Source: an uncultured Lactobacillus sp.
Lineage (GTDB): Bacteria; Bacillota; Bacilli; Lactobacillales; Lactobacillaceae
Assembly: GCF_945290125.1 (NCBI RefSeq)
Contig: NZ_CALYQV010000004.1
Span: forward strand, 1 to 62,132
Length of the DNA: 62,132 bases
Reading direction: 5' to 3'
Below, piece after piece: positions 1 to 62,132 of the stretch. Every line of letters starts with the position of its first letter. Position 1 is the stretch's first letter. Both the position numbers and the translations under genes were made by a program. Below the pieces are notes generated by a model. The model was not told where the DNA came from, searched no databases, and was given only the letters and a program-made list of their open reading frames with translations.

Positions 1-60
1 TAATGGATCGCACGTAAGATTCCGGTTCTTAAAATCTGAGTTCGACTCTCAGGGGACCCA
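1..60 (+). tRNA. tRNA-Arg (anticodon CCG), 3' part only
   Basis: The window opens inside a tRNA gene. An anticodon stem TAAGA/TCTTA encloses the loop TTCCGGT, giving anticodon CCG (arginine, codon CGG). It is followed by a T arm CTGAG-TTCGACT-CTCAG (36-52), the 3' acceptor strand GGGACCC (53-59) and discriminator A60. CCA is not encoded. The 5' acceptor strand and most of the D arm lie outside the window. Confidence 0.9.
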
Positions 61-134
61 TTGAATTTAGGATAAAATGTGTTATTTAATGTTTCTATTT
101 ATTTTCATTCTTACTTTAAAGATGCTTACAGTTA

Positions 135-180
135 AAAAGCTGATAAACTTCATTATAAGACCAGAAGTTTATCAGCTTTT
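135..180. terminator. bidirectional rho-independent terminator
   Basis: Perfect 17-bp inverted repeat (135-151 and 164-180) with a 12-nt loop. A/T runs on both sides let it end transcription of the tRNA (plus) and of the GH28/PTS operon (minus). Confidence 0.85.
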
Positions 181-225
181 CACTTTCCTATTAATTTAGT
201 AATATTTAATTAAAGACAAAATTTT

Positions 226-1390
226 TTATATCTGAAAATTCAAAGTGACTTCATTAAAACAAATTTTTTGGCCATACTTATCAATTTGAAAAGTGTCTAA
301 GTTTAAGCAGTTTTCAAACTTAATATGAACATTATCACTAATTTTGAATCCCTTTAAATCCCTTAGTAAGCAATTATAAAAACTAATATTTATTTTTTTC
401 CGCCAATGATATGGGACAGCTGTTTCATGTTTTCAATTTGACAATTTTCAAAAACCAATTCTTTTAGTTGCCTATTATTTTCTAGTTCTTTTTCCGAAGC
501 AGGGTAATATCTAACTAGACTTCTACATTTTTGAATAGACATATCATGAAAAACAATTTTTGAACTATCTAATTCAAGAGGATCAGTAGTTAAAGAATAA
601 AATATAAAGAAATCATGTGTAAAATAAGTTTTTAAATGTCTATAAGGATATTCCCCTGGTCCAATTACAGCACAATTATTTATCTGAAAATTAGTTCCAC
701 CACAACGAAAAGTATTACAACTGGTATTAAGCCAGCAATTACTAATTTTAAATCTTGGATTTCATACCCCGCAATACAATCATCACCAGTGTTAAGCAAA
801 CAGTGTTCAATTTTAATATTTCTCGAATAATGTAAATTAAAACCATCATGACCAGCATTAATCTTTACATGTTGAATATTTACATTATTACAACCAATAA
901 TAGCATGTGACCAATTTGCGCTATTAATAACTTCATATCCTTCCAGCTTTAAGTTTTTAACATTAGAAAATGTTAATCCCATTTGTCCACGAAAATGTTC
1001 TTCACCATTAGGATCAAAAATATTATTGCCATCTATAAGTGAATCCTTTTCGCCGCAAATCGTTATATTTTCTGCGTTATAAGCACAAAAAATTGCTTTA
1101 AAATAATGTTCGGGAAGGTTCCAAAGCCGAATCATATGCTTATCATTTACATACTGAATTTTAGTTTTTTCATTGAAATCCGTAAAGTCAGAAATAGAAT
1201 TATAAGCTAGTATTCGACAGCCTGCCTTTAAACTTAACTTTGTATTACTATAAATTCTTAAAGATCCAGTTTTATATATGCCAGGATTAAAAATTAGTTC
1301 AATATTACTACCATTTTTAGCTTTATCTAAAATTTTTTGTATACTTACAGTCATATTCTGGCCATTAGAATTTATTTCGTATTTACTCAT
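226..1390 (-). pseudogene. GH28 glycoside hydrolase (polygalacturonase-like), two frameshifts
   Basis: Glycoside hydrolase family 28, the right-handed beta-helix enzymes that hydrolyse galacturonan or rhamnogalacturonan. The first frame, from an ATG at 1390, shows beta-helix repeats and the catalytic stretch NTGDDC. After the T run 746-749 the family sequence continues in another frame (NTFRCGG near 700), and after the T run 393-399 in a third frame, ending at 226. Losing one base in each run explains both jumps. Restoring both gives exactly 389 codons, a normal GH28 size. There is no signal peptide, so an intact enzyme would act in the cytoplasm on imported oligosaccharides. It is last in the PTS operon and its ATG overlaps the EIIA stop by 8 nt. 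The broken protein would end soon after its DD motif and is unlikely to work. Sequencing error in A/T runs is the alternative. Confidence 0.85.
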
Positions 1391-1808
1391 CGTCGTCATT
1401 ATCATTCACCTTAAAATCATTTACGTAAATTATTGCTTTCTTAGCTTCTTCAATATGTTTTTTTATATCCGAATCAGTTAAATATCCCTTTTTAGGGTCT
1501 AATACAAAGCTCATTATTAGCGGTAAATTCATACCCGTAATTAAATGAATATGTAAACTCATATAAGGCATAAATGCCTGATTAACACTTCCCGCCAAAA
1601 TGTCAGTAAAAACAAATATTTCATCTTGATTGTGAACATTCGACATTAATTTTTGTACATCTTTTTCAATTGATACATTGTTTATATAACCATTTAGGTA
1701 TTTTATAGAACAACCACTATTAATAATATATTTTAATGTGTCGGTCATTCCTTCAGCTAAACGATGATGAGAAGCAATTATTATCGTTCTTTGCATAGTA
1801 TTTCTCAT
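1383..1808 (-). CDS. PTS mannose-family EIIA
   Basis: Cytoplasmic EIIA of the mannose/fructose/sorbose PTS family (141 aa), which passes phosphate from HPr to EIIB. The phospho-acceptor is most likely His14 in IIIASHHRLAEGM, and the family's DILAGS segment follows near residues 68-73. The usual start would be Met1 at 1808 or Met5 at 1796. There is no strong ribosome site, but the true EIID stop (1812) is only a few bases upstream, which suggests translational coupling. The stop overlaps the GH28 start. The reading frame is intact although the genes on both sides (GH28, EIID) are broken. Confidence 0.85.
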   Translation of the reverse strand: MRNTMQRTIIIASHHRLAEGMTDTLKYIINSGCSIKYLNGYINNVSIEKDVQKLMSNVHNQDEIFVFTDILAGSVNQAFMPYMSLHIHLITGMNLPLIMSFVLDPKKGYLTDSDIKKHIEEAKKAIIYVNDFKVNDNDDDE

Positions 1809-1811
1809 TTT

Positions 1812-2611
1812 TCAGGCTTTAAAAACACCAAAGTATGTGCCTATAAGAGCCAGTAGGATCACCAAAAAAATCACTCTGGTCGCTGTCCACTTCTTATTAT
1901 TCAAAAGTTTATAAACGATAAAGGTCAACAATGCTGGTAGTAATGCAGGCATTATTTATCCAAAACACCAGTTTGTAAAGCCAAGTTAACCTTACCCATT
2001 TGAAAAGTAAGAGAAGTTGAAACTTTTACAACCGTAGCTACTAAAGAGCAAATAACGGTTAATCCCATAATTGATGCAGCTTCAGTAAAGATATTTAATT
2101 TAGTGCCTAAATTATCTATTAATTTTGTTCCAGATGTGTAGCCTACATCATAAAACCAGTATTTTAAAATATAAAGTAAAATATTGACGGTAAGCCACAC
2201 AATTGCACCTAATGGATTGCCTTGCAAAGCCATGTAGCCAGAAAGAGACCCCATAATTGTTGGCCATAAAACCCAGAATATAGTATCTCCGATTCCTGCA
2301 TGAGGACCCATCATACTTGTCTTAAATGACTGAATGGTTTCGGCAGCTTTTAGACCATCCTTTTCTTCCATTGCTACAACCGCACCTAATAGAAGATTTC
2401 CCATGATTGGAGTCGTATTAAAATATCTAAAATGGTTAGTTAAAGCTTTTTCATATTCATCATCATTAGGATATATTTTTCTAAGCAAGGGGGCTAAAGA
2501 AATTGCTACACCTAGTCCCTCTTGTGTTTCGTAATTAAACATATTTACGCAAAACCAGTTCCATCGCCAACATGCTCTTCTCAAATCATTTTTCGTTACT
2601 TTATACTTCAT
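1812..2611 (-). pseudogene. PTS mannose-family EIID, 3'-frameshifted
   Basis: Membrane subunit EIID. From the ATG at 2611 the frame gives 219 residues with a typical EIID start (TKNDLRRACWRWNW) and a Gly/Pro-rich core (MMGPHAGIGDTIFWV), then stops at 1952. The missing C-terminus is present one frame over: from IMPALLPALLTF it runs through a last membrane helix to a stop at 1812 (46 codons from an ATG at 1952). One lost A in GATAAATAATG (around 1954-1958) accounts for it. Repair gives 267 codons, the usual family size. The truncated protein lacks the final transmembrane helix that follows the LLP motif in EIID proteins. No clear ribosome site precedes 2611. I read this as a real lesion or a homopolymer error. 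Confidence 0.82.
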
Positions 2612-2635
2612 ATTTGATGGATTTAAATCAATTTT

Positions 2636-3421
2636 TTATTCATCATAATCGTCTCCTTCCTCACCGTTGGTAGCTACATTTTTATTCTTAATATCATTTT
2701 TACTCTCTTTTACATAGTAAATATAGCCAAATGCTAGTCCCATAATAGCTATTCCTAAGACAGGTACTTTCATATATGCAGCAATAACAAAACCTATCAT
2801 AACGTACGGTAAAAACTTTTTAATAGGCATATAATGCAGTAGCATTGCAATACCACCAACTGGTAACATGCCACCTGCCACTGTTAAACCATCAGTTACC
2901 CATTTTGGAATAACCTTAAGAATCAAATCGACAATGGTGGGGCCAGAAAATACAATTAATGCAGTTGGTAAAGCTGTTTGCAAAAAAAACAAGGTTGGAC
3001 CTAAATAAGATAGTTTTCTCATCTTATTCCATTTGTGTTCCGCGTTAAGTCTCTCAATATAATGAATTAAGAAATTATTAATAATTCTACATACGACTTC
3101 CAGTTGAATACCTAATAAACCTACTGGAATACCTACTGCAATGGCAGATTTAATTCCCGTACCAGTTCTGATGGCAATAAAAGCACCAATAATAGTGGCA
3201 AGTCCATAATTAGGAGCTGAAGCACCACCAAGAGCTGCTACTCCCAACATCATTAGTTGAAATGTACCGGCTATCACTAAGGCAGTTTGTAAATCTCCCA
3301 TTATAAATCCTGTTATCATACCAACAATCACTGGAAACCAAGACATAATTACTGGCCCATCTTCATCTACAGTCATATATCCTGCTAAAATAATAATTAG
3401 AATATCTTGTACTAATTGCAT
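2636..3421 (-). CDS. PTS mannose-family EIIC
   Basis: Integral membrane EIIC (261 aa), which with EIID forms the sugar channel of mannose-family PTS systems. It has many hydrophobic helices and the family segments GDLQTALVIAGTFQLMMLG (about residues 42-60) and GGASAPNYGLATIIGAF (65-81). The C-terminus is an acidic, Asn-rich tail (from about 240). The frame is intact. It lies 13 nt after EIIB and 24 nt before EIID. The substrate cannot be read from sequence; linkage to GH28 suggests a galacturonide or similar uronic or pectic oligosaccharide. Confidence 0.88.
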   Translation of the reverse strand: MQLVQDILIIILAGYMTVDEDGPVIMSWFPVIVGMITGFIMGDLQTALVIAGTFQLMMLGVAALGGASAPNYGLATIIGAFIAIRTGTGIKSAIAVGIPVGLLGIQLEVVCRIINNFLIHYIERLNAEHKWNKMRKLSYLGPTLFFLQTALPTALIVFSGPTIVDLILKVIPKWVTDGLTVAGGMLPVGGIAMLLHYMPIKKFLPYVMIGFVIAAYMKVPVLGIAIMGLAFGYIYYVKESKNDIKNKNVATNGEEGDDYDE

Positions 3422-3434
3422 TTCAATTTACTTC

Positions 3435-3902
3435 CTAAGCTATATATTCTTTTTCTGGGTCAGTAGGAACATATTGAATTACTACTGGAATTCCCATATT
3501 CTTTAACGTCATTAAATCCTGCTTTTCTTTTGCATTAAGAAAAACAAATTTTGAAATTGGTTTTCTCCCATTTTCATCAAAGAGTATGCCTAAATCAATT
3601 TTGGGAATTTTAATGCCAGCTTTCACAAGTTGAATTAAAACTTCGGGTTCTTTTACCAATATAAAAACTCGTTGTTCATCATACTTGCCAATACCAAAAT
3701 TATGTATGGCTTTTTTAGTATTAATAATAGACATTCCTGTCCCAGCTGGTTTTGTCATTCTCATGTTGGATTTAATAGATTCATTTTTGCTTAACTCATC
3801 ATCAACAACCATGAAGCGCTTTATTTTTAAATATTGTGCCCACTGATTAACAATTAATCCATGAATTAATCGTTGATCAATTCTTGCTAAAACAACAGTC
3901 AT
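3435..3902 (-). CDS. PTS mannose-family EIIB
   Basis: Cytoplasmic EIIB (155 aa) that phosphorylates the incoming sugar. The N-terminal motif ARIDQRLIHG carries the phospho-His (His14). The family usually has HGQ after it; here it is HGL. The start ATG at 3902 has a strong ribosome site (AGGAGG, complement of 3911-3916), so this is the first gene of the operon EIIB-EIIC-EIID-EIIA-GH28, divergent from the AraC-type regulator. Confidence 0.9.
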   Translation of the reverse strand: MTVVLARIDQRLIHGLIVNQWAQYLKIKRFMVVDDELSKNESIKSNMRMTKPAGTGMSIINTKKAIHNFGIGKYDEQRVFILVKEPEVLIQLVKAGIKIPKIDLGILFDENGRKPISKFVFLNAKEKQDLMTLKNMGIPVVIQYVPTDPEKEYIA

Positions 3903-4016
3903 TCTACATACCTCCTATATTAAATGAATATTTTTATATTTAGGCATAGAAAGACACTTTCAAAAAAATAATTTTTTGAATTTTTAATTTATCTTTTCGC
4001 TATTTAATGCCCTTTA

Positions 4017-4032
4017 CACTATTATATTAGTG
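4017..4032. promoter_or_regulatory. inverted repeat over a minus-strand -10 box, possible operator
   Basis: CACTA-N6-TAGTG lies in the divergent EIIB/AraC intergenic region and contains TATAAT on the minus strand. A binding site for the AraC-type protein over the PTS promoter would fit. No good -35 box is visible, so this is tentative. Confidence 0.3.
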
Positions 4033-4100
4033 CCTAAGTATCTTTTTTTTAACCACTTAATTAGTAGAAAAAGTGTTAAAATCTTTCATAGGAGAACATT

Positions 4101-5069
4101 ATGAATTACTTAATTAATATTAATAAGCCTATTTTAAATATTTGGACTAAAGAATTTATTAAAGAAGAAGGATCTGTATGGGTTCATCCAAGTCAACAAC
4201 ACTCCCAAGATTTTGAACTCACAATTCTTAAGAAGGGTAATTTAAATTTAAGTTTAAATGGAAAACCTTTAATATTAAATTAAGGTGAAGCATTACTTAT
4301 ACCGCCGTTTGCACACTTAATGGGAATTAAATCAACCTATGCAGCAATTTCTCTATATTGGACACATTTTTTTGCAGAATATAAAAATCTAAAAGATAAT
4401 GATTCTTTATCAAGACAAATTATATCTGGCAAAAAGCAATACATTTTAGATAATTATGCAGTTATCCCAGATCATTTTATTCTCCATAATCCAACTCAAA
4501 TTTATCTCCTTTTTAATCAACTCGTTAACATCACTGCAAAGAAGAGAAAAATAAATAGAGGAAATGATTTATTTTTGTCTTATTTATTAACTGCTATTAG
4601 CAATGATTATTTAGAAAATATTAGTAAAACTGAAGAAAAAAAGAACATTAATATTATCTCTGAGTGGATTAAAGTTAATATTTCACCACATTTAACTGTT
4701 AAAAAAGTTGCTCAAAAATTTGGTCTTAATTCCAATTACTTAAGTCGAGCTTTTAAAAAGGAAACAAATATACCTTTAAAATCATACATTATTAATATGA
4801 AACTTGACTTTGCTAAATACTTATTAAGAACAACTTATCTTTCTGTTTCCGAGATAAGCTACAAATCATATTTTTCCGATACAAAGTTATTCTTTCATAC
4901 TTTTAAAAAAAGAGTAGGTATAACTCCATCTCAATATAGAAAGCTTACTAATTCAACTAAATATAACAGTAATTTTGTAGATCAAAAGATGCCTTTGCCA
5001 TCTGAATTCGGGACAATAGCCATTCGCAAACTAATTAATGAAATTGTTGAAGAAAATAAAAATGCATGA
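4101..5069 (+). pseudogene. AraC-family regulator with internal TAA
   Basis: AraC/XylS-type transcription factor with an N-terminal cupin-like sensor half and a C-terminal double helix-turn-helix (about residues 220-310, including VAQKFGLNSNYLSRAFKKE and SYFSDTKLFFHTFKKRVG). The start at 4101 has AGGAGA 6 nt upstream. The frame is open for 60 codons, meets TAA at 4281-4283, and then continues in the same frame with typical family sequence (GEALLIPPFAHL) to 5069. Without that stop the protein would be 322 aa, normal for the family. The usual residue at this spot is not known, but CAA (Gln) to TAA is a single C-to-T change. It is divergent from the PTS/GH28 operon and so probably its activator. 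A restart at ATG 4320 would lack most of the sensor. Confidence 0.85.
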
Positions 5070-5110
5070 ATGTTTATAATTCGAACTAAAATAAAAAGTT
5101 ATTGAATTTA

Positions 5111-5147
5111 AAAAACCATTCTAACAATTCTTGTTAGAATGGTTTTT
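5111..5147. terminator. bidirectional terminator
   Basis: Perfect 17-bp stem with a 3-nt loop (5111-5127 / 5131-5147) and T runs in both directions. It separates the AraC pseudogene (plus) from the carbamoyltransferase (minus). Confidence 0.9.
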
Positions 5148-5176
5148 GTATATTTTTTCCAATAAAATTAAGGTTT

Positions 5177-6196
5177 TTATAAAAGAAAATAAGATAAATC
5201 TCTTTGAAACTCATTATCAATCTGGTTCGAAAAATCTTCTTTAGCTAATTTATCTTTAAGCAGATAAGTAAATATTGCTCTCATTGCCGTCTTTTTGTTT
5301 GCAGCTTGTTGCCAGACAATTGAGTTTTCACCCTCAAGCACAGAAGCTGTCACTTCTTCACCTCTGCTTGCAGGTAAACAATGCATAAATTTAACGGTAG
5401 GGTTGTGTGTTTTAGCCAGCATTTTTTCGTTAACCTGGTACTTAGGATAAAATATTTTCATATACTCTGTTTGATCAAGCTCTTGATCATATAGGCCGTA
5501 CCAAACATCCGTATAAATAAAATCAGCATTTTCTAAGACTTTTTCATCTTCAGATAGAGTAATTGAACCACCATTTTGCTGAGCTATTTTTTCTGCTTTT
5601 CGCAATATTTTTGGAGATAATTGCTTTTCTTTAGGACCATATTGGACAAATTGCATTCCCATTTGAGCACACAAAAATAATGCTGAAACAGTAATTTGGG
5701 TTGCATCCCCTACAAAAACCAACTTCACATCGGAAATTTTCTTACCCTCAGGTAAAAATTCTTTAATCGTAATTAAATCTCCCAGTGCCTGAGTAGGATG
5801 ATCATTATCACTCATAAAATTAACAACAGGAGCCGGCGAATTTTGCGCAATCGTAACAATATCGTCATGACTAGCGGTTCTCACACCAATAATATCGACC
5901 AAGTCGCCTAAAGCATGACTAGTATCTACTAAGCCCTCGTGACCATTCTCTCCTAGTTGTATCTGCCCTGGAGCTAAATACAAAGCATGTCCTCCTAATT
6001 CAGTCATTGCAGTTTCGGCAGAGCAGCGTGTTCTTGTAGATACCTGATCAAAAATCATTCCTAAACTCTTACCTCTTAATAGCGGCGGGTAATAACCATG
6101 ATTAATAGCTTTTTTAATTTTTATACCTAAATCAGCTAAAAATTTCATTTCGTCTCTTGAAAAGCCACAAGTATCAATAAAGTCTCTTTTAACCAA
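5177..6196 (-). CDS. ptcA: putrescine carbamoyltransferase-type protein
   Basis: Aspartate/ornithine carbamoyltransferase superfamily, 339 aa, cytoplasmic. Carbamoyl-phosphate motifs are STRTR (about 53-57), HPTQALGD (133-140) and HCLPASRG (about 273-280). The ornithine enzymes carry an SMG loop after DVW; here the sequence is DVWYGLY, as in putrescine carbamoyltransferase of agmatine deiminase pathways, and the N-terminal part (GYYPPLLRGKSLGMIF, APGQIQLG) also matches that subfamily. It catalyses N-carbamoylputrescine + phosphate to putrescine + carbamoyl phosphate. The start is a TTG at 6196 with AGGAGG 6 nt upstream. No agmatine deiminase, antiporter or carbamate kinase lies next to it, so the physiological substrate is open. 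Confidence 0.8.
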   Translation of the reverse strand: MVKRDFIDTCGFSRDEMKFLADLGIKIKKAINHGYYPPLLRGKSLGMIFDQVSTRTRCSAETAMTELGGHALYLAPGQIQLGENGHEGLVDTSHALGDLVDIIGVRTASHDDIVTIAQNSPAPVVNFMSDNDHPTQALGDLITIKEFLPEGKKISDVKLVFVGDATQITVSALFLCAQMGMQFVQYGPKEKQLSPKILRKAEKIAQQNGGSITLSEDEKVLENADFIYTDVWYGLYDQELDQTEYMKIFYPKYQVNEKMLAKTHNPTVKFMHCLPASRGEEVTASVLEGENSIVWQQAANKKTAMRAIFTYLLKDKLAKEDFSNQIDNEFQRDLSYFLL

Positions 6197-6336
6197 AAAA
6201 TCCTCCTTTTAGTATTCTCTATTTTTCTTGTCGCGTACCATAATACAGAAAGCAAATTTATTTGAAAAACAATTACATTCAAATATAGAAAGTCTTAAAT
6301 ATTTTAGGAATAAAAGTCTTACTAAAATAAAAATAG

Positions 6337-6356
6337 CCACTGAAAAATTTCAGTGA
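6337..6356 (-). terminator. terminator of the 6441 surface-protein gene
   Basis: 8-bp stem CACTGAAA/TTTCAGTG (6338-6355). On the minus strand it is followed by GGC and a T-rich tract (TATTTTTATTTT). Confidence 0.75.
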
Positions 6357-6440
6357 CTTATATAATTTATTTAATTGCCAATTCGAATTTTATCAGTTGT
6401 CAAAAACTCTTATGATTAACAAACTGCTTAAAATAATTTT

Positions 6441-7967
6441 TTAATTTGTATTACCAGCTGTTAATTCTCCACGCTGGGCAAATTCAACGTAAAGCTTGTT
6501 ACCAGATGAGGACAAGCCTTCAATTTCACGCCTTACATGAAGATGATGGGTACTCTTATATGTTCCATCTTCATCAACTTTAAAGATATAGTCATTAAAA
6601 CCGATATAAAATTGGTTATGATTTTGATCGTAGGTAAACCCTTGAACTGGTGAACCATTGCTTACAAAGTTACCTTTAGTAGCTCCTACCTCAACGGGAG
6701 TCCAGGAATCACCGTTGCGAGTTACTTTCCAATATTCATAATAGCCGTTTCCGCCATTATGGAATAGACAATACATTGTATTGTCACCAGCAAACGTAGC
6801 ATTATGAATATATCTAGGACTACCATAGTTAGAAATCCTAAAGGTCCAGATTTGATTAATCTTCATGTCTGATTTACGTATTTGCAAAATTTCCTCAGAA
6901 GCATTTGAATTGCTAGAAGTATTGTTATTAGCAATAACGTAAATGTATGCAGAAGATGATCCTATTGCTTGACCATGGCCTAATTTAATATAAGGACTAA
7001 CTTTAATATGAGAGGCATATTTCTTAAATGTTGACCATCTCAATGTTTGTAAATTTTGCGCCTTGAATTTATTAATATGTTTTAAATTATAAGAAACTAA
7101 ATGACCGTTTTGTGCACTACTTGAATTAAATAGAGCAACCGTAAAGTTTGAACCATTCACGGTTATGCCCTCGGGAATTACGCCTACTTGTCCCATCTTA
7201 TCACCAGATTGATTGTAGCCCAGACTGACAAAACGAGGCTGGAACAGCTTGGTTTTTAAAGTTAACCCATTAGCTTTAAACGTGTTAGATCTTGTTTCGG
7301 AAGTATAATGATGCGCTGCGTTCCAGTTTCTGGAAGAAGACTTGGAACTACCTTTCCAAGTTGAGACTTCCTTTGGTCCGTTCATAGGTTTTTTATCAGC
7401 TCTTGCTATACCTTCGTTCTTATCTGAACGAACAGTCACATCGACTGTAGCTTTAGCCTTACCATAACTATAATCAACAGTGGTCTTACCAGGGGTGCCA
7501 GAATTAATCTTTGACTTAGAAACTGTTACCTTGCTTGTGCCTACAGCTGTACCAGCACTATTAGTCACATAATTGATAGCATCCTTAGTATTAAACGAAT
7601 ATTGATTATTTTGTACTAAGCTTACTTTCTTCGCTACAGAAATCTTATTTCTGGCAAAAAAGTTCTGATTAACCCAGCCGACCGTGCGCCCGTCAACAAT
7701 TATCTTCCAAAACTTGCCTTTCCTAGTGGCCATTGACTGTTTAGACTGAATTTGTGCGTGCTTGAAATATTTAGTCGATGTAAACTTGCCAGATGGCCCC
7801 ATTTTTGAAGCATAATGATAAACTGCATAATTACCATTACCTGCTATCTTGGTTACTGCCTTATGATAGCTTTTAGCAGATATATATGAACTGTTACTCC
7901 CAACAAATAAGCCAACTGCAGCTATTGTTCCAGCAATCAGCAACTTATTTTTAAATTTTCTTTTCAT
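6441..7967 (-). CDS. secreted surface protein with SH3/GW-like, Ig-like and propeller-like regions
   Basis: 508 aa. The N-terminus is a signal peptide (MKRKFKNK, then a hydrophobic core, cleavage near 32). Residues about 35-115 form an SH3/GW-like wall-binding unit (WKIIVDGRTVGWV). Residues about 118-185 resemble a bacterial Ig-like domain. The remaining 300 residues consist of short beta-rich repeats (GHGQAIGSSSAYIYV, PVQGFTYD, REIEGLSSSGNKLYV), which by eye resemble a beta-propeller and, distantly, the helveticin J family. No LPXTG or transmembrane anchor is seen, so attachment would be non-covalent. It is a paralogue of the protein at 10331-12040 with the same domain order. Ribosome site AAGGGG lies 11-12 nt before ATG 7967. 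Function unknown: adhesin or bacteriocin-like protein are both possible. Confidence 0.75.
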   Translation of the reverse strand: MKRKFKNKLLIAGTIAAVGLFVGSNSSYISAKSYHKAVTKIAGNGNYAVYHYASKMGPSGKFTSTKYFKHAQIQSKQSMATRKGKFWKIIVDGRTVGWVNQNFFARNKISVAKKVSLVQNNQYSFNTKDAINYVTNSAGTAVGTSKVTVSKSKINSGTPGKTTVDYSYGKAKATVDVTVRSDKNEGIARADKKPMNGPKEVSTWKGSSKSSSRNWNAAHHYTSETRSNTFKANGLTLKTKLFQPRFVSLGYNQSGDKMGQVGVIPEGITVNGSNFTVALFNSSSAQNGHLVSYNLKHINKFKAQNLQTLRWSTFKKYASHIKVSPYIKLGHGQAIGSSSAYIYVIANNNTSSNSNASEEILQIRKSDMKINQIWTFRISNYGSPRYIHNATFAGDNTMYCLFHNGGNGYYEYWKVTRNGDSWTPVEVGATKGNFVSNGSPVQGFTYDQNHNQFYIGFNDYIFKVDEDGTYKSTHHLHVRREIEGLSSSGNKLYVEFAQRGELTAGNTN

Positions 7968-8134
7968 TAAACTTACAACCCCTTCTTCTATTATATAATA
8001 ATAGTTTTACACTTTTTTAATTCATATATCAATGATTATTATTGTTATTAATTTCAAGTGACTTATTATTAGATTTTTAAAAACATTTAAGTTAAAATAA
8101 AAAAATTGTTATTTTTATATAAGGGAGCAGTTTC

Positions 8135-9571
8135 ATGGGTGAAACACCAAACAATTTTAAAAAGATGATGTGGACAACGCTGGCCACTATGGCTTTCTCT
8201 ATTGTGTGGAGCTTTGGCAACGTTGTTAACGGATTCATATATTTTGATGGCACCAAGGTAATTTTCAGCTGGGTTATTATTTTCCTGCTTTTCTTTATTC
8301 CTTATGCCTTAATGGTCGGTGAACTTGGATCAGTTTTTAAAGACTCTGAGGGTGGCGTTGCTTCCTGGATTAACGCTACTATCGGACCCAAATGGGCCTA
8401 TTATGTTGGCTGGACTTTCTGGGCAGTACACGTGGTTTATATTTCCAGTAAGGGTACAACTGGCCTAAGAGGCATGGCCTGGGGCATTTTTGGTAATACT
8501 AAATGGTACGACAGTTTGCCTACAGCCTGGACGCAATTAGCCACACTGGTAGTATTTTTGTTCTTTTGCTGGGTAGCCAGCCGGGGGATTCCGGTAATTA
8601 AAACTCTATCAACAATTGCTGGCACTTCAATGTTTATTATGTCAATTCTATTTATTATCATGATGTTTGCGGCACCAATGATTAATCCGCATGCTAGTTT
8701 TAACAGCATAAACTGGAACTGGCAAAACTTTATGCCAGATTTTAATACGAAGTATTTTACTTCACTTTCAATTTTGGTATTTGCTATAGGTGGAGCTGAA
8801 AAGATTTCTCCATATGTTAGCAAATTAAAAAAGCCTGCAAAAAATTTCCCTAAAGCTATGCTAGGATTAGCTGGAATGGTAATGATTTCTGCTATCTTAG
8901 GTACTATTGCTTTAGCATTAATGTTTGATCCTAAAGTAGTTAATGGTAATTTGAATGAATACATTTCAAATGGTCCGTACATTGCTTTTCAAAAATTAGG
9001 TGAATATTACGGCGTTGGCGGATTATTCCTCTATATTTATGCCTGGTGCAACGTCATTGGACAATTTTCCGCACTGGTTATTAGTATTGATGCTCCTTTG
9101 AGAATGCTTCTAGGAGGCAAAGAAGCAAAAGATTTTATTCCGAAAAAGTTATTAAAAATCAACAAGCATGGAGCATACATTAACGGTATATGGATGATCG
9201 TCATTCTTTCCGGTGGTATTATTGCATTACAGGCTGTTATGCCTGATGCACAAACTGTGATGGCACAATTAGTTAAACTAAATTCGATAGTGATGCCAAT
9301 GCGTTATTTATGGGTTTTCATTGCCTACTTAGCTTTGCGTAAACAACATGAAAAATTCCATAACGATGCTGATAACTATCAAATGACTAAACACCAGTGG
9401 CTAGCCTATACTACCGGAATTTGGGGATTAGCCGTTACAATTGCCTGCTGTTTAATGGGAATGTATTCAAATGATCCATTTACGCTTTGTTTAAATATTG
9501 CCACTCCAGTGGTATTATTTCTACTTGGTTTAATTATGCCAACAATTAGACGAAAACAAGAGAAAAAATAA
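8135..9571 (+). CDS. APC-family amino acid permease
   Basis: 478 aa with about 12 transmembrane helices, in the amino acid-polyamine-organocation superfamily. The layout (GELGSVFKDSEGGVASWINA near 62-81, then long helices to the C-terminus) is that of the glutamate/GABA-antiporter-like branch, which also contains agmatine/putrescine antiporters. The substrate cannot be settled from sequence. GGGAGC lies 8 nt before the ATG and a strong terminator follows the stop, so it forms a single-gene unit. The carbamoyltransferase is 2 kb away on the other strand, so a polyamine link is possible but unproven. Confidence 0.8.
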   Translation: MGETPNNFKKMMWTTLATMAFSIVWSFGNVVNGFIYFDGTKVIFSWVIIFLLFFIPYALMVGELGSVFKDSEGGVASWINATIGPKWAYYVGWTFWAVHVVYISSKGTTGLRGMAWGIFGNTKWYDSLPTAWTQLATLVVFLFFCWVASRGIPVIKTLSTIAGTSMFIMSILFIIMMFAAPMINPHASFNSINWNWQNFMPDFNTKYFTSLSILVFAIGGAEKISPYVSKLKKPAKNFPKAMLGLAGMVMISAILGTIALALMFDPKVVNGNLNEYISNGPYIAFQKLGEYYGVGGLFLYIYAWCNVIGQFSALVISIDAPLRMLLGGKEAKDFIPKKLLKINKHGAYINGIWMIVILSGGIIALQAVMPDAQTVMAQLVKLNSIVMPMRYLWVFIAYLALRKQHEKFHNDADNYQMTKHQWLAYTTGIWGLAVTIACCLMGMYSNDPFTLCLNIATPVVLFLLGLIMPTIRRKQEKK

Positions 9572-9585
9572 GCAAAATAATACTT

Positions 9586-9612
9586 AACCGCCTAGCAATA
9601 GGCGGTTTTTTA
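9586..9612 (+). terminator. terminator of the permease gene
   Basis: 9-bp perfect stem AACCGCCTA/TAGGCGGTT with a GCAA tetraloop and a T run. Confidence 0.9.
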
Positions 9613-9655
9613 CATAAAAAATGCTATACTCTAATTAATTGAGGAGATGAGAATC

Positions 9656-10111
9656 ATGCCTAATTTTTCTGATGAAGCAGGAAGTCTGCTACGTAACCAT
9701 CACTTAAAAGTAACTAAACCACGCTTAAAAATACTTGAATATTTAATGGTACATCATAATCATCCCACCGCTTCAACGATTTTTACAGCAATCAGTGGAG
9801 ATAAGCCAGCTTATCGTGCCACCGTTTATAACAATCTTAACAAACTTGTAGACGCGGGTATCATAACTGAAATAAAAAATGGTGATGATTCTCTGCACTA
9901 TGACTACTTTGTAAAGCCACACTTTCATATTATTTGTAAAAAGTGCGGTAAAATTGCTGATGTTTATTATCCTGACTTTGGTAGAATTGAAGGGCAGATG
10001 AGAAATGAGGCAGATAAACAAACAGGTTTTGTCACTTCTTCAAGTCACGTTGAAATCTACGGCCTTTGTCCTGACTGTCAAAACAAAGAAAAAATGACTA
10101 AGAGATATTAA
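9656..10111 (+). CDS. Fur-family metalloregulator (Fur/PerR/Zur type)
   Basis: 151 aa. A winged-helix DNA-binding half (about 15-85, with YRATVYNNLNKLVDAGII) is followed by the metal and dimer half. HFHIICKKCGK and GLCPDCQ supply the two CxxC pairs of the structural zinc site, and the His-rich HFH segment belongs to the sensing site. I chose the second ATG (9656): GAGGAG ends 9 nt before it, whereas the first ATG (9647) directly abuts that ribosome site. TATACT at 9625-9630 may be the -10 box. Sequence alone does not tell peroxide, iron or zinc sensing apart. The gene sits between the permease and the second surface-protein gene. Confidence 0.88.
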   Translation: MPNFSDEAGSLLRNHHLKVTKPRLKILEYLMVHHNHPTASTIFTAISGDKPAYRATVYNNLNKLVDAGIITEIKNGDDSLHYDYFVKPHFHIICKKCGKIADVYYPDFGRIEGQMRNEADKQTGFVTSSSHVEIYGLCPDCQNKEKMTKRY

Positions 10112-10231
10112 TCATAAAACTGGAACAAGAATCAAGCTCTACTGAAAAATAATTCTCAATACTTGATTTATATTTGTCCTATTGATTTTGCTTCGATTCT
10201 TTAATGAATATCATGGTTACTGAAAGAAACG

Positions 10232-10267
10232 AGTCCTAAAAGTTAGATAACTTTCAGGACTATTTTT
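10232..10267 (+). terminator. terminator of the Fur-family gene
   Basis: 14-bp stem with one A-C mismatch (10232-10245 / 10248-10261), 2-nt apparent loop, then ATTTTT. Confidence 0.75.
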
Positions 10268-10290
10268 ATGACTAAATTATCTAAAGCATA

Positions 10291-10312
10291 AAAATAAGAG
10301 CCTTTCAGCTCT
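10291..10312 (-). terminator. terminator of the 10331 surface-protein gene
   Basis: Stem AGAGC/GCTCT (10297-10301 / 10308-10312). On the minus strand it is followed by TATTTTTAT. Short stem, moderate strength. Confidence 0.6.
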
Positions 10313-10330
10313 CATTTAAAAATATTTATT

Positions 10331-12040
10331 CTATTTAATATTCATGCTTACCAATAATTCAGCTCTTTGTGCAAGGTTTACATACAATTTATTATCACTA
10401 ACTGATAAACCTTCAATTTCACGACCGGTGTCAAAAGAATAAGTATCTTTTAATTTGCCATCGCGGCCAATCTTAAAGATTAAGTCATTGAATGCCAAGT
10501 AAAAGTTTTTATTCTTAGTGTCATACGTAAAACCTTGAACAGGTGAATTATTGTTTACAAAGTTGCCATCAGTTTTACCGACTAATTTTGGATACCAATT
10601 ATCTCCATTACGAGTGAATTCCCAATATTCATAACAATTATTGGCAGTATCATGGTAAACAGTGTACATATCCTTATCTGATACAATTACACCATTTTGG
10701 AAATAGCGATTACTCTTGCCATCATCAATCCAAGTTTTGATTGTCCAAATCTTGTTAATTTGTAAATCACTCTTACGGATTTGAAGTAATTCTTCAGAGT
10801 CATTAGTGTCATTTAATGTATTGTCATTATTTAACACATAAATATACTTATCACTTGCGCCCAATGCTTGACCATGACCAATTGGAATATATGGACTTAC
10901 CTTGATGTTTTTAACATAACTGTTAAACTTCTTCTGCGACATATCAAGTAAATGTTGCGCATCAAACGGGTCAGTTAAAGTATTCAGATCATAACCAACA
11001 ATATGACCAGATACCAAATTTGTGTGGCTTAAAAGACTAGTATATGCCCAGCCATTAGAAACGGTAACACCTTCTGGAATGTGACCAACACGGTTAATAT
11101 TATCATCTGATGGATCAGCTACACTTAGTAAAACTGGTTGATATAATCGTGTTTTTAAGGTCAAATCACCACTAGTCAAAGTATGTTTATTGGTTTCAGG
11201 CGTGTATTCTGTTGGACTAATATAATTTAATGATGAACCGTAATGGGTTTTCCAAGCCTGATAGTCATTGGTACCAGGTTGCGCCGGGAAGGAGGTAACG
11301 GTATTTGCATCAACCACTCCTTCTTTTTTACTTTTTCTAACAGTTATTTTAACTGTAGCAGTCGCATCTCCATAAGTATATTTAACTTTATATGTCTTAG
11401 GAGTTCCGCAATTAATGCTATCTTTTGAAACAGTTACTTGACTATTGTCAATCACCGTACCCATGCTGTTAGTAATATAAGAAATAGCATCTCTCGTAGG
11501 GAAGTTATAGAACTCATTGCGCACTAGAGATATAGTCTTAGGAACTGCAATTTGGTTTCTGGCAAAGTAACGTTCATTAACATACCCTACTTGTCTGCCA
11601 TTAACATAAATGCGCCAGTAGCGATACTTTTTAGTTTCAATCAACTGATCTGATTGAATATGACTATAACGAAAGTTAATACCGTCAGCTACTTTTGTGC
11701 TAACCTTCCCGTCATTTACTTCTTTCCAGACCTTATAATTTTTGTTGCCCGCAACTTTGGTCATCATAGAAAAACCAGTAACAATTTGTTTAGGCTTAGG
11801 CTTTTTAGTATTAGTGTCGTCTGTCCCAGTTTGATCAGATTTACCTGTTTGATCATTAGTGGCATTATTATCATTATTTACATCAGTTGAGTTGTTCGAT
11901 GACTTGTTGCTGTCATCTTGAACTGGCGGTTGAGCGCTATTCGAATCTGCCGCAACTGATGTAGTTGACAAGCCGGTACAAACTAGTAATCCGACAACCA
12001 ATGTCAGTAAATATGGTAATTTTTTCTTATAAAGCTTCAA
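10331..12040 (-). CDS. secreted surface protein, paralogue of 6441-7967
   Basis: 569 aa. Signal peptide to about residue 31 (cleavage after SVAA), then a low-complexity Ser/Asn/Asp/Thr/Gln linker (about 32-84) absent from its paralogue. An SH3/GW-like unit follows (YWRIYVNGRQVGYV, about 142-155), then an Ig-like domain (about 165-238) and a C-terminal repeat region of about 310 residues (IGHGQALGASDKYIYV, PVQGFTYDTKNKNFYLAF, REIEGLSVSDNKLYV). No sortase signal. The start is TTG at 12040 with GGAGGA 6 nt upstream; no ATG lies nearby. The C-terminal half is alignable by eye along its length with the paralogue. The linker suggests the propeller-like part is held away from the wall. Function unknown. 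Confidence 0.75.
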   Translation of the reverse strand: MKLYKKKLPYLLTLVVGLLVCTGLSTTSVAADSNSAQPPVQDDSNKSSNNSTDVNNDNNATNDQTGKSDQTGTDDTNTKKPKPKQIVTGFSMMTKVAGNKNYKVWKEVNDGKVSTKVADGINFRYSHIQSDQLIETKKYRYWRIYVNGRQVGYVNERYFARNQIAVPKTISLVRNEFYNFPTRDAISYITNSMGTVIDNSQVTVSKDSINCGTPKTYKVKYTYGDATATVKITVRKSKKEGVVDANTVTSFPAQPGTNDYQAWKTHYGSSLNYISPTEYTPETNKHTLTSGDLTLKTRLYQPVLLSVADPSDDNINRVGHIPEGVTVSNGWAYTSLLSHTNLVSGHIVGYDLNTLTDPFDAQHLLDMSQKKFNSYVKNIKVSPYIPIGHGQALGASDKYIYVLNNDNTLNDTNDSEELLQIRKSDLQINKIWTIKTWIDDGKSNRYFQNGVIVSDKDMYTVYHDTANNCYEYWEFTRNGDNWYPKLVGKTDGNFVNNNSPVQGFTYDTKNKNFYLAFNDLIFKIGRDGKLKDTYSFDTGREIEGLSVSDNKLYVNLAQRAELLVSMNIK

Positions 12041-12123
12041 AATATATCCTCCAATATTTAGTTTACCTTTAAATTATATAATAAAACCCTCTCTAAAAAG
12101 AATACAAAATTAATACACTTTCA

Positions 12124-12152
12124 TTGACAGCATGTAATGTAAGTGATTTAAT
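12124..12152 (+). promoter_or_regulatory. sigma-A promoter of clpP
   Basis: TTGACA (12124-12129), 17-bp spacer, TTTAAT (12147-12152): a near-consensus promoter that ends at the first bases of the CIRCE element. Confidence 0.85.
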
Positions 12153-12178
12153 TAGCACTGTACTTGATAGAGTGCTAA
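12152..12178 (+). promoter_or_regulatory. CIRCE operator (HrcA site) of clpP
   Basis: TTAGCACTG-N9-GAGTGCTAA, the 27-bp CIRCE inverted repeat with a single departure from consensus (final C of the left arm is G). It covers the transcription start, so HrcA bound here would block clpP at normal temperature. No CtsR-type heptamer repeat was seen in this leader. Confidence 0.9.
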
Positions 12179-12199
12179 TTATATTTAGGAGGTAGAAAG

Positions 12200-12784
12200 A
12201 TGCTTGTACCTACAGTTATTGAACAAACTGCACGTGGCGAACGCGCATATGATATATATTCACGTTTATTGAAAGACAGAATCATCATGCTTAGCGGCGA
12301 AATTAACGATGATATGGCCAATTCAATTATTGCACAATTACTATTTCTTGATGCTCAAGACAACACCAAGGATATTTCACTTTACATTAATTCACCGGGT
12401 GGTGTAATTACTTCTGGTTTGGCAATCATGGATACCATGAACTTTATTAAATCGGATGTTTCAACTATTGCCATCGGCATGGCAGCCTCTATGGCTTCCA
12501 TTTTACTGACTAGCGGAGCAAAAGGTAAACGTTTTGCATTACCTAACTCCACTGTTTTAATTCATCAACCTTTAGGTGGTGCACAGGGTCAGCAAACAGA
12601 CATTCAAATTGCTGCTAATGAGATTTTAAAGAGTCGTGAAAAAATTAACCGGATCTTACATGAAACTACTGGTCAACCTTTAGAAAAAATTCAAAAGGAC
12701 ACTGAGCGGGACAACTACATGACCGCACAACAAGCAAAAGACTATGGCTTAATCGATGAGATTATGGTTAACCAAAAGAAATAA
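12200..12784 (+). CDS. clpP: ATP-dependent Clp protease proteolytic subunit
   Basis: 194 aa serine protease that forms the 14-mer degradation chamber used with Clp ATPases for protein quality control. The catalytic triad is visible: Ser97 in GMAASMAS, His122 in LIHQPLGG and Asp171 in DTERDNYM. Length is normal for the family. AGGAGG lies 7 nt before the ATG. It is transcribed alone, from a promoter with a CIRCE element to a strong terminator. In related lactobacilli as I recall them, clpP adjoins whiA directly; here a 4.5-kb sugar locus lies between. Confidence 0.97.
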
Positions 12785-12799
12785 ATTTATTGCTAAGTG

Positions 12800-12836
12800 A
12801 AAAAGGAAGTTAAACAATTTGTTTAACTTCCTTTTT
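12800..12836. terminator. bidirectional terminator
   Basis: 16-bp perfect stem (12800-12815 / 12821-12836) with A and T runs. It serves clpP (plus) and the aldolase operon (minus). Confidence 0.9.
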
Positions 12837-12870
12837 TATTTGAATAGATATCTATATTTCGTGATTCGCT

Positions 12871-13614
12871 TTAATTTACCATACCATCCGTGCTTTTACC
12901 TCGAGACTGATACTGATCAATAATTCCTAATTTCTTAAAAATTGCTTGTTTATAAGCTATCTCAGCATTCCATTCCACTGTTTCCAAAACTTGAGCTGCT
13001 GCATGCAAATCTGTTTCAGTAATTAAAACTCCATGACTATTTAGCAGAAAAATATTTTCTTTAGCGCCAGTACCAAGTTTCACTAGCTCATCATGGACTA
13101 AATCAGCGAGTTCTTTACTACATGCTTCACGATATGGTAAACACTTAATTTTTCCAAGAGGTACATTAAAAGATGTAATTTCTGTTAAGTTAGGCATGTC
13201 CTGGCCTAATGTAGCCCAAAACATACATTTTGGTGCATGAGAGTGATAAACTACTCTAATGTCTTTATTTGCCTCATATGCTCCAATATGCATATTGATT
13301 TCTCGTGTTAGCCGACCCTCTCCCGCTAGTTTTTTACCTGTTTCTAAATCAATAACTAAGATTTGAGAAGCATTTAGCTTTGAGAACCATGCTTCAGACA
13401 TAAAAGTAGGAGTCATCAACAAATAATCATGGTTAGCATAATATGTCTGATTGTCATAAGAGAATGTTTCATCTGGTGTAATTTTGACAGAGATGTTTCC
13501 TCCAGCAATATTTGTTAATTTGCGATTGAACATTTCACGAGCGACTTCAGCTATATCTTTACGTTCATTTTCGAAAGGAAGCCTTTCTTTAATTATATTA
13601 TAGTTTTCAATCAT
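12871..13614 (-). CDS. class II aldolase/adducin-family protein
   Basis: 247 aa, cytoplasmic, zinc-dependent class II aldolase / sugar-phosphate epimerase family (L-fuculose-phosphate aldolase, rhamnulose-phosphate aldolase, ribulose-phosphate 4-epimerase). The zinc ligands are His124 and His126 in HSHAP and His194 in SHGVL, and Glu105 in TREINMH fits the catalytic Glu. The phosphate-binding NIAGGNISVK is near 35-44. It is the last gene of the PTS operon and overlaps the preceding small gene by 8 nt, so it probably cleaves or epimerises the sugar phosphate made by that PTS. The exact substrate cannot be given. Confidence 0.85.
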   Translation of the reverse strand: MIENYNIIKERLPFENERKDIAEVAREMFNRKLTNIAGGNISVKITPDETFSYDNQTYYANHDYLLMTPTFMSEAWFSKLNASQILVIDLETGKKLAGEGRLTREINMHIGAYEANKDIRVVYHSHAPKCMFWATLGQDMPNLTEITSFNVPLGKIKCLPYREACSKELADLVHDELVKLGTGAKENIFLLNSHGVLITETDLHAAAQVLETVEWNAEIAYKQAIFKKLGIIDQYQSRGKSTDGMVN

Positions 13615-13876
13615 CTAATTTGTCTCTTTTCCTTAATTTATATTGTTCACGTTTTTTATACGCAGCTCGATATCTAATTTCTTGTTGACGGTTATATTTT
13701 TCAAAAATTATTGGATCTCCATATTTAGCTATAAAAAGTCCAAATAGAATTACACTTATACAACCGAAAATATTTTGAGTAAAAATTGCTTCAATTGTTA
13801 AGATGACATTTATGAATAAAGCAAATGACCACCATATTTTTTGTGATAATTTTGAATTTGAAGATTTATCTTTCAT
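13607..13876 (-). CDS. small membrane protein, unknown
   Basis: 89 aa with two hydrophobic segments (about 14-31 and 34-50) and a highly charged Arg/Lys-rich C-terminus (60-89). GGAGAAG lies 5 nt before the ATG. It sits between the PTS EIIC remnant and the aldolase and overlaps the latter by 8 nt, which supports it as a real, co-transcribed gene. I recognise no family. Confidence 0.6.
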   Translation of the reverse strand: MKDKSSNSKLSQKIWWSFALFINVILTIEAIFTQNIFGCISVILFGLFIAKYGDPIIFEKYNRQQEIRYRAAYKKREQYKLRKRDKLDD

Positions 13877-13890
13877 TTAACTTCTCCGCT

Positions 13891-15435
13891 TTACCTGGTA
13901 AAGTTTGAAAAATCCACATCATTAATATCATTAATTGAGAATTTATCCTTAGTAGATGCACTTATAATATGTTTATGAACATTTTCGAAATTCATACCAT
14001 CAATGCTGGAAACAGACCACGTATCATTTCCTTTAGTAATATCTGTGGCTTCTGAAACATTTTCTACATTATCAACTGTACCCGTATTTAAGGCATAACG
14101 TTTACTAGGTAAAGCAATTTTATTTTGATCTTTGTAAAGCCAAATAAAAATCAATAACCATACCAAAGCAGCTGCAATTGCCCACCATTTACCATTAAAT
14201 GCCTGTGCAAAGAATAATCTAAAATCTGGTCCTTCAAAAGTTGACCAAGATAATTATTGACCAGGATTAACGTGTACTGCTCCTGTAGATTTTGCGAGAT
14301 TTGTGATTACTGGAGCAAAATAAGTAGCTCCGTATAAGAAAATTGGCGTAGTAATAATGCCTAATGTCAACATTCTCCATAAATTAGCTCCAGTTAGTAA
14401 TAGGGCTGCAACTACAAACGAAAGATTGATTATTCCAGCAAATGGTAAGACAGTGTTGCCCGGTAATACCATAGCCATGATTAGCATTACTGGTACTAAA
14501 ATAATTACTGTTACCCATAACTCATTTCTTCCTGCAAGAATGGGCCAGTCTAATCCAATAAATACTTGCCGACCTTTGAAGTGTTTTTTCATCATCTCAT
14601 TCATAGCATTAGCAATCGGGTTTAAAGCTTCCATAAATAATTTGGAAATCATGGGAAACATTGTCATAGCTGCTGCAGCTTCGATAGCAAGTTTTAAGGA
14701 TCCTGAAAGTGAATAGCCGGCCCCAAATCCTAATAGCACACCAATAATTGCACCCATTACAGAATTATCAGCAAAAATACCAATTTTCTTCTGGATAGCA
14801 TTAGCATCAGCTGGTTTATTCATTATTGGAATAAAATCTAGCAGTTTATTAAGTGGCATAAGTACAACTGCAAATAAGGTTACGAAATGAGGAACAGTAA
14901 CTCCCGGAATTCCAGTCAGGTCTTGAATGTGCCTTTGCCACATGTCCCCTGCTTTTAGTTCTAAGACGATCTGAATGCCTGCAACAATAAACCCATAAAT
15001 GGCGTTATGTGTAAAGTATAAGACTACTACATAAGTGAAAATCTTGTTCCAAACATTCCACATATCTACGTTCAAAGTTTTTGTCCAATTGAAAGTTAAC
15101 ATTATGAAATTGATTAGTAACAAAAACGGGAAAAATAAAAATGCTGCTTTGTATGACCAGGTAATCGCAGCTACGCCAGGCCATCCTTGGTCGATAGCGT
15201 TAAGACTTAAATGCAACATCTTTGACATTGCTTTGGCAGCCGGTGAAATTGAATCAGTCATGTAATTAACAACCAAAGTCATTCCACTGAAGGCAACACC
15301 TAAAGTAAGGGAAGCTTTAACGGCCTTGCTCAATTTTAATCTGGCTATCAAAGAAATGACAAACATAATCAATGGTACAAAAACGGCTGCACCCAAGTTA
15401 AGGACATAGTTGACTATGTTTTTTAGTATTTCCAT
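13891..15435 (-). pseudogene. PTS galactitol-family EIIC split by an in-frame TAA
   Basis: Membrane EIIC of the galactitol/sgc PTS family. From ATG 15435, 393 residues match the family (ISPAAKAMSKMLHLSLNAIDQGWPG is cut here to its start ISPAAKAM; also NVDMWNVWN, IGVLLGFGAGY, GLDWPILAGRNELW), ending PGQ and TAA at 14256-14254. The very next codons in the same frame continue the expected C-terminus (LSWSTFEGPDFRLFF, then a last membrane helix WWAIAAALVWLLIFIWLY), and the frame stays open to 13891. E. coli GatC likewise has a final helix after this point. Beyond the helix there is an odd polar tail of about 75 residues. The short protein lacks the last helix. Nonsense mutation is the simplest reading. 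Confidence 0.8.
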
Positions 15436-15454
15436 TTAGAATCACTTCCTTTCT

Positions 15455-15772
15455 TTATGACCTGCTTTTTAATGTCATCATGGCATTAACTAGTTCTAAA
15501 TAAGTATTGTCACCTTTTGATCCTGTCAAAATATCAACACCATTAACTTCCGGAATACCTTCTTTTTTGCATATGTCATGAATTTCAGGTGTTGGCTTTG
15601 CTAGCCATACATAAATATCATAATTAGGTAATACACTAGGTAGTTGCTTAAAATCTGTTGCTTCAACATCAACTCCCTTTACCGAATGATCCTCTAAAAA
15701 TGACTTCACTGTCCCTACAACAGTTTCACTAGTAGCAATTCCACTTCCACATGCAACGACAATTTTTAACAT
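15455..15772 (-). CDS. PTS galactitol-family EIIB
   Basis: 105 aa, cytoplasmic. The phospho-Cys is Cys9 in VACGSGIATS, the typical P-loop of galactitol/lactose-type EIIB proteins. It takes phosphate from the EIIA encoded just upstream and gives it to the sugar at EIIC. The gene lies between EIIA (11-nt gap) and EIIC (19-nt gap) in one operon and its frame is intact. Confidence 0.9.
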   Translation of the reverse strand: MLKIVVACGSGIATSETVVGTVKSFLEDHSVKGVDVEATDFKQLPSVLPNYDIYVWLAKPTPEIHDICKKEGIPEVNGVDILTGSKGDNTYLELVNAMMTLKSRS

Positions 15773-15783
15773 GACAAACTCCT

Positions 15784-16251
15784 TTAAAATCGATCTCTTA
15801 AAAACTCATAAACTTCATCAGGTTGTGACAATCCTTTAAATGAGCTGACAAAGCTTTTATCATTCATTAATTGCATAAATCTTTGTAATAACTTGACTTG
15901 CAAATCCTGCTTTTCTTTGACAATTCCTAAAAAGAAAAAATATTGACTTTTCATATATTCATTAGTCCCCATTTGTTTCATATTGATTTGAGAAGTGGTT
16001 TTCACAACAGCTATAAATGCCTTTTTTACATTTTCTGGATTAGCATGTGGTAAAGCAATAGGTAAAAACTGCGTATTTAGCCCTGTAGGAAATTCTTTTT
16101 CTCTTTCAATTAAAGCTTTAAAATAGCTTGTCTCCACTACATTAGCGTCCTCAAGCTTATTTGCTATCTTTTGATATAAATCCATGCAACTATCTGCATG
16201 AATATTCCAAAAAACAAGATCACGATCAAGTAAATTTGCGCAACTACTCAT
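15784..16251 (-). CDS. PTS EIIA, fructose/mannitol (galactitol) type
   Basis: 155 aa EIIA domain protein. The phospho-His lies in IALPHANPENV (about residues 68-78). I place the start at ATG 16251, which has AAGGAGG 5 nt upstream. A longer open frame to 16332 runs through the promoter and cre-like site and would not be translated. It is first in the operon EIIA-EIIB-EIIC-(89 aa)-aldolase, divergent from the DeoR-type regulator. Confidence 0.88.
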   Translation of the reverse strand: MSSCANLLDRDLVFWNIHADSCMDLYQKIANKLEDANVVETSYFKALIEREKEFPTGLNTQFLPIALPHANPENVKKAFIAVVKTTSQINMKQMGTNEYMKSQYFFFLGIVKEKQDLQVKLLQRFMQLMNDKSFVSSFKGLSQPDEVYEFLRDRF

Positions 16252-16264
16252 TGAATCCTCCTTT

Positions 16265-16291
16265 TGTTCATTTGTTCGAACTTTTATGAAC
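16265..16291. promoter_or_regulatory. TGTTCA repeats, possible DeoR-type operator (leader copy)
   Basis: TGTTCA (16265), TGTTCG (16273) and an inverted TGAAC (16287) lie between the promoter and the EIIA ribosome site. The same hexamer recurs upstream of the promoter at 16365-16380. DeoR-family sugar regulators often use repeated short boxes of this kind. Confidence 0.5.
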
Positions 16292-16308
16292 TTTATATTT
16301 ACAATAAG

Positions 16309-16337
16309 ATTATAAAACGCTTCCAATATCATTTCAA
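16309..16337 (-). promoter_or_regulatory. promoter of the galactitol-family PTS operon with embedded cre-like site
   Basis: On the minus strand TTGAAA (16337-16332), 17-bp spacer, TATAAT (16314-16309). The stretch 16326-16312 reads TTGGAAGCGTTTTAT, which matches the catabolite-responsive element WTGNAANCGNWNNCW at every fixed position but one. CcpA bound here would block RNA polymerase when preferred sugars are present. Confidence 0.8.
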
Positions 16338-16364
16338 GAGTTTTTTTAAGTAAATATCATTATT

Positions 16365-16380
16365 TGTTCAAAAATGTTCA
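16365..16380. promoter_or_regulatory. TGTTCA-N4-TGTTCA, possible operator (upstream copy)
   Basis: Two identical hexamers exactly 10 bp apart, about 28 bp upstream of the -35 box of the PTS operon. They place both copies on one helix face and match the boxes at 16265 and 16273. Confidence 0.5.
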
Positions 16381-16450
16381 AGTTTTTAGTTAACATAGAC
16401 AAAAATTTATATATAAGTATTTATGGCTTGTAAAAGCTATAATTATTTTT

Positions 16451-16465
16451 GTTAAGATACTTAAC
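16451..16465. promoter_or_regulatory. perfect palindrome downstream of a -10-like box, possible regulator operator
   Basis: GTTAAG-ATA-CTTAAC lies 7 bp after TATAAT (16438-16443) in the leader of the DeoR gene. The position suits autoregulation. No clear -35 box precedes it. Confidence 0.4.
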
Positions 16466-16569
16466 TTGATAACCTTACTGGGATATGAAGGCTGAAAAAC
16501 TTTAATATCTTCATATTTAGTTTCTTTTGTTAATATGTTATTTTTATTATTGAATAACTGGGGGAATTT

Positions 16570-17352
16570 ATGTTGAATGTTTCAAAAGTAGATCGATTAC
16601 AGCAAATAATCGAAATTTTAGCTAAAAATAAGAGAATTAGTACCAAAAAATTACAAGAAAAACTTGGAATTAGTATTTCAACATTGAGAAGGGATCTTAT
16701 GAGTTTACAGGCAACAAATACAATTAGCCGGACTCATGGTTATGTTAGCTTGCTTGAAAATTCCAATGTCGAAATTGCATATGCAACTAGGAAGAGTGAA
16801 AATGTAGCTGTCAAGAATAAACTTTGTAAGTACGCAGCTGATTTAATTACTAACGGGGCCGCAATTTTTTTAGATGGATCATCTACTTTAACTTTTTTGC
16901 CTAAGTATTTTGCTGGAAAAGAAAATTTGCATATTATTACGAATAATATCAATATTGTTGACGAAGTAACACAATTAGAAAATATTGATATCTCAGTTTT
17001 AGGGGGCCAAATATCAAACTGTTCTAATTCAATTTTGGGTCCAAAAGCAATTGATGATCTTGATAATAATTACCGCCCTAACTTAAATTTCATTTCATGC
17101 AGTTCAATTGATGAGAATGGAATATATATGGCAGATGAAAGCCAAACATACATGAAGAGAGCTGCAATAGACAAATCACAAAAGACAATATTATTAATTG
17201 ATCATACTAAGTTTGGCAAAAAAGACTATATTCTTCTATCAGATTTTAATTCAAAAAAAATTCAAACTATTATCACTGATAAAACTCCACCAATCAATAT
17301 TGCCAAGGGCATTATGAACAATGGCATCGATCTTATCATTACTTCAACATAA
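16570..17352 (+). CDS. DeoR-family transcriptional regulator
   Basis: 260 aa. An N-terminal winged helix-turn-helix (about 7-57, with STKKLQEKLGISISTLRRDL) is followed by the DeoR sensor domain, a sugar-phosphate-isomerase-like fold with the family segments FLDGSSTL (about 98-105), ITNN (about 121-124) and DHTKFGK (about 213-219). These proteins usually repress PTS and sugar catabolic operons and are released by a phosphorylated sugar. It is divergent from the galactitol-family PTS and so probably its regulator. GGGGGA lies 6 nt before the ATG. It ends at a bidirectional terminator. Confidence 0.9.
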   Translation: MLNVSKVDRLQQIIEILAKNKRISTKKLQEKLGISISTLRRDLMSLQATNTISRTHGYVSLLENSNVEIAYATRKSENVAVKNKLCKYAADLITNGAAIFLDGSSTLTFLPKYFAGKENLHIITNNINIVDEVTQLENIDISVLGGQISNCSNSILGPKAIDDLDNNYRPNLNFISCSSIDENGIYMADESQTYMKRAAIDKSQKTILLIDHTKFGKKDYILLSDFNSKKIQTIITDKTPPINIAKGIMNNGIDLIITST

Positions 17353-17354
17353 TA

Positions 17355-17390
17355 AAAAAAGAAACTCATCAATTGATGAGTTTCTTTTTT
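17355..17390. terminator. bidirectional terminator
   Basis: 18-bp self-complementary stem (17355-17372 / 17373-17390) between convergent DeoR gene and whiA; it overlaps the last bases of whiA. Confidence 0.85.
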
Positions 17391-18324
17391 ATTGCTCTAA
17401 ACTTGCAGCAATATCGTGTATTTTTTTAAATCGATGATTAACTCCAGATTTCGATATTGGACCATCTGGCACCTGCTGTGCTATTTCTTTTAATGACAGT
17501 TCAGGCTCTTCTAGTCGCAATCGAGCTAATCCCTGCAATTTTTCAGGAATATTCTCCAGCCCGATTTTACGTTCAATTAACTCAATATCTTCAACCTGCT
17601 TTGCTGCTGCATTAGCCGTCTTCTTTAAATTAGCAGTATCACAATTGACTAATCTATTAACAGAATTACGCATATCGCGCATAATGCGCAAATCTTCAAA
17701 AGACAGCATTGCATTTAATGCTCCAACAATATGCAAAAAGTCGCCAATTTTTTCGGCTTCCTTTAAATAAACAATATAACCTCGCCTTCTAGGTGTGCTT
17801 TTAGCATTCAGATTAAAGCGATCATTCATTATATGAAGCAAATCGTCATTATGGTCTTTATAGATAGAATATATCTCTAAATGATACCGGCTCGTATTAG
17901 GATTATTCACACTACCACTGGCCAAAAATGCACCACGTAGATAAGACATTGCCCCTTCCCGTGAATTAATTATTCTTTTTGGAATTCTAGTAATTAAATT
18001 CAAAGTTGGCGTCAGAATTTCCAAGTTATTCAGTATTTCTTTAACATGATTTTGAAGTCGCACCAAGTATTGATTGTTTTTTTTCAGCTTCATTTTGCGA
18101 GAAACTATCAGCTGAGGTTCAACTTTATACGCAGTTTTTATTAATGAAAAAATACGTCTAGCTATAGCAGGATTTTCAGTAGTGATATCAAGGCTAAATT
18201 GGTGCTCGTGAAAATTCAAAACGCCATTCATACGCAAGAAAGCAGCCAGTTCAGCTTTGGCATGTTCGCGGTGAATGGGCAACGAAGTCAACTCTTTTTT
18301 TACGTTACTAGCATAACTGGCCAT
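17389..18324 (-). CDS. whiA: WhiA-family DNA-binding protein
   Basis: 311 aa. N-terminal LAGLIDADG-homing-endonuclease-like domain (about 20-190, no longer a nuclease in this family) plus a C-terminal helix-turn-helix (about 230-310, LSLKEIAQQVPDGPISKSG). In Firmicutes WhiA is nucleoid-associated and influences division and chromosome segregation. It lies 6 nt after yvcK in the conserved rapZ-yvcK-whiA order and is intact. Confidence 0.95.
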   Translation of the reverse strand: MASYASNVKKELTSLPIHREHAKAELAAFLRMNGVLNFHEHQFSLDITTENPAIARRIFSLIKTAYKVEPQLIVSRKMKLKKNNQYLVRLQNHVKEILNNLEILTPTLNLITRIPKRIINSREGAMSYLRGAFLASGSVNNPNTSRYHLEIYSIYKDHNDDLLHIMNDRFNLNAKSTPRRRGYIVYLKEAEKIGDFLHIVGALNAMLSFEDLRIMRDMRNSVNRLVNCDTANLKKTANAAAKQVEDIELIERKIGLENIPEKLQGLARLRLEEPELSLKEIAQQVPDGPISKSGVNHRFKKIHDIAASLEQ

Positions 18325-18330
18325 TATTTG

Positions 18331-19356
18331 TTATTCCTTCCTGCGAGACATTGCTGCAAATGCCAGGTTGATGATCTCCTTTGCTACCTTCTTACCATCA
18401 TGAAAAACCAACCCGCTACGTTGGTCAATGAAATCATCGGTAATTACACGGCAGCCTTGCTCACGTAATCCCTTAAAATCGTTTTTTACGGGTTCAATGT
18501 ACGCATCATAATCATTAGGATTAAACTTAGTCATGTCAATTTTGGCACCATTGACTAAAGTGGTAGTAATATAATGTCCACCCAAATGAGCATTAATTAC
18601 TCTAACATGATCACAATCAGAAAAGTGATCGGTTTCACCAAGTTGCGTCATAATATTGCAAATATATATCACTTCTGCACTGGTTTTTCTAACAGCTTCA
18701 CCTAAATTAGGAATCATTAGATTAGGTAAGATCGAAGTAAACAAACTTCCAGGTCCCAACACTACAGCATCAGCATTTTCAACAGCTTCCAATACTTGAG
18801 GTACAGCTTCTGGTTCAGATTTTGAATCTGTATTAGTAACCCAAACCCTTTTTATCCGCTTATCTTTATCAGTGATTTCCTTTTCTCCCGCCTGGATAGA
18901 ACCGTCGACAAACTCAGCATTAAGCGTTAAGGGTTCATTACAAGCTGGATACACATGTCCATCTACATGCATCATTTTAGACAATGCTTGCACAGCATCA
19001 AAAATATTGCCGTGCATCTCATTCAGAGCTGCAATAATTAAGTTACCTATGGCATGACCTGAAAAAAATGAATCTGAGGAATCAAAACGATACTGAAAAA
19101 CATCTTTTTCTTCTTGAGATATTTCACTTAAAGAAACTAAGACATTACGTATATCACCAGGTGGTACGACATTAATAAAATTGCGAATCGAGCCTGATGA
19201 ACCACCATCATCCGATACAGTCACAATTGCAGTAATTTCAGCATCTTGTTCTTTAAGTGCATTTAAGACAACTGGCAGTCCAGTACCACCACCAATAACT
19301 ACAATCTGTGGCCTTCTGCTTCTTGTTACGTGAATAGCTTTTTCAGCATTCGTCAT
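18331..19356 (-). CDS. yvcK: YvcK/CofD-like UDP-sugar-binding protein
   Basis: About 341 aa, cytoplasmic. The Rossmann-like N-terminus has [13 protein letters not shown], and DDGGSSG (about residues 49-55) and GDIRN follow, all hallmarks of the YvcK/gluconeogenesis factor family. These proteins bind UDP-GlcNAc and link carbon supply to cell wall synthesis. I chose ATG 19356 (MTNAEK), which has AAAGGTGA 5-6 nt upstream; the longer GTG start at 19365 would overlap that ribosome site. It starts 5 nt after rapZ ends. Confidence 0.95.
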
Positions 19357-19361
19357 AAAAA

Positions 19362-20240
19362 TCACCTTTTTCTAGCATAACGACTAATTTCACGGTGAGT
19401 AATATCAACTGTATAGTCTTTAGCCAAATCCTTTGCTAATTGTTGTGCAATTGCTACACTACGATGTTGTCCACCTGTACAACCAATTGCAACAGTTAAT
19501 TTGCTTTTACCTTCTTTGATATATCCGGGTAAAGCTTCTTTTAATAAATCTAAAAATTTTTGATAAAAAGTACGGGTTTGCTTTTTATCCATTACATAAT
19601 TAAAAACCCGTTTATCTAGTCCCGTAAATGGCCTTAATTCAGGTATATAAAATGGGTTGGGCAAAAACCTGACATCCATCACAATATCAGCGTCAATCGG
19701 CATACCGTATTTAAAACCGAAAGATAACACTTCAATTGAAAAAGGCTGTTTATGCTGTTTACTAAATCTATTTGCCATCTCTTGTTTTAACTCTTTAGGA
19801 GATAAATTAGAGGTGTCGATTATGTCATTAGCACGACTCTTTAATCCAGCTAAAATTCGTCTTTCTTCCAAAATACCATCCAGTAAGCGACCATTCTTAG
19901 CCAAAGGTGGTACACGCCTTGTCTCTTTGTAACGTGCAACTAAGGTACTGTCTGATGCGTCAAGAAATACAATTCTTGTTTGAACATTACTGTTATCTTC
20001 AAGTGAATTAATTTCATTACCTAAATCTGTGTAAAACCGTCTAACTCGTAGATCAATGACTACTGCTACTTTAGAAAAATCATCCGAGTTAACAATTAAA
20101 TCCCAAAAACTAGGTAAAAGCGATGGAGGCAAATTATCAACTATAAAATAGCCCATATCTTCCAAAGCATGAGAAGCAACGGTTTTACCCGCACCACTCA
20201 TTCCTGTAACAATCAATAGTTGCTTTTTGTGCTCAGCCAT
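19362..20240 (-). CDS. rapZ: RNase adapter protein RapZ / nucleotide-binding
   Basis: 292 aa. N-terminal P-loop TGMSGAGKT (about 13-21), C-terminal RapZ domain with [13 protein letters not shown] (about 246-258). In enterobacteria RapZ guides RNase E to small RNAs that control GlmS; in Firmicutes the role is less clear, though the partner genes yvcK and whiA are constant. The ATG at 20240 has AGGGGG 10 nt upstream; a TTG two codons earlier (20246) is the alternative start. Confidence 0.93.
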
Positions 20241-20306
20241 TTTCAAGCTACCCCCTATTAATAAAATTATACCATATCAGATTTTTCATAACTTTTTTGA
20301 GTAAAA

Positions 20307-20328
20307 AAAAAGTTCTAATGAACTTTTT
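20307..20328 (-). terminator. terminator of the HdeD-like gene
   Basis: 9-bp stem AAAAAGTTC/GAACTTTTT with a TAAT loop, followed on the minus strand by a run of T. Confidence 0.8.
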
Positions 20329-20333
20329 ATTTA

Positions 20334-20876
20334 TTAGCGATTAACAAAAGCAGCAATAATCTGATTAATTCCAAAAATTAATAACCAGAATGACACTAGC
20401 CAAATTAGTGTTAAAGCAGATAATGCTGGATTAAACATCAGGCTGATTGCTATCAATAATCCTAGTATATTCAGTATCAGATTAAGCCAAAAGAAGAAAT
20501 TGGAAATCCTTCTCATGTGCCATGAAAAAACTATTCCAGTAATCGAATCAAATAAGAACCAAAAAGCAAAAAGGTAAGCAATTGTTAATCCAGCGGCATC
20601 GTAAGAATAAAGAAACAGAACACCAATAATAATGTCCAGTACTCCTGAAAAAATCGACCACCAGCTAGAAGGGATAAAATACCGAAAGCGGCTGTAAAAT
20701 ACCAGCCAAACAAATCCCTGGACAATAGAGACAATAGCGAACAGCAAGACAAATGCATGTAGTGCTTTACCTGGATGCCGCAATAGAAATAACCCGGCAA
20801 TTACCATTAAAATACCAGAGATAAATGCGGCCCAATTAAACCCACGATTTTGTCCGTAACTAGAAAAATTATCCAT
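20334..20876 (-). CDS. HdeD-family (DUF308) membrane protein
   Basis: 180 aa with six hydrophobic helices arranged as three similar pairs, each containing the DUF308 pattern of small residues (ISGILMVIAGLFLL, IFSGVLDIIIGVLFL). E. coli HdeD, the namesake, is an acid-stress inner membrane protein; the role in lactobacilli is unknown. AAGGAGG lies 8 nt before the ATG. It is a single gene placed between uvrA and rapZ, ending in its own terminator. Confidence 0.85.
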   Translation of the reverse strand: MDNFSSYGQNRGFNWAAFISGILMVIAGLFLLRHPGKALHAFVLLFAIVSIVQGFVWLVFYSRFRYFIPSSWWSIFSGVLDIIIGVLFLYSYDAAGLTIAYLFAFWFLFDSITGIVFSWHMRRISNFFFWLNLILNILGLLIAISLMFNPALSALTLIWLVSFWLLIFGINQIIAAFVNR

Positions 20877-20930
20877 TTTTATTCCTCCTTGCGCTATATT
20901 TTACACTTTATCACAAATAATTAATACTAT

Positions 20931-23780
20931 TTAATTATTTTTTGCTCTAGCCTTTTTTGTTAGTGCGGTGTCACGCTTAAGAACTGGTTTTAGGTACTGA
21001 CCTGTATAACTTTCTTTAATCAATGCAACCTCCTCTGGAGTTCCAGTGGCAACTATTTGGCCGCCACCTTCTCCACCTTCGGGACCAAGGTCAATTAGCC
21101 AGTCGGCATTTTTAATCACATCTAGGTTGTGCTCGATTATCAAAACAGTATTGCCTTGATCAACAAGCCTTTGCAATATTTCGAGTAAACGCTTGATATC
21201 ATCAGTATGCAATCCAGTTGTCGGTTCATCTAAAATATAAAAGTTTTTACCTGTTGACAGCTTTTGCAACTCCGCAGCAAGCTTCATCCTTTGAGCTTCA
21301 CCACCGGATAGAGTAGTAGCAGACTGACCTAATTTAACATAACCTAAACCGACATCCACAATTGTTTGTAATTTTCGTGCAATTTTAGGAATATTTTTAA
21401 AGAACAAGCAGGCCTCGCTAATTGTCATATCCAACACTTGAGCAATATTTTTCTTGCGATAGGTCACTTCTAAAGTTTCAGAATTATAACGACTGCCATG
21501 ACAAACTTCACACGGAACATAAACGTCTGGTAAGAAGTTCATTTCTATTTTAATAATGCCATCGCCATGGCAGGCTTCACAACGACCACCTTTAACATTA
21601 AAGGAAAAACGCGCCTTCGTGTAACCACGGAGTTTGGCTTCATTTGTTTGGGCAAATAAAGCTCTAATATCATCAAAAACACTGGTATAAGTAGCAGGAT
21701 TACTTCGAGGAGTACGACCGATCGGACTTTGATCAATATCAATGATCTTTTCAATGTTTTGGTAGCCACTGATAGTTTTGTATTTGCCAGGTTTAGTTTG
21801 ATTCCGATTCAATTTTTGTGCTAAAGCATGTTTTAATATCATATTTACCAAAGTTGATTTACCAGAGCCTGAAACCCCAGTAACCACAATTAATTTGCCT
21901 AAAGGAAATTCAACCTTTAAATTTTTTAGATTATTTTCAGCCGCGCCTGTAATTGTAATTTTTTTACCATTACCTTTACGTCTTTTTAACGGAACAGGAA
22001 CAAACTTTTTACCAGCCATATATTGCCCTGTCAGAGATTTTTCATTCTGTTCAACTTCTTCTGGCGTACCAGCAGCCATGACTTCACCGCCGTAAGTCCC
22101 GGCACCCGGGCCCATATCGATCAGATAATCAGCTTGTCTCATCGTCTCGTCATCATGCTCAACTACAATTAAGGAATTACCTAAATCGCGCATGCGCTTC
22201 AAAGCAGCTATTAGCCTGTCATTATCACGCTGATGTAAACCAATTGATGGTTCATCCAAAACATACATGACTCCTGAAAGATTGGAACCAATTTGGGTCG
22301 CAAGCCTAATTCTCTGAGCTTCCCCTCCAGACAAAGTATTAGCAGAACGAGACAAGGTCAAATAATCTAGGCCTACACTATTTAAGAAAGTGAGTCTATC
22401 ACGTACCTCCTTTAGTATTGGCTTAGCAATGACAGATTCCTGCTCATCAAGTTTAATATTATTAAAAAATTCAAGAGCGTGGCTGATTGCCAATTCCGAT
22501 GCTTCAGCAATATCCTTACCGTTAACTTTTACTGCTAATGCTTTACGATTTAACCTTTTACCATGACAGGTTGAGCAAGTAAGTTCTGTCATATATTTGC
22601 CCATAACATCCCTCATGAACTTGGACATCGGATGATAATAACGTCTCTCAACATTTTCCATAGCACCTTCAAAAGGTGCTGTAGTATCATTAACCCCAAA
22701 ATCACCAGTAACATGAAACTTGATTTTTTTATTTGAGCCGTGCAAAATTATTTCTTTTTGCTTCTTAGTCAACTTAGAAAAAGGTTTATCAAGCGGAATT
22801 TTTAAAGCCGTACATGCTTGTTCAAGCATTTCCCCGTAGTACTTTGAATTTTTCCAAGGTGCAACTGCTCCTTCGGCTAAAGTTTTGCTTTGATCTGGAA
22901 CAACCAGATCTTCATCAACTGCTAACTTAACTCCTAAGCCATCACAGTCTGGACAAGCGCCAAACGGTGCATTGAAAGAGAAAAGCCGCGGTTCCATTTC
23001 TCCTACAGTAAAACCGCATTTAGGGCAGGCATAGTACTCTGAAAAGTTAATTGTTTCTCCACCGATAACATCAACGTTCATATAGCCGTCTGATAAGCGC
23101 AAGGCTGCCTCTACCGAATCAAAAAGCCGCGAACGAATACCATCTTTAACAATCAAACGGTCAACCACAATATCAATTGAATGGCGTTTATTTTTTTCCA
23201 AATCAAATTTTTCACCAATTTCATGCATATCGCCATCAACGATGACACGCACATAACCAGCCCTTTGGACACGTTTAAAGACTTCTTTATGTGCTCCTCT
23301 TTTAGCTCTAATTACTGGTGCTAAAATTTGAATGCGAGTACGTTCTGGCAAAGCCAAAATACGATTAACCATTTGTTCAACCGACTGTCTTTCAATTAAA
23401 GTACCATCATTAGGACAGACTGGGTGCCCAACCCGTGCCCACAATAATCTGAGATAATCATTTATTTCAGTAACCGTGCCCACAGTCGATCTGGGATTAT
23501 GTGATGTCGTTTTTTGGTCAATCGAGATTGCAGGATTTAAGCCATCAATTGAATCAACATCCGGCTTATCCATTTGCCCTAAAAATTGGCGCGCATAACT
23601 TGATAGCGATTGGACATACCTTCTGCGCCCCTCAGCATACAAAGTATCAAAAGCCAAAGAACTTTTTCCAGAACCTGACAGGCCGGTAATAACAACTAAT
23701 TTATCCTTAGGTATTGAAAGATTGATGTCTTTTAAATTGTGTTCACGCGCACCCCGAATAACAATTTTATCATTTACCAT
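20931..23780 (-). CDS. uvrA: excinuclease ABC subunit A
   Basis: 949 aa DNA damage sensor of nucleotide excision repair. It has two ABC ATPase halves: Walker [10 protein letters not shown] (about 32-40) and GVSGSGKST (about 639-647), with signature LSGGEAQR in each. Zinc-binding Cys clusters are CPKCGF (about 254) and C-x2-C...C-x2-C near 737-763 ([16 protein letters not shown]). The start ATG overlaps the uvrB stop by 11 nt, so the two are translated together. Complete and of usual length. Confidence 0.98.
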
Positions 23781-25812
23781 TTAAAGCTTTTCCTTTTTTC
23801 TTAATTGGACTTCTAGTTGAGCTTTCCAATTCCATGATAGCATCCCGCAAGGTTGCAGCACCTTCGAAATCAAGCTTCTTAGCAGCTTCTTGCATTTGCT
23901 TACGCAAATCCTTTATCATGGTTCTCTTTTGTTTAACGGTTAATTCGTCAAAATTCAAATCGGCAAAACTGTCGGTCTGAGTGTCTTCATCAGCAACCTT
24001 AGTAGCAGAAATAACATCTCTGATCGGTTTAACGATAGTTTTCGGTTTCATACCGTGTTCTTCATTAAACTTAATCTGTAATTTACGTCTTCTCTGCGTT
24101 GCATCAATAGCCTCCCGCATCGAATCTGTGATTGTATCTGCATACATAATTACAGCTCCATCTGCGTTTCTGGAAGCCCGCCCCATTGTTTGCACTAGTG
24201 GTCTGTAGGCACGTAAAAAGCCTTCCTTATCAGCATCAAGAATTGCAACAAGTGAAACTTCCGGTACATCAATACCTTCACGCAGTAAGTTAATACCAAT
24301 TAAAACGTCATACTTGCCAGTACGCAAATCACGCAATATTTGCATTCGCTCCAGCGTTTTCACGTCAGAGTGAAGGTATTGTACTTTAATGCCCAGATCT
24401 TTCAGATAATCTGTCAGATCCTCAGCCATTTTTTTCGTTAATGTCGTAACAAAAACACGTTCGTTCTTGTCAATACGTTTATTAATTTCGGCAACTAGAT
24501 CATCAATTTGCCCCTCAACTGGTTTAACCTCAATTTTAGGATCAAGAAGTCCAGTTGGTCTGATAATTTGCTCAACTTTGTGATCAGTGCGTTCTAATTC
24601 ATAGTCTCCTGGGGTTGCTGAAACATATAATATTTGGTTAACGTGTTTTTCAAATTCAGCCAGCTTCAGGGGCCTGTTATCAAGCGCTGAAGGTAAACGA
24701 AAGCCATAATCAATAAGAGTCTTTTTACGATTACGATCCCCGTTGTACATTGCCCTAATTTCCGGCATAGTCGCATGAGACTCATCGATTAAAATCAAAA
24801 AATCATCTGGAAAGAAGTCAAGTAAAGTATAAGGTGGTTCTCCTTCTTTTCTTCCTTCCATATGACGCGAATAGTTTTCAATACCGTTGGTATAGCCAAC
24901 TTCACCCATCATTTCCATATCAAAAGTAGTCCGTTGCTTAATACGTTCAGCTTCCAGCAACTTTCCCTCGCCCTCAAACTTTTTCACTTGAATATTCATT
25001 TCTTGTGAAATTGCCTTGAGAGCCCGCCTCATTTGTTCTTCATTGGTCATAAAGTGCGTTGCTGGGAAAAGTGAAATACTCTCTCTTTCACCAACTACTT
25101 CACCTGTTAAGGCATCAACTTCTACTATTCTGTCAATTTCATCACCGAAAAATTCAATCCGATATGCGTGGTTAGAATTACCTGCAGGAAAAACTTCTAC
25201 AACATCTCCGCGGACGCGAAAACGACCACGTTGAAAGTCAATATCATTACGATCATATTGAATATTAACTAGATCACGCAGCAAAGTATTCCTATTATAT
25301 TCTTCACCCTCATGAACTGTAATCACGCTCGCAGCATATTCTTTAGGATCACCTAAACCGTAGATACACGAAACTGACGCTACGACTATAACGTCGTTAC
25401 GCTCCATTAAGTCACTGGTAGCTTGGTGACGTAATTGGTCAATTTCATCATTAATTGCTGAGTCCTTTTCAATATATGTGTCTGATTGCGGCACATATGC
25501 TTCAGGTTGGTAATAATCATAGTATGACACAAAATAGTCAACGGCATTATGCGGGAAAAACTCTTTAAATTCTCCATACAGCTGTCCCACCAAAGTCTTA
25601 TTATGAGAAATGACTAAAGTGGGTTTATTTAGCTTAGCAATAATATTAGCCATAGTGAAAGTTTTACCAGTACCGGTAGCACCTTCCAAAATCTGTTCTT
25701 TATACCCTTTTTTAAAACCAGCAGCCAATTTGTCAATAGCTTGTTGCTGATCACCTGCTGGATTAAATTTAGAAACGAGTTCAAATTTACGTTCTTCTTG
25801 TCGTTTAATCAT
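23770..25812 (-). CDS. uvrB: excinuclease ABC subunit B
   Basis: 680 aa helicase-like damage verifier of nucleotide excision repair. It has Walker A GATGTGKT (about 43-50), the beta-hairpin segment [12 protein letters not shown] (about 96-107), DEXH-type IDESH (about 341-345), motif [11 protein letters not shown], and a C-terminal UVR domain (about 627-662) that binds UvrC. Ribosome site GAGGAG is 8 nt before ATG 25812. An SOS box lies 73 nt upstream, and a hairpin sits in the leader. Confidence 0.98.
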
Positions 25813-25830
25813 CGAAAGACTCCTCGTAGA

Positions 25831-25858
25831 AAAAGTTGGACAAAATCGCCCAACTCTT
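25831..25858 (-). terminator. hairpin with T run in the uvrB leader
   Basis: On the minus strand AAGAGTTGG-N10-CCAACTTTT: a 9-bp stem with one G-T pair, then TTCTACG. It lies after pgm and before uvrB, but also downstream of the -10-like TATAAT (25868-25873) beside the SOS box. It may end pgm transcription, attenuate uvrB, or both. Confidence 0.55.
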
Positions 25859-25884
25859 ATTTGACTTATTATATTTTACACTCT

Positions 25885-25898
25885 CGAACGTATTTTCG
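25885..25898. promoter_or_regulatory. SOS box (LexA/DinR site) of uvrBA
   Basis: CGAACGTATTTTCG matches the Gram-positive LexA box CGAACNNNNGTTCG except at one base. It lies 11 bp upstream of a minus-strand TATAAT (25873-25868), where LexA would block the uvrBA promoter until DNA damage. Confidence 0.8.
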
Positions 25899-25911
25899 CA
25901 TTATTTTTGTC

Positions 25912-27636
25912 TTATTTTAACAGTTTTGCCATTGCCTTTTGATAACTTTCAGCCGCCTCATGAGCAGTTGCAATATCGGGCTTATTAACTCCGACATAGG
26001 CTTTAATTACTGGTTCTGTACCAGATGGTCTTAAGGCCAGCCAGGTTTCATCTGCTAAATAATATTTTAATACATTGGATTTAGGTAATCCTGCTAGCGG
26101 TTTAACACCATTCTCGGTAATTTCTTGCTGCTTTAAAAAGTCTTGGATTTTGTTAACTTTAACACCATTTATCTTTTCCAAATGCTCTGAGCGCAATTTT
26201 GACATTAAAAGCGCCATTTTCTTTTGACCGCCAATGCCGGGCATTTCGATGGCTTTGGTAATTTCATATGAAGTTCCGTATTTTTGCCAAATTTCATTGA
26301 GACCATCTAATACTGTCATATTCCGTGAAGCATAATAAGAAGCAACCTCAGCAAACATTAATGCACCCTGCATGGCATCTTTATCCCGCGCAAAAGACTT
26401 AAAAAGATAACCGTAGCTTTCTTCAAAGCCCATTAAAAATTTGCCATCATGCATTTTACTCATACGATCGATTTCTTCACCGATGAACTTGAAACCGGTC
26501 AAAACCGACTTGGTTTTAATACCAAAATCTCTGGCAATTTTAAATGGCATGCTGCTTGAAACTACCGAAGTAATTAACTCATAATCAGGATTCAACTGAC
26601 CATTATTTTTTAAATTAACCAATAAATAATAAATCATCAGCGTAGCAATTTGGTTACCAGTTAGCACCTGAAAATCACCATTTTTGGTGCGAACGCATGC
26701 ACCCATTCGATCAGCGTCAGGATCCGTGGCAACGATTAAGTCTGCATGTTTTTCATTTGCTAATTTTATTCCCGGATCAAAAACATCACGGTATTCCGGA
26801 TTTGGTTTTTTAGTTGTTGGAAATTCAGGATCAATGATTGCCTGACTGGGAACCGGAATTACATTAGTAAAACCTCCTTGCCTGAATGCGCGATCATAAA
26901 TCATTTTACCTGTACCATGCAATGGGGTATAAATAATTGTTAATTTATCGGCATTTTGCCGTATAAGGTCGGTGTTAACATTTACCGTTTTTAATTCTGC
27001 TAAATAAGCTTCATCAATGTCTTCACCAATCAGCTGTAAAGTTTTTTGTGCACGTAATTGCACTATGGGCGCTGCTTTAACGTTAAAAATATCTGTTACT
27101 TTTTGAGAATACTCAAAAACTCGCTCTGCATCTTCAGGACCCATTTGGGCACCATCAGCACCATAAACTTTGTAACCATTATATTGTTTAGCATTGTGTG
27201 AAGCAGTAATATTAATTCCTGCCGTAGCGTGTAAGTATCTAACAGCAAATGATAATTCCGGTGTTGGTCTTAAATCATCAAACAGATAAACATGGATATT
27301 ATGGCTTCCTAAGATTCGCGCCGCATGTTCCGCAAATTCGCGCGAATGATAACGTGAATCAAAAGAAATTACCACCCCTTTATTTTGAGCTTGCTCACCT
27401 TTTTCATCTATCAACCGAGCTAAGCCCTCTGTTACACGACCAACAGTGTACAAATTGATGCGATTAGTTCCCGGCTCTAGTCTGCCCCTCATGCCGGCTG
27501 TACCGAAATTAATATCTTGCCCAAACGCATCTTCAACCCAATTTGGATTTTGACCAAGTTCAGACAGTTGATCTTTTAAATAATCGGGCAGATTTGGTGC
27601 CTGTTGCCATTTTTGAAATGTTTCTCTTACATTCAT
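25912..27636 (-). CDS. pgm: phosphoglucomutase / phosphomannomutase family
   Basis: 574 aa alpha-D-phosphohexomutase interconverting glucose 1-phosphate and glucose 6-phosphate, feeding UDP-glucose for wall polymers and lipids. The active-site serine loop is TASHNAKQYNG (about 139-149), the metal-binding loop DPDADRMG (about 297-304), the sugar-binding loop GFEESYGY (about 395-402), and the phosphate loop RPSGTEP (about 539-545). ATG 27636 has GAGGAA 9 nt upstream. Complete. Confidence 0.95.
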   Translation of the reverse strand: MNVRETFQKWQQAPNLPDYLKDQLSELGQNPNWVEDAFGQDINFGTAGMRGRLEPGTNRINLYTVGRVTEGLARLIDEKGEQAQNKGVVISFDSRYHSREFAEHAARILGSHNIHVYLFDDLRPTPELSFAVRYLHATAGINITASHNAKQYNGYKVYGADGAQMGPEDAERVFEYSQKVTDIFNVKAAPIVQLRAQKTLQLIGEDIDEAYLAELKTVNVNTDLIRQNADKLTIIYTPLHGTGKMIYDRAFRQGGFTNVIPVPSQAIIDPEFPTTKKPNPEYRDVFDPGIKLANEKHADLIVATDPDADRMGACVRTKNGDFQVLTGNQIATLMIYYLLVNLKNNGQLNPDYELITSVVSSSMPFKIARDFGIKTKSVLTGFKFIGEEIDRMSKMHDGKFLMGFEESYGYLFKSFARDKDAMQGALMFAEVASYYASRNMTVLDGLNEIWQKYGTSYEITKAIEMPGIGGQKKMALLMSKLRSEHLEKINGVKVNKIQDFLKQQEITENGVKPLAGLPKSNVLKYYLADETWLALRPSGTEPVIKAYVGVNKPDIATAHEAAESYQKAMAKLLK

Positions 27637-27724
27637 TTCAGTAATGTTCCTCTTTTTCTAGCATTTAATTCATTTTCATAAATTATATTCTAGCATTTAT
27701 CACTATCGCTATCTGTAAAAATAA

Positions 27725-27755
27725 AAAAAGAATTCATTTAAGCTGAATTCTTTTT
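27725..27755 (-). terminator. terminator of trxB
   Basis: 12-bp stem AAAAAGAATTCA/TGAATTCTTTTT with a 7-nt loop; a T run follows on the minus strand. Confidence 0.85.
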
Positions 27756-27768
27756 GTAATCGTTATAT

Positions 27769-28698
27769 TTACCGATCATTTAAATCTTGCAAATAATTAT
27801 AAGCCTGTTGGCCAGCAATACTACCATCACCAACTGCATTGGCAATTTGGCGCAAGTCTTTTGCCCTTACATCACCCAGAGCAAAAATACCATCAACTTT
27901 AGTTCTCATATGGTCATCCGTTGGAATCCAACCATTCTCATCAGTTACGCCCAAATCTTTAAATGGAGCAGTTTGAGGAATAACACCAACGTAAATAAAA
28001 ACACCGCGAGTCTTTAAGTGTTTTTCTTCACCGGTCTCTTTATCTTTATAGGTTACGCCAGTAACCTTATTGCCGTCACCATCAATAGATTGAGTTAAGC
28101 CATTCCAAATAAAATGCATTTTAGGATTAGCAAAAGCACGTTTTTGCAAAGTTGGTTGAGCGCGTAGTTGATCTCGCCTATGTATAACCGTAACGGATTT
28201 AGCACTTTGAGCCAAGTAAATTCCTTCTTCAATAGCAGAATCGCCACCACCTATAACTGCGATATCTTCATCTTTAAAAAAGGCAGCATCACAAACCGCA
28301 CAATAAGAAACACCTTTACCAGAATATTCATCTTCACCAGGAACTCCTAAATGACGATGATCTGCACCAGTAGCAATAATTAAAGCAGGTGTACTGTACT
28401 CGCCAGTATCTGTTTTAACTATTTTTTGGTCACCAGTGGTGGTTACCGATTGCACATCGCCATATTCAAATTTGGCGCCAAATTTCATGACAGAATTGTA
28501 CATTTTTTCACCCAATTCTGGCCCTTTAATCTCACTAAAACCGGGATAGTTATCAATTGCATCGGTATTATTCATTTGACCACCATACAAACCTCGATCA
28601 AGCATTAACACTGAAAGGTTTGCACGAGAAGCATAAAGAGCAGCAGTTAAGCCACCAGGTCCTGCTCCTATAATGATTACGTCATATTTTTCAGTCAT
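27769..28698 (-). CDS. trxB: thioredoxin-disulfide reductase
   Basis: 309 aa FAD/NADPH flavoenzyme that reduces thioredoxin. The FAD motif is GAGPGGLTAA (about 11-20), the redox-active pair Cys133 and Cys136 in CAVC, the NADPH motif GGGDSA (about 152-157), and the C-terminal FAD motif GIFALGDVR (about 270-278). GGGGGT lies 7 nt before the ATG. Single unit with its own terminator, next to gpsA. Confidence 0.97.
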   Translation of the reverse strand: MTEKYDVIIIGAGPGGLTAALYASRANLSVLMLDRGLYGGQMNNTDAIDNYPGFSEIKGPELGEKMYNSVMKFGAKFEYGDVQSVTTTGDQKIVKTDTGEYSTPALIIATGADHRHLGVPGEDEYSGKGVSYCAVCDAAFFKDEDIAVIGGGDSAIEEGIYLAQSAKSVTVIHRRDQLRAQPTLQKRAFANPKMHFIWNGLTQSIDGDGNKVTGVTYKDKETGEEKHLKTRGVFIYVGVIPQTAPFKDLGVTDENGWIPTDDHMRTKVDGIFALGDVRAKDLRQIANAVGDGSIAGQQAYNYLQDLNDR

Positions 28699-28756
28699 AG
28701 TTTTACCCCCAGTACTTTCTTATTTTTCGTAAGTAAATAGTACAACGATTTGCATG

Positions 28757-29776
28757 TTAAAGTCTAATCTCCTGTTTAGGACTTCTACCCATCATTTTAG
28801 TAATTTCGTCATCAACATTAGAATTTTGGTATAAAACGCGGTAGATAGCTTCACTAATCGGCATATCAATGTTCTTCTCTGCACATAATTCATGCACAGC
28901 CTTTACTGTTGTGGCACCTTCTACAACCTGACCCATATTTTGCAAGACATAGTCGAGGCTCTTACCTTCACCTAATTGCTTACCACAGCGCCAATTACGG
29001 GAATTAACAGATGTACAAGTCACAATCAGATCACCAATTCCTGCAAGACCACTAAAAGTCATTGGGTTGGCACCAAAGTAATTAACTCCTAAGCGCGTAA
29101 TCTCTGCTAATCCTCGTGTCATTAAAGCAGCTTTAGCATCGTCACCATAGTGTTTACCAACTAAAATCCCTGCCGCAATAGCAATAACATTTTTAACCGC
29201 ACCAGCCACTTCAACACCAATCAAGTCACTATTGGTATATAAACGGAAATAATCATTTGAAAATAACTGTTGCACTTTTTGTGCGTTTGCCATGCTGGTT
29301 GAAGCACATGAAATGGCAGTCAAATCTTTTTGAGCAACACTTTCAGCGTGGCTAGGTCCAGATATAGCTACAATTTTATCCTCATCATCGGGATAAATTT
29401 CTTCTGTTAAAATTTCTGATATCAGTTTTTTAGAACCGGGTTCAATACCCTTCGTCGCAGTAACTATGAGCGGCTTGGCATTAGTCTGTTTTAAGATTTC
29501 ACTAACATTCTTAGCCACACTGCGAATTGCTTGAGTAGGTAAAACAAATAAGACAATTTCAGCGCCTCTTAAGGCTTCGTTTAAATCGCCTGTAGCAACG
29601 GCCGTTTTATTTACCTGCCAGTTTTTCATGTAATGCTGATTAGTATGACACTGGTTGATTTCGTCATTAACTTTTTCGTTATTACCAAATAAAACGATGT
29701 TATATCCTTTATCCGCAAGCATTGAACCTAAAACCGTGCCCCAAGAACCTGCTCCTAAAACTGCAATTTTCGTCAT
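28757..29776 (-). CDS. gpsA: glycerol-3-phosphate dehydrogenase [NAD(P)+]
   Basis: 339 aa. Makes sn-glycerol 3-phosphate from dihydroxyacetone phosphate for phospholipid synthesis. The N-terminal nucleotide-binding motif is GAGSWGTVLG (about 8-17). VAGAVKNVIAIAAG (about 188-201) holds the catalytic Lys, and TRGLAEITRLG and GLAGIGDLIVTC follow. Located 29 nt after lgt in a membrane-lipid and lipoprotein gene group. Confidence 0.96.
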   Translation of the reverse strand: MTKIAVLGAGSWGTVLGSMLADKGYNIVLFGNNEKVNDEINQCHTNQHYMKNWQVNKTAVATGDLNEALRGAEIVLFVLPTQAIRSVAKNVSEILKQTNAKPLIVTATKGIEPGSKKLISEILTEEIYPDDEDKIVAISGPSHAESVAQKDLTAISCASTSMANAQKVQQLFSNDYFRLYTNSDLIGVEVAGAVKNVIAIAAGILVGKHYGDDAKAALMTRGLAEITRLGVNYFGANPMTFSGLAGIGDLIVTCTSVNSRNWRCGKQLGEGKSLDYVLQNMGQVVEGATTVKAVHELCAEKNIDMPISEAIYRVLYQNSNVDDEITKMMGRSPKQEIRL

Positions 29777-29805
29777 TTTTTACTCTCTTTCACTTAAATA
29801 AATTA

Positions 29806-30642
29806 TTAATCTCGACTATAAGGGTATTTCAAGCCACTGCCTTCTAGATACCATTTAGGTTTAACAACTCGTCTGCGATAAATAAATAATACTATAACCA
29901 CAATCAGCAATATGACACTAAGCATTTGCGAAACCCGAATCGATCCCAAAAAGTAAAGACTATCTGTCCGCATGCCTTCTACAAAAAAACGCACGACAGA
30001 ATACCATGCCAAATAGAGCATAAATATTTCGCCTTGTTTAAACAGATGCTTCCTGTGTCTTAATAACAATATTATCAGTAAACCAATCAAATTAAAAAAA
30101 GATTCATATAAAAAAGTAGGCTGATAGTAAACTCCACCAATTTTCATCTGATTAATAATAAAATCAGGTAAGTGCAAGCTTTGTAAAAAAGCTAACGTTG
30201 TTGGTCCACCATGAGCTTCTTGATTAATAAAATTACCCCAGCGGCCTAATATTTGAGCAGCCATTACTCCTGGGGTAATGATGTCAAGCATCAGAAATGG
30301 TGGCAACATCCTCTTATAACAAAATACTAGTAAAACTACCAGTCCGGCCAGTAGGCCACCATAGATAGCTATGCCACCATTCCAAATAGCAATTATCTCG
30401 CCAAGATGCTGAGAATAATAATTCCATTCAAAAACAACATAGTAAATACGTGCGCCCACATATCCAATAGGAACAGCCCACAATAGCAAATCCATGAAAT
30501 CATCACTTTCAATTTGACGTTTACGACCTTCAATGATTGCCATTGAGACAGCTAAAATAATTGCTACAGCCATAATAATGCCATACCACTTGACACTTAG
30601 GTTTCCTAATTTAAATGCTACAGGATTAATGGTCAATATCAT
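29806..30642 (-). CDS. lgt: prolipoprotein diacylglyceryl transferase
   Basis: 278 aa membrane enzyme with about seven transmembrane helices. It moves diacylglycerol from phosphatidylglycerol to the Cys of lipoprotein precursors. The Lgt signature is seen around [15 protein letters not shown] (about 131-145), and the family's second conserved region ([14 protein letters not shown]) is near 169-182. The ATG overlaps the hprK stop by 4 nt (ATGA). The product would process the OpuC-type lipoprotein encoded at 44110. Confidence 0.96.
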
Positions 30643-31601
30643 TTATTCTTATCCTTTGTTGAGTCTGCTTGAGAGTTTTTCTTAATTAATTTCGTTAAAT
30701 TATTGTCAAAAGTTTTTGTAGCATTATAGCCGCTTCTCTTGGCGCGGAAATTCATAGTTGCAATTTCAATAATATCTTCCATGTTACGACCGACTTTAAC
30801 AGGAATGGTAATTTGGGGAACTTCAACATTACAAATATCTCGTTTGCTTTCCTCAAAACCTAAACGATCATAATTAGCTTTATTATCCCAATTGACAAGT
30901 TTGATAACTAGCTGAATGCTTTCACGATTTTTAACAGCTCCAACACCGAATAAATCCATAACATCAATGATGCCAATACCACGAATTTCCATTAGGTGTT
31001 TTAATATTTCCGGAGCTTCACCCATCACGGTTTCCACATCTTTTTGATAAACATCAACTCGATCATCTGCAATTAAACGGTGACCGCGATGAATTAAACC
31101 TAAAGCAGTTTCAGATTTTCCTACACCCGAATCACCAGTCAGTAACACGCCCATACCTTTAACTTCGACTAAGACGCCGTGAATTGTATCACGCACAGCC
31201 AGTCGCTCTCTTAAATATTCCGTCAAAATACTGGAAACATATGTAGTTGACTCTGGTGAAGAAAGAATAGGAATTTCCGCCTCATCAGCAGCTTGAGCTA
31301 ATTCAGGTGGTATTCGCAGAGAACGCGATACAAAAAAGCAAGGCGTATCAGGAGTACAAAGTTTTTTAAAAACCTGCACTAAACTATCGTGGTCTAGTCT
31401 AGCGGCATAAGAAATTTCTGTGCGCCCAAGTAACTGAATACGCTGACGGGGATAAAAATCAAAGTAGCCAGTTAACTCTAGTCCTGGTCTATAAATATCA
31501 GATACAACAATCTCCTTATTATTGATATATTGTTTTCCCTGCACAACGTGAACAATTTTATTATCACGAATTAAATTTTTTAATTTAACAGCGTTTGTCA
31601 T
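30639..31601 (-). CDS. hprK: HPr kinase/phosphorylase
   Basis: 320 aa. It phosphorylates and dephosphorylates HPr on Ser46, the signal that makes CcpA bind cre sites. N-terminal domain to about 130; catalytic domain with P-loop GDSGVGKS (156-163), His141 and the family signature near [10 protein letters not shown] (about 206-215). Relevant to this window because the galactitol-family PTS promoter carries a cre-like site. Overlaps lgt by 4 nt. Confidence 0.97.
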
Positions 31602-31618
31602 TTCAAAATGCCCCTTTA

Positions 31619-31900
31619 TTACTTGTCGACATCTTTAGTTTTAGCATTGCGTACTTTTTTTCGTTTTGGTTTAGTTTCATTATTTTCACTCCAATTGTTC
31701 CAGGTATAAGAACTGGAATTGATATTCGAGTGTCCATCATTATTATCATCATTTTTGGTAAAATGATTGATTAACCAGATAATACCAATAATTACTAGGG
31801 CCGCAGGCAATATCATGAAAAAGATGTGAAATATGGCAAAAATAATACTTAGAATAACAACTGCCAATAATACTAATCCAACAATTCCCCAAAAACTCAT
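31619..31900 (-). CDS. small membrane protein, unknown
   Basis: 93 aa. Two closely spaced hydrophobic helices (about 4-25 and 27-45), an Asp/Asn-rich linker (48-62), and a Lys/Arg-rich end (78-93). It lies between prfB (8-nt gap) and hprK (17-nt gap) in one transcription unit, which supports it as a real gene. Similar short proteins occur at this spot in other lactobacilli as I recall, but I know no function. Confidence 0.7.
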
Positions 31901-31908
31901 CTAACCAC

Positions 31909-33025
31909 CTACTCTGGATTCTCCTGGCTTAAAAGCCATTGTAAATATGCATAAACAAACGGTTGTAGTTTGCCATCCATTACACCACTTGTATCGGAAG
32001 TTTCATAGCCTGTGCGCAGATCTTTAACCAAATTATAAGGATGAAAAACATAAGATCTAATTTGTGAGCCCCAGCCAATTTCTTTTTGGTCACCTTTAAG
32101 CTCCTGCTTATGCTTACGTTTCTTTTTTTCTTCTAAGTGAAACAATTTTGCTCGCAGTTCATCCATTGCGGTTTCCCGATTTTGCAACTGTGAACGCTGT
32201 GCCTGAGAAGTAGTCACTATCCCCGTCGGTAGGTGCGTTATTCTGACAGCGCTTGATGTTTTATTAATATGCTGGCCACCCGCACCACTCGACCTGTAAA
32301 CGTCGACACGAAGATCTTTAGGATCAATATCCACCTTAATACTGTCATCAATTTCTGGAATAACTTCAACTGAAGCAAAAGAGGTATGTCTCCTTTTGGC
32401 AGAATCAAAGGGAGAAATTCTCACCAAACGGTGAACACCATTTTCCGATTTCATTAGCCCGTAGGCATTTTTACCAGTAATCTTTGCACTAACGCTTTTA
32501 AGACCTGCTTCTTCTCCGGGTTCGTAATTACTAATTTCAAATCTAAAACCGCGAATGTCAGCATATCTCTGGTACATCCGCAAGAGCATTTGGCCCCAGT
32601 CCATCGCTTCAGTGCCACCTGCACCCGGATGAATTTCAATCAGCGCATTGTGATCATCATATTTACCAGATAAGAGTAAATCTAGCTCATAATCATGAAA
32701 CTCTGTTTGCAATTTTTGCAGATCGGTTTCAACTTCTTTTTGTAAATCTTGATCTGTTTCTTCACGCAGTAATTCCAGCGCTGTCGTTTCATTTTGGTAA
32801 TCCTTTTCCAATTTAACAAAAGAATCACGTTTTTCTTTCAACACATTTGTTTCACTAATCAAAGTTTGTGCTTTTTCCTGATCATCCCAAAAAGTCGGAT
32901 CTTGCATCTTATTTTCATTAACAATGATATTTTCATTTATAGAATCTAAGTCAAAGAGACCCCCTAAAGTGGTCTAACCGCTTTTTTAAACTATCCAATT
33001 CATTTTGAATGTCACTTATTTCCAT
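31909..33025 (-). CDS. prfB: peptide chain release factor 2 (programmed +1 frameshift)
   Basis: Release factor for UGA and UAA stops. Translation from ATG 33025 gives 24 codons (MEISDIQNEL...) up to CTT TGA. A +1 slip at 32956-32951 then joins the main frame (DLDSINEN...), for 371 aa in total. The catalytic GGQ is in SSGAGGQHIN. A plain open-frame search would start too late, at 32907. The frameshift is the known autoregulation of RF2: low RF2 slows termination at UGA and favours slipping. It is followed by the 93-aa gene, hprK and lgt. Confidence 0.96.
32951..32965 (-). other. prfB: RF2 recoding site
   Basis: On the minus strand AGGGGG-TCT-CTT-TGA-C: the internal Shine-Dalgarno-like element 3 nt before the slippery CTT and the in-frame UGA, identical in layout to the conserved prfB shift site. 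Confidence 0.95.
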
Positions 33026-33066
33026 ATTTTTGCATTAGCTCCTTTATTTTTAATAAAATTTCAGTA

Positions 33067-33092
33067 AAAAAGAGAAAGCAGCTGCTTTCTCT
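33067..33092 (-). terminator. terminator of secA
   Basis: 10-bp stem AGAGAAAGCA/TGCTTTCTCT (33071-33092), followed on the minus strand by TTTTTT. Confidence 0.85.
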
Positions 33093-33105
33093 CTCATCTT
33101 AACTA

Positions 33106-35505
33106 TTAACGACTAAGATTTTGTCTAATTTCAGCTTTCATAAATAAACGAGTCACATCAAATTCAATATTTGATATCATTTCTTCAAACATGTTGTAGC
33201 CAGAATCCTGATATTCTACCAGCGGATTAAGTTGACCATAGCCCCGCAAACTAATTGACTGCCGTAATTGGTCCATGGCATCTATATGATCAGTCCACCG
33301 ATCATCAACTACCCGTAAAATAACTACCTTTTCAAATTCAAGCATTTCTGAAGGATCAGCCAAAATCGCTTCTTTTTCTTCATAGTTGGCTTCAACAATA
33401 TCATACAGTTTTTGCTTTAAGTCAGGGACCGTAATTGTTTTGAAGTCAATTGCATCAGTTTCTTCTTCGCTCGTTAAACTTGAAGAAATAAAGTCACGCA
33501 GTGAATCAAGCCGCCACTTACTGCGATCACCCTGTGTAAACATGTCTACTTGGCTATTAATGGTGCGACGAATCATTGGGATTAAAACATCCTTAAGTGA
33601 CTTCTCTTCACCAATAACCTGCATCCGTTCACCATAAATAATCTCACGCTGAATACGCATAACATCATCGTACTGCAATGTTTGCTTACGGGTATCATAG
33701 TTATTACCCTCAACTCGTTTTTGAGCAGACTCAACTTGTCTAGTAATCAAGCGACTCTCAATTACCTTGTCATCATCATTGTCAGACAAACGGTCAAGGA
33801 AGTCTTTGACTCTGTCACCGCCAAAGCGTTTCATCAAATCATCTTCAAGCGAGAGATAGAAACGGGTAACACCAGGATCACCTTGACGACCTGAACGTCC
33901 ACGGAGCTGATTATCAATTCTACGTGATTCATGACGTTCAGTACCTATGACAGATAGTCCGCCTAATTCTTTCACACCTGGCCCTAATTTAATGTCAGTA
34001 CCACGTCCAGCCATGTTGGTTGCAATAGTGACTGCACCGCGTTGACCAGCATTCATGATAATCTGCGCTTCTTTAGCATGGTTTTTAGCATTCAAAACGG
34101 CATGGGGGATTCCTTCTTTGTCGAGTAATTTACTCAATCTTTCAGAGCTTTCAACCGCAACGGTACCAACTAAAACCGGTTGGCCCTTCGAGTGCCGTTC
34201 TTTAATTTCATTAACAACTGCCGCAAACTTAGATGACAAAGTAGGATACAGAATATCCGGATTATCTTTCCTTATCAAAGGACGGTTAGTCGGGATAGTA
34301 ATTACCTGCATGTTGTAAATTTCACGGAATTCTTCTTCTTCAGTTTTAGCAGTACCTGTCATACCGGCAAGCTTTTTATACATTCTGAAAAAGTTCTGGT
34401 AAGTAATCGTCGCCTGCGTCTTAGATTCTTCCTGAATCTTAACACCTTCTTTAGCTTCAATAGCCTGGTGCAGGCCGTCAGAATAGCGCCGTCCCTGCAT
34501 AACACGACCAGTAAAGGAGTCAACAATTAAGACTTCACCGTTTTGCACAACATAATCAATGTCTTTAAGCATAATGTAATTTGCTCTTAAAGCTTGATCA
34601 AGGTGGTGTACTAATTTCTGATTTTCAACGTCATACAAGTTTTTAAGACCAAAGTGATCACAAGCTTTTTGGATACCAGTTCTAGTTAAAGAAATAGTCT
34701 TAGTAGGCCAGTCAATTTTGTAATCGCCATAATCCTTGTCATCATCTGCATCATCATCACTTTTGTCTTCTTTAAGAGTTTTAACAAAGCGATCAGCTCG
34801 AATATAGTCACCATTAGCCTGCTCAGCCTCGCCAGAAATAATTAATGGCGTTCTCGCTTCATCGATTAAAATTGAGTCAACCTCATCGATAATAGCATAG
34901 TTAAGTTCACGTTGAACCATTTGCTCCTTGTAAACGACCATATTATCACGCAGATAATCAAAGCCCAGTTCTGAGTTAGTGGAATAAGTTACATCACAAT
35001 TATATGCTTCACGCTTTTCATCAGGAGACATAGCATTCAAGTTAAGACCAACAGTTAAGCCTAACCATTTGTATAACTGACCCATTTCTTCGGCATCACG
35101 ACTGGACAAGTATTCGTTAACGGTGACAACGTGAACGCCTTTTCCTGTTAATGCATTCAGATACACAGGCATAGTCGCAGTTAAGGTCTTACCTTCACCA
35201 GTCATCATTTCGGCAATGTTACCATAGTGTAGCGCAATACCACCTAATACTTGAACATGAAATGGATATAAACCTAAAACTCTTTTGGCTCCTTCACGAG
35301 AAACTGCAAAAGCTTCTGGCAAGAGCGAATCTAAGCTTTCACCATTTTTCAATCTATCACGAAATTCAGGTGTTTTTGCCTGTAATTCTTCGTCAGAAAG
35401 CCGACTGTATTCGTCTGCATGACTTTCAACTTTATCTGCAATTTTTTCAAATTTTTTCAGTTCTCTTTTATCGTTATTGTATAGTTTCTTTAAAATGTTT
35501 ACCAT
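33106..35505 (-). CDS. secA: preprotein translocase ATPase SecA
   Basis: 799 aa motor that pushes secretory proteins through SecYEG, including the surface proteins in this window. Walker A MTGEGKT (about 101-107), Walker [16 protein letters not shown] (about 205-219), and second-half helicase motifs [12 protein letters not shown] and [10 protein letters not shown]. The protein ends soon after the helical scaffold ([11 protein letters not shown]) without the Cys-rich zinc tail found in many SecA proteins, which is usual for short lactobacillar SecA. Single unit with its own terminator. Confidence 0.98.
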
Positions 35506-35580
35506 TTAATCGATCCTTATATGTAGTTAAAGTATAAAAACACATTATAATTTTACCATGATTAGCGCTAAATGAAAAAT

Positions 35581-35613
35581 AAACAAAACAAAGACCTCAC
35601 ACTAAATGTGGGG
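35581..35613 (-). terminator. terminator of hpf
   Basis: 7-bp stem (35595-35601 / 35607-35613) with one C-A mismatch on the minus-strand transcript, followed by TCTTTGTTTTGTTT. Fair rather than strong. Confidence 0.55.
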
Positions 35614-35635
35614 CCCTTACTTGATAATATTATTG

Positions 35636-36184
35636 CTATTTGGTCTCAATCAAACCATAACGGCCGTCATTTCTGCGATAAACAACACTTGTACCGCCGG
35701 TTTCACCATCTTGGAAAACAAAGAAATCATGCTCAAGCATATTCATTTGCAGGATTGCTTCTTCAGGACTCATTGGTTTCAAGCCAATTTGCTTATTACG
35801 AACAATCGTAAATTCATTACTTTCTTTGTCTTTTGAATCTTCCTCAGCGCTTTCAACGAAGAAATCATTAATTCCTTTTTCACGACTCTTACGATTTACA
35901 CGTGTCTTATATTTTCTAATTTGTCTTTCCAATTTTTCAGAAACAAAATCAATACTGCGATACATATCGTCAGTTGTTTCTTCAGCTCTCAATACTAAGT
36001 ATGGCAGTGGTATGGTTACCTCAACTTTAGCCTTATGATCACGATACACCTTTAAATTAACATGAGCAATCATATCTTGATTTAAATCGAAATATTTTTC
36101 TAATTTTTTAAGGCGCTTTTCTACGTAACTTCTTAAAGCATCCGTTACCTCGATATTTTCACCACGAACATTATACTTTAACAT
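35636..36184 (-). CDS. hpf: ribosome hibernation promoting factor, long form
   Basis: 182 aa. N-terminal S30AE domain (about 1-100, with the RLKKLEKYF segment) that blocks the decoding centre, and a C-terminal dimerisation domain (about 120-178, MSPEEAILQMNMLEHDFFVF) that pairs 70S ribosomes into 100S dimers. The start ATG 36184 has AAAGGAG 8 nt upstream; a longer TTG start at 36202 would overlap that site. TATAAT lies about 40 nt upstream of the ribosome site. Confidence 0.95.
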   Translation of the reverse strand: MLKYNVRGENIEVTDALRSYVEKRLKKLEKYFDLNQDMIAHVNLKVYRDHKAKVEVTIPLPYLVLRAEETTDDMYRSIDFVSEKLERQIRKYKTRVNRKSREKGINDFFVESAEEDSKDKESNEFTIVRNKQIGLKPMSPEEAILQMNMLEHDFFVFQDGETGGTSVVYRRNDGRYGLIETK

Positions 36185-36278
36185 ATGAGATTCTCCTTTC
36201 AACTGCTTGAGGCAGTCTTGTGTTATCTATATTATAGCAAAATTATAACAAAACATGAAAGCGCTGAACAATTTTGTT

Positions 36279-36968
36279 TTATCTACATAAGGTAAAGCTA
36301 CTAATTTTCGCATTGGGAAAAATTTTTGCCAGCGCATCGCGAGCATGATAAAGCGTTCTGCCAGTAGTGTATATGTCATCCAGCAAGAGAACAGTGCATT
36401 TTTGAAAATTAATCGTAAAGTTTTTCTTAACAAAAAAACTTTGCTTACTTCTTAATCTTTCAGCACGATTTTTCTCACCCTGAGCTCCTAGTCCTGATTT
36501 TTTACCCAGCACATTTGTTAAAGGAACAAGACTACCATATAGTGCAGTGATTGTATCAAATTGTCTTTGAGCGATGTGCTCAGAAGAAGTCGGAACTGGG
36601 ACATAAACATCAGCTTTATATTCAGATAGTTCTTTAGCACACAATTCTTGCAGTGCAGCATATAAAACATAGTCACCATAACGTTTATAGTTAACCATTA
36701 AATCATGGAATGCTCTGTTATATAAATAAACAGAGTGATTAATTATTAACTTTTCGCCATATATTTTTTGCCAATTCACACAATCAGAGCAAATCTTATT
36801 TTGATTTAAATTTCCCGAGCATATTGGGCAATGCTTTTCAGGTATATGAATGAACTTTTTTAAACAGTGGTCACAAATACTTTTGCAATTTTTTTGGGGC
36901 AAAGAAAACAAATGTAAAAATGACATTTTCGAAATAAAATACTGTCCACATAATAGGCATTTTTTCAT
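36279..36968 (-). CDS. comFC: competence protein ComFC, phosphoribosyltransferase-like
   Basis: 229 aa. The N-terminus has four CxxC pairs (CLLC, CDHC, CPIC, CSDC, within residues 4-64) typical of the zinc-binding part of ComFC. The C-terminal phosphoribosyltransferase-type motif is VLLLDDIYTTGRT (about 193-205). It takes part in DNA uptake and works with ComFA. Its ATG overlaps the comFA stop (ATGA). No competence master regulator is in the window. Confidence 0.93.
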   Translation of the reverse strand: MKKCLLCGQYFISKMSFLHLFSLPQKNCKSICDHCLKKFIHIPEKHCPICSGNLNQNKICSDCVNWQKIYGEKLIINHSVYLYNRAFHDLMVNYKRYGDYVLYAALQELCAKELSEYKADVYVPVPTSSEHIAQRQFDTITALYGSLVPLTNVLGKKSGLGAQGEKNRAERLRSKQSFFVKKNFTINFQKCTVLLLDDIYTTGRTLYHARDALAKIFPNAKISSFTLCR

Positions 36969-38248
36969 TTATTCATCTCACGAATTTGCTTCATAGCATT
37001 ACGCAGACTTGAAGTATATTTTTGGTAGCAAAATAATATTAGACCCGTTGGATCAGTTTTAGCCCGACCAACTCTCCCCGCAATTTGGACCAAACTAGAA
37101 GTATTATAAATTTTATCATCAGCCTGGACCACAATTACCCAAACATGATTAAAGGTTACTCCACGTTCCAAAATAGTAGTGGTAACAAGCAATTGTATTT
37201 GTCCGCGCCTGAATTTATCAACTTTTTTAATTCTTTGTACATCATTAGCATGTACACCCTCTATTGTTACTTGCTTGAATTCAGGTTCATTTTTAAGCGC
37301 ACTAACATATGGTTTAATCAAATCAATTTTGGGCAAAAACAAGAGTAGTGGATGCTTAGCCTTAATTACTTTGCTAATTTCTTGCATAAGTTTTGGATTA
37401 ATCCGTTTACCTTCTAAAAATGGACGTAAAAACAGTTTTTCTTTTGGTACAGGCAAAAGATGGCCATGAAAACGTCTGTTTAACTTTAATTGCTGAATTT
37501 TGCCTATTTTAACAAGTTTTAACAGTTTTTTTGTTGGTGTTGCTGTCAAATAGACCATCCGGCCATTATTTTTAAGCGCATTATTCGCTGCAAAATTAAG
37601 CCCAGGATTTTGCACATATGGAAAAGAATCAGCCTCATCAATGATCAATAAGTCAAAAGCATGGAAAAATTTTAATAATTGATGGGTGGTACAGATGCTT
37701 AATTGCTCTAAGCCTGGCTCTCGGTATTCATGTCCATGATATTTACCAATTCTGATTTTAGTGAATGCCATCTGCAAGCGGGAAAATAATTCATTAACTA
37801 CATCTATTCTCGGTGCAGCTATGCAGCACCGCTTTCTTTCCGCTAAACAGTGAGCAATCAAAGGAAACATCATTTCAGTTTTACCAGCACCGGTTACTGC
37901 ATGAACTAAAGTATTTTGCTTATTTATGTAATTCTGAACCAAATCCTTAGCGATTTTTTCTTGTTGAGCTGTTAATTTACCATCCCAAGTTAAGCCACCG
38001 TTTCTTGTTTGAGGGAAGTTTACTTTCTCCCCACTACGAATAAGATAATCACCTTCAACTACTCTTCCTAAACCAATACATTCGCGACAATATCTTTTGC
38101 CGTTCGGCAATTTAGCCCAAACCTTAGCATTGCATCGTGAACACCGATCATTGATGATAGCCTTGATTTTTGTTATACCTTTCTTTGTGCTAAAATCCAT
38201 TTGACTACTAAGCCATTGACGACCAGCAAGATGAGAAATATTTTCCAT
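36965..38248 (-). CDS. comFA: competence helicase ComFA
   Basis: 427 aa DEAD-box ATPase that powers single-stranded DNA entry during transformation. N-terminal zinc finger with Cys36, Cys39, Cys54 and Cys57; Walker A VTGAGKTE (about 118-125); IDEADSFP as motif II; QIAGRVGRA as motif VI. Start ATG 38248 has GGAGGA 4 nt upstream; the TTG at 38260 is within the ribosome site. Divergent from yigZ. Complete, so uptake machinery at this locus is not decayed. Confidence 0.95.
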   Translation of the reverse strand: MENISHLAGRQWLSSQMDFSTKKGITKIKAIINDRCSRCNAKVWAKLPNGKRYCRECIGLGRVVEGDYLIRSGEKVNFPQTRNGGLTWDGKLTAQQEKIAKDLVQNYINKQNTLVHAVTGAGKTEMMFPLIAHCLAERKRCCIAAPRIDVVNELFSRLQMAFTKIRIGKYHGHEYREPGLEQLSICTTHQLLKFFHAFDLLIIDEADSFPYVQNPGLNFAANNALKNNGRMVYLTATPTKKLLKLVKIGKIQQLKLNRRFHGHLLPVPKEKLFLRPFLEGKRINPKLMQEISKVIKAKHPLLLFLPKIDLIKPYVSALKNEPEFKQVTIEGVHANDVQRIKKVDKFRRGQIQLLVTTTILERGVTFNHVWVIVVQADDKIYNTSSLVQIAGRVGRAKTDPTGLILFCYQKYTSSLRNAMKQIREMNK

Positions 38249-38289
38249 TTTGTCCTCCAATGATAAATACGCAAAAAGGGCTGATTGTT

Positions 38290-38958
38290 TTGAATGAAAA
38301 TGAAAAAGAAAACTATTTAACCATTAAGGAAAATGGTGACCATGAATTAATAATTAAAAAAAGTCGCTTTATTGCCACTGTTATAAGAACTTTAACCGAT
38401 AAAGAGGCTGAAAGTGCAATTAATGCTGTTACCAAAAAATACCGTGATGCTACCCATAACACTTTTGCTTACACTATTGGATTAAATGACGAGCATGTCA
38501 AAGCAAGCGATAATGGTGAACCATCCGGAACCGCAGGTGTCCCAGAGTTAAAGGCACTTCAATTAATGAATCTTAAAAACGTTACCGTGGTAGTAACGCG
38601 CTATTTTGGTGGGATAAAATTAGGCGCTGGCGGCTTAATCCGTGCTTATTCCAACAGTGTCACTAAGGCCGTTGAGGCTATAGGAGTAGTTAAGCGCGTA
38701 CAGCAACAAGGCTTGAAATTTCAAGTTGATTATAAAAAATTTGACGAAACTCAGCATTACCTTAATCAAAAAAAGATTTTCATTGATAATATAGATTATG
38801 GAGCGCAAGTCACAATTTCCATTTTTATTGATGAAAACAAGTTAAAGCAACTCGAAAATGACTTAATCAATATTTTGGCGGGCAAGGTCAAATTTGAACT
38901 TCTTTCCCAAAGATATAATGAAGTTCCTGTCACTCAAAACAACTATCATGAGCAGTAA
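38290..38958 (+). CDS. yigZ: YigZ/IMPACT-family protein
   Basis: 222 aa. N-terminal UPF0029 (Impact) domain with KKSRFIATV (about 18-26), DNGEPSGTAGVP (about 78-89) and the signature TRYFGGIKLGAGGLIRAYS (about 104-122), plus a C-terminal ferredoxin-like DUF1949 domain. The role is uncertain; eukaryotic IMPACT affects Gcn2 control of translation. I prefer TTG 38290 (AAAGGG 9 nt upstream). The ATG at 38260 has no ribosome site and would overlap the divergent comFA leader. Confidence 0.9.
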   Translation: MNENEKENYLTIKENGDHELIIKKSRFIATVIRTLTDKEAESAINAVTKKYRDATHNTFAYTIGLNDEHVKASDNGEPSGTAGVPELKALQLMNLKNVTVVVTRYFGGIKLGAGGLIRAYSNSVTKAVEAIGVVKRVQQQGLKFQVDYKKFDETQHYLNQKKIFIDNIDYGAQVTISIFIDENKLKQLENDLINILAGKVKFELLSQRYNEVPVTQNNYHEQ

Positions 38959-38962
38959 AAAA

Positions 38963-38985
38963 GACTCACATTTCAAATGTGAGTC
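38963..38985. terminator. bidirectional terminator yigZ/tagO
   Basis: 11-bp perfect stem GACTCACATTT/AAATGTGAGTC with a 1-nt centre (effective 3-5-nt loop). The minus strand has TTTTTT after it, so it mainly serves tagO. Confidence 0.85.
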
Positions 38986-38996
38986 AAGTCTAAAAT

Positions 38997-40151
38997 TTAT
39001 TCTTTTTTCTTCTTTTTTAGTTGCTCAGGTTTATCTTGTCCCAGATGCCAAACTTCCACCGTTGGATCTTTTTTACTGCGTGAATTAATTAATTTTTGGG
39101 TTAAATTCAGCAAGGGCTTATACTTTTCACCTAAAAGCCCGATAGACTCTACGAAAAATTCAAGGGCAACAGCCAGACCAGCAATTAAGACCCACATGCC
39201 CCACATTGGCGACAATAAAAACAAAAGGGAGATAAAAGAGAAAACAAGTGATATTGCGTAAATACTTAAAACCGTTTGTCTGTGTGTCAAACCCATTTTC
39301 ATTAGTTGATGATGCAAATGATGCTTATCAGCCTGAGAAACGGGCCGATTATTAAGTTTTCGCCGAATCATAGCATAAAGCGTATCAGTAATCGGTACAC
39401 CTAGAATAGTAACCGGCACAAGTAACGAAATGAAAGTTACGTTCTTCAAGCCTTTAAGAGAAAATACGGCAATCATAAAGCCGATATATAACGCACCTGT
39501 ATCACCTAAAAATATTTTAGCCGGATGAAAGTTATATGGTAGAAAGCCCAGTAAACAAGCTGCTAGCATAAAACAACCGATCGGGATATAAAGCTGGCCG
39601 GTGTGCAAGAAGAAATAGCCGACAATTCCCATCGTTATGAGTGAAATCATAGAGACACCGTCAGCCAATCCATCAAGTCCATCAATTAAATCAACTGCAT
39701 TAGTTAAAGCTAAGATCCAAAAAATGGTAATTGGCAGACTCCACCAACCCAAATTTATTTGTTTGTTTAAAAATGGTAGGTTGAGAACATTCATTTTAAT
39801 ACCGGCAAGAAAATAAATTACTAAAGCGCCGATAAAAATGCCTAGCATTTTTTGTCTTGGTTTCAGCTCCATAATATCATCGATTATACCAGTTAAGACG
39901 ATTACACTAGAACCTAAAAGTATGCTAAATGCTTCATGGGTTGGAAACTGATCGCGCAGAAGAATAAAAGCTCCTATATTGAAGGTGACAAAAATACCCA
40001 ATCCCCCTAGGGTTGGCATTGGTTTTTTATTTACTCTTCTTTTATTGGGAATGTCGACAGCACCTAATACAAAAGCTAATCGCCTAATAAAAGGTGTGAT
40101 CGCAGCCTGTATAATCACTAAAAAGAATAATTCAACAATAATTTTAAACAT
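38997..40151 (-). CDS. tagO: undecaprenyl-phosphate GlcNAc-1-phosphate transferase
   Basis: 384 aa polytopic membrane enzyme (about 11 helices) that starts teichoic acid or wall polysaccharide synthesis by putting GlcNAc-1-P on undecaprenyl phosphate. WecA/TagO/MraY motifs: TLGGLGIF (about 47-54), NAVDLIDGLDGLADGVS (about 151-167), and FLGDTGALYIGFM (about 214-226). A Lys-rich end (SRSKKD... to KKKKKE) is cytoplasmic. Confidence 0.93.
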   Translation of the reverse strand: MFKIIVELFFLVIIQAAITPFIRRLAFVLGAVDIPNKRRVNKKPMPTLGGLGIFVTFNIGAFILLRDQFPTHEAFSILLGSSVIVLTGIIDDIMELKPRQKMLGIFIGALVIYFLAGIKMNVLNLPFLNKQINLGWWSLPITIFWILALTNAVDLIDGLDGLADGVSMISLITMGIVGYFFLHTGQLYIPIGCFMLAACLLGFLPYNFHPAKIFLGDTGALYIGFMIAVFSLKGLKNVTFISLLVPVTILGVPITDTLYAMIRRKLNNRPVSQADKHHLHHQLMKMGLTHRQTVLSIYAISLVFSFISLLFLLSPMWGMWVLIAGLAVALEFFVESIGLLGEKYKPLLNLTQKLINSRSKKDPTVEVWHLGQDKPEQLKKKKKE

Positions 40152-40396
40152 AGTCGGCTACTTTCATTTAAAGTTGTCTTAATTATACAGGGTAGAGTAA
40201 AAATGCACAAATTAGGTTGATTAAGTATGAGCATCTTTAAAATAGGAATACTTATAACTTTATGAAACTTCACTAGAAATTGAAAGTCGTAATTAGGATA
40301 TTCACTGAATAATAAAGATGTCAAAATTATCAAGAGCATACTTAAAAGAGCTAACTACTTCAACTTTGAAAGTAAAATTTGCTAAAGCGAATTAAA

Positions 40397-40426
40397 AAAA
40401 GGATTGAATTTGCATTCAATCCTTTT
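40397..40426 (-). terminator. terminator of rny
   Basis: 13-bp stem AAAAGGATTGAAT/ATTCAATCCTTTT with a 4-nt loop; a T run follows on the minus strand. From here to the tagO start (about 225 bp) I see no gene or clear signal. Confidence 0.85.
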
Positions 40427-40428
40427 AT

Positions 40429-42060
40429 TTATTTTGCAATTGATACAGCACGTTTTTCACGAATAACTGTTATTTTAATATTACCGGGGTAATCAAGTTC
40501 TTTTTCAATTTGATTGCGAATATCTCGTGCTAAAACAGTAATACGATCATCTGAAATTTTATCAGGTTCAACCATCACGCGGACTTCCCGCCCAGCCTGA
40601 ATAGCATACGCCTGTTTGACTCCATCATACCTATTTGCTATTTGTTCAAGGTCGGTAAGTCTTCTAATATAATTTTCCAAACTTTCACTTCTGGCACCAG
40701 GTCTTGCAGAAGAAATGGTATCCGCTGCAACTACCAATTCAGCAATAAATGATAACTTAGGCACATCCCCATGGTGTGCTGCAATTGCATTAACAACCAC
40801 ATCCGGCTCATGATATTTCCTTGTAAGTTCTACACCAATTTCTACGTGTGAACCTTCAATGTCATGATCGACTGCTTTTCCAATATCGTGTAATAATCCC
40901 GCGCGAACGGCTAATTTTTCATTTAATCCAAGCTCCGCAGCCATTGTACCAGCTAATTTTGCAACTTCAATTGAATGACCCAAAACATTTTGACCATAAG
41001 AAGTCCGGTATTTGAGTCTACCCAATATTTTAACCAGTTCTGGATTCATTTTATGAATCCCCAGCTCCATTAGAGCGCTTTCTCCGGCTTCGTAAATGTC
41101 ATCGTTTACTTCTTTACGGGCTTTATCAACAGTTTCCTCTATTCGAGCCGGATGAATCCGTCCATCTTTAATCAAACGTTCCATTGCTCTTTTCGCAATT
41201 TCACGCCTAATGGCATCAAAACCACTTAAAGTTACAACTTTTGGAGTATCATCAATTATAAGATCAACTCCAGTAAGTGCTTCAAAAGATCTGATATTAC
41301 GTCCTTCACGACCAATAATCCGACCTTTCATTTCCTCATTAGGCAAATCAACCACAGATACTGTTGTTTCAGCTACTGTATCTGCCGAACTACTTTGAAT
41401 TGCATCAATAATTATTTTGCGCGCATAATGGTCAGCCTTAGCTTTTACTTCTTGATTACTATTACTAATCAACTCTGCCCGTTCTTTGACTAACTCATCT
41501 GCCAATTGATCTAAAACAAGCTTTTTTGCCTGCTCTTTGTCTAAATGAGCCACTTCGTAAAGCTTCTGCGTAGTCTGTTCAACTAGTTCATCAGCTTTTT
41601 GTAATTTAGCAGCTAATTCTGTTTGCTTTTGCTCTAGCTGTTCATCTTTTTTGGTTAAATCATCCTCTTTTTCTTTTAGCAAAGAGTTCTTATGATCAAG
41701 AGTATCTTCTCGTTGGGTTAAGCGATTTTGATCGCGCGCAATTTTATCACGTTTGTCGTTTAATTCATCTTCAACTTTTTGTCGATAGTCTTGAATTTGT
41801 TCTTGAGCTTCAAGAATTTTTTCTTTTTTAGTGTTTTGCGCACTCTGTTTAATAGCATCAGCTGCTTGCTTTTGTGCATTGACTTCAGCTTTAGCAGCAT
41901 CAACTCGTGCTTTTGCTTCGGTTAAAATATGGTCGGCATCGTTTTGAGCATTCTGAGCCTTTTTCTCCCAGATACTTTTACGAATAGAGTATCCTACAAC
42001 AACGCCAACAATAATTGAAATTATAGCTATCGCGACGGGAATCAAAAATTTACTTATCAT
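40429..42060 (-). CDS. rny: ribonuclease Y
   Basis: 543 aa membrane-anchored endoribonuclease that starts mRNA decay. An N-terminal helix (about 4-24) is followed by a long charged coiled coil (about 30-210), a KH domain with the [12 protein letters not shown] loop (about 246-257), and an HD domain with [12 protein letters not shown] (about 385-396) for metal binding. The C-terminal part is complete. Confidence 0.97.
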
Positions 42061-42147
42061 GATTTCTATCGCCTTTTTTATTTTTTAGATTATTCACACA
42101 ATATTAATAATAAAGAACGATGGGACTTATGTCAAACGACATGAAAA

Positions 42148-42177
42148 AACCTTAACCCATTTTCACAGGTCAAGGTT
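42148..42177 (-). terminator. terminator of recA
   Basis: 10-bp stem with one G-T pair (AACCTTGACC/GGTTAAGGTT on the minus strand), 10-nt loop, then TTTTTTC. Confidence 0.75.
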
Positions 42178-42190
42178 TATTTCCTCGTAA

Positions 42191-43300
42191 TTAGCTTTTG
42201 CTGTCTGCTTCTTTTTTAGCAGAAGCTTCCTTTTCTGTATCAGCAGCTTTTTGGGCTTTTTTAGCTTTGATTTTCTCAGGATCTTCTCTTTCAGCAACTG
42301 ATTTTTCATCAATACCGAAAGCTTGACGAACCTGCTTTTGGACATCGTCATAGACATCAGGGTGATCTTCAAGATACTTCTTAGCATTTTCTCGGCCCTG
42401 TCCAATTCGTTCATCGTGATATGAATACCACGAGCCAGCCTTGGCTATAATGTCCTTGTCGGCCGCCATATCCAACAGTTCTCCACTCTGTGAGATGCCC
42501 TTACCATACATCATGTCAACTTCAGCAACTTTAAAAGGCGGTGCAACTTTGTTTTTAACTACCTTGATTTTTACACGGTTACCAGTAATTTCTCCACCGG
42601 TTTGCTTGATCTTTTCCGCTCTTCTGATTTCCAAGCGAATAGTGGCGTAAAACTTCAGTGCCCGACCACCGGGAGTAGTTTCAGGATTACCAAACATAAT
42701 TCCAACTTTTTCACGAATTTGATTGATAAAAATTGCAATAGTTTTGGTCTTATTAATATTACCCGAAAGCTTACGCAGAGCTTGACTCATTAAACGAGCT
42801 TGCAGACCAACATGACTGTCACCCATTTCTCCGTCAATTTCAGCTTGAGGCACAAGTGCTGCAACAGAGTCAACAACTAAAATATCAATCGCACCACTTG
42901 TAATCAACGTATCAGCAATTTGTAAACCTTCTTCACCAGTATTTGGCTGAGACAAAATAAGTGAATCAACATCAACACCCAACGCCTCCGCATAAGCCGG
43001 ATCCATAGCATTTTCGGCATCGATATAAGCTGCTGTGCCACCTCTTTTTTGCACTTCGGCTACTGCATGTAATGCAACGGTTGTTTTACCAGAAGATTCT
43101 GGTCCGTAAATTTCTACAATTCTACCCCGGGGATAGCCGCCAACTCCCAGGGCCGCATCAAGAGCAAGCGAACCTGAGGGAACGGTCGAAATTTTGGTGT
43201 CAGCTTTATCGCCCATACGCATAACAGCGCCTTTACCAAAATTCTTTTCAATTTTCTTAAGCGCATTTTCCAGTGCAGCTTGTTTTTCATCCTTGGCCAA
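42191..43300 (-). CDS. recA: recombinase RecA
   Basis: 369 aa. Forms filaments on single-stranded DNA, catalyses strand exchange and triggers LexA self-cleavage. Walker A GPESSGKT (66-73), L1 and L2 loops ([12 protein letters not shown] and [20 protein letters not shown], the latter given as ends NQIREKVG and ETTPGG), and a Lys/Ala/Glu-rich C-terminal tail (about 330-369). The start is TTG 43300 with GGAGG 9 nt upstream. An SOS box overlaps one of two possible promoters. Confidence 0.98.
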
Positions 43301-43347
43301 GACTCTTGTCCTCCTCTATCATAATTTCTTTAATTTAGTACGTAATA

Positions 43348-43377
43348 ATTATACTTTGCTTTAGTGTATATTTGCAA
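43348..43377 (-). promoter_or_regulatory. recA promoter
   Basis: Minus strand: TTGCAA (43377-43372), 18-bp spacer, TATAAT (43353-43348). A second option is TTGTTC (43393-43388), 17 bp, TATACA (43370-43365), whose -35 is inside the SOS box. Confidence 0.7.
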
Positions 43378-43386
43378 GAAAAAAGG

Positions 43387-43399
43387 CGAACAAATGTTT
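43387..43399. promoter_or_regulatory. SOS box (LexA/DinR site) of recA
   Basis: CGAACAAATGTTT fits CGAACNNNNGTTCG through GTT, with the final C and G replaced. It lies just upstream of the TTGCAA -35 and overlaps the alternative TTGTTC -35. Confidence 0.75.
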
Positions 43400-43450
43400 A
43401 TTATTTTTATTCACATTATTAAGTACGAAAAAGCTGCAAAAAACTTTAAT

Positions 43451-44110
43451 TTATTTTTTAAGGCCTTTGGGTTCCAAAACTTTTTGCAGGAAATTTAAAA
43501 TCACATCTGCCAAGATTGCCATTAATGCTGTAGGAAGGGCGCCAGCTAGTATAATGGCACTGCCATTAGTAGCATTGGTGCCGCGAATAATTATGTCTCC
43601 TAAGCCACCTGCTCCAACGAACGAACCAATTGAAGTGATACCAATTGCTATTACTAAAGCATTTTTTAAGCCGGCTATAATAACAGACATTGAGAGGGGT
43701 AATCTCACCATATAAAGTAGTTGCAGTTTTGTCATTCCCATTCCTTTTCCTGAATCAATGACATTCTTATTAACACTTTTCATACCAGTATATGTGTTTT
43801 TAATAATTGGCAAAAGTGAATAAAGCGTAACGGTGACAATAACGGTCATAACGCCTAGGCCCAAACCAATCATTACAATAGACAACAGGGCAAGCGAAGG
43901 AATCGTTTGAATAAAATTTGCAATTTCTACAACAAAATCTCCTAAATGTCCATTGCGCGAAATAAAAATTCCAACCGGTATACCAATAATAGCTGCAAAT
44001 AAAACGCCATAGATTGAAATCAAAAAAGTACGGTTAAATTGTGCTAATACATAACTACCATTATGGACATAATAATAAATAAATTGCTGCCATAAAGATA
44101 AATGAGACAT
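43451..44110 (-). CDS. opuCD: osmoprotectant ABC transporter permease (OpuCD type)
   Basis: 219 aa, about six transmembrane helices, BPD-transport permease family. The ATPase-contacting loop is DSGKGMGMTKLQLLYMVRLPLS (residues about 117-138, key residues G-M-G-M-x8-RLP). Second permease of a quaternary-ammonium transporter importing carnitine, choline or glycine betaine. Its ATG overlaps the stop of the binding-protein gene by 1 nt. Last gene of the operon. Confidence 0.9.
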   Translation of the reverse strand: MSHLSLWQQFIYYYVHNGSYVLAQFNRTFLISIYGVLFAAIIGIPVGIFISRNGHLGDFVVEIANFIQTIPSLALLSIVMIGLGLGVMTVIVTVTLYSLLPIIKNTYTGMKSVNKNVIDSGKGMGMTKLQLLYMVRLPLSMSVIIAGLKNALVIAIGITSIGSFVGAGGLGDIIIRGTNATNGSAIILAGALPTALMAILADVILNFLQKVLEPKGLKK

Positions 44111-45045
44111 TATTTCTCCCCCCTAAAGTAATTATGTTTTTCTAAAAATTGCTGTGCAACCGTAGCTGGTTCAAGTAGCTTGTCATCTACTTGGAAGTTC
44201 ATTTTACGTATATCATGAACACTCACATTACCCACTAATCTTTCCAAAATTGCTTTTAATTCAGGATGCTCTCTTAACAAATAGTTATTGATTAGCATTC
44301 CACAATTATATGGTGGAAAGAAATGCTTATCATCTTTTAACAGGTGCAAATTGTAACTATCAATCCTGCCATCAGTAGAATAGCCTAGAATAACATCCAT
44401 CTTACCGCTTTTCAGGGCTGAATATACTAAGCCGATATTCATAGGGTGTGCTTTAGAAAAGGTTAATCCATAAGCTGTTTGAAAAGCAGGATAACCGACT
44501 CCTGGAGCATTTACCCATTCGGAAGCTACACCGAAAGAAAATTTATCTTTAACTTTCTTTAAATCAGAAATCTTATACAGATGGTACTTCTTTTGATCTT
44601 TTGCTCTCACCATAAAAGCATAATTATTAGCAAAACCATATGTATGCAAATAAGTTTGGTCCCATCTCTTTTTTACTTCACGCCTAACCGTATTATTTGC
44701 CTTTTTGGAATTCTTAATAGCCGGCAATAGAAGATTTGCAGTTAGTTCACCACCATCATAAGCAGCAGCTTGAATATCGGCATCATGTCGAATTAGAGCT
44801 TGATGCTGCATAGGAGCAGAACCTAAATTATTAACGATCGAAGTTTTATATGAAGTTTCATGTTCAATCAATTGGGCAACAATATTGGCCATAATTTGTG
44901 ATTCAGTAGTTGTTAATGCCGTAATTCTAATATTTTCCTGACTGCCCTGACTATCAGAAAGTCCAGGCAAGCCACAAGCACTAGTAGTTAACATAATAAA
45001 CAAGGCTGTTATCATCAGTAATATTTTTTTAAAATACTTTTTCAT
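44110..45045 (-). CDS. opuCC: osmoprotectant-binding lipoprotein (OpuCC type)
   Basis: 311 aa. Lipoprotein signal peptide with lipobox TSAC (Cys24), so it is anchored outside the membrane by Lgt and signal peptidase II. The rest is an OpuAC-like type II binding domain (ITALTTTESQIMANIVAQL near 40-58; GYSTDGRIDSYNL near 212-224, where the family carries ligand-contact residues). It hands quaternary ammonium solutes to the two permeases. The exact ligand is not readable. Confidence 0.9.
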   Translation of the reverse strand: MKKYFKKILLMITALFIMLTTSACGLPGLSDSQGSQENIRITALTTTESQIMANIVAQLIEHETSYKTSIVNNLGSAPMQHQALIRHDADIQAAAYDGGELTANLLLPAIKNSKKANNTVRREVKKRWDQTYLHTYGFANNYAFMVRAKDQKKYHLYKISDLKKVKDKFSFGVASEWVNAPGVGYPAFQTAYGLTFSKAHPMNIGLVYSALKSGKMDVILGYSTDGRIDSYNLHLLKDDKHFFPPYNCGMLINNYLLREHPELKAILERLVGNVSVHDIRKMNFQVDDKLLEPATVAQQFLEKHNYFRGEK

Positions 45046-45058
45046 GATGAATACCTCC

Positions 45059-45682
45059 TTATATTCCTTTTGGTGTTAATTTACGTTCTAGCTTACCCAA
45101 TAAATAATCAGTTAGAAGTGCCAATATGATGACAGGAATGGTACCACCAAAAATTAGATCAGTTTGATATAGACTAAGGCCATTAAAGATGAAGTCGCCA
45201 AGACCTCCAGCACCTATATAAGAAGCCAAAGTAGCCCACGCAATAACATAAATAGCAGAAAGTCTTATTCCCGCCATGATCACAGGCATTGCTAAAGGAA
45301 TATCAACTTTCAAGATTAATTGCATATTCGTCATACCTAAGCCGCGAGCTGAATCAATAGTGTCTGGGTTTACCCCCATTAGGCCCACATATGTATTACG
45401 CAAAATAGGCATTAAACTATAAAGAAAAAGTGCAATAATTGCGGGCAATTTACCAATACCGAAGAAAGGAATCATGATCGCGAGCAATGCCAAAGCTGGT
45501 ATGGTTTGTAGCATACTGGCAATAGCAATCACGACTTTTGCCACTCGCGGAAATTTCATTAATATGATACTTAATGGAACTGCCACAATTATTCCTAAGC
45601 CTAGTGAAATAGCTGAAATATATATTTGTTGCCATGTTTTTACTAATAATTCTGAGCCATGTTGTGCAAAAAAGGCTGACAT
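45059..45682 (-). CDS. opuCB: osmoprotectant ABC transporter permease (OpuCB type)
   Basis: 207 aa, about five to six membrane helices, homologous to the permease at 43451. Its contact loop is [20 protein letters not shown] (centred near residue 115). I chose ATG 45682, which follows the ATPase stop by 1 nt and has GAGGCGA 7 nt upstream. The longer open frame to 45769 would run 86 nt into the ATPase gene. Confidence 0.9.
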
Positions 45683-45683
45683 T

Positions 45684-46859
45684 TTAGTTCGCCTCTTTTT
45701 CCGTATTATTTTGCGTGTGGCCTTTATCGCCCCATATTTTTTGGTAAACGACATTAACCAAACTTGCACGAGTAACTATACCGACTAATTTATTATCACC
45801 ATCAATAACCGGAATATAACTTTTGTTGCGGCTCATGATGCGACTAAAATTGTCCCGCAAATATTCATCTGGACCAACTGTGCTTAATTTAGTAATTAAA
45901 ATATCACTAACGCTGCTTGCGTTAGAATAATTGCGCTGCAAATCATCAATCGAAATATAACCTTTAAGGTGGTCACTATTATCAACCACTAAAAGCGTAT
46001 CGACACGGTGTTCCTTCATCATGGTTAAGGCATCAGGCAAAGAGGCACCCAAGTCAATCTTAATTGGATTAGTCATCACGTTTTTAACTTTTACGGTTTC
46101 ATATTTTGCTTCAGACAAGCGCTCTTCACCGATCAAACTTTTAACATAGTCATTAGCAGGATGATGTAAAATCTCTTCAGGCGTTCCTACTTGAATCAAC
46201 TGCCCATCATGCAAAACAACTACTTTAGTAGCTAACTTTAACGCTTCATCCATATCATGAGTGACAAAAACAATTGTTTTGCCTAATCGCACTTGTAAGT
46301 TTTGTACCAAATTCTGTAAACTTTCACGAGTTATCGGATCTAACGCACCAAATGGCTCATCCATTAATATTAGATTTTGGTTTGCTGCCAGTGCACGTAC
46401 AACTCCAATTCTTTGTTGTTGACCGCCAGATAGCTCAGTTGGATACCTGTCTAAATATGATTCCGGCAATTCAGCCATTTGAATCAACTTTTGCGCTTCA
46501 CCAGCTAATTTTTCTTTAGGCCATTTTAATAACTTGGGTACTAAAATGATATTATCCCTAATGGTCATATGAGGCATCAAACCATTATTTTGAATAACAT
46601 ATCCAATATGACGTCTTAAGTTGACGGGATTAAAACTTTTAACGTTTTTACCGTTAACCAGCACTTCGCCTTTAGTTACGCTGTTCATGCGATTAATCAT
46701 TCGCATCAAAGTAGTCTTTCCTGAACCGGAGGTGCCAATTAGGCAGCAAAAATCACCTTTATCTATTTCAAAACTGATATGGTTAACAGCCGGATTTTTC
46801 ATTTTAGGATATATCTTGGATACATCTTTGAACTCAACCATTGGTATTTTTTCTCCCAT
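45684..46859 (-). CDS. opuCA: osmoprotectant ABC transporter ATPase with CBS domains (OpuCA type)
   Basis: 391 aa. ABC domain (about 8-245): Walker [10 protein letters not shown] (42-50), signature LSGGQQQR (about 143-150), Walker [14 protein letters not shown] tandem CBS pair follows (about 258-375); in this family it senses ionic strength or cyclic di-AMP and gates transport. ATG 46859 has GGGAGG 7 nt upstream. First gene of the four-gene operon. Confidence 0.93.
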
Positions 46860-46893
46860 AAATTTTCCTCCCTTTCAATATTTCCTTAATTTA

Positions 46894-46922
46894 ATCCTAA
46901 CAAGTAAATGAAGCATAATCAA
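46894..46922 (-). promoter_or_regulatory. possible promoter of the OpuC operon
   Basis: Minus strand TTGATT (46922-46917), 17-bp spacer, TAGGAT (46899-46894) with an extended TG one base before it. Confidence 0.4.
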
Positions 46923-46966
46923 CAATTGCCCATTTTATGCCTTTTTTTATATTAAAAAGAAGCACA

Positions 46967-46993
46967 AAAAAGCACCGCCTTACAGTGCTTTTT
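46967..46993 (-). terminator. terminator of the pgsA operon
   Basis: 9-bp stem AAAAAGCAC/GTGCTTTTT with a 9-nt loop; a T run follows on the minus strand. Confidence 0.8.
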
Positions 46994-47017
46994 AATAAAA
47001 CTAAATTTTTCTTTAAT

Positions 47018-47578
47018 TTACATTGAACCTTCAAAAACATCCCATGAACTGTGGAAATAATCCCAGCCAGAATAGATAGTAAAAATCAGTGCAATATAAA
47101 GTAAGATGGTGCCTATATGATAAAAGTCACCAATTAACAAAAAGATAATTGAAAGCATTTGACATGTCGTTTTGATTTTACCAGGCATAGCAGCAGCCAT
47201 AACTTGCCCTTTATTCTCAGCCAAAATCAAACGCAATCCAGTTACAGCCAATTCACGACAAACAATTATTGCTACAACCCATGCTGGAGCAAGTTTTAAA
47301 GAAATTAACATTATAAATGCAGTCATAGTAAGCATTTTGTCAGCCAAAGGGTCCGCAAACTTTCCAAAATTTGTAACCAAGTTGCGTGATCTGGCAATAT
47401 GACCATCAAACCAATCAGTTGCAGAAGCAACTGCAAATACAATCGCAGCTATTACCAATCTCCAATAAACAGTAGTACCAGCAACTTTAAAATTGGCATC
47501 ACCACCAAAAATGACAATTAGCATGAAAACCGGAATCAATAATATTCTAAAAACCGTTAACTTATTAGGCAAATTCAT
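47018..47578 (-). CDS. pgsA: CDP-diacylglycerol-glycerol-3-phosphate 3-phosphatidyltransferase
   Basis: 186 aa membrane enzyme making phosphatidylglycerol phosphate, the precursor of the main membrane lipid. The CDP-alcohol phosphotransferase motif D-G-x2-A-R-x8-G-x3-D-x3-D is seen as DWFDGHIARSRNLVTNFGKF (start) to DPLADK. The start ATG 47578 lies 11 nt after GGAGG; a TTG at 47596 is part of that site. It follows rodZ. Confidence 0.94.
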   Translation of the reverse strand: MNLPNKLTVFRILLIPVFMLIVIFGGDANFKVAGTTVYWRLVIAAIVFAVASATDWFDGHIARSRNLVTNFGKFADPLADKMLTMTAFIMLISLKLAPAWVVAIIVCRELAVTGLRLILAENKGQVMAAAMPGKIKTTCQMLSIIFLLIGDFYHIGTILLYIALIFTIYSGWDYFHSSWDVFEGSM

Positions 47579-47605
47579 TCTTAACTTTTCCTCCAAAAAT
47601 AGTTA

Positions 47606-48724
47606 CTATTTTTTATCATCATTTCCACTAGAGGAATTACCTCCAGAATGGCCAGAATCATTACTATGCTCAGTGCTATTTGATTGATTGTTATCATGAT
47701 TCGATTGACCATTATTCTGGGAACTTTGTTTATTTTGAGTATTTTGTTGACCATTATTTGTATTCGAACTTGCACCATTATTACCATTAGAATTATTAGT
47801 TTGGCTGTGCTCTTGATTTTGCTGGTTCGAATTACTATGTCCTGAATTATTATTCGTAGTTCCGGAATTATTTTGACTTTGATGTTGTTGGTTGCTTTGA
47901 CTATTTTGATTATTTCGATGTTTGCCAATATAAAAGGTTAAAGAAAGACTCGAATTTTGAGCTGTATATGGTACTTTTCTGCCGCCAATTGTAACTGATG
48001 TTCCCAGAGCGTTGCTAAATGTAACGACAACAGATTGAGCTGTTTCTGGAATTCTTAAAGTGTGTTTTTGACCAGCTGTTAAAGTCTGACCACTTTGGTT
48101 TACGCCATTCATTGCAATAGAAACTGTAGTTGCTTGATCACCAGCTCTAACAACTAAATTGCGATTATTTTTAAGGCCGGTAATCTGAAACTGATTCGCA
48201 GCCAGTTCCTTAATTTTAACGCTCTTCTTTTTAATTTTCTTAACTTTGCGGTGTCGTTTACCACTATCCGAAGAAACAGAAACATCGTTAGCTTCATTGT
48301 TATTTTCATTGCGACTAGAAGAAAAATGAGCAAACACAACGTAGCATACCAAAAGCACTACAACTATCCCCAAACCGACAATGATTCGTGGAAGGTAATC
48401 CTGCCAAATCTTTTTCTTATTACTGGTGGTCTTGCGTACTTCCTCACTTTTATTGTCAATCGAATCTTCGACAAATTCTTCGGGTTCAGCTTTAGGTATG
48501 TCTTCGTGGTATTCACTTAGCAGCTTTTTACCATCTAAACCAACTATCTGTGCATATTGTCTAATGAAGGCTCTGACGTAAAAATCACCAGGAAGTTTAT
48601 CAAAATCATTTTGCTCGATTGCAGTCAGATATCTACCTTGAATTTTGGTTGTTTTTTCAATGTCTTCAATTGAAAGTCCTTTAGCCTCTCTGGCACTGCG
48701 TAATTTGTCTCCGATATCTGCCAT
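47606..48724 (-). CDS. rodZ: RodZ-like HTH membrane protein
   Basis: 372 aa. N-terminal helix-turn-helix (about 5-70, REAKGLSIEDIEKTTKI), an acidic linker, one transmembrane helix (about 111-132), then an extracytoplasmic beta domain (about 165-270, DUF4115 type) and a tail of about 100 residues made almost only of Asn, Gln, Ser, Gly, His and Thr. RodZ links cytoskeletal MreB to the wall elongation machinery. The placement before pgsA is conserved. The long Asn/Gln-rich tail is unusual. Confidence 0.9.
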   Translation of the reverse strand: MADIGDKLRSAREAKGLSIEDIEKTTKIQGRYLTAIEQNDFDKLPGDFYVRAFIRQYAQIVGLDGKKLLSEYHEDIPKAEPEEFVEDSIDNKSEEVRKTTSNKKKIWQDYLPRIIVGLGIVVVLLVCYVVFAHFSSSRNENNNEANDVSVSSDSGKRHRKVKKIKKKSVKIKELAANQFQITGLKNNRNLVVRAGDQATTVSIAMNGVNQSGQTLTAGQKHTLRIPETAQSVVVTFSNALGTSVTIGGRKVPYTAQNSSLSLTFYIGKHRNNQNSQSNQQHQSQNNSGTTNNNSGHSNSNQQNQEHSQTNNSNGNNGASSNTNNGQQNTQNKQSSQNNGQSNHDNNQSNSTEHSNDSGHSGGNSSSGNDDKK

Positions 48725-48789
48725 AGTTACCTCTTCAAATTCTAAATTTACTCTTTGAGTATAACATATACTACATATAATTATTACAT

Positions 48790-49518
48790 TTAAATAAGCC
48801 AGCCGCCACTAACATAAATAGTCTGACCAGTTAGATACCCTGACTGAACGTCAAGTAAAGTTTTAACCCAATAAGAAATGTCCTTACCTTCTGCTAAACG
48901 ACCAACAGGTATTTCACCCTTAACTTCTTCCATCGTTTCAGGGCCAAGCACAGCATTCATTGCAGTATTAACAGCACCTGGTGCAACAACATTAACCGTC
49001 AGGTTAGCTGAAGCAACTTCGCGGGCATAAGCTTGAGCAAACCCTTCAAGACCCGATTTGGAAGAACTGTATGCCGCTTCCATGGCACTACCTGCCCCAC
49101 CGTAAACTGATCCTAAATAAACAATACGACTATAATCATTTTTTATCAAATGAGGTTCGAATAGTCCTGTCAATTTAATTGGGGTAATCAAGTTTATGCG
49201 CATAATATCATCAATTTTGGCTGTATCTTGACTACTAACAAAATTATAATCGGTAATTCCCTGGGCAAATACTATAGCGTTAACTGGTAATAAATTATTA
49301 ACAAATTCTTTTAAATCATTATTTTCAGCCAGAAAATCTAATTTGATGGGAATAAAATCCTGCTGAGGATATTTTTGACTCATCCCTTGAGCCAAAGAAT
49401 AAGCTTTTTGCCAATTTTGACTGCAATGAATGTAAAGAGACCAACCAGCATTAGCCAACTCAAGACAAATAGTCTGACCAATGCCACCTGTAGCACCAAA
49501 TACAAGAGCTCGCTGCAA
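48790..49518 (-). CDS. ymfI: SDR-family reductase, YmfI type
   Basis: 242 aa short-chain dehydrogenase. Cofactor motif FGATGGIGQ (about 8-16), catalytic Ser/Tyr/Lys as LGSVYGG (about 137) and YSSSKSG (about 150-156). Its position before rodZ-pgsA is that of B. subtilis YmfI, which reduces the 5-aminopentanone group on translation factor EF-P; FabG-like 3-oxoacyl reductase is the alternative by sequence. TTG start 49518 with AAAGGA 9 nt upstream. Confidence 0.8.
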   Translation of the reverse strand: MQRALVFGATGGIGQTICLELANAGWSLYIHCSQNWQKAYSLAQGMSQKYPQQDFIPIKLDFLAENNDLKEFVNNLLPVNAIVFAQGITDYNFVSSQDTAKIDDIMRINLITPIKLTGLFEPHLIKNDYSRIVYLGSVYGGAGSAMEAAYSSSKSGLEGFAQAYAREVASANLTVNVVAPGAVNTAMNAVLGPETMEEVKGEIPVGRLAEGKDISYWVKTLLDVQSGYLTGQTIYVSGGWLI

Positions 49519-49570
49519 TTAAAACATTCCTTTTATTGTATTTTTACTTTTAATATTGAAAATGATCTTA

Positions 49571-49607
49571 ATAACTGAATTAATCTTCTCGAGAATAACT
49601 CAGTTAT
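49571..49607. repeat. nested inverted repeat between ftsK and ymfI
   Basis: Outer arms ATAACTGA (49571-49578) and TCAGTTAT (49600-49607) enclose TCTCGAGA (49587-49594). It could form a hairpin or be a binding site near ymfI; no T run follows. Confidence 0.4.
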
Positions 49608-49689
49608 GCATTCACATTCAATTTTATTTTACCATTATTTTTTCACAAATTTGAACTAATAAAACGACATGATAAACTTTCTTAAAAAA

Positions 49690-52140
49690 TTAGCTCTGAT
49701 CTTCCTCTTTTTTAGGCGGTAATAAAACTTGGCGAGGCTTTGAACCTTCAGATGGGCCAACAATACCTTTTTCTTCCATTTCATCAACTATCCTAGCGGC
49801 ACGATTATAGCCAATACGAAATCTTCTTTGCAAGAGTGACACACTGGCCGTTTGTTGTTGCCTTACTAAGTCCACTGCTTGATCATAGAATTCGTCTTTT
49901 GGCTCATCATCTTTATTTTCAGAATTTTCTTGGCCTTTTTGTGGAATCATACCTTTATCATATTCGGGTTTCTGCTGTTTCTTTACCCATGAGATAATAT
50001 TTTCAACCTCATGTGAAGAAACATAGGCTCCCTGAATACGTTCAGGCTTTGAAGCACCAACTGGCATATATAGCATATCACCGCGACCGAGTAATTTTTC
50101 GGCCCCAGTCTGATCTAAAATAGTCCGTGAATCAATGCCACTCGAAACAGCAAAAGAAATCCGTGAAGGAACATTTGCTTTAATTAAACCGGTAATGACA
50201 TCAACACTCGGTCTTTGTGTGGCCAAAATCATGTGAATACCAGCCGCTCGCGCCATCTGGCCTAAACGGACAATTGCTCCTTCAACGTCACGTCCGCCAA
50301 CCATCATTAGATCACTAAGTTCATCAACTACTACTAAGATATATGGTAATGGCTTCATTGCCGGTTTTGATTTATCTTGATTATTCAGGCGCACCTTTTC
50401 GTTAAATTCACTCATGTTACGAGCTCCACTTGCAGCAAACAACTTATAGCGGCGTTCCATTTCTTTAACAGCTTTACTCAAAGCATTTGCAGCCAATTTT
50501 GCATCAGTAACTACCGGTATCAACAAATGAGGTACTCCATTATAAACAGAAAGCTCCACCATCTTTGGGTCTATCAAGATTAACTTTAACTGATCCGGCA
50601 ATGCTTTCATTAAAATACTGGTTAAAATCGTATTAATGGCTACAGATTTACCAGAACCGGTTGATCCAGCAATCAAAAGATGAGGCATTTTAGTCAAATT
50701 AGCCGAAATAGTTTGTCCACTGACATCCTTACCCAAAGGAACCTGCATAGGATCCTTTTTGGCCCTGGTATCCTGATTTTGCATTACATCTTTAAAAGCA
50801 ACAATTGAGGTGTTTTTGTTAGGTACTTCTATTCCAATATATGGTTTACCAGGTATTGGTGCTTCTATTCTAATATCCTTTGCAGCCAACGCAAGAGCTA
50901 AATCGTCAGCGAGATTAACAATACGACTGACTTTGACACCAACAGCCGGTTGAACCTCATAGCGCGTAATAGTTGGACCCAATATTGCCTTTTTAATAAT
51001 AACGTTAACGCCAAAACTCTTGAAGGTAGATTGTAAAGTCTGAGTATTTTTGCGAATGAGAGCTTTATCAGTACTTTGGTCAATATTTTTTATATTATCA
51101 AGTAATGTTAACGGCGGTTTTTGGTAATCCGGACTAACTTTTTGATCTTGTTTTAAATCACCGTGGTCTATTGCTCCTAATTCTTCCTTAATCTTTTTAT
51201 CTTCTTCAACAAAAGAATGTGATTTAGGTAATGATGAAACAGAAGAATTACTTTGCTGTGCCTTGTCGCTATTATTTTGACTCGCAACTTGAATTTGCGG
51301 CTCAACAGGAGCGTGTTCCGGAATATCACCATATTCTGATTTTTCAGATGGAAAATTAGTTACTTCGTTTTGATCGATGTTACTTTCAGAAGAGTTATCA
51401 TCCACAGTAAAATCATCCACGTCCGGAAAAACTGGAGCTTTTGTACCCACTGAATTGTGATCTTCCTGGTCACGCAACTCGTTTTTTTTCTGCTCACGTT
51501 TCTCTTTGAAAGAGCCATATTTATCTTTTATTTTGCTACCAGCTGCTTTGTTTTTATTAATAAAAAGCTGACTAACAGACTGAAATTTTTTGATAATTGT
51601 TGAAAATTTAACATCAAAAAACATCAAAATACCACTCGGTATCAATAAAATTGCAATTATACGCAGTCCTATATGACCAAGTAAGGGATAAAAAATCTGA
51701 TAACATAAGGCGCCTATGACTCCACCACCGATATTTTTAGTAACAGCCATGCGACCGAACTCAGCTGAAATTTCATGCCAAAAGACATTCATAAACGCAT
51801 TATTAACGAATTCACGTTCAAAATAAATACTGCTTTGAATTAATAAAATTCCTAAAATAGCAAAAAATAGTCCACAACTGCGTTTGAAGTTAAAGTGCAT
51901 CGGCTTATTATAAATCAACATAACCAAGCCGAAAACAATGCAAATACCAGCTGCAAGCAAATAGGAATCTCCAAAGACCAAGCGAAAAGCATTTGCTACT
52001 TGTTTACCCAAGATCCCAAATTTGGCAAATGCTAAAGCAGAGATAACAATTTGTAAAAGTCCGACAATTGCCCATTTAATTCCAGTACTGTGATTTTTCT
52101 TTCGAGCCTTTGTGGTTTTTCTCCTTTTCTTTTTTGGCAT
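49690..52140 (-). CDS. ftsK: DNA translocase FtsK/SpoIIIE
   Basis: 816 aa. About four to five N-terminal membrane helices (about 22-175), an acidic, low-complexity linker (about 200-330), the FtsK alpha/beta motor (about 340-720; Walker A GSTGSGKS near 475, Walker B LVVVDELSDLMM), and the C-terminal winged-helix gamma domain (about 745-810, SVSLLQRRFRIGYNRAARI) that reads DNA polarity sequences. It clears chromosome ends from the division septum. In relatives as I recall, M16-type peptidase genes ymfF/ymfH lie between ftsK and ymfI; none is here. Confidence 0.96.
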   Translation of the reverse strand: MPKKKRRKTTKARKKNHSTGIKWAIVGLLQIVISALAFAKFGILGKQVANAFRLVFGDSYLLAAGICIVFGLVMLIYNKPMHFNFKRSCGLFFAILGILLIQSSIYFEREFVNNAFMNVFWHEISAEFGRMAVTKNIGGGVIGALCYQIFYPLLGHIGLRIIAILLIPSGILMFFDVKFSTIIKKFQSVSQLFINKNKAAGSKIKDKYGSFKEKREQKKNELRDQEDHNSVGTKAPVFPDVDDFTVDDNSSESNIDQNEVTNFPSEKSEYGDIPEHAPVEPQIQVASQNNSDKAQQSNSSVSSLPKSHSFVEEDKKIKEELGAIDHGDLKQDQKVSPDYQKPPLTLLDNIKNIDQSTDKALIRKNTQTLQSTFKSFGVNVIIKKAILGPTITRYEVQPAVGVKVSRIVNLADDLALALAAKDIRIEAPIPGKPYIGIEVPNKNTSIVAFKDVMQNQDTRAKKDPMQVPLGKDVSGQTISANLTKMPHLLIAGSTGSGKSVAINTILTSILMKALPDQLKLILIDPKMVELSVYNGVPHLLIPVVTDAKLAANALSKAVKEMERRYKLFAASGARNMSEFNEKVRLNNQDKSKPAMKPLPYILVVVDELSDLMMVGGRDVEGAIVRLGQMARAAGIHMILATQRPSVDVITGLIKANVPSRISFAVSSGIDSRTILDQTGAEKLLGRGDMLYMPVGASKPERIQGAYVSSHEVENIISWVKKQQKPEYDKGMIPQKGQENSENKDDEPKDEFYDQAVDLVRQQQTASVSLLQRRFRIGYNRAARIVDEMEEKGIVGPSEGSKPRQVLLPPKKEEDQS

Positions 52141-52159
52141 GATATTACCTAATCAATAG

Positions 52160-52552
52160 CTAAAAATTAGCTTGGAAGTTCAAGTTGACTGGTTTATCCA
52201 ACGTAATTTGAGTAACTTGATAAGTTAACGTTTCAATATACTCAACTAAAGGTCTACTAAGCAATTTGTAATCACTCTTACTAAGATCACTACCATCACC
52301 AAAGTAATTTTTGATTTGAACAATTTGGCTGATCATCCCGCTTACTGAGAATTCCCCTGGAGCAGGTGCCACGTCAAAAATGATGGTAATGTCAAAATAA
52401 TTACCATCTACTCCTGCATCTGTTGAGCCATCATCATTTTGTTTTTCAACTTTTTTAAGGCCAAAATTAACTTGATCTTTAGTTTCAGGTTCTTCATTAA
52501 TATCGTAGTGAAAATTTTTTACTAACACTGGTGTTTCTTTTTCAAAGTCCAT
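52160..52552 (-). CDS. DUF1149-family protein
   Basis: 130 aa, cytoplasmic, no membrane segment. The sequence (MDFEKETPVLVKNFHYDI, YFDITIIFDVAPAPGEF) is that of the DUF1149 family of lactobacilli and streptococci, which is thought to share the SecB-like fold. Function unknown. ATG 52552 is placed 2 nt after the trmL stop with GGAGGA 7 nt upstream. Confidence 0.8.
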   Translation of the reverse strand: MDFEKETPVLVKNFHYDINEEPETKDQVNFGLKKVEKQNDDGSTDAGVDGNYFDITIIFDVAPAPGEFSVSGMISQIVQIKNYFGDGSDLSKSDYKLLSRPLVEYIETLTYQVTQITLDKPVNLNFQANF

Positions 52553-52553
52553 T

Positions 52554-53111
52554 TTAATTTCCTCCCAAATTTCTTTCATAGCGCTCAGGACGATTGTAGT
52601 TATCTTTTAACTTGTCATTTTCATAATGATGAGAAGTTTCCAGTTTAGGAAAACCTTGTTGACGTAATGCTTCAAGCAAAACTATTGCCACTGAATTAGC
52701 TAAATTGTAACAACGAATATTATTTGACATAGGTATGCGCAAATTACGTTCGTAATATTCTCGCATAAAAGTTTCAGGTAAGCCAGTAGTTTCCTTACCA
52801 AATATGAAGTAGTAATTTTTGGAAGAATCCGTGTAATCTACTTCAGCATAATTTTCAGAAGAAAATTTAGAAATAAGATAAAGCTCATCCTGTGGTCCTA
52901 ACTGCTTCAAAAAGGCATTAAGATCATCATGAAGTCGCACATCAACTTTATCCCAATAATCAAGCCCGGCTCGTTTCATTTTTTTATTATCAATTTGAAA
53001 TCCTAAGGGCTCAATTAAGTCAAGAACTGTATTAGTACCAGCACATGTCCGAGCAATATTACCCGTGTTTGCCGGCATTAATGGTTCATATAACACTACA
53101 TGATTTGTCAA
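52554..53111 (-). CDS. trmL: tRNA (cytidine(34)-2'-O)-methyltransferase
   Basis: 185 aa SPOUT methyltransferase that 2'-O-methylates the wobble base of certain leucine tRNAs. The trefoil knot motifs are PANTGNIARTC (about 13-23), FGKETTGLP (about 105-113) and IRCYNLANSVAIVLLEAL (about 133-150). TTG start 53111 with AAGGAG 7 nt upstream. Coupled to the DUF1149 gene. Confidence 0.93.
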   Translation of the reverse strand: MTNHVVLYEPLMPANTGNIARTCAGTNTVLDLIEPLGFQIDNKKMKRAGLDYWDKVDVRLHDDLNAFLKQLGPQDELYLISKFSSENYAEVDYTDSSKNYYFIFGKETTGLPETFMREYYERNLRIPMSNNIRCYNLANSVAIVLLEALRQQGFPKLETSHHYENDKLKDNYNRPERYERNLGGN

Positions 53112-53153
53112 TCTTTTTTCTCCTTCAACATAAAACTTCTGAACAAACTAACC

Positions 53154-54365
53154 TTATTCCTTATTTTTTAAATCAGCTTTTTCTACATCTTGCGCAGCAA
53201 TTTGAGTAGTTTCTTCGTCCTCATCTTCTCTAAAAACTTGAGAAACATTACGATAATAATTATAAACACGTAAAATGATGATTTTTAAGATTGCATAGAT
53301 AGGAATACCAAAAATGACACCCCAAAGTCCCCAAACAGCACTAGAACCAATTAACAATAAAATTGTAGTTACCGGATGCATTTCCATCTTATTACCCATT
53401 ACGAGGGGACTGATAATTCTTGATTCAATTGTCTGTTCAATTGCAAAAACAATCAAAACTTTAATGACCATGGGAACTGAAAGCATGATCGCAATTACAA
53501 TTGCAGGGATAAAGGAAATAAATGTACCAAAATATGGGATCAGGTTAAGTAAACCACTTAAAACAGCAAGTGCAATGCCATATGGCAAGCCTACTATACT
53601 ATAGCCAATGGCAAACATAATTCCTACCCAAAAGGCAACTGTGATCTGTCCCCTGATATACGAAGCTAAAGCGGTGTTAATATCATAGAGCAGTTCACCA
53701 AAACTTTTTTGCCAGCGCTTAGGTGCAAATTGGGTTAGATAGGGCCGCAAATTATGGGCATCTTTTAACATAAAGAAGAGAATAAAAGGTGCTGTAAGTA
53801 AAGTCATAACAATTATAGTTACTACACTGATTGCTGAGGAAATATTGCTCAAAGCAGTGTTTATGGCTTCATGACCAGATTTGAAAAGCATATCCTGCGC
53901 GCGATTAATAGCATCATTAATATTGCCTTTTACACTATGAAACTGTGGTTTGCTCAGTGCCTCTTGTACAGCATTACTTGCATCCTTCCAAATATGCGGC
54001 CAATGTGCAATTAACGAATTAATTTGACTTTGAACAATTGGCAATAAAGTATTCACAATCCACACCAGCAAAATTGCCACAAGCAGAAATAGTCCCAAGA
54101 TCGTAACCAGTCTTGGCACTTTAAATTTCCGCTCCAAAATATCTACCAGCGGGTTCATGATGTAAAATTGAATCAAAGCAAGCATTAGTGGTGGCAAGAT
54201 TGCACTCACGAATACTTTAGCAGGGTTTAAGACAAATGAAATTTTGTTGAACAACCAGATTACAAGGAAGAACAACAAAATGTTTAGTAATGCAATACTA
54301 AACCGGTTATTTAAAAACCATTTTTGAAATATGGTTCTTTTTTTATGTTTTTTTTCAACTTCCAT
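53154..54365 (-). CDS. AI-2E-family membrane protein
   Basis: 403 aa with about eight transmembrane helices: a pair near 25-75, one near 84-112, a central hydrophilic part, then five more. The family's late Gly/Pro-rich motif is present (GLPYGIALAVLSGLLNLIPY, residues about 258-277). Members are exporters of various solutes (autoinducer-2 in E. coli TqsA, Na+/H+ exchange in others), so the substrate is open. Start taken at ATG 54365; TTG 54368 is adjacent. Confidence 0.85.
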   Translation of the reverse strand: MEVEKKHKKRTIFQKWFLNNRFSIALLNILLFFLVIWLFNKISFVLNPAKVFVSAILPPLMLALIQFYIMNPLVDILERKFKVPRLVTILGLFLLVAILLVWIVNTLLPIVQSQINSLIAHWPHIWKDASNAVQEALSKPQFHSVKGNINDAINRAQDMLFKSGHEAINTALSNISSAISVVTIIVMTLLTAPFILFFMLKDAHNLRPYLTQFAPKRWQKSFGELLYDINTALASYIRGQITVAFWVGIMFAIGYSIVGLPYGIALAVLSGLLNLIPYFGTFISFIPAIVIAIMLSVPMVIKVLIVFAIEQTIESRIISPLVMGNKMEMHPVTTILLLIGSSAVWGLWGVIFGIPIYAILKIIILRVYNYYRNVSQVFREDEDEETTQIAAQDVEKADLKNKE

Positions 54366-54378
54366 CAAATCATCCTAA

Positions 54379-54759
54379 TCAAATATGTTCGTAAATTATA
54401 TCATCGCCAACGTTAAATTCAGGCAAAGTTTGCTTGTCACCTAATGTAAGATACACAGCATTTGCCAAGGGATTTTTAGACTTTTTCTGATTAAAGAAAA
54501 GTGTGGCGTGTCCCAATGCCTTCATATCACTGACAACCATTGCGCCAACATAATCAGCTACATAAGTTTGACCATCAATTGTAATTGTGTCCCCTTTTTT
54601 CAAAATAAAACCAGTCAGTGGCGATTCAGGGTCAAATTTTTGAATAATTGAAACATCTACCAGTTCAGCTGTAACATTTTCACCAAATAAAATCACCATA
54701 TTGCTCTTAGGCTCTATAGCTTGTTTACCAATTTTTGTAATAGTTGCTGTCCACTTCAT
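54379..54759 (-). CDS. PTS glucitol/sorbitol-type EIIA, orphan
   Basis: 126 aa, cytoplasmic, whole length in the glucitol EIIA family (KWTATITKIGKQAIEP..., NMVILFGENVTAEL, VGAMVVSDMKALGHATLFF). The likely phospho-acceptor is the His in LGHATLFF (about residue 83). Usually it works with membrane EIIC/EIIB glucitol proteins, which are absent here. It is flanked by an AI-2E-family gene and a P-type ATPase, so it may serve a distant PTS or act as a regulator. Confidence 0.85.
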   Translation of the reverse strand: MKWTATITKIGKQAIEPKSNMVILFGENVTAELVDVSIIQKFDPESPLTGFILKKGDTITIDGQTYVADYVGAMVVSDMKALGHATLFFNQKKSKNPLANAVYLTLGDKQTLPEFNVGDDIIYEHI

Positions 54760-54795
54760 AATTTGTTCTCCTTAAGCTTTAATTTTAGCATAACA

Positions 54796-54826
54796 AAAAC
54801 CGCTTAACTAATATATAAGCGGTTTT
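54796..54826 (-). terminator. terminator of the P-type ATPase gene
   Basis: 11-bp perfect stem AAAACCGCTTA/TAAGCGGTTTT with a 9-nt loop; T-rich on the minus strand. Confidence 0.88.
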
Positions 54827-54839
54827 ATTTGTTAGTTCT

Positions 54840-57596
54840 TTATTTCTGATGGTAAAGAAGCCATTTTTTAATTTCATCAATTATAACTAATGGGATAGGC
54901 AAGCAGAACAGGAATAACCAGTCAACAGGCAATAATCTCGTTGTATTGAATAATTGTTGCAATCCTGGAGTTACAGTTAAAGCTAAAAATAGCAGTATTT
55001 CAAAGATAATGCCATACCAGATATTGCGATTACTAAAAATGCCTTTTTTGAATAAAGAAACTTTGTTTGTTCTACAATTCAACACATTTGCAATCTGAGT
55101 AAAAATAATTGCTCCTAAGACCATTGTGGTTGCACGCATGTAGACTGGACCGTTAGCTGCCAAAGGTACATGAGGCCAACCATTTTGGAAATTAACGAAG
55201 AAGTATGCGCCAATTGAAATAGCACTGGAAATGAGACCATACCACAAAAATGCTTTGATTATTACGCTTCTATTAAGCAAGTGCTCATTGCGTTTACGTG
55301 GTGCCTGTTTCATGACATCTGGATCAACTGCTTCTCCACCAAGTCCTAAAGCTGGCAACATGTCTGTTCCCAAATCGACTGTCAAGATCTGCATTACCGT
55401 CATTGGTAAAGGAATCATACCTCCTGAAAACAGGAATAAAATTGAAGGAAAGGCTTCCGGCACATTTGAAGTTAGGATATAAGTCAAGAACTTACGAATA
55501 TTGCTATATACTGCCCGTCCTTCTTCAATTGCGGCTACAATTGAAGCAAAATTATCATCAGTCAATATAATATTAGCAGCGTCCTTTGCCACGTCTGTGC
55601 CAGTGAGACCCATTGCAATACCGATATCAGCTTGTTTCAGTGCAGGGGCATCATTAACTCCATCACCGGTAGAGGCGACAATTTCACCGTTTTCCTGCAA
55701 GGTCTTAACAACCTTGTATTTTTGTTCAGGAGCGACCCTGGCAAAAATCACTTCTCCTTTTAGTGCTTCTCGCAAATCTGCATCACTCATATCTTCGAGC
55801 TCGTCACCAGATATGACCCGCGCCTTGTCTGAAGTCAAACCAATTTGTATAGCCACTGACTTAGCCGTTAGCTTGGAGTCGCCAGTAACCATAATAATCT
55901 TAATCTTGGCTTGATGACACCGTTTAACAGCATTATAAATTTCTGGACGAGGAGGATCACTCATCGTAGTCAAACCAACGAATACCAAGTGTTGTTCAGC
56001 CGTTTCGATAGTTAACTTAGCAACGTCAGTATTCTCTTTTTCAACAATGCGGTAAGCCATCGCCATACTGCGGAAACCCTTGGCAGCATAATCAGCATTG
56101 TATTTTTCAGCACGCTTTTTATCCTCTTCAGTCATAGAGCGAACCTTACCGTCAACTTGAATCTGGTCACATTGCTTAATTATGTCACTGAAAGATCCTT
56201 TAGTAAAAATAATATACTGACTGTCGTTCCAACGATGAATGGTTGACATGCGTTTACGGTTAGAGTCAAAAGGCAATTCACGTAAACGAGGATATTTAAC
56301 CAGAACTTTCTGACGATCAAAGCCTGCTTTTTCAGCCATAATAATTAAACAAGCTTCAGTTGGAGTTCCCAAAATTTTGGGTTTACCCCCTTTAACTTTG
56401 CTGGGTTGAACCGCAGTATCATTATCTAAAGAAGCTATCTGTACCAGCTTATGCAAGTCGGGATTTTCTTCGTACCACAACTGCTTTTTATTCAGTTCAA
56501 TCTGACCATTATTAACATAGCCGTTGCCCGTAACCGTATATTCATTTTGCGGTGTCCAAATGTAATGAATAGTCATTTGATTTTGAGTTAAAGTACCAGT
56601 TTTATCTGAACAAATAACTGTAGTTTCGCCTAAAGTTTCTACCGAATTCAGTTCCTTAACTAAGGCATGCTTTTTAGCCATGCGCTTAACTCCTTGAGCT
56701 AAGCTTAAAGTAACAGTTGGAAGCAATCCTTCAGGAATAAATGCAACAATCATACCTAACGCAAAGATAAAGGCCTTGCCAAAAGGATATTTGACAAAAA
56801 AGATTGCCGCAATTAAGAATAAAACACCAATTGAGACCGCAATTATTGATAATTGCTTTGTTAGTCGATCTAACTCTTGAGTCAATGGGCTATCAACCTT
56901 ATTTTGCTTTTGCGTTAGCTGCGCAATTTTACCAAATTCAGTATCCATCCCAGTGGCAAAAGCGATAGCACGAGCAGTACCAGATCCAACTGTTGTTCCG
57001 GAATAAACTAAGTTTGCTTCCGCATAACTGCCTTCGCCTGGAGCATATTCTGTAGTTTTTGATTCTGGCACGGATTCACCATTTAACGCACTTTGATCAA
57101 CCTGCATAGAACTGGCAGTAATCAGTCTGGCATCAGCCGGAATGGCATTACCGGCCTGAAGAATAAAAACATCTCCTGGAACCAGTTCTTTGGCATCAAT
57201 CTGTGTTTTTTTACCATCACGGATTGCTTGAACATAGGTTGGCAACATATTATTCAAAGCATCTGTCGCTCTTTTAGCAGCTCTTTCCTGCCAAAAACTG
57301 AACAGTCCGTTAATGATATTGACCATCCAAATGGAAATTCCTAATTCAAGCGTCCCACTAAACATGGCTACGGCACCTGAGATCCACAATAAAATTGCCA
57401 TCATACTAATGAAATTCTTAAAGAAAGTTTTCCACTCGGATTCTTCCTCAGATTTTTTAATTTCGTTACGACCATATTTTGCCAATCTTGCGGTTGCTTC
57501 AGCAGAAGTTAAGCCTGCCGAAGATGAGTGAAGATTAGTATAAACTTCAGAAATATCATTCTTAGCGTATAGCTCTCGAATTTTATTTTCTTCCAT
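54840..57596 (-). CDS. P2-type cation-transporting ATPase
   Basis: 918 aa. N-terminal cation-ATPase domain, actuator motif NGESVPESK (about 172-180), phosphorylation site CSDKTGTLT (Asp331), hinge GDGVNDAPALKQADIGIAMG, about ten membrane helices including a C-terminal block of six. The fourth helix ends in PEGLLPTVT (288-296), closer to the PEGLL of Na,K/H,K-type pumps than to the PEGLP of classic Ca2+ pumps. The ion cannot be fixed. I use the second ATG (57596), 10 nt after GAGG; the first (57605) abuts that site. Single gene with a terminator. Confidence 0.9.
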   Translation of the reverse strand: MEENKIRELYAKNDISEVYTNLHSSSAGLTSAEATARLAKYGRNEIKKSEEESEWKTFFKNFISMMAILLWISGAVAMFSGTLELGISIWMVNIINGLFSFWQERAAKRATDALNNMLPTYVQAIRDGKKTQIDAKELVPGDVFILQAGNAIPADARLITASSMQVDQSALNGESVPESKTTEYAPGEGSYAEANLVYSGTTVGSGTARAIAFATGMDTEFGKIAQLTQKQNKVDSPLTQELDRLTKQLSIIAVSIGVLFLIAAIFFVKYPFGKAFIFALGMIVAFIPEGLLPTVTLSLAQGVKRMAKKHALVKELNSVETLGETTVICSDKTGTLTQNQMTIHYIWTPQNEYTVTGNGYVNNGQIELNKKQLWYEENPDLHKLVQIASLDNDTAVQPSKVKGGKPKILGTPTEACLIIMAEKAGFDRQKVLVKYPRLRELPFDSNRKRMSTIHRWNDSQYIIFTKGSFSDIIKQCDQIQVDGKVRSMTEEDKKRAEKYNADYAAKGFRSMAMAYRIVEKENTDVAKLTIETAEQHLVFVGLTTMSDPPRPEIYNAVKRCHQAKIKIIMVTGDSKLTAKSVAIQIGLTSDKARVISGDELEDMSDADLREALKGEVIFARVAPEQKYKVVKTLQENGEIVASTGDGVNDAPALKQADIGIAMGLTGTDVAKDAANIILTDDNFASIVAAIEEGRAVYSNIRKFLTYILTSNVPEAFPSILFLFSGGMIPLPMTVMQILTVDLGTDMLPALGLGGEAVDPDVMKQAPRKRNEHLLNRSVIIKAFLWYGLISSAISIGAYFFVNFQNGWPHVPLAANGPVYMRATTMVLGAIIFTQIANVLNCRTNKVSLFKKGIFSNRNIWYGIIFEILLFLALTVTPGLQQLFNTTRLLPVDWLFLFCLPIPLVIIDEIKKWLLYHQK

Positions 57597-57712
57597 TTCC
57601 AACATACCTCTTGTTTAATTTTTTTGTTTTTATACTAATAAAGCCGGCACCATACTTTACCACTTTTTAAAACGATAAAGTCACTCAATATTTTTACAAT
57701 TGCGTGTCATGC

Positions 57713-57718
57713 TATACT
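57713..57718 (+). promoter_or_regulatory. extended -10 box before pgl
   Basis: TGC-TATACT, an extended -10, about 25 nt upstream of the ribosome site of the lactonase gene. TTTACA is only 14 bp upstream, so the -35 is weak or shifted. Confidence 0.5.
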
Positions 57719-57761
57719 ATTTATTGAGACAATTATAAATGAATTTGGAGGCTTTTCAAGC

Positions 57762-58796
57762 ATGAAATTATTAATTGGCGGATACACCAAAAAAAAGTCA
57801 ACGGGAATTTATGAGCTGCCGCTTACTCCGGCTGCTAATGGCGTAGAAATGCAAATGGGACCAGCAAAAGAAGTAATCCAAGTTGGTGGACCTACTTATT
57901 TTGTTCAAGATGGCAACCTCATTTTTACAATTAACAATGCTGGAGAAAAAGGTGGAATCAGTTCTTTCGAGTTAGTTAATGGCAAATATTCAGAAAAGGA
58001 CTCTTATTTAACCCCAGGATCTTCACCAGCCTATATTGGAATTAACCGCGAAAAGAAATTATTATATACGGCAAATTACCATACAGCTGTGCTCAGTGTA
58101 TTTTCATACGATGATGAGGGTAAACTGACCTTTTTAGATTCCGTAACTCATACGGCAGATACTCTTGGTCCCTGTCCAGAACAAGCAGATGGCCCTCACC
58201 CCCACTTTTTCGATCAAACACCACAAGGCAATTTAGTGAGTTGTGATCTAGGCAACGACTGTGTTGACTTTTACAGTTTCAAGAATAATAAGCTGAATCA
58301 CCTGGCTAAATATCAAAACGAGCCAGGTTTTGGCACACGCCATATTGTATTTAGTCCTGACGGTAATTATTTTTATGTTGTCGGTGAGCTTTCAAGTAAA
58401 ATTAACTTAGTTAAGTTCGATGAAGTCCACTGGAATTTTAAAAACATTGCTACCTATTCAACTATTCCTGATGATTTTTCTGACCACAACGGCGCAGCTG
58501 CCATAAAAATTAGCCATGATGGTAAATTTATTTACACTTCCAACCGTGGTCATGATACTATCACTGTTTTTGCAGTTAATGATGATCATACCCTGCAACT
58601 ACGTCAGAGAATTTCAACTTTTGGTGAATTCCCTCGTGATTTTAACTGGGACAAAGATGAAAAATATGTGGTGGCAACCAACCAAAATTCAGATAATGCC
58701 ACTTTATATACACGAGATGCCGAAAATGGTTGTTTGACCCCAGTTCAAAAAAATATTTTTGTTCCCGAAGGTACTCGCGTACTTTTTAGTGAATAA
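57762..58796 (+). CDS. pgl: 6-phosphogluconolactonase, seven-bladed propeller type
   Basis: 344 aa, lactonase/YbhE family, cytoplasmic. It opens 6-phosphogluconolactone in the oxidative pentose phosphate route. Repeating blades of about 45 residues are visible (SPAYIGINREKKLLYTANY, VFSPDG, AAIKISHDGKFIYTSNRG), with DGPHPHFFD near 146-154 as a family-conserved segment. TGGAGG lies 10 nt before the ATG. Single unit ended by a strong terminator. Confidence 0.9.
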   Translation: MKLLIGGYTKKKSTGIYELPLTPAANGVEMQMGPAKEVIQVGGPTYFVQDGNLIFTINNAGEKGGISSFELVNGKYSEKDSYLTPGSSPAYIGINREKKLLYTANYHTAVLSVFSYDDEGKLTFLDSVTHTADTLGPCPEQADGPHPHFFDQTPQGNLVSCDLGNDCVDFYSFKNNKLNHLAKYQNEPGFGTRHIVFSPDGNYFYVVGELSSKINLVKFDEVHWNFKNIATYSTIPDDFSDHNGAAAIKISHDGKFIYTSNRGHDTITVFAVNDDHTLQLRQRISTFGEFPRDFNWDKDEKYVVATNQNSDNATLYTRDAENGCLTPVQKNIFVPEGTRVLFSE

Positions 58797-58812
58797 ATTT
58801 TGCAAAATAAAT

Positions 58813-58847
58813 AAAAGAGTTGTCTAACACAAGACAACTCTTTTATT
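58813..58847 (+). terminator. terminator of pgl (also usable from the minus strand)
   Basis: 13-bp perfect stem (58813-58825 / 58832-58844) with a 6-nt loop, then ATTTCT. Confidence 0.88.
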
Positions 58848-58861
58848 TCTCTACAGACATC

Positions 58862-59746
58862 TTAAAGACTATGCCATAATTTTTGCATATCAGGTGCATC
58901 AGGTATTTCAATACTAATTTGCTGACCTTTAGTAAATGGATCAGGAAAGCCCAAATAAAAGCAATTGAGCGCCTGGCGTTTAAACTCATCATTAACGCCA
59001 TATAGAGGATCGCCATACAAAGGATGGCCCAGATATTGCATATGTATGCGAATCTGGTGAGTTCTGCCGGTATATAGGCGCAATTCGACTAAACTGGCCC
59101 CACTTTTTTGAGCAATCACTTTATAAGCAGTTTTAGCATTCTTGCCAGTGAAATCAATGCTGCGCACAATTGAGGTTCCTTTTCTGCCAATAGGCTGATC
59201 TATCACTCCTGTCAAGTCTTCCGGGGCAAAATTGCCATGAACTATTGCATGATATTTTTTAATAAATTGAGATTTATTAATCTGACTAAAGCGAGCATGA
59301 GCGATAGCATTTTTCCCAACCAGAACTAGACCCGAAGTATCTCGATCGAGCCGCGTCACTATGTGCGGTTTTACGTCAACCTCTTCTTTACTGTTAAAAT
59401 AACCTAAAACTTGGTTAACCAAAGCATTGTCATCATAACGAGATGGAATTGACAAAATGCCAGCTGGTTTATTCACTACCAAATAATTTTCAGTTTCCCG
59501 TACCACTGCCAGCGGCTTCTTTGAAGGTACCAACCACGGATTGACCTTCTCTTTCCCAGGAATAAAAATCACTTCATCACCTTCATGCAACAGGTAGTTG
59601 GTGAAGCGCCTTTTATGATTTACCAAAAGCATGCCACCAGAATTTTTAGCATTATTCACTGCTCTTTTTGAAAAACCATTTTGCAGTAAAAAAGCTCCTA
59701 ATTTCTTGGGAACTTTGTCTTGTACAATTACTTTAAATAGTGTCAT
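58862..59746 (-). CDS. RluA/RluD-family rRNA pseudouridine synthase
   Basis: 294 aa. N-terminal S4-like RNA-binding part (about 10-65) and catalytic domain with Asp134 in HIVTRLDRDTSG, followed by TGRTHQIRIHM (about 222-232). I chose ATG 59746, 6 nt after GGAG and overlapping the nadK end by 14 nt; a longer open frame to 59881 lies inside nadK. The order nadK then this gene matches B. subtilis yjbN-yjbO. The exact rRNA or tRNA site is unknown. Confidence 0.92.
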   Translation of the reverse strand: MTLFKVIVQDKVPKKLGAFLLQNGFSKRAVNNAKNSGGMLLVNHKRRFTNYLLHEGDEVIFIPGKEKVNPWLVPSKKPLAVVRETENYLVVNKPAGILSIPSRYDDNALVNQVLGYFNSKEEVDVKPHIVTRLDRDTSGLVLVGKNAIAHARFSQINKSQFIKKYHAIVHGNFAPEDLTGVIDQPIGRKGTSIVRSIDFTGKNAKTAYKVIAQKSGASLVELRLYTGRTHQIRIHMQYLGHPLYGDPLYGVNDEFKRQALNCFYLGFPDPFTKGQQISIEIPDAPDMQKLWHSL

Positions 59747-60539
59747 CTTTATCTCCAATAAAGGCGCTCTGAACACGAGACCAAAAATGAGTATGCCCAA
59801 AGCGATCAAAATGAATTTCCTTGCTAGAAATGCGGTATTCAATTTGTTTAGCATTGCGTACATTAATGCGGTGACCATCAATAGTCAAAACGCAGTGATC
59901 AACATTTGGTACGACAGTAATCCACTGCTCAGGTGCCAGTACCATTGGTGAAGATAATGACCTGAAAATCCGGTTATTAATTGAAGCGATTTCTGCCATT
60001 TGTAAGGCTTTAAGTCTTGGGTGAATCACAGCACCGCCAAGTGATTTATTATAACCCGTTGAACCGGTGGGAGTTGATATACATAAGCCATCTCCCCTGA
60101 AATTTTCAAATAATTGATCATCAATATAGACTTTTGCTTCTAATGTATGCGATACCCGTTTGACGGCAGATTCATTCAAGGCCAAAAAATGTTTCTTTTC
60201 ATTGGCTTCTGTTAAAAGTTCTACTTCTAAAAGCGGATAATTGGCAGATTCAGGCTCTCTTAAAAGTAATGCATCTACCATTTTATCAACTTCTGGACCA
60301 CGCCAATCAGTGTAAAAACCTAAATGCCCAGTGTGGATGCCAATAAAGCGAATGGAACTGATTTGATTTTCATAACGGTGAAAAGCATTGATTAATGTGC
60401 CATCGCCTCCGACAGTAATGACAACATCGGGGTATTTGGCATCAAAAACAATGCCTTCTTTAGCTTCCAACAGTTTTCGCAAGTGCGCCACAACTTTTAG
60501 CGTTTCAGGATTAGTGTTATGGGCAATTGTAATTCTCAT
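59733..60539 (-). CDS. nadK: NAD kinase
   Basis: 268 aa. Phosphorylates NAD to NADP. Motif GGDGTLI (44-50) with the catalytic Asp46, NE/D pattern LNESAVKR near 120-127, and the glycine-rich TPTGSTGYNKSLGG (about 155-168). ATG overlaps the relQ stop by 1 nt. Middle gene of the relQ-nadK-rluD-type operon. Confidence 0.97.
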   Translation of the reverse strand: MRITIAHNTNPETLKVVAHLRKLLEAKEGIVFDAKYPDVVITVGGDGTLINAFHRYENQISSIRFIGIHTGHLGFYTDWRGPEVDKMVDALLLREPESANYPLLEVELLTEANEKKHFLALNESAVKRVSHTLEAKVYIDDQLFENFRGDGLCISTPTGSTGYNKSLGGAVIHPRLKALQMAEIASINNRIFRSLSSPMVLAPEQWITVVPNVDHCVLTIDGHRINVRNAKQIEYRISSKEIHFDRFGHTHFWSRVQSAFIGDKDDTI

Positions 60540-61168
60540 TATTTTTCCTTACCCTTATTTTTGGTAAAAACCTTTTGGGCTTCCTGCACTTCATCTTTTA
60601 TTAAAGACATTTCTTCATCAAGTTTATATGCTGTTTCTGCGGTAGATTTTAGTCTTTTAGAAATATCTTTTGGATAAGAACCCTGATATTTATAATTTAA
60701 AGTGTGCTCAACAGTAGCCCAAAAGTTCATAGCTAAAGTTCTAATTTGAATTTCCGCCAGCAACTTTTTGGGACCAGTTGGCAAATAAACCGTATAAGAA
60801 ATTACCATATGGTAGGAGCGATAGCCCGAAGGTTTGGCATTTTTAACATAATCACGTTCCTCAATGACTTCCATATCATCACGTGCATGTATTAAGTCTA
60901 CCACCTTATAAATGTCATCGACAAATTGACATACAATCCTAATACCCGCAATATCCTGCATATCAGTTTCAATTACATCAAAACTGATTACACGACGTTT
61001 CATCTTTTCTTTAATTGAATCGACAGTTTTAACCCTGCCAACTACAAATTCTATCGGGGAATGTTCCCCTTGCGTTAAAAAACTTTGTCTTAAAGAACGA
61101 AATTTCACTTTCAATTCTCGGACGGCCTCTTCATAAGGCCATAAAAAATTATCCCAATCATTATTCAT
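60539..61168 (-). CDS. relQ: small alarmone synthetase RelQ
   Basis: 209 aa GTP pyrophosphokinase with only the RelA/SpoT synthetase domain (about 45-175): the segment RVKTVDSIKEKMKRR, catalytic DIAGIRIVC, the RSYH motif in GYRSYHMVISY, and EIQIRT. A C-terminal helical part (about 175-209) supports tetramer formation in this family. Makes (p)ppGpp under stress without a hydrolase domain. First gene of the operon; possible -10 TATAAT about 50 nt upstream of the ATG. Confidence 0.95.
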   Translation of the reverse strand: MNNDWDNFLWPYEEAVRELKVKFRSLRQSFLTQGEHSPIEFVVGRVKTVDSIKEKMKRRVISFDVIETDMQDIAGIRIVCQFVDDIYKVVDLIHARDDMEVIEERDYVKNAKPSGYRSYHMVISYTVYLPTGPKKLLAEIQIRTLAMNFWATVEHTLNYKYQGSYPKDISKRLKSTAETAYKLDEEMSLIKDEVQEAQKVFTKNKGKEK

Positions 61169-61351
61169 AGAAATAACCCTTTCTCAAACAGCATATCCAT
61201 TTTAACATAAATTATATGATAGCAATTTCATATGGCTAATAGCCTTAATAAAAGAAGCCGTTTTCTCTATACATCATATATAATCCCTTGTTTGATAGGG
61301 TTTTTTCTTGCATATTAAAGCTTTTAAGATTATGATAAATTTATTAATTTC

Positions 61352-61366
61352 AGTATAGCCTATACT
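61352..61366. repeat. palindrome AGTATAG-C-CTATACT
   Basis: Perfect 7-bp arms with a single central base in the relQ/yjbK intergenic region; possible protein-binding site. Confidence 0.5.
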
Positions 61367-61412
61367 TTTATAGCTTTGCTGTCTTTTCTATAATTACGCA
61401 AAAACTGGAATT

Positions 61413-61442
61413 TTGACAATATGTCAATAAAAAAACTATACT
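61413..61442 (+). promoter_or_regulatory. promoter of the CYTH gene with palindrome over -35
   Basis: TTGACA (61413-61418), 18-bp spacer, TATACT (61437-61442). The -35 is the left arm of TTGACA-ATA-TGTCAA (61413-61427), a perfect inverted repeat that could be a repressor site. Confidence 0.7.
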
Positions 61443-61506
61443 TTCTTAATTAGTAGCATAGAATAAAAAAGTAAATTCTATCACTGAAATTGGATGGGGA
61501 ATTATT

Positions 61507-62132
61507 ATGTCGAAAAATAATGAAATTGAAGCAAAAATTATCCTGCCAAAGACGATCTATCACAAACTTTGTCATGATTTTGCTACAAAAAGTTGTTTTA
61601 AACAGGAAAATTATTATTTTGATACCAAAGACGGTTTGCTAAAGCAAAATCATATCAGTTGTCGCATTCGTCTTTTTGCTGATCATGCAGAACAAACACT
61701 CAAAGTCCCAAATGATGACCCTGTGCAGCACAAGTTTCATGAAGCAATAGAAATTAATGACGTACTAAAACTAGATGAAGCTAAAGCAATGGTCAAAAAT
61801 GGAACCCCAAATTTACCGATCCGTTTTAAATACAGCATAGGAGACTATCTGAACAAGTACTTTTCAGACCAATTAAAACTCAACTTGCAAACTTTCAGTA
61901 AAACTAAACGTATTTTAGCAAATGGTCCTGAAAATTGTGAATTAACATTTGATGATAGTACCTATCCTGACAATTATGAGGACTTTGAAATTGAGATTGA
62001 AAATCCTAATCCGCAATTAATTGCACAAGTTCTGTTAGACTTAAAAAAGAAATATCATTTTACACAGAATTCTGCTAATACTAATCAAGCAAAAATTGCA
62101 CGCGCTTACAAGCATCGTGATAAAATAAATTT
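61507..62132 (+). CDS. yjbK: CYTH-domain protein (YjbK type), cut by the window end
   Basis: The first 208 codons are open with no stop before the window ends. The N-terminal NEIEAKIIL carries the ExExK signature of the CYTH superfamily; FDTKDGLL (about 38-45), CRIRLF (about 54-59), TLKVP and the late EDFEIEIEN (about 158-166) are the acidic and basic strands that line the triphosphate tunnel. Known members hydrolyse inorganic triphosphate. B. subtilis yjbK also adjoins yjbM (relQ), supporting the name. GGATGGGG lies 8 nt before the ATG. Confidence 0.9.
   Translation, partial: MSKNNEIEAKIILPKTIYHKLCHDFATKSCFKQENYYFDTKDGLLKQNHISCRIRLFADHAEQTLKVPNDDPVQHKFHEAIEINDVLKLDEAKAMVKNGTPNLPIRFKYSIGDYLNKYFSDQLKLNLQTFSKTKRILANGPENCELTFDDSTYPDNYEDFEIEIENPNPQLIAQVLLDLKKKYHFTQNSANTNQAKIARAYKHRDKIN

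What the first reader, a model, noticed from the sequence alone, without database searches (positions are those of the whole stretch)
226..5069. A whole pectin-type PTS/GH28 locus is decaying while the core genome is intact
Four lesions fall in three genes of one functional unit: two 1-nt losses in the GH28 gene, one in EIID, and an in-frame TAA in the AraC-type regulator. EIIA, EIIB and EIIC stay open. Repair of each lesion restores exact frame, family motifs and family length. The nonsense codon cannot come from a homopolymer miscall, which argues for true loss of the pathway. Such clustering suggests the strain no longer feeds on this substrate.
Basis: partly seen in the sequence, partly recalled or inferred. 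Interest (0 to 1): 0.7.

Follow-up and report, generated by a model that had tools for sequence, protein, structure and literature searches.

The report
Decaying borrowed sugar-uptake genes beside tRNA
A bee-gut Lactobacillus carries a small sugar-import gene set, sitting where close relatives have nothing, and that set has begun to break down; this is an ordinary case of gene gain followed by loss.

Summary
The lesions are in the sequence at the stated places. Three of four are firmly supported by unbroken relatives: the first GH28 frame change, the EIID frame change and the AraC TAA. The second GH28 frame change has weak homology support. Uniform sequencing error is an unlikely cause: 184 orthologues (58,663 aa) sampled from this genome hold two frame changes, against three in about 4.6 kb here. 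The 5.1 kb lies between tRNA-Arg(CCG) and ptcA, which are 51-81 bp apart in nine of twelve related genomes looked at. By its relatives the host is a bee-gut Lactobacillus of the Firm-5 group. EIIC is closest (79%) to Bombilactobacillus mellis. A divergent AraC with GH28 and EIIBCDA stands unbroken in Sporolactobacillus shoreicorticis. Best reading: a horizontally acquired Man-type PTS cassette turning into pseudogenes, a gain-and-loss pattern already described for Firm-5 PTS genes (PMC4449606, passages). "Pectin" remains an inference; no UxaC was found. "Core intact" is not fully right: another PTS gene in the window has a premature TAA.

The parts
1..60 (+). 3' part of tRNA-Arg(CCG), cut by the contig start
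   Evidence: Window 1-67 is 100% identical in G111, G112, G101 and G102; ARAGORN calls tRNA-Arg(ccg) at that place in the relatives. Not called in the window itself, where the 5' end is missing.
68..5194 (.). Inserted segment, absent between tRNA-Arg and ptcA in the nearest genomes
   Evidence: Local alignment with the G112 empty site: homology ends at 67 and resumes at 5195. A 10-base direct repeat, ATTGAATTTA, lies at 60-69 and 5101-5110 (read).
135..180 (.). 17-nt perfect inverted repeat, possible terminator of the minus-strand operon
   Evidence: I8; not listed by the terminator scan
226..1405 (-). GH28 gene in pieces: open 680-1405 (241 aa), then a second frame to the stop by the 393-399 run, then a third frame
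   Evidence: PF00295 41 bits; pieces; second frame change weakly supported
1383..1808 (-). EIIA, Man family, open, 141 aa
   Evidence: PF03610 49.4 bits
1812..2611 (-). EIID, Man family, broken by a frame change: 219 aa, then a 47-residue tail in another frame; the stop overlaps an ATG (TAATG)
   Evidence: PF03613 239.6 bits; both pieces found apart; alignment A2; frames
2636..3421 (-). EIIC, Man family, open, 261 aa
   Evidence: PF03609 226 bits; 79% to Bombilactobacillus mellis
3435..3902 (-). EIIB, Man family, open, 155 aa
   Evidence: PF03830 148 bits
4101..5069 (+). AraC-type regulator with in-frame TAA at 4281-4283; a later start at 4320 leaves 249 aa with the DNA-binding domain
   Evidence: HTH_18 68 bits; both parts match one 331-aa protein of S. 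shoreicorticis; no match at E 1e-15 or better in the 74 other genus genomes
5111..5147 (+). Terminator-like hairpin
5177..6196 (-). ptcA, putrescine carbamoyltransferase, flanking gene; its last codons lie on the inserted side of the junction
   Evidence: TIGR04384 451 bits, below its cut-off of 500; junction

Best explanation
The 5.1 kb segment is a horizontally acquired sugar-uptake cassette: a divergent AraC-type activator, a four-part Man-family PTS (EIIB, EIIC, EIID, EIIA) and a GH28 hydrolase that by my reading has no signal peptide. It was inserted between tRNA-Arg(CCG) and ptcA in one lineage of bee-gut Lactobacillus (Firm-5). It has since become, probably recently, a pseudogene cluster by a nonsense change and single-base frame changes in A/T runs. 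When whole, it presumably imported and phosphorylated a uronide-type oligosaccharide that GH28 then cut in the cytoplasm. Now the hydrolase, EIID and the activator are each broken, so uptake through this operon is probably off. Shown: the insertion relative to nine genomes, the lesions, unbroken relatives, the EIIC affinity. Inferred: direction (gain here, not repeated loss), substrate, recency, loss of activity.
For: Lesions supported by homologues. Their density far exceeds the sampled background. Of twelve related genomes fetched at this site, nine have tRNA-Arg and ptcA 51-81 bp apart, one (G022) holds another cassette, and in two (G015, G033) no ptcA was seen in the fetched stretch. EIIC pairs with B. 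mellis at 95/90 support, apart from the other Firm-5 copies in the tree. The AraC is found in 1 of 75 genus genomes, this one. S. shoreicorticis has AraC-GH28-EIIBCDA unbroken. Recent decay: positions invariant in the other aligned sequences are changed at 0 of 53 in EIIB, 2 of 79 in EIIC, 2 of 70 in EIID and 0 of 22 in EIIA. GC is 25.9-34.5% in the first five 1-kb bins and 28.5-38.2% in the next fifteen, a modest and overlapping difference.
Against: No reads and no second strain of the species were available. The 5' part of the tRNA and the cggR region were not found in the assembly, so the left flank is not seen whole. No integrase ORF lies in the segment. All three frame changes are in A/T runs, as base-calling errors would be, and runs of seven or more are denser here (1.9 against 0.6 per kb). 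One of the four lesions is weakly supported. Two frame changes and two other broken PTS genes elsewhere show that this locus is not the only one affected. The locus genes themselves are too divergent to have been tested in the census.
Confidence: 0.8

Rival explanations
1. Sequencing or assembly error: the frame changes are homopolymer miscalls and most of the locus works.
For: All three frame changes sit in A/T runs, and runs of seven or more are three times denser here. The contig starts inside the tRNA next to the locus. The assembly has 117 contigs and is 94% complete.
Against: The rest of the window shows no frame change in 121 matched reference ORFs (references from three relatives, redundant). 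The genome sample shows two in 184 orthologues. A/T runs of four or more are only slightly denser here, 28.1 against 22.5 per kb. The AraC TAA is a substitution.
Confidence: 0.12
2. Ancestral locus lost by the sampled relatives rather than gained here.
For: Firm-5 genomes gain and lose many PTS operons (PMC4449606 passages).
Against: It would need loss to nearly the same 51-81 bp gap in nine genomes, or one early loss with this lineage the only one to escape. The AraC is in none of the 74 other genus genomes at E 1e-15. EIIC pairs with another genus.
Confidence: 0.08
3. Partly working locus: EIID made as two coupled peptides through the TAATG overlap, and a shortened AraC from the start at 4320 acting without its sensor part.
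For: The stop overlaps an ATG in frame with the EIID tail; both EIID parts keep high identity to relatives. The 249-aa AraC part keeps the whole DNA-binding domain.
Against: EIID is one open frame of 274-310 aa in all 19 relatives compared (a twentieth locus gave no EIID and was left out). The sequence before the 4320 start shows no evident ribosome site (my reading). GH28 stays broken.
Confidence: 0.07

Closest known systems
Man-family (4.A.6) PTS gene clusters in genomic islands of bee-gut Lactobacillus Firm-5 (PMC4449606, 2015; passages seen)
   Same: Man-type PTS genes with sugar-cleaving enzymes and regulators, strain-specific, in islands; the paper infers expansion, then loss, recombination and possibly transfer between Firm-4 and Firm-5.
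   Different: Here the site is exact (3' of tRNA-Arg, before ptcA) and the cassette is caught while decaying. The passages I saw do not mention GH28; pectin occurs once in the main text, in the background.
AraC-GH28-EIIB-EIIC-EIID-EIIA cluster of Sporolactobacillus shoreicorticis (L156)
   Same: Same gene set, divergent AraC; EIIC 70%, EIID 70%, EIIB 65%, EIIA 45%, GH28 44%, AraC 36% identity.
   Different: GH28 stands first in the operon there and last here; all genes are open there.
PTS cluster of Bombilactobacillus mellis Hon2 (L155)
   Same: Closest EIIC found (79%), with EIID 78% and EIIB 75%.
   Different: No GH28 or AraC match among ORFs of 90 aa or more in the fetched 16.8 kb; a GH31 gene stands between EIID and EIIA.
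Other cassette at the same site in G022 (L256)
   Same: Also a Man-type PTS operon between tRNA-Arg(CCG) and ptcA.
   Different: 8,452 bp between tRNA and ptcA, EIIC only 30% identical, with SelA-like and KDGP-aldolase genes, an IclR regulator and a Gat-type EIIC.

Membership tests
Man-family PTS (EIIA, EIIB, EIIC, EIID) | All four components match their families over the cut-off | tested here: met
   PF03610, PF03830, PF03609, PF03613 all above the Pfam gathering score; EIID in two pieces. NCBIfam matches are all below their cut-offs.
Man-family PTS (EIIA, EIIB, EIIC, EIID) | Complete EIID | tested here: not met
   EIID open frame ends near profile position 221 of 265
Glycoside hydrolase family 28 | Family profile match | tested here: met
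   PF00295 41 bits, cut-off 22.9; 44% to an unbroken GH28
Glycoside hydrolase family 28 | One open frame of family length (400-428 aa in 11 relatives) | tested here: not met
   241 aa open; pieces in three frames
Glycoside hydrolase family 28 | Activity on polygalacturonate or rhamnogalacturonan | not testable with these tools
   No assay; no UxaC found in this genome
Pseudogene cluster | Disrupting lesions in several genes of one unit, with unbroken homologues | tested here: met
Pseudogene cluster | Relaxed selection on the remaining open genes | tested here: inconclusive
   Unique changes exceed those of B. mellis against 18 of 18 outgroups for EIID, 15 of 18 for EIIB, 14 of 18 for EIIC, 13 of 17 for EIIA (not independent); few invariant positions are changed
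Genomic island at a tRNA gene | Empty site in relatives | tested here: met
   Nine of twelve genomes with 51-81 bp between tRNA-Arg and ptcA
Genomic island at a tRNA gene | Integrase and duplicated tRNA end at the far side | tested here: not met
   No integrase ORF of 60 aa or more in 1-5200; only a 10-base direct repeat (read), which may be chance

The most novel reading that the evidence does not exclude
The genes are not dead but recoded. Both GH28 frame changes fall on X-XXY-YYZ heptamers of the kind used for programmed -1 frameshifting (my reading of the contexts; the EIID site is not one), the EIID stop overlaps an ATG that opens the missing tail, and the AraC could start late. The operon would then be a low-output system tuned by frameshifting.
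Probability: 0.03. Interest if true: 0.55.

Novelty: new member of a known kind. Interest (0 to 1): 0.2.

Why it matters
It gives a snapshot of one turn of the gain-and-loss cycle that shapes sugar use in bee-gut lactobacilli. It also names one exact site, just 3' of tRNA-Arg(CCG), where two genomes hold different PTS cassettes and nine of those looked at hold none. It changes no general view.

Tried and rejected
Substrate from context: left unsettled. GH28 occurs in 6 of 75 genus genomes, this one included. In G010 and G104 it lies near UxaC, but this genome shows no UxaC, so a galacturonate route is not supported; the genome is only 94% complete. None of the 19 GH28 loci of the family outside this genome showed an EII match in the short flanks fetched, so the GH28-PTS link rests on S. 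shoreicorticis and this locus.

dN/dS for EIIB and EIIC: not done, because no close copy of the locus was found (nearest EIIC 79% amino-acid identity); a relative-rate comparison was used instead, and it is not decisive.

Plasmid origin: five plasmid records match, none over 80% of the query; the best is a Loigolactobacillus backii plasmid with 47% covered at 67.6% identity. No donor is shown.

Programmed frameshifting: in-frame X-XXY-YYZ heptamers occur 125 times in 17,462 codons of 50 core genes, and losses in A/T runs create them easily. S. shoreicorticis reads GH28 in one frame. Folding of 75 bases downstream gave -6.9 to -10.7 kcal/mol, with no shuffle control.

Naming the species: not possible. 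The scan may leave out the window's own record.

Papers: PMC4449606 and PMC8456714, passages only; all others, search listings only. I saw no report of this cassette in those listings, but they show titles and abstract openings of open-licence papers only.
Full report
What is there. The window is the whole of contig 4 of a 2.13 Mb, 117-contig assembly, 94% complete. The group name Firm-5 is from PMC4449606 and recall. The region 226-5069 holds GH28, EIIA, EIID, EIIC and EIIB on the minus strand and a divergent AraC-type gene on the plus strand.

The lesions. Three are firm. GH28 changes frame near 746-749: its pieces match profile positions 15-227 and 226-342 of 405. EIID changes frame near 1955-1957: its pieces match 1-221 and 218-265 of PF03613, and the tail is 72% identical to that of B. 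mellis. AraC has a TAA at 4281-4283 between two parts that match one S. shoreicorticis protein. The second GH28 frame change, at 393-399, is weak: the tail scores 3.2 bits and one of 200 shuffles beats it, though it lands in the right place.

Error or decay. In the window, 121 reference ORFs from G112, G111 and L. kullabergensis (redundant) were matched; nine were flagged, none for a frame change and one for what I judge a real internal stop, the Gat EIIC. In 682 kb of this genome, 768 L. kullabergensis ORFs of 100 aa or more (from about 0.9 of its 2.1 Mb) were sought; 184 passed the filters (best match at least 70% identical), covering 58,663 aa, and 14 were flagged. Two are frame changes, both in DUF285 proteins on contig 15, and two are internal stops in PTS genes: the Gat EIIC here and an EIID on contig 13. 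I judged the other ten by eye as start-site differences, small or doubtful ORFs, or partial matches. Three frame changes in about 4.6 kb are unlikely at that rate (Poisson P about 2e-5; about 1e-3 without the weak one), though the rate rests on two events and on conserved genes only. A/T runs of four or more are 28.1 per kb here and 22.5 in the rest; runs of seven or more are 1.9 and 0.6. The EIID family shows the same scale: in this genome 24 match rows make 23 genes, two of them broken; eight other genomes have 99 rows, two with stops, both in G102.

Where it sits. Window 1-67 is the 3' part of tRNA-Arg(CCG) plus seven bases, and homology to G112 resumes at 5195, inside the last codons of ptcA. 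Twelve related genomes were fetched at this site. In G112, G111, G017, G019, G101, G102, G039, G104 and G029 the tRNA and ptcA are 51-81 bp apart. In G022 the same gap is 8,452 bp and holds a different PTS cassette. In G015 and G033 the tRNA stands beside an S-layer-associated gene and ptcA was not seen in the fetched stretch. The other genus genomes were not examined there. So this is an insertion site. A 10-base direct repeat (60-69, 5101-5110) flanks most of the insert but lies inside the right junction, so I give it little weight. Sequence shared with the relatives at both edges speaks against a chimeric contig.

Where it came from. EIIC is 79% identical to Bombilactobacillus mellis Hon2 and pairs with it at 95/90. 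The copies of L. kullabergensis and L. laiwuensis are 66% identical. The nearest full gene set found is in Sporolactobacillus shoreicorticis, with GH28 at the other end of the operon. In the family, 17 of 397 genomes matched the first GH28 piece, the own genome included; besides the own match there are 13 places at 42-47% and six at 27-32% identity. A donor is not identified.

How it would work. By family knowledge, EIIA and EIIB pass phosphate to a sugar that EIIC and EIID carry in; a cytoplasmic GH28 would then cut the product, and AraC would switch the operon on. Uronide as substrate is inferred from GH28 only; UxaC was not found in this genome but is present in G112, G010 and G104, 3 of the 8 searched. 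With EIID cut short, GH28 broken and AraC split, the unit is probably inactive. The open EII genes keep nearly all invariant positions, so the decay is probably recent. EIID shows more unique changes than its B. mellis counterpart against 18 of 18 outgroups, EIIB 15 of 18, EIIC 14 of 18, EIIA 13 of 17; these are not independent. One locus of the twenty collected (L169) gave no components and was left out; another (L168) gave no EIIA.

Known or new. PMC4449606 (passages) describes Man-type PTS clusters of Firm-5 as island-borne, strain-specific, expanding and being lost, with possible transfer between Firm-4 and Firm-5. The present locus is one more case, with an exact site and visible decay. 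Interest is low.

Noticed in passing
window 13891-15435 (-): Gat-type PTS EIIC with an internal TAA at 14254-14256; the whole frame is 92% identical to L. kullabergensis. In the relative the Pfam domain ends before that point, so a shorter working protein is possible.
   Followed up: partly
window 12871-17352: A second sugar PTS operon with a regulator is absent in G111, where clpP is followed directly by the gene matching window 17389-18324, but its EIIC and neighbours are present in L. kullabergensis.
   Followed up: partly
L256 (G022:C2) 1903-10354: A different PTS cassette (Man PTS, SelA-like, KDGP aldolase, IclR, EIIC-Gat) lies in the same tRNA-Arg to ptcA gap: a possible insertion hotspot.
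   Followed up: partly
L095 (G000:C13) 3640-4467 (-): Another Man-type EIID gene has an internal TGA at 4207-4209 in this genome.
   Followed up: no
L097 (G000:C15) 10985-16575 (-): Two neighbouring DUF285 proteins carry frame changes relative to L. kullabergensis.
   Followed up: no
window 1: The contig begins inside tRNA-Arg, and the adjoining region of relatives (the gene I take for cggR) was not found anywhere in the held assembly.
   Followed up: partly
window 5177-5194: The insertion junction falls within the last codons of ptcA, so its C-terminal residues differ from those of relatives.
   Followed up: no
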